Notes under the pieces: generated by a model
What the model was told of the DNA's origin: nothing
The model's input: the letters and a program-made list of their open reading frames with translations, nothing else
Databases searched by the model: none
Assembly (NCBI GenBank): GCA_003252075.1
Contig: QKDO01000065.1
Coordinates: 1-37,093 of the forward strand
Source: Nitrospirota bacterium
GTDB taxonomy: Bacteria > Nitrospirota > Thermodesulfovibrionia > Thermodesulfovibrionales > UBA6898
Length of the DNA: 37,093 bases
Direction: 5' to 3'
Program-made: the position numbers and the translations under genes
In this document: in pieces, positions 1-37,093 of the stretch
Layout: every line of letters starts with the position of its first letter
Position numbering within the stretch: the stretch's first letter is position 1

Positions 1-306
1 CGGCTATCTGCAAAGTCCGAAAGAGAAGCGGCCTTTTCTCCTGTCTTAATATTTTTCTGCGGAGTGATTGCTGTCCGGACCAGCTACTCTTCATCCGAAC
101 CCAAAGTTTTCGTACGATCGGCTTCACCTTGTGTCTCCGCCAGAACACCTCACCTATGACAAAAATGCAATGGTCTCGATTACAGGAAGGGCTATTGCTC
201 TTCCTGGTCCAGTCTCCCGTCTTCTGTCACTCGCTCCGAAAGCTGCATAGCACTTTTGCCAATATGAGCGTGCCGCACGTCAGCTGCAACGCCCACTTCG
301 AGCTCG
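1..306. other. Left edge, no confident gene
   Basis: No reading frame here has recognisable family features. The plus-strand frames are short and have skewed composition. The only frame with sensible context is a 40-codon minus-strand frame at 192-314, listed separately. I see no terminator, tRNA or repeat. Confidence 0.5.
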
Positions 307-314
307 TTATTCAT
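192..314 (-). CDS. Possible 40-aa protein overlapping the hemerythrin stop
   Basis: An ATG at 312-314 overlaps the TAA stop of the upstream hemerythrin gene in an ATGAATAA arrangement. It opens a 40-codon frame ending in TAG at 192-194. The peptide is hydrophilic and charged, starts MNNELEVGVAADVRHAH and ends in DQEEQ. I recognise no family. The overlap would allow translational coupling, but the frame is short and could be chance. Confidence 0.2.
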   Translation of the reverse strand: MNNELEVGVAADVRHAHIGKSAMQLSERVTEDGRLDQEEQ

Positions 315-882
315 GTTCCAGACTCTGGACAAGAGCATGATATTTCTCGTGAATCATCTTTCGATCAAATTCCATGAACTCAGCCAGCATTATTTGGTCT
401 TCCTCTTCGGTCATGTATGATCGAGAAGCTGGGAAGAAGACTTTGTCCTCTTTTTCGATGTGCCTAGGGTAGAATTCTACAAGTGAACGCAACTGTGCCG
501 TAACCGATGAGAGGGCTGAATCGTTTCCATTTCGATACTGCACATTCGCATTGACAAGAGCCTTTGTTGTTTTTCTTCCGAGTGCATGCTCTTCGATGAG
601 CTCATTCATTACTTGCCGATCAGCATTCGAGAGATTTCTCCTTTCCAACTTTCTGAATAGAATATCTTCCTCCTTGCCGTGGTGCGTACGGTCTGCATAT
701 GTCCTGATGAAATCTACCGCCAGGTCAACGAAGAGTGGATCGATCGCTTTCGTCAGCTCGACCAGCTTCAGCTCGCGATTGATAATAGAGAGCATCCGCT
801 CTATCAGTCTGTGCTCAATCATAAGCGGTGCACGAGCTTGCAACGGTGCCTCCTTCATCCTTCGCGAATGATTATTATACAA
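307..882 (-). CDS. Hemerythrin-like HHE domain protein
   Basis: A 191-residue, all-helical soluble protein with the spaced histidine/glutamate pattern of a hemerythrin (HHE) four-helix bundle: MIEHRLIERM near residue 22, THHGKEEDILF near 87, EEHALGR near 118, and YPRHIEKEDKVFFP near 158. Such proteins bind a non-heme di-iron site and sense, store or scavenge O2, NO or iron. The length is normal for a single-domain family member. The first ATG has no clear ribosome site. An in-frame ATG eight codons later (858) is an alternative, though its AAGG lies too close. It is monocistronic apart from the tiny overlapping frame downstream. The family call is secure; the ligand is not known. Confidence 0.88.
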   Translation of the reverse strand: MYNNHSRRMKEAPLQARAPLMIEHRLIERMLSIINRELKLVELTKAIDPLFVDLAVDFIRTYADRTHHGKEEDILFRKLERRNLSNADRQVMNELIEEHALGRKTTKALVNANVQYRNGNDSALSSVTAQLRSLVEFYPRHIEKEDKVFFPASRSYMTEEEDQIMLAEFMEFDRKMIHEKYHALVQSLEHE

Positions 883-1493
883 AGTTCAGGTTTATCGCAT
901 GTATGATCAGAATATAGCACAAAAAACGATTACAAAAGAAGATACATAGCCCTGAAATCCACGAACCGGGGCAGGACTGATTCGTATAATGTAGGAAGGT
1001 TGCCTTCCGTATCGCCTTCAAAAGAAATCTGCACAAGTTGGTTATGCTTGCTACGCAGGTCTACAGGAAGAACCATTATCTCTCAAGTGCACCGGCGATT
1101 TCCCCTGCCAGGTATGCATAAAAAATGTTGATTTTCAGCAGGAACGACGAGAACGATCAAGCTGCAAGTGGTAAAGGTTGTATGTGCAGACTGTTCGGCA
1201 GGTCGCCAGAAGTCCGGTGACTCCTTTTTGAAAATCGGCTTCGAGACAGGTGGAGGAGATTTTGATTATAACCCTTAATCCTCTCATCTGCCCCCGCGAA
1301 TATTTCATAGCGAAATGTGAACATGAGACGGATCAGACAGACCGGACTCACTTTTCTGTTGCAGTCAACGGCTCTGACTCTTTTCCCGGCCGCTTCACGA
1401 AAAAAAAATTACTGTAGAGAATATGATAATATTGCTTCCTAAAAATATGTATAGTAGTAGAAAGATAAGGCATGTTAAGACTTTTGCGCCGTT
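883..1493. other. 611-bp gap without a convincing gene
   Basis: This gap separates the divergent hemerythrin and HEAT-repeat genes, so both promoters should lie here. Short minus-strand frames (1157-1351 and 1395-1628) have unlikely composition, and the second overlaps the start of the HEAT gene. A 6-bp stem with a 3-nt loop (GGAAGG/CCTTCC, 994-1008) is visible but no T-run follows it on either strand. The last 100 bp before 1494 are AT-rich, as a promoter would be, but I could not place a well-spaced -35/-10 pair. Confidence 0.5.
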
Positions 1494-3665
1494 ATGGATA
1501 TAGAACAAGACAAGAAAAAGGAAGAGAAAACAAGGGAAAAGCTGCCCATCGATGCGAAGCTTCTCACCGATGCAGTCATTGAGCTCAACATATCGAGACG
1601 GAGCGTTGGCCTCTATCCCCGAGAGCATCCCTCAACGAAGGAATCACTGGAGAAGGCCTTTCACTTCCTCCAGAAGTTGTTCGAACTCAGGAGTAGCATC
1701 ACCATTGGAATTGCAAAAGACGCACTGGTGGTCGACGAATACATCCTGGAAAGGAAAAATCCTGTCTTCAGGGAATTTGCCCTGAGCATGCATGCAAAGG
1801 GAATAGCTGCCATCACCTTTTACTCAGGTGCTACCATGGACGAGTTGCTCGGCTTCCATCAGCTTATCACTGCAAAAGATGTTCCTGTGGGCAGGGCCTT
1901 TATTGAACTTGCCGAGAAAAAGGGCCTCATACACATAAAGCTCTCCCCTCTGGATATCTCCAAGTTCGGCTTTATTGAAGGGAGCTTCAGGGAGAGGGCT
2001 TCTGATGCAAAGATATGGGAGGATTACATCTATGGCTTACTGGAGGGAAAGCTCGCGGATTCAGACGCAGAGGGGGTAATTCTCGGAATTCCTCCCGAGG
2101 CCATTGCTGACTTTATGAATAGGGAGATGGATGAGGATGCCTCCGAGGTGAGCTATGACAGGGTGATCACGACATACCTAAAACGGAGGGACGACTCCGG
2201 TATCAGAAGTGAGGCATTCTCCAAATTCATCTCAATGGTGCAGAGTCTCGATGTAGAGCTCAAACAGCAGTTCCTCAAGAGGACGTTCAAATCCGCTCCT
2301 GTGGATGTGCACGAAGCTGAACAGTTGATCAACGATCTCACGCAGGAAGAGATCGAGAGGGTTGCAAAGCTCTTCAGCGAACATACTTCAATGATCCCAG
2401 AAAGCCTGAGAAATATCGTTGATAAGCTCACCGCGGCAAAAAGGGAGAGGGGGTTTTTCGACATGCTGAAGGGGGAACAGGCCCTTGTGGATGACGTGGA
2501 GCTTGATGAAAACATCGTACGGCTCTTCAGTGACGATCAGTTCAAGAGCTTTGTTGCCGAGGGCTACCAGGCCGTACTTGAGCGGATGCTGCGAGGGATT
2601 ACCGTGCAGGACACCCCTATGCTTGAAGAGGCAGAAAGAGAATGTACAGAGAAGATAGTGGACAGTGTGGCCTCAGAGCTTATGCTGGAACTCGTCGATC
2701 TCGACACTACGAGCAGGGACGATTTCCTCACGCTCCTTCCGAGACTTTTTGATATGGCAAACGAATTCCTGGAGACCGGAAGGTTCGTGGAAATATCCCA
2801 TGTCTACAACACCCTTTATTCTCAGGCCCTTGATGGCAAATTCGGTGCTGATGCATCAGGGCTGGTAGAGTCCTTCTTCTCTTCAGAGGAGACCGTGGCA
2901 AAAATGATTGACTCTTTCAGGATCTGGGGAAGGCTGAATAGAGAAGGGGTCATAAGACTCGCGGAAGCACTGCAACGGCATCTCACCGAACCGCTCCTCG
3001 ATGCCCTTGCAGACGAATCCGATACCTTCACCCGAAGTTTTCTGCTCTCTCTGCTTGCCGGGCTCAAGGGCACCGTTCTCCCCCATGCTGCAAAGAGAAT
3101 ACATGATAAGCGCTGGTATGTGGTACGCAACGCAGTCTATCTCCTCAGGGAATGTGGCGGAGTGAATTACGTGCACATAATAAGGCCTTTGGTAAAACAT
3201 GCTGACAGGAGGGTGAGCATGGAGGCATTGAAAACCCTTCTCCATTTTCGGGCACCCGGCGCTTTTTCCTTTCTTAGGGTATACCTTGAATCGCGTGATC
3301 CGGAAATGAGGGATCAGGCGGTCAAGCTTGCCGGAACTGCAAGGATCAAGGAGGCTGTGCCTTACCTCCTTAAACTCCTTGAAAAGAGGGATTTCGTGGG
3401 AATTGAATTGGAGCAGAAGGCATTAATCATAAGAGCATTGGGGGAAATAGGAGACCCAAGGGCAGTGGTTGGCCTTGAGAGGCTTTATAGTGCGAAAAGT
3501 CTGCTCTTCAGGAACGCAGTGGAAGGACTGAGACGTGAGATAGTACGGAGCCTCCGGAACTATCCCCCTGAGTCGATTCAACCCCTCCTTGAGAGTGGCC
3601 TGAGGTCTGAAAACAATGAAATCAGGAAGATGAGCGAAGAAATGCTGAACAGGGAAACGGATTAA
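1494..3665 (+). CDS. HEAT-repeat protein with paralogous N-terminal domain
   Basis: A 723-residue cytoplasmic protein with no signal peptide or membrane segment. Residues about 20-200 form a domain that visibly matches the N-terminus of the next gene product: LYPREHP against LYSEEHP, a hydrophobic DALVVDE/DSLVFNE strand, MHAKGI/MRRKGI, then G-x-T-x-DEL. The middle is helical, and the last 220 residues show HEAT/PBS-lyase-type repeats (PLVKHADRRVSMEALKTLL, YLESRDPEMRDQAVKLAG, ALGEIGDPRAVVGLERLY). HEAT arrays usually bind proteins, so this may be a scaffold or regulator partner of the neighbouring HD-GYP enzyme. Only 1 nt separates its stop from the next ATG, which indicates an operon. No Shine-Dalgarno is visible before the ATG at 1494. 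Confidence 0.75.
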   Translation: MDIEQDKKKEEKTREKLPIDAKLLTDAVIELNISRRSVGLYPREHPSTKESLEKAFHFLQKLFELRSSITIGIAKDALVVDEYILERKNPVFREFALSMHAKGIAAITFYSGATMDELLGFHQLITAKDVPVGRAFIELAEKKGLIHIKLSPLDISKFGFIEGSFRERASDAKIWEDYIYGLLEGKLADSDAEGVILGIPPEAIADFMNREMDEDASEVSYDRVITTYLKRRDDSGIRSEAFSKFISMVQSLDVELKQQFLKRTFKSAPVDVHEAEQLINDLTQEEIERVAKLFSEHTSMIPESLRNIVDKLTAAKRERGFFDMLKGEQALVDDVELDENIVRLFSDDQFKSFVAEGYQAVLERMLRGITVQDTPMLEEAERECTEKIVDSVASELMLELVDLDTTSRDDFLTLLPRLFDMANEFLETGRFVEISHVYNTLYSQALDGKFGADASGLVESFFSSEETVAKMIDSFRIWGRLNREGVIRLAEALQRHLTEPLLDALADESDTFTRSFLLSLLAGLKGTVLPHAAKRIHDKRWYVVRNAVYLLRECGGVNYVHIIRPLVKHADRRVSMEALKTLLHFRAPGAFSFLRVYLESRDPEMRDQAVKLAGTARIKEAVPYLLKLLEKRDFVGIELEQKALIIRALGEIGDPRAVVGLERLYSAKSLLFRNAVEGLRREIVRSLRNYPPESIQPLLESGLRSENNEIRKMSEEMLNRETD

Positions 3666-3666
3666 C

Positions 3667-4758
3667 ATGTCCCAGAACAAGGCAAACGAATTTATATCGC
3701 TTTTAATGACCGCTCTTTCCAACTGTGCCTTATATTCAGAGGAGCATCCCTTAGTCAGAGAGTTTTCTGTAAAGGTTTATGATGAAATAGGAGGCCTCTT
3801 TGTAAATGACTCCTTGGCGATTACCCTCCTAGGGGACAGTCTGGTCTTCAATGAGGTCCCTCTTACCGACGCAGGCCCTCACCTGCACAGCTTTGCGAAA
3901 AAAATGAGAAGGAAGGGTATCGAAAAGATCATGATGGTGAAAGGAGTGACTGCCGACGAACTAAAGAAGTTCGTCGTGGCTATTGCTTCAACAGAAAAGG
4001 TCATTTCTAGCCCCCATATTTCGGTAGGGATGATTGAGGTGAAGTTTGGGGCTGATGGAGACGATGTAGATGCACTGGTCAGAGAGAATGTCGGCAAGGT
4101 AAAATCCCTCTTCCACGACATGAACAAGTTCAGGAGACTCGAAATGGTGAGTCTTGAGGACGCGGTGATAGCATTTATTGCGACCCTGAAAAGGGAGATA
4201 AACGTCCTTCGGGTTATAAGCCCGGTGAAATCCTACAGTGAGTATACCTACGTTCACGCCACAAATGTATCGGTCATTACCTTATTTCAGGCTGAGGCAC
4301 TTGGTATGAAGGGAGAGAACCTTCATGATGTAGGCATTGCCGCGCTTATGCACGATGTGGGGAAGATGTTCGTCCCTAAGGAAGTACTTGAGAAGCCGGG
4401 AAAACTTACCGACGAGGAATGGAATCAGATGAAACAGCATCCCGTGGCGGGCGCAAAGTACCTCTCCGCGCTTCCCGATGTTCCAAAACTCGCCATGATT
4501 GCAGCATTCGAACATCACATGAAATTTGACGGCCATGGATATCCTGGCATGAAAAGGAAAGGCAAGAAGCAGCATATCGTGAGCCAGATGGTTGCCATAG
4601 CTGACTTTTTCGACGCTCTGAGAACCGAAAGACCGTACCGTAAGGCCATGGACATCGCCATGATAATAGGGTTGATGAAAGAAGGAGTGGGAAGGGAATT
4701 TAACCCGCTTCTTGTGGAGAATTTCTTCGTTGCGTTGAAGCGGATCAGGGCCGTTTAG
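3667..4758 (+). CDS. HD-GYP domain cyclic-di-GMP phosphodiesterase-like protein
   Basis: A 363-residue soluble protein. Residues 1-130 are the same kind of domain as the N-terminus of the preceding HEAT protein. The C-terminal part is a canonical HD-GYP domain: HDVGK at H229-D230, a downstream histidine in MKQHPVAGAKYL, H283-H284, and the G291-Y292-P293 motif within DGHGYPG, followed by the conserved DFFDALRTERPYRK helix. All metal and signature residues are present, so hydrolysis of cyclic di-GMP (or a related cyclic dinucleotide) is expected from the family. The ATG lies directly after the preceding stop, with a GGAAACGG-type ribosome site inside the upstream gene. The N-terminal domain may receive the signal. 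It lacks a receiver domain. Confidence 0.9.
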   Translation: MSQNKANEFISLLMTALSNCALYSEEHPLVREFSVKVYDEIGGLFVNDSLAITLLGDSLVFNEVPLTDAGPHLHSFAKKMRRKGIEKIMMVKGVTADELKKFVVAIASTEKVISSPHISVGMIEVKFGADGDDVDALVRENVGKVKSLFHDMNKFRRLEMVSLEDAVIAFIATLKREINVLRVISPVKSYSEYTYVHATNVSVITLFQAEALGMKGENLHDVGIAALMHDVGKMFVPKEVLEKPGKLTDEEWNQMKQHPVAGAKYLSALPDVPKLAMIAAFEHHMKFDGHGYPGMKRKGKKQHIVSQMVAIADFFDALRTERPYRKAMDIAMIIGLMKEGVGREFNPLLVENFFVALKRIRAV

Positions 4759-4888
4759 CCCCGCAGAGTGCATTTTCGACGGGATCTCAGTTTCCCCCTG
4801 GCCATGTAATTCCACGAAAAACCGTATGCGTGGGCAAGATAGCATATTTCTTGGTCGGAAAAAGCAATCAAATGTTCAATGGATGTCA

Positions 4889-4915
4889 TTCCCCCTTCGC
4901 TTCGCTCAGGGGGAA
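4889..4915. repeat. REP-like stem-loop in intergenic gap
   Basis: TTCCCCCT at 4889-4896 pairs perfectly with AGGGGGAA at 4908-4915 around an 11-nt loop, TCGCTTCGCTC. It lies in the 296-bp gap after the HD-GYP gene. No T-run follows, so it is not a standard terminator. Its form resembles small palindromic extragenic repeats; a second full copy was not found in this window. Confidence 0.45.
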
Positions 4916-5054
4916 AGCGGCATGGTTTGCCCCCTGCCAGCAGCAGACGGCGAGCAAGTAATTTTCCGCCAGCCCTGTTCTCTAAAATCTCATAAATCTC
5001 GTGACAATCACTATCCATTCTGCTATGATTTTCTCAAAAAGGGGGTACTCGCGG

Positions 5055-5426
5055 GTGGAGCGAAACAAGATCCTCATCATCGATGACGAGCCGCAGATAG
5101 TTCGGGCCTTGGAACTCTTGATGCAGCGGGAAGGCTTCGAAGTCCGCTCGGCGAGCGATGGCATCGAGGCACTGAGCTCCATTGAAGATGCTGCCCCCGA
5201 CCTGATTTTACTCGATTTGATGATGCCGCGCATGGACGGCTTCGAGCTCTGCCAGAAAATCAGATCCAATCCTGCATGGAAAAACATGATTATCGTCATC
5301 CTCACGGCAAAAGGTCGTGATATTGAGCGCGAGAAGGGCATGGCGCTGGGGGCTGATCATTACGTGACAAAGCCGTTCTCCACCAGAGAGGTTGTCCAGT
5401 TGATCAAGTCGGCTCTCGAGCACTGA
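5055..5426 (+). CDS. Stand-alone receiver (CheY/PilH-like response regulator)
   Basis: A single receiver domain of about 123 residues with no output domain. It shows the acidic pocket in KILIIDDEP, the phospho-acceptor aspartate in LILLDLMMPRMDGF, the switch threonine in VILTAKG, and the conserved lysine in YVTKPFSTREV. An upstream in-frame GTG (5001) and ATG (5025) exist, but the GTG at 5055 has an AGGGGG ribosome site and begins right at the domain, so it is preferred. It precedes a pseudokinase/exonuclease gene and an SLC5-histidine kinase. It could take phosphate from that kinase, in place of the DNA-binding regulators (CbrB, CrbR) that partner such kinases elsewhere. The pairing is inferred. 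Confidence 0.88.
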   Translation: MERNKILIIDDEPQIVRALELLMQREGFEVRSASDGIEALSSIEDAAPDLILLDLMMPRMDGFELCQKIRSNPAWKNMIIVILTAKGRDIEREKGMALGADHYVTKPFSTREVVQLIKSALEH

Positions 5427-5472
5427 TATCCGTAGTTATTGCCTCAATTCTCTGCGCTCAGGGGGAGACTGA

Positions 5473-7566
5473 ATGAGGAAGAGAGCGGCGCTTTTGCTGG
5501 TGCTACTCGCGGTGATCGTCCTGGCGCAATGCCTCGTCACTGCCTTTGCCGTTTCTTACGCTGACGGTACGTCAGCAGACGGCGGACAGTTTATCCGGCT
5601 TAGGCAGCCTTTCGGGATCTGGATCGCCCTGATCGCCGGACTGCAGACAGCAGTTTTCTTCGTTATCTACCTGACTATCTTCAGGCCCCTGAATCGCCTT
5701 GCGGAAGACGCGAAAGCCGTAACAAAGGTCAATCCAAGCGGCAAGATTGATATAGAATCTGCTCCCTTGCTCGAAGATATAACCGATGCATGCAATGCTC
5801 TCGGCAATGCGTTCCTTGAGGCTCGGCGCGCGACGATCGGCGCGGCATCGGCAGGCTCTCAAAAAACGGAGGAGCACGAGGTCCGTCTTGATTCGCTCCT
5901 AAAGGATCTCAAGGAAGGAATTGTGGTATGCGATGAGATGGGGAGAATTCTCCGTTTCAATGCTGCTGCCCGGCGGATAGTACACGACAGCGATGCCTTG
6001 AGAATCAACGGCTCGCTGTATGCGATCTGTGCTCGCCAGCCGATCGAGAACGCCATCGAACTCCTTCGTCAGGAGCTGACGAGAAGCGAATCGGAAGAGA
6101 AGATTGACCGCCTCAGGTTTCGCTGTTCGGCATTGGACGGGAGTATTCAACTCTCCTGCTGTCTGCACCTGCTGCCTCCCGGTAAGGACCCGTTGTGGTA
6201 TTTTGTCATGTCATTTGAGGACATGACGGAAACCCAGACCACGCTCCTGCGAAAGCAGATCAGCCTTGTCTCTCTCATCGAATCGATGCGTTCACCCCTT
6301 GCAAACCTCAGGGCGTCAGCCGAAGGACTTGCTGCATACAAAGATGTCGACCCGCAGGTACGCACTGAACTGGAGGGTATTATCCTGAGCGAAACAGAGC
6401 GGCTCTCGAACTGTTTTCGGGACACGGCAAAGGAAGCAGAATCCATGCGTATATCCCTCTGGGCGCGTGAGGACATTCTGTCGACAGACCTTCTGCAGTG
6501 CGCAGCCCGTCATCTGCAGGAAGCGCATATCACCCTGACCTTCACCGGCCACCCGCTCTGGGTCAACGTTGACGACAATGCAATGATCCTCCTGATTGAG
6601 TTTGTGGCGCGCAGAATCGCCGAACACGCAGGGGTATCAGAACTTGAGGTTGAGACCTTGCTGGGCGACAAGAGAACCTACTTTGCGTTTTTGTGGAAAG
6701 GAATCCCCGTACCGGAGCCGCAGTTGTCGGGGTGGGGTGGCTCCCAGCTCGTACCCTATCCTTCGTCGCTGAGTGTCGCCGATGTCCTCCGACAGCATGA
6801 CAGCGAGATGTGGAGCAAACGGCATCAAAGGGACGGTTACGCAACGCTCGTGCTTCCGGTGCCGTTTTCGCAGCAGAAATCATCTGCGCCCGTCCCCTAT
6901 CCTTCCCGTCCCGTATACACGTCGCCGGAGACTTTTCTGGAGCCACCGCCCCTCGGTGCGGCAGCGACGCAGCCGCTTTCTGCTGCTACCTTCGTCGCCT
7001 TTGACACAGAGACGACGGGGCTCCTACCTGCAGAAGGAGACCGGATCGTAGCGATCGCCGGTGTGGTAATGACGGCGAACCGCATCTTCATAGGAGATGT
7101 CTTTCACAGCCTCGTCAACCCCGGGCGCCTGATCCCGGGAAGCGCGACTCGGGTTCACGGCATTACCAATGAAATGGTCAGCGGCCAGCCTTCGACTGAC
7201 CAGGTGCTCAGGGCGTTTCAGGCTTTTGCCGGTGATGCCGTACTCGTGGGCTACGACACCGCCTTCGACATGAGTTTCATACGCTCCCGGGAGGCGGAGA
7301 GCGCCGTTCGTCTCCGAAATCCTGTTCTCGACATTTTGCTTCTGTCGATGGTTGTTCATTCACACACACCCGAGCATTCGCTCGACGCGATCGCCCGGAG
7401 GCTCGGCATCGACCTTGACAGGCGACATACCGCTTTAGGAGATGCCTTCATCACTGCACAGATCTTCTCACGGCTCCTGCCTCACATGGAAGAGCGGGGC
7501 ATCGTTACCCTCGGGCAGGCGTATGAAGCATCCCGAACTGCGCTGAAAGCGAACCGTGGCATCTGA
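5473..7566 (+). CDS. Membrane PAS/pseudo-histidine kinase fused to DEDDh exonuclease
   Basis: A 697-residue protein. Two membrane segments (about 5-28 and 48-70) bracket a short outside loop. A HAMP-like stretch, a helix and a PAS domain (about 137-250) follow. Next comes a kinase dimerisation-like helix, IESMRSPLANLRAS, which matches the H-box SHELRTPL except that the histidine is Glu270. The ATPase-like region after it has no recognisable N or G boxes. Residues 505-680 are a DnaQ/epsilon-type 3'-5' exonuclease with a full set of catalytic residues: D511 and E513 (FDTETTGL), D599 (FDMSF), H652 and D657 (HTALGDA). The nuclease therefore looks active while the kinase looks dead. A ribosome site (AGGGGGAG) supports the ATG at 5473. 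Separate DnaQ-like exonucleases occur near acetate symporter genes in other bacteria; here the module is fused to a sensor. Confidence 0.85.
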   Translation: MRKRAALLLVLLAVIVLAQCLVTAFAVSYADGTSADGGQFIRLRQPFGIWIALIAGLQTAVFFVIYLTIFRPLNRLAEDAKAVTKVNPSGKIDIESAPLLEDITDACNALGNAFLEARRATIGAASAGSQKTEEHEVRLDSLLKDLKEGIVVCDEMGRILRFNAAARRIVHDSDALRINGSLYAICARQPIENAIELLRQELTRSESEEKIDRLRFRCSALDGSIQLSCCLHLLPPGKDPLWYFVMSFEDMTETQTTLLRKQISLVSLIESMRSPLANLRASAEGLAAYKDVDPQVRTELEGIILSETERLSNCFRDTAKEAESMRISLWAREDILSTDLLQCAARHLQEAHITLTFTGHPLWVNVDDNAMILLIEFVARRIAEHAGVSELEVETLLGDKRTYFAFLWKGIPVPEPQLSGWGGSQLVPYPSSLSVADVLRQHDSEMWSKRHQRDGYATLVLPVPFSQQKSSAPVPYPSRPVYTSPETFLEPPPLGAAATQPLSAATFVAFDTETTGLLPAEGDRIVAIAGVVMTANRIFIGDVFHSLVNPGRLIPGSATRVHGITNEMVSGQPSTDQVLRAFQAFAGDAVLVGYDTAFDMSFIRSREAESAVRLRNPVLDILLLSMVVHSHTPEHSLDAIARRLGIDLDRRHTALGDAFITAQIFSRLLPHMEERGIVTLGQAYEASRTALKANRGI

Positions 7567-7587
7567 TCGGAAGGATAGGGTTTCCTT

Positions 7588-7782
7588 ATGCCGGAATTCA
7601 GAAAAAAAATAGAACGGTTGACAGCGCTGCTGATCGGCGGTATTCTCCTGCTGAATTTCCCCCTGCTCGCGATCTTTCACCGGGATGCTCTGTGGTTCGG
7701 TCTTCCGGCGCTCTACATGTACTTTGTCACTGCATGGGCTTTGTTCATCGCCCTGGTTGCGGTCATTTTAGAACGCAGTTGA
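7588..7782 (+). CDS. Small two-helix membrane protein linked to SLC5 symporter
   Basis: A 64-residue protein with a basic N-terminus and two hydrophobic helices (about 11-31 and 38-60). Its ribosome site (AAGGATAGGG) lies about 7 nt upstream. It has the size and shape of the small subunits or companions encoded beside sodium/solute symporters (DUF485, DUF3311 and DUF4212-like proteins) and of the small frame upstream of cbrA in pseudomonads. I cannot assign it to one family by eye. It starts 21 nt after the exonuclease fusion, so it is in the same operon. It may assist the symporter-kinase encoded downstream. Confidence 0.75.
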   Translation: MPEFRKKIERLTALLIGGILLLNFPLLAIFHRDALWFGLPALYMYFVTAWALFIALVAVILERS

Positions 7783-8028
7783 ACACGTCAGCCTTTCAGC
7801 GGAACAGGTCGCAGCGCGCGATTGCGGAAATCGTGAATGTACCGGTTGTGCAAGGTCCGGAAAGCATACGCGGCTCGCGTAGCGCATCTCTGTGCTGCGC
7901 GGGTACCGGCAGCATATGTTGTGGTCTTATGTCGTTTTCCGCGGGCCGTCTGTTCCTTTCGTGGCGCTGCATGCTGGCCTGTTCTTTCATTCCCGTGCAG
8001 AAGAAGAGATCGTTGAAAGCGGTGCCGG
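7783..8028 (+). other. 246-nt untranslated gap before the symporter-kinase
   Basis: No convincing coding frame lies here, although the flanking genes are on one strand and functionally linked. A long out-of-frame stretch (7692-8039) has Cys/Ser/Arg-rich composition and is not believable as protein. The symporter ATG has only weak ribosome-site similarity. The gap could hold a leader, an internal promoter or a small RNA; nothing specific was identified. Confidence 0.35.
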
Positions 8029-10758
8029 ATGCTCTCTGAATGGGTGATTCTTGTTACGTCGTTCGGGTACCTTGGCATCCTTTTCGGCATTGCGTACCTG
8101 GGAGACAAGCGTGCTGACGCCGGCAATTCCATCATCAGCAATCCTTACATCTATGCCCTTTCGATCGCCGTGTACTGCACGACGTGGACGTTTTATGGCA
8201 GCGTAGGGCGCGCCGCCGTTTCCGGTGTCGGCTTTCTCCCGATCTATCTCGGGCCGACCCTGATCGCGGCGGTCTGGTGGTTTCTGCTCCGTAAGATCAT
8301 CCGCATCAGCAAGACGTTTCGGATCACCAGCATTGCTGACTTTCTCGCATCCCGCTTTGGCAAAAGCGCATTTATCGGCGGACTGGTAACCGTTATCGCC
8401 ATTGCCGGCATCATCCCCTACATATCGCTGCAGCTGAAGGCAGTATCCAGCACGTTCAACGTTCTCCACCTGTATCCCGCCCTGGAACGGGTTCCAAAAT
8501 CCGTCGAGATTACTATCTGGAGCGACACGGCACTCTACGTGGCCATCATCATGGCACTTTTTTCCATCCTCTTCGGTACTCGTCACATTGATGCAACAGA
8601 GCGTCACGAAGGGATGGTCGCTGCCATAGCCTTCGAGTCCCTGGTGAAACTTTTGGCATTCCTCGCCGTCGGTTTTTATGTTGTGTTCGTCCTGTTTGAG
8701 AAGCCGGGCGACATCTTCTCTCTCGCGGCCGACTCGGCGCCCATGTCCATGCTGACGCACATGAAGACCTCTCTCGAGAGTTATTCATCCTGGTTCGTCC
8801 TGACCCTGATCTCCGTGTTTGCCGTCATGTTTCTGCCGAGGCAATTTCAGGTGCTCGTTGTGGAAAACGTCAATGAGGAGCACGTCAAAAAAGCCTCATG
8901 GCTTTTCCCTCTCTACCTGTTCGCCATAAACCTCTTCGTGGTTCCCATCGCCCTCGCAGGGAAAATCACCTTTTTTGGGAGCAGCGTCGATGCGGATATC
9001 TTCGTGCTCACCCTGCCGCTGACGTACGGGGAGAAGTTCCTCGCCCTGTTCGTATACATCGGCGGGCTGTCGGCCGCTACCGGCATGGTGATCGTGGAAA
9101 CGATTGCCCTCTCCACGATGGTATCGAACGATCTCGTCGTTCCCGTTCTTCTGCGCATCAAGGCACTGCAGCACGAGAATCTGAGCAGCCTCCTGCTCAA
9201 CACGCGCCGGCTGAGCATTCTACTGGTTCTCCTCCTGGGCTATCTGTACTTTCGCTTCATCGGCGAGGCCTATGCACTCGTCTCCATAGGCCTCATTTCC
9301 TTTGCAGCAGTTGCGCAGTTCGCCCCGCCTTTTCTCCTCGGCCTATTCTGGAAAGGGGCCAGCCGCCGGGGGGCTGCATGGGGTCTCTCCATCGGCTTCG
9401 CAATATGGATGTATACACTTATCTTCCCGTCGCTTGCGATAGCCGGCTGGATACCTATATCGTTCATCGACGAGGGCCTTTTCGGCATCCCGGCCCTCCG
9501 TCCCTATCACCTTTTCAATATCGAGGTTTTCGATCCCATCACGCATTCGGTCGTCTGGAGCCTGCTTGCCAATACCGGGATTCTCGTGATCATGTCGTTG
9601 ACCGGCCAGCAAAGTGTACAGGAAAAGATCCAGGCAAAACTTTTCGTGGATGTCTTCAAGCAGAGCCCCATGCTGCGAGGGTCTCCCGTTTGGGGAGGGA
9701 CGGCCCGTGTCAGCGACCTCACCGGCCTCCTCGTCCGACTTCTCGGCCAGGAGAATTGTAACCGTGCGCTCGAGCGTTATGAACGGCGGCACGGCATCAG
9801 TCTGAGCAGCATCAAGGAGGCCGATGCAGGTTTCGTGGAATTCGTCGAGAGGGAACTGTCAGGCGCTATCGGCGCGGCATCTGCACGGGTAATGATCTCG
9901 ACGGTTGTGGAAGGCGAGGATGTCAGCATTGACACGCTCATGCGCGTTCTTGACGAAACCTCGCAGGTGATCGAATACAGCCACCGGCTGGAGGAGAAGT
10001 CACGGGAGCTGGAAACAGCAACGCAGGAACTGAAGCGGACGAATGAACGCCTCAAGGAGCTGGACCGTCTGAAAGACGAGTTCATTTCCACGGTGAGCCA
10101 TGAATTGCGGACCCCCCTCACGTCGATCCGTGCCTTCTCGGAGATCCTCTGTGACGATATCGATATGGACCGGGAAAAGCGCCGGGAGCTGTTGAACATC
10201 CTGGTCACGGAAACGGAACGCCTCACGCGTCTCGTCAACGAGATACTCGACTTTACCAAGCTGGAGTCGGGCACGTACAGCTGGGCCTTCGAAGAAGTGG
10301 ACCTCGTGAAGGTTATCCGCGAGTCCCTGCGCTCCTCCGGTCAGCTCGCGCAGTCGACTTCAGCACAGGTTTCCGAACAGCTGCCGAGGAAAGCGGTCAT
10401 GATCGTCGCCGACCGGGACCGCATCATGCAGGTGATCATCAACCTTGTCACCAATGCGATAAAATACTCGGGTGAAAATCCGAAAGTAGAGATCCGCCTT
10501 CATGACGAAGGACCACATGTGCGTATCGAAGTCGCCGACAACGGTCCCGGCATCCCGCATGAGGAGCAGGAGCGGATTTTCGAGAAATTCCATCAGATCA
10601 CGGACCGGCGCACAGGGAAACCGCACGGTACGGGACTCGGCCTCTCCATATGCAAAAGAATCGTGGAATATCATCGAGGCAGAATCTTCGTGCAGAGTTC
10701 GCCCGGCCATGGCGCAACATTCATTGTCATTCTTCCCAAGAAACAGGTTGCTCCATAA
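8029..10758 (+). CDS. SLC5 symporter-STAC-histidine kinase (CbrA/CrbS type)
   Basis: A 909-residue fusion. Residues 1 to about 520 form a multi-helix sodium/solute symporter domain, including the YCTTWTFYGSVG signature near the start. A STAC-type linker follows (LTGLLVRLLGQENCNRALERY and GAIGAASARVMISTV), then a coiled coil running into LKELDRLKDEF. The kinase has an intact H-box, SHELRTPLTSIRAF with H691, an N-box at about N805 (NLVTNAIKYSG), DNGPGIP, and GTGLGLSICKRIVEYH. It should autophosphorylate. In known relatives the transporter half senses or imports a nutrient: histidine for CbrA, and acetate metabolism control for CrbS. No DNA-binding regulator sits beside it here, only the stand-alone receiver at 5055. 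The substrate cannot be read from sequence; acetate or propionate is a reasonable guess from context. Confidence 0.92.
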   Translation: MLSEWVILVTSFGYLGILFGIAYLGDKRADAGNSIISNPYIYALSIAVYCTTWTFYGSVGRAAVSGVGFLPIYLGPTLIAAVWWFLLRKIIRISKTFRITSIADFLASRFGKSAFIGGLVTVIAIAGIIPYISLQLKAVSSTFNVLHLYPALERVPKSVEITIWSDTALYVAIIMALFSILFGTRHIDATERHEGMVAAIAFESLVKLLAFLAVGFYVVFVLFEKPGDIFSLAADSAPMSMLTHMKTSLESYSSWFVLTLISVFAVMFLPRQFQVLVVENVNEEHVKKASWLFPLYLFAINLFVVPIALAGKITFFGSSVDADIFVLTLPLTYGEKFLALFVYIGGLSAATGMVIVETIALSTMVSNDLVVPVLLRIKALQHENLSSLLLNTRRLSILLVLLLGYLYFRFIGEAYALVSIGLISFAAVAQFAPPFLLGLFWKGASRRGAAWGLSIGFAIWMYTLIFPSLAIAGWIPISFIDEGLFGIPALRPYHLFNIEVFDPITHSVVWSLLANTGILVIMSLTGQQSVQEKIQAKLFVDVFKQSPMLRGSPVWGGTARVSDLTGLLVRLLGQENCNRALERYERRHGISLSSIKEADAGFVEFVERELSGAIGAASARVMISTVVEGEDVSIDTLMRVLDETSQVIEYSHRLEEKSRELETATQELKRTNERLKELDRLKDEFISTVSHELRTPLTSIRAFSEILCDDIDMDREKRRELLNILVTETERLTRLVNEILDFTKLESGTYSWAFEEVDLVKVIRESLRSSGQLAQSTSAQVSEQLPRKAVMIVADRDRIMQVIINLVTNAIKYSGENPKVEIRLHDEGPHVRIEVADNGPGIPHEEQERIFEKFHQITDRRTGKPHGTGLGLSICKRIVEYHRGRIFVQSSPGHGATFIVILPKKQVAP

Positions 10759-10791
10759 ACATAGCACCCGGCATTTTCGCGACCGATTCTC

Positions 10792-12690
10792 TCACCCTTC
10801 CCGGAAGGACATCTTCAGTTCATACATGCCTGCTTCGGCCCGGCGTTCGATGATGAAACCCATCTGTTCAAAAAGCTGCAGCATGGGCTTATTGTCCATA
10901 AGCACCTCGGCGACAAAACCGTGCAGGCCGCTTCGTTTCGCCAAAAGCGTCAGGTACCGGATCAGTTCAGCACCGATCCCTTCTCCCTGGTGATCGTCGC
11001 GCACTACAAAGGCCACCTCCGCCGTATGTGTCTCCTCATCGATAAAATATTGTCCCATGCCGGCGATCAATTCGTTGCCGTCTTCCTCCATGATCGCCAG
11101 GATCACCATTTCCCGGGTATAGTCGATGACCACGTATTTCTGAAGCTGTTCATGCTGCATGGCCGGACGTGTTGTTATGAACCGGTGGTACATGCTGTCG
11201 GAAGAAAGCGCGTAAAAAAAATGCTTCAGCAAAGGTTCGTCACTCAGCCTGACCGGGCGCAGAAATATCTTCACGCCCGCCCGTGTCGTCCTGTTCGTCT
11301 CCAGTTCCTCGGGATACTCGCCCCGTTTCCCCGGTATGAACGCCTGGTCTTTATAGATGAGATTGAGCTTCTTCGCCTCTTCGATGAGCCAGTCCCTGAA
11401 CTTGGGATGGGCAATGGCAATGAGGTCCATGGCGCGCTCCCTGATGTTCTTGCCGTGCAGATATGCAATGCCATATTCCGAGACCACATAGTGCAGATCA
11501 CCCCGGGTGAGCGTGACTCCGGCCCCTTCCTTCAGGAACGGCACGATCCGCGATACGGTCTCGTGCTCTGCAGTTGACTGAATGGCAAGGATGGTCTTTC
11601 CCCCCTGCGAAAGCATGGCGCCCCGCATGAAATCCGCCTGCCCCCCGATCCCGCTGAAAAAATACTTGCCGAGCGACTCCGCCGTTGCCTGGCCGCTGAG
11701 ATCGATCTCCAGGGCGCTGTTGATGGCCGTCGCATTCCGGTTCCTCGCTATGGTAAGGGGATTGTTGGTATAGCTCACCGGCCTGAATTCAATGCTCGGG
11801 TTGTCATGGATGAACTCATAGGTCTCCCGTTTTCCCATGCAGAATGCCGCAACGGTCTTGTCCCGGTTCAGGTCTTTGCGCGCATTGTTGATAACGCCCA
11901 TCTTCATCAGTTCCACAATGCCGTCGGAGAGCAGTTCCGTATGTACCCCGAGATCTTTCTTGCCGCGGAGATGGGCAAGGATCGCATTGGGTATGCTTCC
12001 GTATCCGACCTGGATCGTATCGCCGTCCTGCACGATGCGGGCTACGTACCTGCCGATCTTCTCGGCGATGTCATCGGATATGCTGGCTTCGTACTCCAGG
12101 AGCGGCTCATCATGGGGCACGACAAAATCAACGCTGCTGACATGGATAAAGGTATCACCGTGCACCCTCGGCATGCGGGTATTGGCCTGTGCGATCACGA
12201 TCGAGGCGCTTTCAACGGCGGCCTTGACAATGTCCACACTGATGCCGAGGCTCACATAGCCATGCACATCGGGAACGGTCGTCTGTATCAGGGCAACGTC
12301 AAGTGGGACGCGTTTTTTATAGAAAAGCTCGGGAACGGCCGAAAGAAATATCGGTGTGTAATCCGCCAGGCCTTCGTTTACCGCCTCCCGTGCCGTAGTG
12401 CCGATAAAGAAGGAATTGAACCGGAAGTTTTCCCTGAACTGTTCCTCGGCATAGGAATTCACCCCGAGGTTCCATACCTGGAGCACCTCTGCATCAACGA
12501 ATGCCTTCGGATGAGCCTGGTTATATGCCGTAAGTTCCCTGACAAGGAACTGGGGTTCGCCGCATCCGGTCCCGATAAAGATCCGGTCTCCCGGGTGAAT
12601 GTGGCTGAAGATACGCTCCAGCGAAGCAAATTTCTCCGGATAGATATTTTTCAATTCCTTTAGCACAGAGCTGTCGTGATCAAAGGCCAA
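10792..12690 (-). CDS. Acyl-CoA hydrolase/CoA-transferase fused to GNAT acetyltransferase
   Basis: A 632-residue cytoplasmic enzyme. Residues 1 to about 440 match the acetyl-CoA hydrolase/4-hydroxybutyrate CoA-transferase family (FIGTGCGEPQFLVREL near the N-terminus, VGYGSIPNAILAHL, and the FSGIGGQADFMRGA motif). The last about 170 residues are a GNAT acyltransferase domain with the acetyl-CoA loop in DHQGEGIGAELIRYL and the NKPMLQLFEQMGF helix. The start is TTG at 12690; two in-frame TGA codons lie immediately upstream, and an AAGGAG lies about 13 nt before it. The first half would exchange CoA between acyl-CoA and a carboxylate such as acetate, propionate or succinate. The GNAT half might acylate proteins, as Pat does with acyl-CoA synthetases. 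It ends 33 bp from the convergent kinase gene. Confidence 0.85.
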   Translation of the reverse strand: MAFDHDSSVLKELKNIYPEKFASLERIFSHIHPGDRIFIGTGCGEPQFLVRELTAYNQAHPKAFVDAEVLQVWNLGVNSYAEEQFRENFRFNSFFIGTTAREAVNEGLADYTPIFLSAVPELFYKKRVPLDVALIQTTVPDVHGYVSLGISVDIVKAAVESASIVIAQANTRMPRVHGDTFIHVSSVDFVVPHDEPLLEYEASISDDIAEKIGRYVARIVQDGDTIQVGYGSIPNAILAHLRGKKDLGVHTELLSDGIVELMKMGVINNARKDLNRDKTVAAFCMGKRETYEFIHDNPSIEFRPVSYTNNPLTIARNRNATAINSALEIDLSGQATAESLGKYFFSGIGGQADFMRGAMLSQGGKTILAIQSTAEHETVSRIVPFLKEGAGVTLTRGDLHYVVSEYGIAYLHGKNIRERAMDLIAIAHPKFRDWLIEEAKKLNLIYKDQAFIPGKRGEYPEELETNRTTRAGVKIFLRPVRLSDEPLLKHFFYALSSDSMYHRFITTRPAMQHEQLQKYVVIDYTREMVILAIMEEDGNELIAGMGQYFIDEETHTAEVAFVVRDDHQGEGIGAELIRYLTLLAKRSGLHGFVAEVLMDNKPMLQLFEQMGFIIERRAEAGMYELKMSFREG

Positions 12691-12763
12691 TTCTCATCAC
12701 ACTCCTTTTTCATCAGTATATCAGATGCGAGCGGCGTGGTCATGACGTTTCAATGCTTTTTTG

Positions 12764-12793
12764 TTTATAACCGGTGCTGTCTTCTGGTATAGT
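12764..12793 (+). promoter_or_regulatory. Putative sigma-70 promoter of lemA-DUF2207
   Basis: A TGG-TATAGT extended -10 element (hexamer 12788-12793) lies about 18 nt after a TTTATA hexamer (12764-12769). Initiation would fall near 12800, just ahead of the ribosome site at about 12812. Read by eye; the -35 is poor. Confidence 0.35.
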
Positions 12794-12820
12794 TTTACAA
12801 AATATTATTCCGGAGGGACT

Positions 12821-13396
12821 ATGGTTGCAATCCTTGGCTTTGTACTCGTTCTGATCATTGCACTGGCAGTATTGATCATCGTTGCGGGTATCGTGATCTA
12901 CAACAGACTGGTCCGCCTCAGAACGACGGTCACGTCATCCTGGTCTGACATAGACGTGCAGCTGAAGAAGCGGTATGATCTCGTGCCGAACCTTGTCGAG
13001 ACCGTAAAAGGCTATGCAACACATGAAAAATCCGTCTTTGAGAACGTGACCCTGGCACGCGCCGCGGCGATGAAGGCCTCATCACCTGCTGACAAGGCCA
13101 AGGCCGAAAATATGTTCACCGAAACACTGAAAAGTCTTTTCGCCGTGGCTGAAGCGTATCCGCAGCTCAGGGCCAACGAGAACTTCATGCAGCTTCAGCA
13201 GCAGCTCAAGGAACTTGAGGATAATATCGAATATGCCCGCCGCTATTACAATGCGGTTGTCAGGGATTACAACATCATGACCGAGACCTTCCCTTCCAAC
13301 ATCGTGGCAGGACAGTTCCGTTTCGAAAAATCGGAGTTTTTCGAGCTTGAAGAAGCGGGAGTGGAGAGAAAACCGGTAAAGGTAAGCTTTTCCTAA
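12821..13396 (+). CDS. lemA: LemA family membrane protein
   Basis: A 191-residue LemA protein. One N-terminal membrane helix (about 3-26) is followed by [36 protein letters not shown] and the [14 protein letters not shown] signature. The typical length and all the family landmarks are present. An in-frame TTG at 12761 would add 20 residues, but the ATG at 12821 has a strong CGGAGGG site 3-9 nt upstream and is preferred. LemA proteins are helical, membrane-anchored and of unsettled function. Its frequent partner, a DUF2207 protein, follows after 9 nt or less, so the two are co-transcribed. Confidence 0.93.
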
Positions 13397-13405
13397 GGGT
13401 TGAGG

Positions 13406-15127
13406 TTGAAGTTTCACAGGATATTGCCGGCTCTCTGCCTTTGCCTCTACTTCTGTCTCGCGTCCGGGGCGTCTGCTCAGGACTTTACGATCAATGAATT
13501 CGTATCGTCCATAACCATAAAAGAAGACTCATCCATTACCGTCAGGGAGACCCTGGCGGTTGAATTCCACCGGCCGCGGCATGGCATCTACCGCGATATC
13601 CCCTATCGTTATCAGGACAGTTACGGGAGTTCCATACAAACGCCCATTGACATCATCTCCGTTACAGACGGCAGCGACCGAAAAGTAACGTACCGGGTGA
13701 GCAGAGCGGGGAACATTATCAGGGTCCGTATCGGTGATGCCGAACAATATATCTCCGGTCTCCAGAAATATGAGATAACCTATCGTGTGCAGAATGCCGT
13801 TCTCTTCTTTGACGATCACGATGAACTGTATTGGAACGTTACCGGCAATGACTGGAATGCATTGATAAAGAAGGCGACCAGCCGGGTATCCCTCGAAGGG
13901 CGGAAGACAAAACAGCACTGGGCGTCGTGTTACACCGGCAGGAAAGGCTCCCGGGAATCGGCATGCAGATATATCCCGGGAGATAATTTTATCGAATTCC
14001 TGTCGCAGACGGGCTTCATGCCCGGCGAGGGGTTCACCATTGCATATGGTTGGGACAAGGGGATTGTCTCGCCGCCATCATCGATCAGGAAGTTCATCTG
14101 GATGATGAACCCTGACCAGAACTGGGTCTTTATGTTGCCGCTCCTTTCATTCGTCATTATGATAAGCCTGTGGATGCGCATCGGGAGAGATCCCAGGGTA
14201 CGGGAATCGGTCACGGTCATGTATAGTCCTCCCCAGTTCGACAACAAACCGCTTACGCCCGCTGAGGTCGGTGCTATGGTCGACGAAGATCTTGATCCGA
14301 GGGATATGACGGCAACGATCGTGGGCCTTGCGGTCAGAGGGTATATCAGGATCGAAGAGACGAAAAAAGAAGGACTGATCTTCGACTCGACAGACTACTA
14401 TTTGAGAAAGCTGAAAGAGGCCGATGCATCGCTCTCATTGTTTGAGCGGCAGCTCATGCAGGATATCTTCGGCTCCCTGCAGGGCAAGATGGTCTCGGAA
14501 ATGAAAAACACCTTCTACCGGAACATCCCCTCGCTGAAAAGTATGCTGTACGAAGGACTGGTACAAAAGAAATACTTTGCGACCAGTCCTGATAATGTGC
14601 GCAAAACCTACCTGGTAGCCGGTGGTATCTTGACCATTGGAACGATCGGCCTTCTTTCAACGCTGTTGGGAGACAGGCTCGGCGATGTCAGGCCTTTTAT
14701 CGTTGGTGTCCTGGCAGGGCTGCCGATAATCGGATTGGCGAAATATATGCCGGCCAAGACACGGGCAGGATCAGCCGTGTATATGCATATCCTTGGCTTT
14801 CAGGAATTTCTGAACCGTGCCGAAAAAGACCAGCTCGCCCGCATGAAGGACCAGAACCTCTTCTCGACGTTCTTTCCCTACGCCCTTGCGCTTGATGTTG
14901 CGGACAACTGGGCAAAGGCCTTCGAAGGCATCTATCAGGAGCAGCTGGACTGGTATCTGTCTTCTTCGAGCCTGAGGACCTTCAATTCCGTCGGTTTCAA
15001 CCGTTCATTCCATGCGGCAGTGTCCGACATGTCTAGGGCCGTCTATTCTGCGCCCCGGGGGAGTGGTTCCGGGGGCGGCGGTTCTTCCGGCGGCGGTTTT
15101 GGCGGTGGCGGTGGCGGGAGCTGGTAA
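13406..15127 (+). CDS. DUF2207 membrane protein with glycine-rich tail
   Basis: About 573 residues. A signal peptide ends near ASGASAQ. An extracytoplasmic beta-rich DUF2207 domain follows (FTINEFVSSITIKEDSSITV, then the HGIYRDIPYRY motif). A membrane helix lies at about 240-258, a cytoplasmic region after it, then a pair of helices at about 400-445. The C-terminus is an extreme glycine/serine tail (SGSGGGGSSGGGFGGG). TTG at 13400 is possible, but TTG at 13406 has an AAGGG at 6-nt spacing. The LemA/DUF2207 pairing is common in bacteria; the tail resembles TPM-domain neighbours in such operons. The function is unknown, probably in the envelope. Confidence 0.9.
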   Translation: MKFHRILPALCLCLYFCLASGASAQDFTINEFVSSITIKEDSSITVRETLAVEFHRPRHGIYRDIPYRYQDSYGSSIQTPIDIISVTDGSDRKVTYRVSRAGNIIRVRIGDAEQYISGLQKYEITYRVQNAVLFFDDHDELYWNVTGNDWNALIKKATSRVSLEGRKTKQHWASCYTGRKGSRESACRYIPGDNFIEFLSQTGFMPGEGFTIAYGWDKGIVSPPSSIRKFIWMMNPDQNWVFMLPLLSFVIMISLWMRIGRDPRVRESVTVMYSPPQFDNKPLTPAEVGAMVDEDLDPRDMTATIVGLAVRGYIRIEETKKEGLIFDSTDYYLRKLKEADASLSLFERQLMQDIFGSLQGKMVSEMKNTFYRNIPSLKSMLYEGLVQKKYFATSPDNVRKTYLVAGGILTIGTIGLLSTLLGDRLGDVRPFIVGVLAGLPIIGLAKYMPAKTRAGSAVYMHILGFQEFLNRAEKDQLARMKDQNLFSTFFPYALALDVADNWAKAFEGIYQEQLDWYLSSSSLRTFNSVGFNRSFHAAVSDMSRAVYSAPRGSGSGGGGSSGGGFGGGGGGSW

Positions 15128-15397
15128 GGAATCAGCCAGTTGCACTAACGGCAAGGCAGATGTCCAGCAATGTAACATGATTTTTCTATTATCTTTAATT
15201 CTTCATTACTAAGAGGCAGTTAAGCCGCCGAAGGTGTCGGCTTTGAACTCTTGAGCCTCCCGAGCGGAGCGAGCGACTTAACGACCGATCTAAGCCGCGC
15301 GGGTACTAAAATAAGAGCTTAGGCGTGATGGGCGATAAACCTTCCAAAGACGTAAGAACCACAGCGGTTATAGCCCGCGTCGGTCATGAGCTTTTTG
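15128..15397. other. Gap with repeats but no recognised gene
   Basis: Between DUF2207 and the antitoxin-like gene lie two related strings (TTAAGCCGCC at about 15220 and CTAAGCCGCG at about 15290), a 5-bp stem GCCGA/TCGGC with a 5-nt loop near 15226, and a GAGC-rich stretch. It may be eroded mobile or cassette DNA. No gene or defined RNA was recognised. Confidence 0.35.
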
Positions 15398-15604
15398 TTA
15401 CGCACTTTTTCTTTTTTTGATAATATCAGCTAATGATCGTAATGCCTGATTGACAGAATCATGATCAGGAAAGTATTTGGCTACGTCGGGTTCGATCACT
15501 ACGACGTTTGTTCCTGCCGCATATTTTTTTGAATATTTTCCACGGACGCCTTTACTGAAATCATATTCTTCAAGCATGTCTCGATCTTTTTTGGATCTCT
15601 TCAT
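15398..15604 (-). CDS. Small antitoxin-like protein, no toxin partner seen
   Basis: A 68-residue basic/acidic protein with a core EEYDFSKGVRGKYSKKYAAG followed by TNVVVIEPDVAKYFPD and SVNQALRSLADI. This pattern recurs widely as a small orphan or addiction-module-like protein and looks like a ribbon-helix-helix antitoxin. A ribosome site AGAAGGA lies about 7 nt before the ATG, and upstream DNA is AT-rich with a possible TATATT box. No RelE/ParE, PIN or BrnT-type toxin lies on either side. The family link is from memory of the pattern, not a search. Confidence 0.65.
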   Translation of the reverse strand: MKRSKKDRDMLEEYDFSKGVRGKYSKKYAAGTNVVVIEPDVAKYFPDHDSVNQALRSLADIIKKRKSA

Positions 15605-15768
15605 ATTTGTTCCTTCTGACGTAATATACTAAAATTAATAACTTATTGTCTCAGATAATATAAAAAGGGGCTATTAGTCGGGCTAAGATATAATACCGTG
15701 CATGCGCGGCATCCCCACTTTTCGCGGACCAGAAAAACTGCAGTCGAGATCCGGATGCGCGGCGCAAC

Positions 15769-17778
15769 TCAGGTAGTGAACGTGATGAGCACCTCGTCGG
15801 TTTCTACCGCTTTGCCGATCGTTGCAGCCACATTTTCCACGACCCCGTCGCAGGGAGAGGAAACACCACATTCCATTTTCATGGATTCTATGACCACGAG
15901 GTCCTGGCCGCGGTAGACACGATCGCCTTTATTGACCAGAATACTGACCACCATGCCGGGAAGGGGTGAAAGAAGCACATTTACGCTGGCGCCTTTCTTC
16001 TCCTTTGGCATGTATTGGGCCAGTTCCCACTCTCGTGGAGTGTATATCTCAAGAATGCGGGAGATGCCGCAATGGGCGCACCATATAAAATTCTGCCGGT
16101 ACTGAAGCCTGAAGTATTGATCCACGCCGTCTATTGACAGTTTCAGCCTTCGCCGGTAGAATTCAAAAACCGGGACAACGACAGCATGTTCTGTGCCGTT
16201 TACCCTGACACGCCAGTCCGGGGATGAGAGTTGTCCCTGCAGCTCCACGTCAAAGATATTCTTATTGCCTTTGACAACGTAACGGTATAGCTGGGCCGAC
16301 TTGTGAGACAGTCCGACTTTTGCGGCCATCGGTTTTAACGATTCACGGACCAGGTTTTTCCGGTTATGATACACGGTGGTCGAGGCAAGAACCATGGCTT
16401 CAAGCTGCCCCATCGGCGGGTCGATTTTGGCCTCGCCATCCTCAAAGCATTCATCGATGAACCCGGTCGAAAGCTCACCCTTGATGAAAGCAGGGTGGTT
16501 GAGTATGGAGTTTGCAAAATCCAGATTCGTAGTCACGCCCTCGACGTGATATCGATTCAGGGCATTGATCAGGGTAGTCCGGGCTTTTTCCCGCGTCTCA
16601 CCCCAGCTGATTACCTTGGAGAGAAGTGAGTCGTAATAGACGCTTATGAAACTGCCGGCCTCAACACCGCTGTCAAGTCTGATATTTCTGCCCCTGAGAT
16701 TTGAGTACCGGGTAATCAGTCCGGTAGACGGCAGAAAATTACGGGCAGAATCCTCCGCACAGATCCTGGCTTCTATGGACCAGCCCTTGATCGAGACATC
16801 CTCCTGGGAGATCGGCAATGGCTCGCCTGCTGCTACCCTAAGCTGCAGTTCGACGAGATCAAGGGATGTGACCATCTCGGTTACCGGATGCTCCACCTGA
16901 AGCCTCGTATTCATCTCCATGAAGAAGAAGTTCTTCCGGTCATCCATGATGAATTCCACGGTTCCTGCATTGGAATATCCTGCCTCCCGGGCAAGGGCGC
17001 AGGCCATTTCGCCCATACGGGATCTGAGAGTTGCATCGACGGCAAGGGAGGGCGACTCTTCGATCACCTTCTGGTAGCGCCGCTGGATTGAGCATTCGCG
17101 TTCTCCGAGAGAGATGACATTTCCGTGCTGGTCAGCGATGATCTGGATCTCGATATGGCGGGGGCTGACGATAAATCGTTCAAGAAAGATCCTGTCGTCA
17201 CCAAATGCCTTGCGGGTCTCGTCCTGCGCCGACTGGAGGGCGGATTCAAGGTCAGAAGGGGTGGCAACCATGCGCATACCCCTGCCGCCGCCTCCGGCAG
17301 CAGGTTTGAGCAGAATAGGATACCCGATCTCGGCAGCAAGCGATCTGATCTCTTCAATGTCGACAATAGGCAGGTTGTGACCGAGCACCACCGGCACCCC
17401 TGCTTTCATCGCGATATTCTTGGCGGAAATCTTATCTCCCAGTTCAGCGATCACCTGCGATGAGGGCCCGATAAATACCAACCCTACCTTGACCACGGCC
17501 GCCGCAAACGCTGCATTCTCCGAAAGAAACCCATAACCCGGATGAACAGCCTGACAGCCCTTAGCCAGCGCAGCATTGATGATCTTTTCATGCACAAGAT
17601 ATGAGGAAGGAGAAGGCGACGGCCCGATATGGACAGCCTCGTCGGCCTCCCGGACATGGAGCGAACGTGCATCAATATCCGAATACACCGCTACGGTCTT
17701 TACATTCAACTTTCTGCAGGTCCGGATTATCCGGATCGCAATCTCACCCCGGTTGGCTATAAGGATTTTTTCAAACAT
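15769..17778 (-). CDS. pccA: Acyl-CoA carboxylase alpha subunit (biotin carboxylase + BCCP)
   Basis: A 669-residue biotin-dependent carboxylase subunit. The N-terminal biotin carboxylase starts ILIANRGEIAIRIIRTC, has the ATP-grasp glycine loop KPAAGGGGRGMRM, and carries EMNTRLQVEHPVTE. A linker domain and a C-terminal biotin carrier domain follow, with the biotinyl lysine K634 in ESMKME. It activates bicarbonate and carboxybiotin-transfers to the PccB partner to make (S)-methylmalonyl-CoA from propionyl-CoA. AAGGGG sits 6 nt before the ATG. It is last in the minus-strand run and follows pccB by 55 nt. Acetyl-CoA is a possible alternative substrate, but the neighbours argue for propionyl-CoA. 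Confidence 0.93.
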   Translation of the reverse strand: MFEKILIANRGEIAIRIIRTCRKLNVKTVAVYSDIDARSLHVREADEAVHIGPSPSPSSYLVHEKIINAALAKGCQAVHPGYGFLSENAAFAAAVVKVGLVFIGPSSQVIAELGDKISAKNIAMKAGVPVVLGHNLPIVDIEEIRSLAAEIGYPILLKPAAGGGGRGMRMVATPSDLESALQSAQDETRKAFGDDRIFLERFIVSPRHIEIQIIADQHGNVISLGERECSIQRRYQKVIEESPSLAVDATLRSRMGEMACALAREAGYSNAGTVEFIMDDRKNFFFMEMNTRLQVEHPVTEMVTSLDLVELQLRVAAGEPLPISQEDVSIKGWSIEARICAEDSARNFLPSTGLITRYSNLRGRNIRLDSGVEAGSFISVYYDSLLSKVISWGETREKARTTLINALNRYHVEGVTTNLDFANSILNHPAFIKGELSTGFIDECFEDGEAKIDPPMGQLEAMVLASTTVYHNRKNLVRESLKPMAAKVGLSHKSAQLYRYVVKGNKNIFDVELQGQLSSPDWRVRVNGTEHAVVVPVFEFYRRRLKLSIDGVDQYFRLQYRQNFIWCAHCGISRILEIYTPREWELAQYMPKEKKGASVNVLLSPLPGMVVSILVNKGDRVYRGQDLVVIESMKMECGVSSPCDGVVENVAATIGKAVETDEVLITFTT

Positions 17779-17833
17779 GGTGACCCCTTAAATGTGATAT
17801 CACTCCTATCTTCAGAAGTATCGCAACGTTCGC

Positions 17834-19393
17834 TCACAAGGGAATATTCCCGTGTTTCCTCTGCGGCCGGACTGTCCGTTTGTTTTCCAGAAACTGCAGG
17901 CTTCGGATCAGCCGGTGACGCGTATCACGCGGGTTAATGACGTCGTCAATGAATCCTCTTTTTGCGGCCATGAAGGGATTGGCGTATGTTATCCGGTATT
18001 CTTCCGTTTTCCGGGCAAGCATCTCCTCAGGATTGTCTGCCTCTTCAATCTCCTTGCGGTAAATGATCTGTGCTGCACCTTTGGGGCCGAGCACGGCGAT
18101 TTCCGCAGCGGGCCAGGCAAAATTCATATCACAGCCGATGTGCTTCGAATTCATGACATCGTAAGCGCCGCCGTAAGCCTTTCGGATGATGACCGTTATC
18201 CGCGGCACCGTTGCTTCTGAAAAGGCATAGAGTAGTTTTGCCCCGTGACGGATGATGCCGCCGTGCTCCTGCTCCGGCCCGGGCATGAAACCCGGGACAT
18301 CCTCAAGGCAGACGAGCGGGATGTTGAAGGCATCGCAGAAACGAACGAACCGGGCGGCTTTTTCTGAGGACTGGACGTCAAGGACCCCAGCAAGCACCGC
18401 AGGCTGATTGGCAATGAGACCGATGGTCTGTCCACCGAGACGGCCGAAGCCCACAATGATATTCCTGGCAAAATGGGGATGGATCTCAAGGAATTCCGCG
18501 CCGTCCAGAATACTGGTGATGAGAATCTTCATGTCATAGGTCTGGTTCGGATTGGCCGGAACCAGGTAATCCAGGGCCGGGTCCGTGCGTTCAGCCGGAT
18601 CCCGCAGATCAAGAATCGGCGCCTGCTGACGATTGTTTGAAGGCAGATAATTGATCAGCCTCCTCACCTCACGCAGGCAGAGAATATCATTGGGAAAAGC
18701 GAAATGGGCCACGCCGCTTTTCTTGCTGTGCACCATGGCCCCGCCCAGTTCTTCTGCGGTGATGTCCTGGTGTGTGACCGTCTTGACCACGTTGGGTCCC
18801 GTGACAAACATATATGAGGTATTTTCCACCATGAAGGTAAAATCTGTTATGGCCGGGCTGTAGACTGCACCGCCGGCGCAGGGGCCCATGACGCAGGATA
18901 TCTGCGGCACCACCCCGCTTGCCTGGACATTGCGATGGAAAATCTCTCCATAGGCTGCCAGTGATTCAACCCCTTCCTGGATACGCGCGCCGCCGGAATC
19001 GTTCAGTCCGATGATGGGCGCACCGACCCGCACAGCATGGTCCATGACCTTGCAGATCTTCTGCGCATGGGCCTCCCCGAGCGCCCCGCCCACGATGGTG
19101 AAATCCTGACTGAAGATGAAGACCTCGCGGCCGTCAATGGTGCCGTGCCCGGTGATCACCCCGTCACCGGGGAACTCGCCAATGCCGGAACTCTGGCCGG
19201 CCCTGCCGGTCATCAGCAGGTCGAATTCTTCAAACGAACCCTCATCAAGGAGCAGGTCGATACGCTCCCGCGCGGTGAGTTTCCCTTTGCGGTGCTGGGC
19301 CTCGATTCTCTTGGCCCCACCGCCGAGAAAGGCCTCCTCTTTCATGGATTCAAGTTTTGTCAGATTATCCTGTTCTGGCCGCTGCACAATCAC
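17834..19393 (-). CDS. pccB: Propionyl-CoA carboxylase beta subunit (carboxyltransferase)
   Basis: A 519-residue carboxyltransferase of the PccB/MmdA family: [20 protein letters not shown] at the N-terminus, the [19 protein letters not shown] helix, the first oxyanion site in [15 protein letters not shown], the second in [20 protein letters not shown], and the [11 protein letters not shown] motif. It moves CO2 from biotin to propionyl-CoA. The start is GTG at 19393 or, with better spacing to GAGGGGG, GTG at 19387. It lies 18 nt after the epimerase gene. An MmdA-type decarboxylase would also need membrane subunits, which are absent, so carboxylation is the simpler reading. Confidence 0.93.
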
Positions 19394-19411
19394 ACCCCCT
19401 CGAATAAGATC

Positions 19412-19807
19412 CTATTTACAAAACTCGGTGAGCACGCCGAATGTGCCCTTCGGATGCAGAAATGCCACCTGCTTGCCGCCGGCGCCCGGTATCGGAGCTT
19501 CATTGATCAACCTGCATCCATGTTCCCGTGCGGCTCCCAGCTGGCCGTCGATATCATCAGTCCGATATGCAATATGATGGAAGCCCTCACCTTTTTTTTC
19601 CAGAAAGGCAGCAATGGGACTGTCATCAGAGGTGGGTTCCAGCAGCTCGATATGGACTTCGCCCACCGTAAAAAAGGCGGTCCGCACCTTTTGCGAGGCC
19701 ACAACCTCTTCCTTTTCACAGACAAGCCCCAACACCTCTTCATAAAATGTACGGGCCTCCGCAATGGACCTGACCGCAATCCCCAGATGATCAATCTTCT
19801 CTATCAT
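19412..19807 (-). CDS. mce: Methylmalonyl-CoA epimerase
   Basis: A 131-residue VOC-fold enzyme beginning IEKIDHLGIAVRSIAEARTF, with EVHIELLEP, KGEGFHHIAYRTDDI, and LHPKGTFGVLTEF at the end. H7, H78 and E128 fit the metal-binding positions of the family. It interconverts (S)- and (R)-methylmalonyl-CoA, joining the carboxylase product to the mutase. The length is standard. It lies between the mutase and carboxylase genes in one run. Confidence 0.93.
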   Translation of the reverse strand: MIEKIDHLGIAVRSIAEARTFYEEVLGLVCEKEEVVASQKVRTAFFTVGEVHIELLEPTSDDSPIAAFLEKKGEGFHHIAYRTDDIDGQLGAAREHGCRLINEAPIPGAGGKQVAFLHPKGTFGVLTEFCK

Positions 19808-19868
19808 GGTATCAATCGCTCCAACGTGTCTTTCTCAATTATACCTGTGACCTCAATCACGAAGCGAA

Positions 19869-21530
19869 TCACCCTCTGTACTCACCGAATACCTCCCGCA
19901 GGACCTGGCAGATCTCACCGAGCGTGGCATACGTCTTGACCGCCGCAAGTATCTCGGGCATCAGGTTGGCTGAAGTTCGGGCGCACCTGGACAGATTCGC
20001 AAGCGCTTCCGCAACTTTCTTGTTATCACGCTTCTCTCGCAGTGCTTTGAGGCCCCGGACCTGGGCATTTTCCACTTCAGGATCAACGCGCAACAGAGGA
20101 GGTTTTGTCTGCTCAGCAATCTGGAACTCGTTGACACCAACGATGATACGCTCGCCTTTTTCGATCTCCTGCTGGTATTCATAGGCGCTGTTTTCGATCT
20201 GGCGCTGGATAAACCCATCTTCGATTGCAGCCACCACACCACCTGCTGTTTCGATCTTTTCGATGAGTTCGGATGCCTGTACCTCGATACGGTCGGTGAG
20301 TTCCTCAATAAAATACGACCCTGCAAGGGGGTCGACGGAATTTGTCACCCCTGATTCATGGGCTATCACCTGTTGCGTGCGAAGGGCTGTGCGCACGGAA
20401 TCCTCAGTGGGCAGAGACAGTGCCTCATCCCGGGAATTGGTATGCAGGGACTGGGTGCCGCCAAGGACCGCGGACAGGGCCTGGAGAGCGACCCTGACAA
20501 TATTATTGTCGATCTGCTGGGCAGCAAGGGTGTAGCCGGCAGTCTGGGTATGGAAGCGCAGCATCCGGCTTTCGGGTTTCACGGCATTGAAACGCTCTCT
20601 CATGATCCGAGCCCACAGCCTCCTTGCGGCCCGGAACTTGGAAACCTCTTCCAGAAGATCAGATGAGGCATTGAAGAAGAAGGATAGTCTGGGTGCAAAA
20701 TAATCGAGTTCAAGCCCGGCATCGAGTGCAGCCTGCACATAGGTTATACCGTTGGCAAGGGTGAAGGCCACTTCCTGGACCGCGGTGGACCCGGCCTCCC
20801 GGATGTGATAGCCGGATATCGAAATGGTATTGAATTCCGGAGTCTGTTCCGTGCACCACTTGAAGATATCGGTGATCAACCGAAGACTCGGCCACGGCGG
20901 GAAGATATATGTTCCGCGGGCCACGTATTCCTTGAGGATATCGTTCTGGATCGTTCCCTTGAGCTTGCCGACCGCTACCCCCTGCTTCTCGCCCACAGCT
21001 GCATACATGGCAAGGAGTATGGCGGCAGGTGCGTTGATGGTCATGGAGGTGGACACCTTATCCAGCGGAATCCCGTCAAAAAGGATTTCCATGTCAGCCA
21101 GTGAATCAATGGCCACGCCGACCTTCCCCACTTCGCCTGCAGCCATAGGATGATCAGAGTCGTAGCCGATCTGGGTCGGCAGATCAAAGGCAATGGAAAG
21201 ACCGGTTGTCCCCTGTTCCAGCAGATACCGGTAACGCCGGTTCGATTCCGACGCGGTAGAGAAACCGGCATACTGGCGCATGGTCCATAGCCGTCCGCGG
21301 TACATTGTGGGCTGCACCCCCCGGGTATAAGGATACCGTCCGGGAAAGCCGATCTTTTCGAGATACTGGTCACCGATCTGGTCCGGCACGGCAAGTCGCG
21401 GAATTTCCTCGCCGCCATGATTTGTGAATTTCTTCTTCCTCTCGGGAAAGCGTTTGAGGCTTGCAGCCAGTTCTTTTTCTTCCCAGTCTTTATATTCAGG
21501 TTGTTTTCCCATAACCATTATCCCGTTCAC
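19869..21530 (-). CDS. mutA: Methylmalonyl-CoA mutase, catalytic large subunit
   Basis: A 553-residue TIM-barrel mutase subunit without the B12-binding domain. Recognisable signatures are [55 protein letters not shown], and [17 protein letters not shown]. It converts (R)-methylmalonyl-CoA to succinyl-CoA by radical rearrangement, together with the B12-binding subunit encoded at 22539-22961. The split-gene form is known from archaea and some bacteria. The GTG start at 21530 has GAAGGTGA about 8 nt upstream, and that site lies in a perfect hairpin (21541-21558). ATG codons at 21518 and 21512 are alternatives. Confidence 0.93.
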
Positions 21531-21540
21531 ATCAATGTCA

Positions 21541-21558
21541 CCTTCGGTTCACCGAAGG
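21541..21558 (-). promoter_or_regulatory. Hairpin overlapping mutA ribosome site
   Basis: CCTTCGGT (21541-21548) and ACCGAAGG (21551-21558) form a perfect 8-bp stem with a 2-nt loop as written; the inner pairs would probably open. On the minus-strand mRNA the 3' arm supplies the GAAGG of the mutA ribosome site, so the stem could mask it. Confidence 0.45.
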
Positions 21559-21575
21559 CTGATTACCCCTGTTTA

Positions 21576-22511
21576 TCATTCAGAGATCCTCAAGCATTCC
21601 TGTTCGAGCAGTTTTGCAGCATGCCGGCGGGGGGCTCCTTTCCGGTCATGATCCCATGCATTGATCCTCTCGATTATCGAAGGCTTGATCATCTCAAGGG
21701 CCCAGTCCAGTACTTCAAGGTCATACGCCCTATCCCTGCGTGTCCTGCGCTCCCCGCTCTCCCGGTGTGAAGCATCGACTGCTTCGATTGCTGCAATCAG
21801 ATCGTCTATGCCTTTCCCTTCCGACGCCACCGTCATGCAGACTTTTGCCTTATCTTTGTCTTTACTGCCACTCTCCCGGGCAATGGACTCCATATCCATG
21901 GCAAGTGTATCCGCTCCTGCACAGTCCGCCTTATTCACGATCAGGATGTCAGCCACCTCCAGAAGTCCCGCCTTCATGGCCTGAATGTCATCGCCCAGGC
22001 CCGGAGCAAGCACCAGGGCTGTGATGTCCGCAATCCTTATGATATCCATTTCAGATTGCCCCACTCCCACAGTCTCGATGATAATGATGGAGCATCCTCC
22101 GGCCGCAAGTATCCTCATTGCGGCTCCCGCGGCGGCACACAATCCTCCCAGCCTTCCCCTCGTAGCCATCGATCGGACAACCACATCCTGATCCAGTGCA
22201 TGCCCCATCATCCGGACCCTGTCACCGAGAATGGCACCGCCTGAAATAGGAGAAGACGGGTCTACGGCGATAACCCCCACCCTTCTCCCCTGGGAACGGT
22301 ACTTTGTTATGATGCGGTCGGTCAATGTGGATTTTCCGGCACCCGGAGGTCCGGTTATCCCCAAAATTGTTGTCTGATCAATAAGCGAATGGTCGAGGGA
22401 TGAGAGTATTTCATCTGCCAGAGGATCGTTTTCTTCCACAAGGGAAATGGCCCGGCCGATTCCCCTTGGATCACGGTCTCTCAATCCCTTAAGAATGTCT
22501 TCGCTCTTCAT
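21576..22511 (-). CDS. meaB: MeaB/ArgK-family mutase chaperone GTPase
   Basis: A 311-residue G3E-type GTPase with a Walker A GPPGAGKST (K60), GVIAVDPSSPISGGAILGDR, the ETVGVGQSE switch and the NKAD base-recognition motif. MeaB proteins gate cobalamin loading and protect methylmalonyl-CoA mutase from inactivation. It lies between the two mutase subunit genes, as expected. GGAGA lies about 10 nt before the ATG. The length is typical. Confidence 0.94.
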   Translation of the reverse strand: MKSEDILKGLRDRDPRGIGRAISLVEENDPLADEILSSLDHSLIDQTTILGITGPPGAGKSTLTDRIITKYRSQGRRVGVIAVDPSSPISGGAILGDRVRMMGHALDQDVVVRSMATRGRLGGLCAAAGAAMRILAAGGCSIIIIETVGVGQSEMDIIRIADITALVLAPGLGDDIQAMKAGLLEVADILIVNKADCAGADTLAMDMESIARESGSKDKDKAKVCMTVASEGKGIDDLIAAIEAVDASHRESGERRTRRDRAYDLEVLDWALEMIKPSIIERINAWDHDRKGAPRRHAAKLLEQECLRISE

Positions 22512-22538
22512 CTGCGGATTTTCTCCGGGCTCGTTTGA

Positions 22539-22961
22539 TCAGGTTCTGCCAGCTTCCTGAGTTTCACAGGCACTGCGAAAAGCAGCAATGATCTGGGTCA
22601 CAGGGGTCCCGGGGGTGTATACCTCGATGATTCCGGCATCCTTGAGCAGCGCGACATCTTCATCAGGGATAATACCGCCGCCCAGTACCGGAATATCTCC
22701 GGCCCCTGCATTCTTAAGGGCCTGAACCACTGCAGGGAAGAGGCTCAGATGCGCCCCGGAGAGCAATGACAATCCCACTGCGGAAACATCCTCCTGAATC
22801 GCAGCTGCAGCGATCTCTTCAGGCGTCCTTCGAATACCCGTATAGACCACCTCGAAACCTGCATCACGCAGGGCGCGGGCTATGAATTTGGCGCCCCGGT
22901 CATGGCCGTCCAGACCAGGTTTTCCGATCAATACTCTATGCGTTTTTTTCTGTTCAGGCAT
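22539..22961 (-). CDS. Methylmalonyl-CoA mutase, B12-binding small subunit
   Basis: A 140-residue Rossmann-like cobalamin-binding domain: VLIGKPGLDGHDRGAKFIA holds the D18-x-H20-x-x-G23 signature whose histidine is the lower axial cobalt ligand. LSLLSGAHLSLFPAV and VLGGGIIPDEDV complete the family pattern. It pairs with the large subunit at 19869. A 255-bp gap separates it from sucD upstream, so a new transcript may begin here. I did not find a B12-box (cobalamin riboswitch) in that gap. Confidence 0.93.
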   Translation of the reverse strand: MPEQKKTHRVLIGKPGLDGHDRGAKFIARALRDAGFEVVYTGIRRTPEEIAAAAIQEDVSAVGLSLLSGAHLSLFPAVVQALKNAGAGDIPVLGGGIIPDEDVALLKDAGIIEVYTPGTPVTQIIAAFRSACETQEAGRT

Positions 22962-23175
22962 TTACCACCCCGCGTAAAGGATCACTTGCTCTCCCCACTG
23001 TCCAAAACATGCTGAATTGACCAAACGCCGGATGAATTCCGGTAATGACACCTTGAAAAAACGTTGCCCCGCGATCCAAGGAACAGTGCGGAACACAGGG
23101 CAGGAATGATACGCCACCGAGGTCCGCCGCTATAACATACTGTCGATTAACCGCATTCATGAGATGTATGGTCAT
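22954..23175 (-). CDS. Possible small protein upstream of the B12 subunit
   Basis: A 73-codon frame in the 255-bp gap. It ends in TGA overlapping the ATG of the mutase small subunit by 8 nt, which would give coupling. Residue mix (LGGVSFLPCVPHC, TFFQGVITGIHPAFGQF) is not obviously spurious and no gene lies opposite. The ribosome site is weak and no family is recognised. Confidence 0.25.
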   Translation of the reverse strand: MTIHLMNAVNRQYVIAADLGGVSFLPCVPHCSLDRGATFFQGVITGIHPAFGQFSMFWTVGRASDPLRGVVNA

Positions 23176-23216
23176 TTCTCATTAGCTGTATTGGTTAATA
23201 ATGATTTTCTCATTGA

Positions 23217-24086
23217 TCAAAACACGCCGGCACAGAAATCACCGAATCTGCCGAGATTATCGCATACATGAATGCCTGCTTCCTTCATGACGGCAATTTT
23301 TGACTGGGCCGTACCGCTGCTGCCGCTTACAATAGCCCCGGCATGCCCCATGCGTCTGCCCGGGGGAGCGCTCAATCCAGCGACGAATCCCACAACAGGC
23401 TTATTAACCTTTTCCCTGATATAGGCAGCAGCATCTTCCTCTGCAGTGCCGCCGATCTCGCCCACAAGGACGATACCCTTTGTCTCCGCATCCTCCTCGA
23501 AGGCCTTCAGACAATCGATAAAGTTCGTTCCGTTAACAGGGTCGCCGCCGATGCCGAGACAGGTTGTCTGGCCGATCCCCTTCGTGCTCAGCTGATGCAC
23601 CACCTCATAGGTCAGTGTGCCGGAGCGCGACACAACACCGATGGGTCCCCCGGGCTTATGGATGAAGCCGGGCATGATACCGATCTTGCACTGGCCGGGC
23701 GTTATGATCCCCGGGCAGTTCGGCCCAATCAGCCTCGATCTTTTCCCCTGCAGATAATTCTTGGTCCGCATCATGTCGAGCACCGGAATGCCTTCGGTGA
23801 TGGCGACAATGAGATCAACAGCCTCGTCGATCGCTTCCCTGATCGCATTGGCGGCAAAGGCCGGAGGCACGAAGATCATGCTGCAGTTCGCCCCGGTCTC
23901 CTGCACGGCCTCACGGACAGAATTGAATACCGGCACGTCGTCCATGGTCTGGCCGCCTTTGCCGGGCGTCACGCCGGCCACAACCCGTGTGCCGTATTCA
24001 ATACACTGCCGGGTGTGGAACTGGCCTTCTCTCCCGGTTATCCCCTGGACAAGCAGCCTTGTTTCCTTGTTAACGAATATTGACAT
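23217..24086 (-). CDS. sucD: Succinyl-CoA synthetase alpha subunit
   Basis: A 289-residue subunit with the N-terminal CoA-binding Rossmann fold ([25 protein letters not shown]), [44 protein letters not shown], and the phosphorylated histidine H248 in [18 protein letters not shown]. With SucC it interconverts succinyl-CoA and succinate plus nucleoside triphosphate. The length matches the family. It lies 33 nt after sucC. It closes the propionate route by conserving the thioester energy, or would activate succinate if the route runs in reverse. Confidence 0.95.
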
Positions 24087-24119
24087 GATGTCTCAGTCCA
24101 TTTCCCTCATCACAGTCAT

Positions 24120-25283
24120 TCACTTTCCGACGATCTCTGCGATCTTCCCGGCTGCATCGCTCAGGTCCTTCGCCGTGATAAGATTCAGGCCTGATGCCGC
24201 AAGAATTTCCCTGCCTTTTTCGACATTGGTCCCCTGAAGCCGGATCACAACCGGCACATTTATCCCCGTCTTCCTGGCTGCCTTGACGACCCCCTCGGCC
24301 AGGACATCGCACCGGAGAATCCCGCCGAAGATATTGATTAGAACGCCTTTGACATTGCTGTCGCTCAGTATGATACGGAAACCGTTCTCGACCATCTCCT
24401 CATTGGCACCGCCGCCAACATCAAGGAAATTCGCAGGTTCTGCACCGGCACTCTTGATGAGGTCCATGGTAGCCATGGCGAGTCCGGCTCCATTCACCAT
24501 ATTGCCGACATTTCCATTCAGGTTGATGTAATTAAGGTTGTATTTCGATGCCTCCACTTCCAGGGGGTCCTCTTCATCAACATCCCTGAATTTGAGGACA
24601 TCCTTCTGCCGGAACAGGGCATTGTCGTCGATCTCTACCTTTGCATCCAGCGCTATCAGTTCCTCCCGGGCAGTAATGACCAGCGGATTGATCTCAAGCA
24701 GAGAACAGTCTGTTTCGATAAAGAGTCCGTACAGTTTTTCGATCAGCGAGGAAAACTTTCCGGCAAGCGAATCGGTCAGCTTGAGGCCGGCTGCGATTTC
24801 TCTGCAATGATCGGACTCGATTCCTGCAAGTGGATTAATCAACACCCGAATTATCTTTTCCGGGTGCTGTGCCGCAACTTCCTCGATATCCATTCCGCCG
24901 GCCCGGCTCGCGATGATCATGATCTTTGCCGTGGACCGGTCCGGGATGATCGAAACATAAAGCTCCTGAACTATATCAAGCCCTTGCTCCACCAGGACTT
25001 TTCTGACCTTCTTCCCCTTCGGCCCTGTCTGGGGCGTCACCAGTGGCCTGCCCAATATAGCCTCTGCCGCTCTGCGCACTTCATCAAGACTCCCGGCAAT
25101 CTTAACACCTCCGCCCTTGCCGCGGCCACCCGCATGAATTTGTGCCTTGATTACAACGGGGAAACGGCCGAGCCTTCCAGCCAAAGTACAGGCATCATCA
25201 GGGCTTGTGGCAACATACCCCTCAGGTACAGGAATGTGGTGACTCCGAAATAATTCCTTGGCCTGATATTCATGGATTTTCAT
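24120..25283 (-). CDS. sucC: Succinyl-CoA synthetase beta subunit
   Basis: A 387-residue ATP-grasp subunit starting MKIHEYQAKELFRSHHIPVP, with KAQIHAGGRGKGGGVKIA, LLEINPLVI, NLNGNVGNMVNGAGLAMATMD, FLDVGGGA and INIFGGILRCDVLAEG. It binds nucleotide and succinate. Its ATG overlaps the prpE stop in a TAATG junction, so translation is probably coupled to the propionate ligase. The length is standard. Confidence 0.95.
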   Translation of the reverse strand: MKIHEYQAKELFRSHHIPVPEGYVATSPDDACTLAGRLGRFPVVIKAQIHAGGRGKGGGVKIAGSLDEVRRAAEAILGRPLVTPQTGPKGKKVRKVLVEQGLDIVQELYVSIIPDRSTAKIMIIASRAGGMDIEEVAAQHPEKIIRVLINPLAGIESDHCREIAAGLKLTDSLAGKFSSLIEKLYGLFIETDCSLLEINPLVITAREELIALDAKVEIDDNALFRQKDVLKFRDVDEEDPLEVEASKYNLNYINLNGNVGNMVNGAGLAMATMDLIKSAGAEPANFLDVGGGANEEMVENGFRIILSDSNVKGVLINIFGGILRCDVLAEGVVKAARKTGINVPVVIRLQGTNVEKGREILAASGLNLITAKDLSDAAGKIAEIVGK

Positions 25284-27184
25284 TACACCGCCTTTTTCCC
25301 GTATCCTATCCTTTTTAACGCTTCTTCGATCTCATTCAGAATAGCCGGATCGTCAATCGTCGAGGGCACTGAGTATTCCTTGCCGTCAGCAATCCTGCGC
25401 ATGGTCCCCCTCAGAATCTTACCGGAACGTGTTTTCGGCAGCCGTTTGACAATTACCGCCTGTTTAAAGCAGGCAATCGGCCCGATCTTGTCTCTGATCA
25501 TGCTAACAAGTTCCTGCTGGAGTTCCTTCTCGTCCCTCCCTGTTCCGGTCTTTAACACGGCAAGACCGACAGGGACCTGACCTTTCAGCCCGTCTTCGAC
25601 ACCGAAGACCGCGCATTCAGCAATGTCCTTATGGGTAGCAACGATCTCTTCCATTTCTCCTGTAGACAACCGGTGGCCCGCAACATTAATCACATCATCA
25701 ACACGGCCCATGATAAAGACATACCCGTCTTTATCAATATATCCCCCGTCACTGGTAAAATAATAGCCCGGCAAAGGGTTAATATAGGACTCAAGAAATC
25801 TCTTCTCTGCCTGCCAGAGTGTGGGCAGCGTTCCGGGCGGCAGGGGAAGTTTGACCGCAACAAGCCCTTCAGTTTCCGCTTCTACAGGCTTGCCGTTATT
25901 GTCCAGGATCTGCACATCAAAGCCAGGGACCGGCTTAGTCGATGACCCCGGCTTGACGGGGAACACCTCTATCCCCATGCAGTTCGCGGTTATGGGCCAG
26001 CCTGTCTCGGTCTGCCACCAGTGATCGATAACAGGCCGGTCCAGCAGTTTGCTTGCCCAGTGATACGTGTCGGGATCAAGCCTTTCCCCCGCCAGAAAGA
26101 GGTACTTGAATCCTGAGAGGTCGTATTTCTTAAGATAGTCTCCCTTCGGATCGTCTCGCTTTATCGCGCGAAAGGCTGTCGGCGCGGTAAAAAGAACCTT
26201 GACCCCATGCTCGGAAATGACCCTCCAGAATGCGCCCGGATCAGGAGTGCCGACGGGTTTTCCTTCAAATAGGACCGTTGTACAGCCGGTAAGCAGCGGG
26301 CCGTATATTATGTAGGAGTGCCCCACGACCCATCCGACGTCGGATGCTGACCAGTAGACCTCTCCCGGCTTTGTATCATAGATGTTCTCAAAACTCCAGC
26401 GAAGCGCAACAGCATATCCGCCGTTGTCCCTTACGATTCCCTTTGGGGTGCCCGTAGTGCCTGATGTATAGAGAATATAAAGAGGATCGGTCGCCTGCAC
26501 AGGGACACATTCTGCAGGTTGAGCCTTTGACATCATGACGTCCCAGTCAAAATCACGCCCTGCAGCCAGCTCTGCCTTCACAAGAGACCTTTGGTACACG
26601 ATACATTTTTCAGGTTTGTGCGCTGCAAGCTCGATAGCCTTGTCTACCATCGGCTTGTATTCAATGATTTTCTTGCCTTCAATTGCGCCTGATGCGGTTA
26701 CGATGACCTTTGGCTTTGCATCATCGATCCTGATCGCAAGTTCATGAGGAGCAAAACCTCCGAATACCACGGAATGAATGGCACCAAGACGGGCGCAGGC
26801 AAGCATTGCAACAGCGGCCTGGGGCACCATGGGCATATAAATGATGACGGTGTCGCCTTTCGAAACGCCAAGGCTTCTCAGTACACCGGCAAACTTTGAG
26901 ACATGATCGAGAAGCTCTTTATAGGTTATTTTCTGTACGGTGTCCGTCACCGGACTGTCGTAAATAATGGCAGCCTGATCGCCCCTACCGTTCTTCACGT
27001 GGCGGTCCACCGCATTGTAACAGGTGTTCATTACTCCGCCGCTGAACCATCGGTAAAAAGGCCTGTTTGAATCATCAAGGACTTTGTCCCATTTCTTGTA
27101 CCAGTCTATATTTCCGGCAGCCTCAGCCCAGAATCCCTCGGGGTCCTGGATGCTTTTTTCAAATACCTCATCATATCTGCCCAT
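25283..27184 (-). CDS. prpE: Propionate--CoA ligase (acetyl-CoA synthetase family)
   Basis: A 633-residue adenylate-forming enzyme. DPEGFWAEAAGNIDWYKKWD at the N-terminus, PFYRWFSGGVMNTCYNAVDR, the phosphate loop YTSGTTGTPKGI, HWWQTETGWPI, and the C-terminal TRSGKILRGTMRRI (catalytic and potentially acylated lysine) all fit PrpE rather than Acs. It converts propionate, ATP and CoA to propionyl-CoA. An excellent site, GGAGGTAA, lies 5 nt before the ATG. The 207-bp leader holds an inverted repeat and may carry its promoter. Some activity on acetate or acrylate is usual for the family. Confidence 0.93.
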   Translation of the reverse strand: MGRYDEVFEKSIQDPEGFWAEAAGNIDWYKKWDKVLDDSNRPFYRWFSGGVMNTCYNAVDRHVKNGRGDQAAIIYDSPVTDTVQKITYKELLDHVSKFAGVLRSLGVSKGDTVIIYMPMVPQAAVAMLACARLGAIHSVVFGGFAPHELAIRIDDAKPKVIVTASGAIEGKKIIEYKPMVDKAIELAAHKPEKCIVYQRSLVKAELAAGRDFDWDVMMSKAQPAECVPVQATDPLYILYTSGTTGTPKGIVRDNGGYAVALRWSFENIYDTKPGEVYWSASDVGWVVGHSYIIYGPLLTGCTTVLFEGKPVGTPDPGAFWRVISEHGVKVLFTAPTAFRAIKRDDPKGDYLKKYDLSGFKYLFLAGERLDPDTYHWASKLLDRPVIDHWWQTETGWPITANCMGIEVFPVKPGSSTKPVPGFDVQILDNNGKPVEAETEGLVAVKLPLPPGTLPTLWQAEKRFLESYINPLPGYYFTSDGGYIDKDGYVFIMGRVDDVINVAGHRLSTGEMEEIVATHKDIAECAVFGVEDGLKGQVPVGLAVLKTGTGRDEKELQQELVSMIRDKIGPIACFKQAVIVKRLPKTRSGKILRGTMRRIADGKEYSVPSTIDDPAILNEIEEALKRIGYGKKAV

Positions 27185-27217
27185 TGATTACCTCCAGAAA
27201 AATATTTTGTTTTTTCA

Positions 27218-27239
27218 GAATGCACTGAAATCGGCATTC
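27218..27239. promoter_or_regulatory. Inverted repeat upstream of prpE
   Basis: GAATGC (27218-27223) and GCATTC (27234-27239) form a 6-10-6 inverted repeat, centred about 45 bp before the prpE ATG. It could be an operator or a small leader hairpin. No known regulator motif is recognised. Confidence 0.35.
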
Positions 27240-27362
27240 CTTACTTTAATTTGTTATAAACTTTTACCGCCGAGCAGGTTGAATTATTCCGAGGTTATCC
27301 GATAATACATCTTAATGAGTCTATTTTACTTATTTATCACAAAGTTTTCCATATCCTTTTCA

Positions 27363-27381
27363 CTTCCCGGAATCCGGGAAG
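27363..27381 (-). other. Stem-loop just after the acyltransferase gene
   Basis: CTTCCCGG and CCGGGAAG form a perfect 8-bp, G+C-rich stem with a 3-nt AAT loop, 11 nt past the acyltransferase stop on its own strand. No T-run follows in either direction, so it may protect an mRNA 3' end or be factor-assisted rather than act as an intrinsic terminator. Confidence 0.45.
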
Positions 27382-27391
27382 CCGAATGCTG

Positions 27392-28234
27392 TTACGTAAT
27401 CTGGCGTGCCAGGCCGCTCAGAACGGTTCCCGGACCGACTTCGACAAAGGTGTCGGCGCCCTGCGCACGAAGGCCCTTGACGGTGTCAATCCACCGCACA
27501 CTGCTGTAAATCTGTCTAACCAGATTCAGGGCGATGGATTCATCGGTGTACGGCTCGGCACTGCAGTTGGCAATACAGGGGACTTTCAGGCTGCTGAAGC
27601 TGAATCCGGCCAGGAATGCCTCAAACTCTTCTGCTGCGGGTTTCATGTAACGACTGTGGAAGGCACCACTGACGGGAAGGATAACTACCCGACTGGCTCC
27701 TTTTTCCTTTAATTGAGGGGCAAATGTCTCGATTTCGACCTTAAGACCGGATATGACCGTTTGACGCGGAGTGTTGAAATTGGCCACATCAATGCTTCCA
27801 GCGCCGAGCTCGGCCAGGGCCGTGGCAACGGCATCACCGTCCATGCCCAGAATAGCGGCCATACCCCCACCTGTAGCCGCGCTCATAAGGGCACCGCGCT
27901 TCTGGACCAGTTTAAGGCCGGTAGCAAAATCAAAGGCACCGGCAGCATAAAGGGCGTCATATTCTCCCAGGCTATGCCCGATTACGAAATCCGGCCTGAT
28001 CTCCTCGTCTTCGACCTTAGCCAGGAAGCTCAGGACATTGACCGTGTAAAGCGCCGGCTGTGTGTAATCCGTGCGGTTGAGCTTATCGTCTGGATTCACC
28101 AGGCAGAGTTCCTTCATTGAGTAACCGAGAATTGTATCCGCCTCTGCGACCAGGTCAGGATATCGTTCAAAGAGTTCAGCGCCCATACCGAGGGCTTGGG
28201 AACCCTGACCCGGGAACATGAATACCGTAGCCAT
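27392..28234 (-). CDS. Discrete acyltransferase, trans-AT polyketide/FabD type
   Basis: A 280-residue malonyl-CoA:ACP transacylase fold. FPGQGSQ is near the N-terminus, the nucleophile S88 is in IGHSLGEYDALYAAGAFDF, R113 in VQKRGALM, and H193 in VSGAFHSRYM. The long GHSLGEY-x-AL-x-AAGAFDF string and GAFHSRYM are more like stand-alone acyltransferases of trans-AT polyketide or PfaD-like systems than housekeeping FabD. It should load an extender acyl group, probably malonyl, on an acyl carrier protein. No carrier protein or ketosynthase is visible here. AAGGGGTAA precedes the ATG. It lies 5 nt after etfA, so it is in that operon. Confidence 0.82.
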   Translation of the reverse strand: MATVFMFPGQGSQALGMGAELFERYPDLVAEADTILGYSMKELCLVNPDDKLNRTDYTQPALYTVNVLSFLAKVEDEEIRPDFVIGHSLGEYDALYAAGAFDFATGLKLVQKRGALMSAATGGGMAAILGMDGDAVATALAELGAGSIDVANFNTPRQTVISGLKVEIETFAPQLKEKGASRVVILPVSGAFHSRYMKPAAEEFEAFLAGFSFSSLKVPCIANCSAEPYTDESIALNLVRQIYSSVRWIDTVKGLRAQGADTFVEVGPGTVLSGLARQIT

Positions 28235-28239
28235 AAAAA

Positions 28240-29424
28240 TTACCCCTTTACGTCCCTGATTTTTTTGGTGAGCAGCGGGACGATTTCGTGTACGTCACCC
28301 ACGATGCCGTAGGTGGCAACACTGAAAATCGGCGCATCGGGGTTCTTGTTGATCGCAATGATAATATCGGATGACTGCATGCCCACGAGATGCTGCACTG
28401 CTCCGGATATGCCGCAAGCGATATAGATTTTCGGACCTACAGTCTTGCCGGTCTGCCCCACCTGATGACGGTAGGGGATCCATCCTTCATCGACTGCAGC
28501 ACGGGAAGCGGCAACCGAGGCGCCGAGCACCGCGGCAAGTTCATTGAGGAGCTGAAACCCCTTCTCGCCGCCCATTCCCCGGCCGCCGGCAACGATGATA
28601 TTCGCGTCCTGCAGATTGATCGCTGTCTCGGCGACTTCCTTCACGGTCTCCACGACCTTGGTGCGGGAAGATATACCTTTGGCGCTGACCGCCACGATCT
28701 CTCCCTTCCGTGCTGGGTCGTATTCACCCCTTTTCATTACGCGAGGACGCACTGTCGCCATCTGCGGCCGCGCATGAGGACAAAAGATCGTTGCCATGAT
28801 ATTGCCGCCGAATGCCGGTCTGATCTGGAGGAGATTTCCCGTCTCAGCATCTATCTCAAGAGACGTGCAGTCAGCGGTAAGCCCCGCCCGCAGCTTGGCG
28901 GCAACCCTCGGGAAAAAAGACCTGCCGATCGGCGTTGCACCGGTGAGAACGATCTCGGGCTTCTGCTCCACGATCAATTTGGAGAGGAGTGCAGCGTACG
29001 GTTCGTCGTTGAAAGCGCTCAGCATGGGATCATCGCAGTGAAACACTCTATCAGCCCCCCAGCGGATAAGTTCTTCTGCGTCACCGGCAGTGCCTCCGAA
29101 AAGCACCGCCACAAGCTCAGTGCCGCGCTTTTCCGCAAGTCCCTTGCCTGCGCCGAGCAGTTCAAGTGATACACCGGCAATCTTCCCGTCACGCTGCTCT
29201 GCAAAAACCCACACCCCTTTGCCTTGGGCAGTCTCCCTGGCATCCGACGCCTCTTTGACCTCGGATATGGCCCCTTCCGGGCATACGCTAAGGCAGGCCC
29301 TGCAGAGCTGGCAGAGTTCTGTTATTTCTGCCTTGCCGTCCTTCATCACGATCGCGTCATACGGACAGGACTGCAGGCATGCCTCACAGCCGGAACATAA
29401 ATTCTTGTTTACCTTTATATACAT
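28240..29424 (-). CDS. etfA: Electron transfer flavoprotein alpha with ferredoxin domain
   Basis: A 394-residue EtfA. The first 50 residues are a two-cluster ferredoxin with C10, C13, C16, C20 and C38, C41, C44, C48. The usual alpha domain follows, and the C-terminal FAD domain has GGRGMGGEKGFQLLNELA, the VGQTGKTVGPKIYIACGISG signature and INKNPDAPIFSVATYGIVGD. EtfA with an added ferredoxin domain is known from the caffeyl-CoA reductase complex (CarE) and other anaerobes. The ATG overlaps the etfB stop by 10 nt. No acyl-CoA dehydrogenase lies beside it, so its electron donor is encoded elsewhere. Confidence 0.93.
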   Translation of the reverse strand: MYIKVNKNLCSGCEACLQSCPYDAIVMKDGKAEITELCQLCRACLSVCPEGAISEVKEASDARETAQGKGVWVFAEQRDGKIAGVSLELLGAGKGLAEKRGTELVAVLFGGTAGDAEELIRWGADRVFHCDDPMLSAFNDEPYAALLSKLIVEQKPEIVLTGATPIGRSFFPRVAAKLRAGLTADCTSLEIDAETGNLLQIRPAFGGNIMATIFCPHARPQMATVRPRVMKRGEYDPARKGEIVAVSAKGISSRTKVVETVKEVAETAINLQDANIIVAGGRGMGGEKGFQLLNELAAVLGASVAASRAAVDEGWIPYRHQVGQTGKTVGPKIYIACGISGAVQHLVGMQSSDIIIAINKNPDAPIFSVATYGIVGDVHEIVPLLTKKIRDVKG

Positions 29425-30197
29425 TTCAGTCCCACCAGTTCCTTGACCAGCGTATTGATCTTCTCCTCATCAGTTCCTTCCAGCATCTTCCTGTCCTTCT
29501 TCGTTCCAGGAGCAAAGATGTTCTTGACCTGAGTCGGTGATCCCTTCAGTCCGAGATCGCTCTCAGCCGCGTTGATATCGGCAGCCGACATTTTTCTGAT
29601 CTCTGCCTTCTTGGCAGCCATTTTTCCCTTCAGGGATGGCATCCTCGGCACGTTCAGCTCCTTGACAACGGTCAGAAGAACAGGGAGCGAGGACTCCAGC
29701 AGATCAAAGCCGTCGTCCATGAGCCGCTGGACGACCAGCCTGTCTGTCGAGACATCAACGATCTTCCGTATATAGGAGATATGCGGGATATCCATGAACT
29801 CAGCTATCTCGGGACCGACCTGCGCGGTATCGCCGTCTATTGCCTGTTTGCCGCAAAGGATCACATCGGCCCCGATATGCGCTATAGCCTTTGAGAGCGT
29901 GTAGGCAGTCGCCCAGGTATCAGAACCTGCAAATGCCCGGTCCGTCAGAAGCACTGCATCGTCGGCCCCCATGGCAATGGCGTCACGGAGCGCTGCCTCT
30001 GCCTGGGGAGGCCCCATGGTCAGTACCGTGACTTTTCCCCCGGTTTTTTCCCTGATTTGAAGCCCTGCTTCGATTGCATGCACATCATAGGGATTGATGA
30101 TCGTGGGCACGCCGTCCCTGATAAGCGTATTCGTCTCGGGATTGATCCTGACCTCTGCGCTGTCAGGCACCTGTTTGATGCAAACAACTATCCTCAT
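29415..30197 (-). CDS. etfB: Electron transfer flavoprotein beta subunit
   Basis: A 260-residue EtfB beginning MRIVVCIKQVPDSAEVRI, then NPYDVHAIEAGLQIRE, GGKVTVLTMGPPQAE, GADDAVLLTDRAFAGSDTWATA, and the DGDTAQVGPEIAEFM signature. It binds the AMP or second flavin and pairs with EtfA for electron transfer from acyl-CoA dehydrogenases or similar enzymes. GAGAGGA lies about 8 nt before the ATG. It heads the minus-strand run of acyl-CoA genes. Whether the pair bifurcates electrons cannot be settled by eye. Confidence 0.94.
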   Translation of the reverse strand: MRIVVCIKQVPDSAEVRINPETNTLIRDGVPTIINPYDVHAIEAGLQIREKTGGKVTVLTMGPPQAEAALRDAIAMGADDAVLLTDRAFAGSDTWATAYTLSKAIAHIGADVILCGKQAIDGDTAQVGPEIAEFMDIPHISYIRKIVDVSTDRLVVQRLMDDGFDLLESSLPVLLTVVKELNVPRMPSLKGKMAAKKAEIRKMSAADINAAESDLGLKGSPTQVKNIFAPGTKKDRKMLEGTDEEKINTLVKELVGLKCI

Positions 30198-30301
30198 ATG
30201 CGCGGTCCTCTCGATTTATAGAGAAATACTGAAGAGATATGCTGCTTTTTAAAAGTAAAGAATTCTATCACAGCAGGTTTTTCAGCGTCAACGAAGTGAG
30301 A

Positions 30302-30751
30302 TCAGAACGTGGACGGGTCTTCGGGCGGAAGCGCATCTACATCAAAGGGCATGACCTCAAGCCTTCTCATGAGCGACTCGAACTGGCCGAGCATTGGTCC
30401 ATAGTCAAAACCGGTCATCTCTTCGTATGCTGCCGTATCGACCAGTTTCTCAAACGATTTGAGGTCAAAAGAACGATCCAGAACACCGGAAGACTCCAGC
30501 ACCCTGATCATGGCCTTTTCGTCCGTCAGGTCAATCGCTTCTTTTGTCCTGAACTCTTCCCGGTGTTCAGGCGCCATAAGGTACCAGCGCAGAGCAAAAA
30601 TGAGCGCATCATACAGCGTTACAATGCCTGCAGAGATCTTTCCCTGCGACAGTCTTCGCTTGCCGCCACGGATATGAAGCCTCGCCCTGAGCAGTGCACC
30701 TTCAGGCCTCTTGAAGCTATCCTCCGTACTCATCAACCCGAAATGCGGCAT
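30302..30751 (-). CDS. Helical hypothetical protein
   Basis: About 149 residues from the ATG at 30751, which has GGGGAGA about 8 nt upstream; an open frame extends 23 codons further up but lacks such a site. The protein is alpha-helical and soluble, with a basic ARLHIRGGKRRLSQG helix, GIVTLYDALIFALRWYL, and an acidic, proline-containing C-terminus. The helix pattern resembles HEPN-like domains, but the R-x4-6-H nuclease motif is not evident. It lies 104 bp upstream of etfB on the same strand. Function unknown. Confidence 0.7.
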   Translation of the reverse strand: MPHFGLMSTEDSFKRPEGALLRARLHIRGGKRRLSQGKISAGIVTLYDALIFALRWYLMAPEHREEFRTKEAIDLTDEKAMIRVLESSGVLDRSFDLKSFEKLVDTAAYEEMTGFDYGPMLGQFESLMRRLEVMPFDVDALPPEDPSTF

Positions 30752-30950
30752 CTCAAATCTCCCCTTCGTAACATCCCGTGTGGTATCTGCATACAAGCTG
30801 TCGACGTGAGTACAGAACATCCTTTGCCATCGCTACCGCTGCAGGAACATCCGCAGATTACCTGGCATGTGCAGAATCAGATAGGAGGATCTAAGCTTCA
30901 AAAACCACGCTGCGATTTATCATGGCTTTTAGGGATGCATGCCAACAGAC

Positions 30951-31454
30951 TTATTGGGCTTCTTTTCTCCCTTTCAGCATCTCCCTATCATACTTGCCTG
31001 CAGCAAGCTTATCTTTCATGACATCCGGGAATATAAAAATCGCTCCATCGTCAATCTTCTTCTTTTTCACCGCCAGACGCAACTCCCATTTCCCGTCTTT
31101 GGGCAGACCTGCGCTTGCCACAAGATACAACCCTCCGCCTTTTTCCTTCACCCTAAGCGGTTCGGCATTTCCTGTCACGATCACATCAAGTTTTGCATCC
31201 TCGACATCCTCATCATGAAGGTCATGGATAACGACCCCGATCACATCTTTTCCTATCGCGTACTCCTTGTCATCGAGCAGGATCTCTATGCTCACTTGCC
31301 CTTTCTCCGAAATCGCAAATAGCGTCTCATGGAAATGTTTTGTGAACGCAGCCGATTCCCCGGCCTCAACTTTCGCAGGCGAGACAGGAACCTGTACGAC
31401 TAAAGCGAACAGCACGATCAACATACCCGCTGCATATACCAAGAGCTTTTTCAT
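30951..31454 (-). CDS. Exported YtkA/FixH-like protein
   Basis: About 167 residues from the ATG at 31454, preceded by AAGGGGGAA; a start seven codons upstream is possible but less well supported. A signal peptide or anchor (KKLLVYAAGMLIVLFALVV) is followed by a beta-sandwich-like region (VSIEILLDDKEYAIGKDVIG, DVEDAKLDVIVTG, GLYLVASAGLPKDGKWELRLAV) of the YtkA/FixH kind, then a lysine-rich tail. Such domains act in the periplasm and often accompany metal transport or oxidase assembly genes. The porin-like gene lies 17 nt upstream, so the two form an operon. The role is uncertain. Confidence 0.7.
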   Translation of the reverse strand: MKKLLVYAAGMLIVLFALVVQVPVSPAKVEAGESAAFTKHFHETLFAISEKGQVSIEILLDDKEYAIGKDVIGVVIHDLHDEDVEDAKLDVIVTGNAEPLRVKEKGGGLYLVASAGLPKDGKWELRLAVKKKKIDDGAIFIFPDVMKDKLAAGKYDREMLKGRKEAQ

Positions 31455-31471
31455 AGTTCCCCCTTCTTTCG

Positions 31472-32437
31472 TCACAGGCTGAAACTGAGGCCGAAAAGGA
31501 CCTTACAATTCGTATCGTCCTGAATACCGTTCAGGTCTTGCAGGACAGGAATACTGAAAGACAGGAAAGCGGATGCTTTCTTCCCTATCACGAGTCGGCT
31601 TCCCGGAGAGATAAAGATCATGTTGCCGCCGCTATTGCCATCCCAGGTTCCATGGATCTTCTGTTTTTCCTTCCACTCGCCATTCAACTCGAGTATAAGG
31701 TCCCAGTCCATGTCCGCAACAGAAGTCCTGTACGAAGCTGCAGCATTATAACTGAATATATCCCCAAGATTGGTGACCTGCGTTCCGCCATTGCTGATCA
31801 TGTACTGCAGGTTCGCATCAAATGATAGCTTGCCAATTCTTTTTGTGGCAGCAATACCGAAGATAGGGCTCCAGGCACCGGTGCCGGGGAGAAATTCGGC
31901 CTCGAAGGTCTCCCCGTGGATGTCCCTGGCGTTCGTCTTGCCCGTAGGCATCCTCAGACCTCCTAACGCAGCAGCCTCAAACTTATTGTCCGTCTTCAGG
32001 AAACGGTATTGCGCCATGACGGTCAGATCTCCAAACCCTTTGGAGTCGCCATGGACATGGATCTCATCGGGCTCGTCGCTATGGGCTTCCCTGATATTAT
32101 TCACCTCTGCATAGGGAATATTGAGGCTTACGGTAAGGTCGCTGGTGATACCGTATCCCACACCTATGATAGTGTGGAATATCGAGTCAGCCGTATGAGC
32201 ATCCTTGCCCCGTTCAGAAAATCCGAGGAGCTCGCTGTCAGAGAAGGAATCAAGGTTTATGAATTCAGCCTGCACAGCCAATGAGAAGATGCCCCGTGAA
32301 AGCGTTGTGGCAGATGTCGTCCGGATGGGGCCGGCCTGGCTTAATCCGGCACCTCCTGAAGGATGGTGTGCAGATGCCGTGGCCGCGAAGAACAGAATAC
32401 CTATTGCTGCAAAAACAAAAGCTTTTTTTATCAGCAT
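31472..32437 (-). CDS. Outer-membrane porin-like transporter protein
   Basis: A 321-residue protein with a clear signal peptide ending ATASA before HHPSGGAG. Many alternating amphipathic strands follow (SLAVQAEFI, GVGYGITSDLTVSLNIPYAE, FGDLTVMAQYRFL, KLSFDANLQYMIS, VLFGLSFSL) and the chain ends in a hydrophobic strand, as beta-barrels do. It resembles the MetA/phenol-degradation transporter superfamily. The histidines after the cleavage site and in EIHVHGD suggest possible metal handling. It heads a two-gene operon with the YtkA-like gene and is divergent from the protoglobin gene. Confidence 0.78.
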   Translation of the reverse strand: MLIKKAFVFAAIGILFFAATASAHHPSGGAGLSQAGPIRTTSATTLSRGIFSLAVQAEFINLDSFSDSELLGFSERGKDAHTADSIFHTIIGVGYGITSDLTVSLNIPYAEVNNIREAHSDEPDEIHVHGDSKGFGDLTVMAQYRFLKTDNKFEAAALGGLRMPTGKTNARDIHGETFEAEFLPGTGAWSPIFGIAATKRIGKLSFDANLQYMISNGGTQVTNLGDIFSYNAAASYRTSVADMDWDLILELNGEWKEKQKIHGTWDGNSGGNMIFISPGSRLVIGKKASAFLSFSIPVLQDLNGIQDDTNCKVLFGLSFSL

Positions 32438-32536
32438 GGAAGCCCCCTGTTGCCATTTTCTAATAATCTATCACACTTTTTGTTTTTATACACGTTGGAT
32501 ACATTTGCGCTGATTTTTGGTAATATATGATCCGTC

Positions 32537-33688
32537 ATGCTGAATATCCCGGCACCCTACGAAAAGCTCCTCCAGTTCCAGGAAAGCCTCGGCCTGACCG
32601 AGGATTCCCTCACACAGCTCGACCCGTACCGTGACCTCTTCGTTTCAAAAAAGGACGAGTTCGCCGCGTACTTCCATCTGGTCTTCCAGGGAATCCCGGA
32701 GGCAAAGCTTGTTCTTGATTATGAAGAAAGACCGGGCCTCATGCTCAGGATATGGTCGCACTGGTTCGAGAGGATATTCAGGTCAAAGCTCGACCAAGAA
32801 CTGTATTCCTATCTCTGGAGAATAGGCCTCCGCCATGTGGAAGTAAACCTCGACCAGCGTTTTTCGAACCTCGGTTTCTCAGTCATCCGGCAGTTCTGTC
32901 ACAAGATCATACTGGTGGAGATCGAGCATGGCAGCCGAACGCGACTGCTCCAGCTCATCGATACCGTCATGGACCTTTGCCTGCTGATTGAGACAAGCGC
33001 ATATATCGAGGCAACCACCCGCTGCGATATCGAGATCATCAAGGGGATAGCAGACAGGGTCAGAAACCCTGTCACGGTAATCGGCGGGAGCATAAAGCGC
33101 CTTCAGAAGAAAGTTGAGGCAGACAACCCTGCCTTCGGGGTGTACGAATCGCTCCTGTCAGAGAACAGCCGGCTCGAGCATATGGTCACGGACATCAAGA
33201 CGTACTTCGAGATGTTCCAGGAAGATGCGGTATTCGGCATTCTAGAACTGGAGCCCCTGATCAGAAAAACTCTGGAGCGCCTCGGCCTCAATAGTAAATT
33301 CGCCCACGTCAAATGCGAAACAGCCATTTCTCCGGCTGCAGCAAGCATTATTGCCGATGCCCGCGACATGGAATATATGTTCTACCACCTCCTCGAGAAC
33401 AGTTTCGAGGCCGTTGACCCGGCTGCCCCCCGGGTAAGGATATCATCCCGCGTTGTTGAGCAGCCGCATCCCGGCATCATGATCGAAGTCTTTAACACCG
33501 GCAGGCCGATCAAGGAGGAAGAGTTCGATAAGTTCGCCACGCCCTTCTTCTCGACAAAGCCCGCAGGCACCGGCTTTGGCATACCGATAATACGTCTTGC
33601 CGTCCGCAAGAACCATGGGAAGGTGATCTTTCTTCCGGCCCGCGATGAGGGTATGATCGTCATGATAACCCTGCCTCACAGCCGTTGA
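32537..33688 (+). CDS. Protoglobin-type heme sensor fused to a pseudo-histidine kinase
   Basis: A 383-residue soluble protein. Residues about 10-165 form a globin-coupled-sensor/protoglobin domain with the probable proximal heme histidine H100 in RIGLRHVEVNLDQRF. The following DHp-like helix, IADRVRNPVTVIGGSIKRL, aligns with the usual HEIRNPLTVIGG except that the phospho-accepting histidine is Asp173. The ATPase domain retains an N-box-like LLENSFEAVD and GTGFGIPIIRLAVRKNHG, but the G1 box is altered (VFNTGRPI for DNGPGI). It may bind O2, NO or CO and act by conformational change. Its stop lies before the preferred start of the ECF sigma gene. The ribosome site is weak. Confidence 0.82.
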   Translation: MLNIPAPYEKLLQFQESLGLTEDSLTQLDPYRDLFVSKKDEFAAYFHLVFQGIPEAKLVLDYEERPGLMLRIWSHWFERIFRSKLDQELYSYLWRIGLRHVEVNLDQRFSNLGFSVIRQFCHKIILVEIEHGSRTRLLQLIDTVMDLCLLIETSAYIEATTRCDIEIIKGIADRVRNPVTVIGGSIKRLQKKVEADNPAFGVYESLLSENSRLEHMVTDIKTYFEMFQEDAVFGILELEPLIRKTLERLGLNSKFAHVKCETAISPAAASIIADARDMEYMFYHLLENSFEAVDPAAPRVRISSRVVEQPHPGIMIEVFNTGRPIKEEEFDKFATPFFSTKPAGTGFGIPIIRLAVRKNHGKVIFLPARDEGMIVMITLPHSR

Positions 33689-33741
33689 CCGGAACAAAAT
33701 TTACCTTTCGCCTGTCTTATCCTGTGAAGACCGCTGATACG

Positions 33742-34332
33742 ATGGACAACAGCGATGAAGAAGATATCATTGCCCGATGCAGGAAAGGTGATGTGGACGC
33801 CTTTGAGGTCCTCGTGAGGACGTACCAGGGCAGAATGTTCAATATCGCCTGCAGGATCATTGGCGATGCCGATGACGCAGCCGAAGTTGTGCAGGATACC
33901 TTTGTGGCTGCCTACAGAAATCTGCATGCTTTTGAGCAGAGATCCCGCTTCTCGACCTGGCTGTATGCCATTACCGTAAATATGTCTCGCAACAAGCTGA
34001 GCCAAGTCATGGCGCGGAAGGCCCGCGAGACACATTCTCTTGACGACCCGCCGACTCATGACCCTGTCAGGGGGAACAGGGAACCGGCATCAAGTGAGCC
34101 TTCGGCCCTCGATCAGCTGACAGGAAAAGAGCAGCAGGCAATGATCCAGAGATGTCTGAACAGGCTTGAACCGGAGTTCAGAGAGGTCATCGTTCTTCGG
34201 GACGTTCAGGGATTTGCCTACGCGGAAATAGGTACAATGCTCGGCCTCGCAGTCGGCACTGTCAAATCGCGGCTCTTCAGGGCGCGGGAATCGGTAAAAA
34301 CCTGTCTGAAGAACGTCATGGGAGATCGGTAG
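33742..34332 (+). CDS. ECF (sigma-24/RpoE-like) RNA polymerase sigma factor
   Basis: About 196 residues from the ATG at 33742; a TTG at 33685 would overlap the previous gene and adds non-family residues. Region 2 shows DAFEVLVRTYQGRMFNIACR, DAAEVVQDTFVAAYRNLHAF and FSTWLYAITVN. Region 4 shows LEPEFREVIVLRDVQGFAYAEIGTMLG and VGTVKSRLFRARESVK. It would direct polymerase to its own regulon and probably to this operon. The anti-sigma gene begins directly after its stop codon. The upstream neighbour is a gas-sensor pseudokinase. Confidence 0.93.
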   Translation: MDNSDEEDIIARCRKGDVDAFEVLVRTYQGRMFNIACRIIGDADDAAEVVQDTFVAAYRNLHAFEQRSRFSTWLYAITVNMSRNKLSQVMARKARETHSLDDPPTHDPVRGNREPASSEPSALDQLTGKEQQAMIQRCLNRLEPEFREVIVLRDVQGFAYAEIGTMLGLAVGTVKSRLFRARESVKTCLKNVMGDR

Positions 34333-35292
34333 ATGGACTGCAGCACCATACAGCAGAAGCTTGCCGAATATGCAGAGGGGAGTCTCCTTCCGGATGAAAT
34401 GAAAGAGATTGAAAAACACCTCGCCACGTGTGAAAAGTGCAGGTCAGACGCTTCTGAGCTGAAGAAGACGATCGAAGCGCTGAAAGGGCTCGATGATATC
34501 CCTTCCCCCCCCTGGCTGACCCAGAAGGTGATGCAGAAGGTCAGGATAGAGGCCCGGTCGAAGAAGAGACTACTCCGGAAACTGTTCTTCCCGCTCCATA
34601 TCAAGCTGCCTATCGAAGCGGTTGCAACCCTTTTGATCGCAGGAGCCGCTGTTCTCATTATGAAAAGCATGGGACCAGACCTCCAGCCCGTGACGAGTCT
34701 TACGGAAAAACCTCAGGTGCAGACGCTCACGCCGGAAAAAGAGACATTGCAAAAAAACTATACGGCAGAGAGACAGGCTGCCGGAAAAGGCGAGCGGGCC
34801 CCGGCTCCCCTTACCCACCCAGAGGCAGAAACATCATCCGGTCAGCCTCGTGTGCATGACCAGCAGCCGGTCCCGGCGCCTCCGGTGGCTGCAGCCCCTG
34901 CACCACCAGCTCCTGTCGCGCGGAGTTTCGAGGCTGGCAAGGCTCTTGATTCCGCAGCTCCCGCAGAAGAAAGACAGAAGGCCGCATCCGGCTCAGCCCG
35001 GTCACCTCTCCCTTCAGAGAAAAAAGGAGCGGAAATTCCGACAATCAACCTGCAGGTCAAGGACATTAAAAAAGCAACGCAGGAGATCGAGACAGCCCTG
35101 TCAAAGTTAGGCGGCAGGCTGCTTGGTACAGGGAAACATGAGACAGCTACTACCCTGACCATTCATCTCGATCCGTCCCGGATTGGCGAGCTGATGGAGC
35201 AGCTCAGGCGCATCGGCCGCATAAAGGAGCCTCTGCCGGACACTACGAAATATCAAGAACATAATCTTACTATTATAATTTTAAATCAATAA
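34333..35292 (+). CDS. Zinc-finger anti-sigma factor, membrane-anchored
   Basis: A 319-residue protein. The N-terminal ZAS/zf-HC2 domain has H29-x3-C33-x2-C36 plus C3. A basic stretch leads to one membrane helix (about 93-110). A long Pro/Ala/Gln-rich periplasmic linker follows, then a folded C-terminal domain (about 245-319: LQVKDIKKATQEIETALSKL, HLDPSRIGELMEQLRRIGRI) similar in style to the DUF2275/DUF4349 ends of other anti-sigma factors. It should hold the cognate sigma factor at the membrane and release it on an envelope signal. Its ATG follows the sigma stop without a gap, with GGGAG 9 nt upstream. Confidence 0.9.
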   Translation: MDCSTIQQKLAEYAEGSLLPDEMKEIEKHLATCEKCRSDASELKKTIEALKGLDDIPSPPWLTQKVMQKVRIEARSKKRLLRKLFFPLHIKLPIEAVATLLIAGAAVLIMKSMGPDLQPVTSLTEKPQVQTLTPEKETLQKNYTAERQAAGKGERAPAPLTHPEAETSSGQPRVHDQQPVPAPPVAAAPAPPAPVARSFEAGKALDSAAPAEERQKAASGSARSPLPSEKKGAEIPTINLQVKDIKKATQEIETALSKLGGRLLGTGKHETATTLTIHLDPSRIGELMEQLRRIGRIKEPLPDTTKYQEHNLTIIILNQ

Positions 35293-35294
35293 GT

Positions 35295-35317
35295 TAAAAG
35301 TTCTTATTAAACTTTTA
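35295..35317 (+). terminator. Weak AT-rich hairpin after the anti-sigma gene
   Basis: TAAAAGTT (35295-35302) and AACTTTTA (35310-35317) form an 8-bp stem with a 7-nt loop, followed by CTTTATATT. Weak as a terminator because the stem has almost no G+C pairs and the T-tract is broken. Confidence 0.3.
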
Positions 35318-35508
35318 CTTTATATTAAATAATCGGATTTCTTTCTCTTTGCTGTTCTACTTCAGCAGGAATTTCTCATTGCATTTCGGGATCTTGCGCC
35401 CTCCCCTGAAACCGTCTCATGATACAATGGGACATTCGGGAACTTTTTCATCCTCGCTGCTGTCTAACAATGCAAATACGCTGATAACATCAGCAAAGGG
35501 GGATCATC

Positions 35509-36957
35509 ATGACCAGGACCGCAACATTGTTTATCAGCATTATAACACTCTTTTTCTGGAGCTTCTCTGGAGCGGGGGCCGCACCGGCCGGGAGCGAACT
35601 TTCCGCATCTTCAACAGGCATTGAGGACCAGACCGGCGTTACAATAACCATCTATAACGTGAACCTCGGGCTGGTAAAAGATACCCGCATGATCAACCTT
35701 CCGAAGGGGACATCAGATCTGAGGTTCATGGATGTAGCCGCACAGATCATCCCGGCAAGTGTGCATATTAAATCTCTGGTCAATGCCGAGAGCCTCAGGG
35801 TGCTCGAACAGAACTATGAATACGACCTGCTCAATCCCCAGAGGCTGCTCGACAAGTATGTGGGCAAGGAGGTGAAACTGTACCAGAAGAATTTCTATAC
35901 AGAACGCGAAGAGGTCGTTTCCGCCACCCTGCTCTCGAACAACGGCGGCCCGATCTTCAGGATCGGCAATGAGATCACGTTCGGCCATCCCGGCAGGATC
36001 ATCTTCCCCGGTGTCCCGGAAAACCTCATATCAAAGCCCACCCTTGTCTGGATGCTGGAGAACGACCTTCAGTCGGAGCAGAAGGTGGAGGCTTCCTACC
36101 TGACCAACGGCATTGCCTGGCGCGCTGATTACGTTGTGACCCTGAACGAAAAGGATGATCAGGCAGACCTCTCGGGATGGGTTACGATCGACAACAAGAG
36201 CGGGGCCGTCTACCGCGAGGCGAAGCTCAAGCTCGTGGCCGGCGATGTGAACCGGGTGAAGGACGAACAGGAATACCGATACAAGATGATGCGCGTTGCG
36301 GAGGCAGCCGCAGCGCCTGCCCCACAGTTCAAAGAAGAGGCTTTTTTTGAATACCACATCTACACGCTTCAGCGGCCATCCACGATCAAGGACAACCAGA
36401 CAAAACAAATCAGTCTCGTCAGTGCCGATAACATCCCGGTAAAGAAGGAGCTGGAATTCCGGGGGGCGAACTACTACTACACCGGCAGGTACGGCGATCC
36501 CATATCGAACCAGAAAGTCGGCGTGTTTGTGGAGGTACAGAACAAGAAGGAGTATAACCTTGGTATCCCTCTGCCCAAAGGCACGGTGAGGGTCTATAAG
36601 CATGATTCAGAGGGCAGCCTGCAGTTCATCGGCGAGGACATGATCGACCACACACCGAAGGACGAGAAGATAAGGGTCAAGCTCGGCGATGCCTTTGATG
36701 TTGTGGGAACCCGCAAGCAGATGGACTGGAAAAAGATCGTCTCGGACACGTACGAAGCCAGCTTCGAGATATCGCTCAGAAACCACAAGCAGGAAGATAT
36801 TATCGTGAAGGTCATAGAGCCCATACCGGGAGACTGGACTATGCTCAGCAGTTCCCATGACTATAAAAAGACCGCGGCATTCACCGCCGAGTTCGATATA
36901 CCCGTGCCGAAGGACAAAGAAGCGAAGCTGACGTACCGGGTGAGGATGCGGTATTAG
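35509..36957 (+). CDS. Exported DUF4139 domain protein
   Basis: A 482-residue protein. The signal peptide (TLFISIITLFFWSFSGAGAA) is followed by a beta-rich exported region of the DUF4139 family: VTITIYNVNLGLVKDTRMI, LEQNYEYDLLNPQRLLDKYVG, PTLVWMLENDLQ, VEASYLTNGIAWRADYVVTL, YHIYTLQRPSTIKDNQTKQI, GIPLPKGTVRVYKHDSEG, and a terminal beta-sandwich. GGGGG lies 8 nt before the ATG. It is 216 bp past the anti-sigma gene, so it may be a separate unit. DUF4139 proteins are exported and poorly understood. Confidence 0.9.
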   Translation: MTRTATLFISIITLFFWSFSGAGAAPAGSELSASSTGIEDQTGVTITIYNVNLGLVKDTRMINLPKGTSDLRFMDVAAQIIPASVHIKSLVNAESLRVLEQNYEYDLLNPQRLLDKYVGKEVKLYQKNFYTEREEVVSATLLSNNGGPIFRIGNEITFGHPGRIIFPGVPENLISKPTLVWMLENDLQSEQKVEASYLTNGIAWRADYVVTLNEKDDQADLSGWVTIDNKSGAVYREAKLKLVAGDVNRVKDEQEYRYKMMRVAEAAAAPAPQFKEEAFFEYHIYTLQRPSTIKDNQTKQISLVSADNIPVKKELEFRGANYYYTGRYGDPISNQKVGVFVEVQNKKEYNLGIPLPKGTVRVYKHDSEGSLQFIGEDMIDHTPKDEKIRVKLGDAFDVVGTRKQMDWKKIVSDTYEASFEISLRNHKQEDIIVKVIEPIPGDWTMLSSSHDYKKTAAFTAEFDIPVPKDKEAKLTYRVRMRY

Positions 36958-37045
36958 AAGAGACTTACAATAACAAACGCGGGGTTCCTGTCGTATTTTT
37001 TGTCATTCTTTTTTTCATTCTGGGAACCGGAATAGATTCAATGTA

Positions 37046-37093
37046 ATGAAAGACAAAGAATTAATTAAAAGAGAAAACCGAACAAATCACTTC
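37046..37093 (+). CDS. Possible start of a gene running off the window
   Basis: An ATG at 37046 opens 16 charged codons (MKDKELIKRENRTNHF) to the edge. No clear ribosome site; too little to judge. Confidence 0.2.
   Translation, partial: MKDKELIKRENRTNHF

Follow-up and report, generated by a model that had tools for sequence, protein, structure and literature searches.

A 697-codon gene in a 37,093-nucleotide stretch of DNA from a Nitrospirota bacterium (the window) encodes a genuine single-polypeptide fusion of a membrane anchor, a PAS domain, a dead histidine kinase and a DEDDh exonuclease domain. Comparison with relatives establishes, at the level of sequence, this architecture, the loss of the kinase residues, the invariance of the nuclease residues and the conservation of the regulator and kinase genes that accompany the fusion. 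The same comparison ties the integrity of the kinase-derived DHp (the two-helix hairpin) to the presence of an adjacent response regulator gene, and the product of that gene is the probable partner of the fusion.

Architecture of the fusion protein

Table 1. Features of the fusion gene and its neighbours (coordinates are those of the window).
Feature	Coordinates	Strand	Description and basis
Sigma-70-like promoter match	5001..5029	+	GTGACA-17-TATGAT, extended -10, 5' of regulator gene; predicted by consensus scan
Single-domain response regulator (CheY-like)	5055..5426	+	Pfam Response_reg 6e-31; directly upstream of fusion, 46-nt gap
Fusion gene	5473..7566	+	697 aa: 2 TM helices, helical linker, PAS, DHp-like, CA-like, DEDDh exonuclease; ORF, homologues, AF2
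Membrane anchor	5476..5685	+	Hydrophobic helices at about residues 2-31 and 47-71, short intervening loop; direct sequence reading
PAS domain	5863..6234	+	Residues 131-254; Pfam PAS_9, family HMM, AF2 mixed alpha/beta fold
DHp-like two-helix hairpin	6235..6462	+	Residues ~255-330; alignment to neighbour kinase, AF2, profile match to histidine kinases
CA-like (HATPase fold) domain	6463..6870	+	Without N-box Asn or G1 Asp; H442 and W447 retained; VIA-align
Flexible linker with conserved RPxx(Y)DFDLF-type motif	6871..6969	+	AF2 pLDDT <50 at 468-487; conservation
DEDDh 3'-5' exonuclease domain	6970..7539	+	Residues 500-689; Pfam, invariant residues, fold match
64-aa hydrophobic small protein	7588..7782	+	Between fusion and kinase; sequence, neighbourhood
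SLC5 symporter-histidine kinase	8029..10758	+	CrbS/MxtR-like architecture; Pfam SSF/HisKA/HATPase_c

The reading frame of the fusion was checked at its coordinates and is uninterrupted, with a ribosome-binding-like AGGGGGA 5' of the ATG. In an AlphaFold2 (AF2) model (mean pLDDT 86; alignment of 48 sequences), two membrane helices are followed by a long helix and then by a PAS fold, a DHp hairpin, a CA-like domain, a disordered linker and the exonuclease. The two membrane helices proposed in the initial annotation are borne out both by the hydrophobic stretches and by this model, which places them at residues 2-31 and 40-85. The PAS-like region that it had also described is a clear PAS domain in the model, the Pfam PAS_9 match (residues 148-253, E 9e-4) being weak and under the gathering score. 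On the kinase part Pfam gave a very weak HisKA match and almost nothing else. The linker motif (residues ~477-488, positions 6901-6936) is recognisable also in members without a kinase part, and is possibly an autoinhibitory or docking element.

In one sister genome the copy (G007/L003) is interrupted at an unread base. This break looks like an assembly gap; it is also what would speak for two genes joined wrongly by misassembly or a frameshift, a reading that we rejected and to which we give practically no probability, because well over 100 genomes contain continuous fused ORFs, some of them on finished contigs or annotated plasmids. The initial annotation had named halves that are always separate in relatives as one observation that would refute the fusion, and had proposed a search for the same domain order across genomes; the halves proved to be joined in all these genomes, and fused relatives turned up in several phyla.

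The DHp helices span residues 252-288 and 294-329 in the AF2 model and the CA-like domain residues 333-466. Over 50 residues the hairpin aligns, at 44% identity, with that of the adjoining genuine kinase, and on this basis E270 (6280-6282) was placed on the phospho-histidine and the conserved R273 (6289-6291) at His+3. The DHp-CA part modelled by itself (pLDDT 93.7) matched histidine kinase cores with VIA-align Z scores of 13-15 (13.4 for DivL), and the profile of the region matches solved histidine kinases (E 1.9e-9). Among the 102 members with a full-length DHp, the phospho-His column contains D in 43, E in 41, other residues in 18 and His in none, and the R273 column is R in 92. The N-box Asn (column 380) is present in at most one of these 102 members and the G1-box Asp is replaced by Trp (W408) in 100, while H442 and W447, which from our reading of the HATPase motif we take to be ordinary residues of this fold, are mostly kept. 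Of the features of a functional histidine kinase, the fusion has the DHp and CA folds and lacks the acceptor His, the N-box Asn and the G1 Asp. Judged from sequence and model, the kinase part is a catalytically dead histidine kinase whose fold is kept, in agreement with the earlier description of an ATPase-like region lacking N and G boxes. The replacement of the H-box His by Glu270, claimed at the same time, holds as far as the loss of His is concerned; it is not specifically a change to Glu, and a phosphomimetic Glu was rejected as a specific feature since 84/102 members have Asp or Glu in the slot and the others a different residue. Nor did an acidic residue in the slot track the presence of the regulator among full-length members.

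Pfam RNase_T aligned with residues 508-665 of the fusion (E 1.5e-32, 113.8 bits against a cut-off of 24), and the exonuclease part superimposed on the PolC exonuclease with a Z score of 24.2 and an rmsd of 2.2 over 196 residues. The four acidic residues and the His five positions before the last Asp define a DEDDh enzyme; all of them (D511, E513, D599, H652 and D657), already noticed as in place, are invariant across 55 aligned relatives. DEDDh enzymes usually act at the 3' ends of nucleic acids. The DnaQ epsilon subunit, the PolC exonuclease, DinG, TREX and RNase T have the same fold and residues as the fusion but are without its sensory region. A role as replicative DNA polymerase III epsilon subunit was rejected because equivalog cut-offs were missed (dnaQ equivalog TIGR01406, 99 bits, under the cut-off of 222.7), and the label 'DNA polymerase III subunit epsilon' carried by family members is probably no sign of a replicative role. 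A phage or anti-phage origin was rejected as well: no full-length phage match was found, and the PADLOC hits on the fusion cover the generic DEDDh domain only.

Because the exonuclease residues are invariant and because short forms of the family lose the kinase part and keep the nuclease, the nuclease is taken to be the core function. Both observations weigh against a degenerate kinase that serves as a sink or stabiliser of regulator phosphate with the exonuclease as a separate passenger; such a role has a precedent in DivL, which lengthens the half-life of DivK~P without kinase or phosphatase activity (PMC4211667), and we hold it to be very improbable for the fusion.

The response regulator gene and the integrity of the DHp-like hairpin

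The regulator encoded upstream of the fusion is a lone receiver domain without a DNA-binding part, and the regulators adjacent to fusions keep the phospho-Asp and the Lys in 89/89 cases each. This candidate partner had been missed in the initial annotation. We scored 166 members for the PAS-to-CA spacer, as a measure of DHp length, and for an adjacent regulator gene, so that the comparison concerns adjacency and not binding, in a sample that is uneven and heavy in Rhodobacterales. With a cut at 68 residues, set after the distribution was seen, the regulator was directly upstream in 88/102 members whose spacer reached at least this length (compare with 1/64 where the spacer was shorter or the CA domain absent). 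When an HMM score cut was used instead, the corresponding figures were 85/100 and 4/66. On the best tree, built without the DHp/CA columns, the DHp state changes 12 times, and 10-11 of the 12 independent pairs agree with the regulator, with 0-1 opposite. When only the well-supported branches were retained, 4-5 of 6 agreed and none was opposite (p 0.06-0.25, not significant alone). The short Rhodobacterales forms keep the DUF4212-actP-DUF294-small gene arrangement, and exactly the regulator and the DHp/CA part are missing. This comparison of sequences shows that DHp integrity is coupled to the presence of the regulator gene. The DHp goes with a neighbouring intact regulator gene and, without that gene, is shortened or missing, which points to docking of the regulator as the likely input of the fusion.

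W447 is kept in 85/88 full-length members with a regulator and in 4/14 without, and R273 in 84/88 and 8/14, respectively; W447 and the regulator shift together in about 5/9 independent changes. The conservation of these two residues is suggestive of regulator binding at the DHp face. DHp-regulator covariation was also calculated at the canonical interface, where about 5% of slid blocks were as high, with few effective sequences (Neff 29). The 14 of the 102 full-length members that have no adjacent regulator include one whole Desulfuromonadales group; their regulator may be encoded elsewhere.

These exceptions could also be read in favour of a pseudokinase that is a dimerising scaffold relaying a PAS-sensed ligand or redox signal, the regulator acting elsewhere in the pathway and being co-inherited, and such a relay would fit the finding that practically every member has PAS, even the short forms that are without DHp or CA. 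It leaves unexplained, however, the repeated joint loss of regulator and DHp from operons that are otherwise preserved, as well as the link between W447 and the regulator, and we consider it unlikely. Regulator docking is the reading that we retain: a role in ligand sensing alone is improbable for the pseudokinase, while its PAS domain may still sense something. The initial view of a membrane-tethered nuclease set by a sensory pseudokinase stands for the tether, the dead kinase, the nuclease residues and their union in one polypeptide; it has to be modified for the input, which is probably regulator docking and not simply ligand sensing.

The gene order in the window is regulator, fusion, 64-aa hydrophobic protein and SLC5 kinase, and the usual order elsewhere is [small membrane protein - SLC5 kinase] - response regulator - fusion. 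The 64-aa protein has no Pfam match, and its relatives precede SLC5-kinases at other loci. The catalytic boxes of the SLC5 kinase are whole (SHELRTP, NLVTNA, DNGPGI), as are the H, N and G1 boxes of nearly all SLC5 kinases near fusions. An SLC5-kinase adjoins 20/35 regulator-bearing loci and 0/18 of the others; in the long Rhodobacterales forms the regulator is present and an adjacent SLC5 kinase is absent. An apparent kinase-regulator ORF at locus L059 was dropped as a natural fusion: two ORFs overlap there in different frames.

Proposed pathway and related systems

We propose that the SLC5-domain histidine kinase would sense or transport a small organic acid and phosphorylate the single-domain response regulator encoded just upstream of the fusion. 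The phosphorylated regulator would then dock on the hairpin of the pseudokinase in the manner of DivK~P on DivL, and the resulting conformational change, together with any PAS-sensed input, would travel via the CA-like domain and the linker and switch the exonuclease at the membrane. The trimmed substrate would most likely be RNA 3' ends or short oligonucleotides tied to a switch between acetate, pyruvate and propionate. We judge this sequence of events, from SLC5 kinase to altered exonuclease activity, to be moderately probable; phosphotransfer to this regulator, docking, the sign of control, nuclease activity and the nature of the substrate are all points that we infer. Whether the fusions amount to a widespread undescribed class of two-component system, with a membrane exonuclease as output, a regulator docking on a fused dead kinase with an acidic His slot and an SLC5 nutrient sensor directly controlling RNA (or nucleotide) turnover, is in our judgement evenly balanced.

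Docking on the fused DHp is proposed by analogy with DivL of Caulobacter, a dead kinase that binds DivK~P via the canonical DHp face and is inactive both as a kinase and as a phosphatase (PMC4211667). Both proteins have a DHp-CA kinase fold with the His slot replaced, PAS domains and an Arg at His+3, which in DivL (R553) is required for DivK~P binding (PMC4211667). DivL is a reported binder of a single-domain regulator, whereas for the fusion such a regulator is encoded next door and would be bound. The slot is Tyr in DivL and mostly Asp or Glu in the fusion family; furthermore, DivL is without a nuclease and signals to another kinase, CckA, while the fusion carries its own enzyme.

The second related system is CrbS/CrbR (MxtR/ErdR), whose SLC5-STAC kinases resemble the SLC5-domain histidine kinase found here, with its intact catalytic boxes. 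Relatives of the fusion keep CrbS/R-like company (actP, acs, a small membrane protein and DUF294), and an exonuclease also belongs to the P. putida MxtR/ErdR regulon; the link to acetate symporter and CrbS-type kinase genes that the initial annotation had mentioned was widely found. CrbR/ErdR is a DNA-binding transcription factor, in contrast to the regulator studied here, which has no output domain, the nuclease itself bearing the pseudokinase. The exonuclease of that regulon, PP_0353, is a stand-alone enzyme whose gene forms an operon with the DUF294/CBS gene PP_0354; it is an MxtR/ErdR target needed for growth on pyruvate, and its authors speculate on a function in mRNA decay (PMC9927547). 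PP_0353-type RNase_T/DEDDh exonucleases share with the fusion the type of nuclease domain and the genomic company, but they look soluble (~230-270 aa in the relatives examined), are without membrane, PAS or kinase parts, and fall on a separate branch of the exonuclease tree.

DUF294, DUF4212, actP and acs are frequent near the fusion in relatives. DUF294 is present in most fused operons and 23/24 stand-alone exonucleases in relatives adjoin it. Another contig of this genome (L246:2958-5626, minus strand) carries a stand-alone 269-aa DEDDh exonuclease ORF that overlaps the end of a cNMP/CBS/DUF294 nucleotidyltransferase ORF, and in P. putida PP_0354 and PP_0353 make up one operon (PMC9927547). 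DUF294 and the stand-alone exonuclease look like a conserved writer/eraser-like pair. The 23/24 count and the pair in this genome speak for an exonuclease that erases a nucleotide added by DUF294 to protein or RNA, with the pseudokinase and regulator only timing it. Linkage does not prove a joint substrate, though, DUF294 is not adjacent to the fusion in this window, and from what is known of the family DEDDh enzymes normally work on nucleic-acid 3' ends; we rate an eraser as improbable, to about the same degree as the scaffold discussed above, and prefer the trimming of nucleic-acid ends under control of the regulator.

The usual targets of response regulators are DNA, flagella and second-messenger enzymes. 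If our proposal is true, a regulator-controlled exonuclease would tie nutrient sensing straight to nucleic-acid turnover, and the principle of DivL, a dead kinase as receiver for a regulator, would extend from one cell-cycle protein to a multi-phylum metabolic family. It would also give a role to proteins labelled 'DNA polymerase III subunit epsilon' or 'exonuclease domain-containing protein', and open an approach to the DUF294 operons and to the reason why PP_0353, a stand-alone cousin, has a pyruvate phenotype.

Distribution and genomic surroundings

The fused family was found in more than 150 genomes of Nitrospirota, Acidobacteriota, Pseudomonadota, Desulfuromonadales and Bacteroidota. Sister genomes contain one fused copy that is 95% identical and others that are ~42% identical, and about 60 further fused homologues occur in other phyla, the named hosts being Acidobacteriota, alpha-, beta- and gammaproteobacteria, Desulfuromonadales, Bacteroidota and Magnetococcales. 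For the Ruegeria locus, the sampled family (Rhodobacterales) has a member in 112/248 genomes, many of them short forms; for the Comamonas locus, the sampled order (Burkholderiales) has one in 20/250. Outside the window's own family, only one carrier genome was present among those sampled in its phylum, and this rare and scattered occurrence suggests that the fusion arrived there by horizontal spread. A literature search covering few subscription journals found no paper describing a kinase-exonuclease fusion, in line with the initial statement that no characterised example was known.

Several other genes were observed around these loci. Convergent with the SLC5 kinase gene, positions 10792-12690 (minus strand) encode an acetyl-CoA hydrolase/transferase fused to a GNAT acetyltransferase domain. 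Further along, translations from 15769-27184 read as biotin carboxylase, carboxyltransferase, mutase, a MeaB-like protein, SucCD and an acyl-CoA synthetase; this looks like a propionate/short-chain acyl-CoA cluster and would fit the context of an organic-acid sensor. In nearly all Rhodobacterales operons a ~160-aa protein is encoded between DUF294 and the regulator/exonuclease genes (L033:5952-6437 and equivalents), with no Pfam match above its cut-off. Finally, upstream of the regulator gene, a HEAT-repeat protein (1494-3665) and an HD-GYP protein (3667-4758) are encoded in tandem and, by eye, apparently have a similar N-terminal region (~...YxxEHP...).
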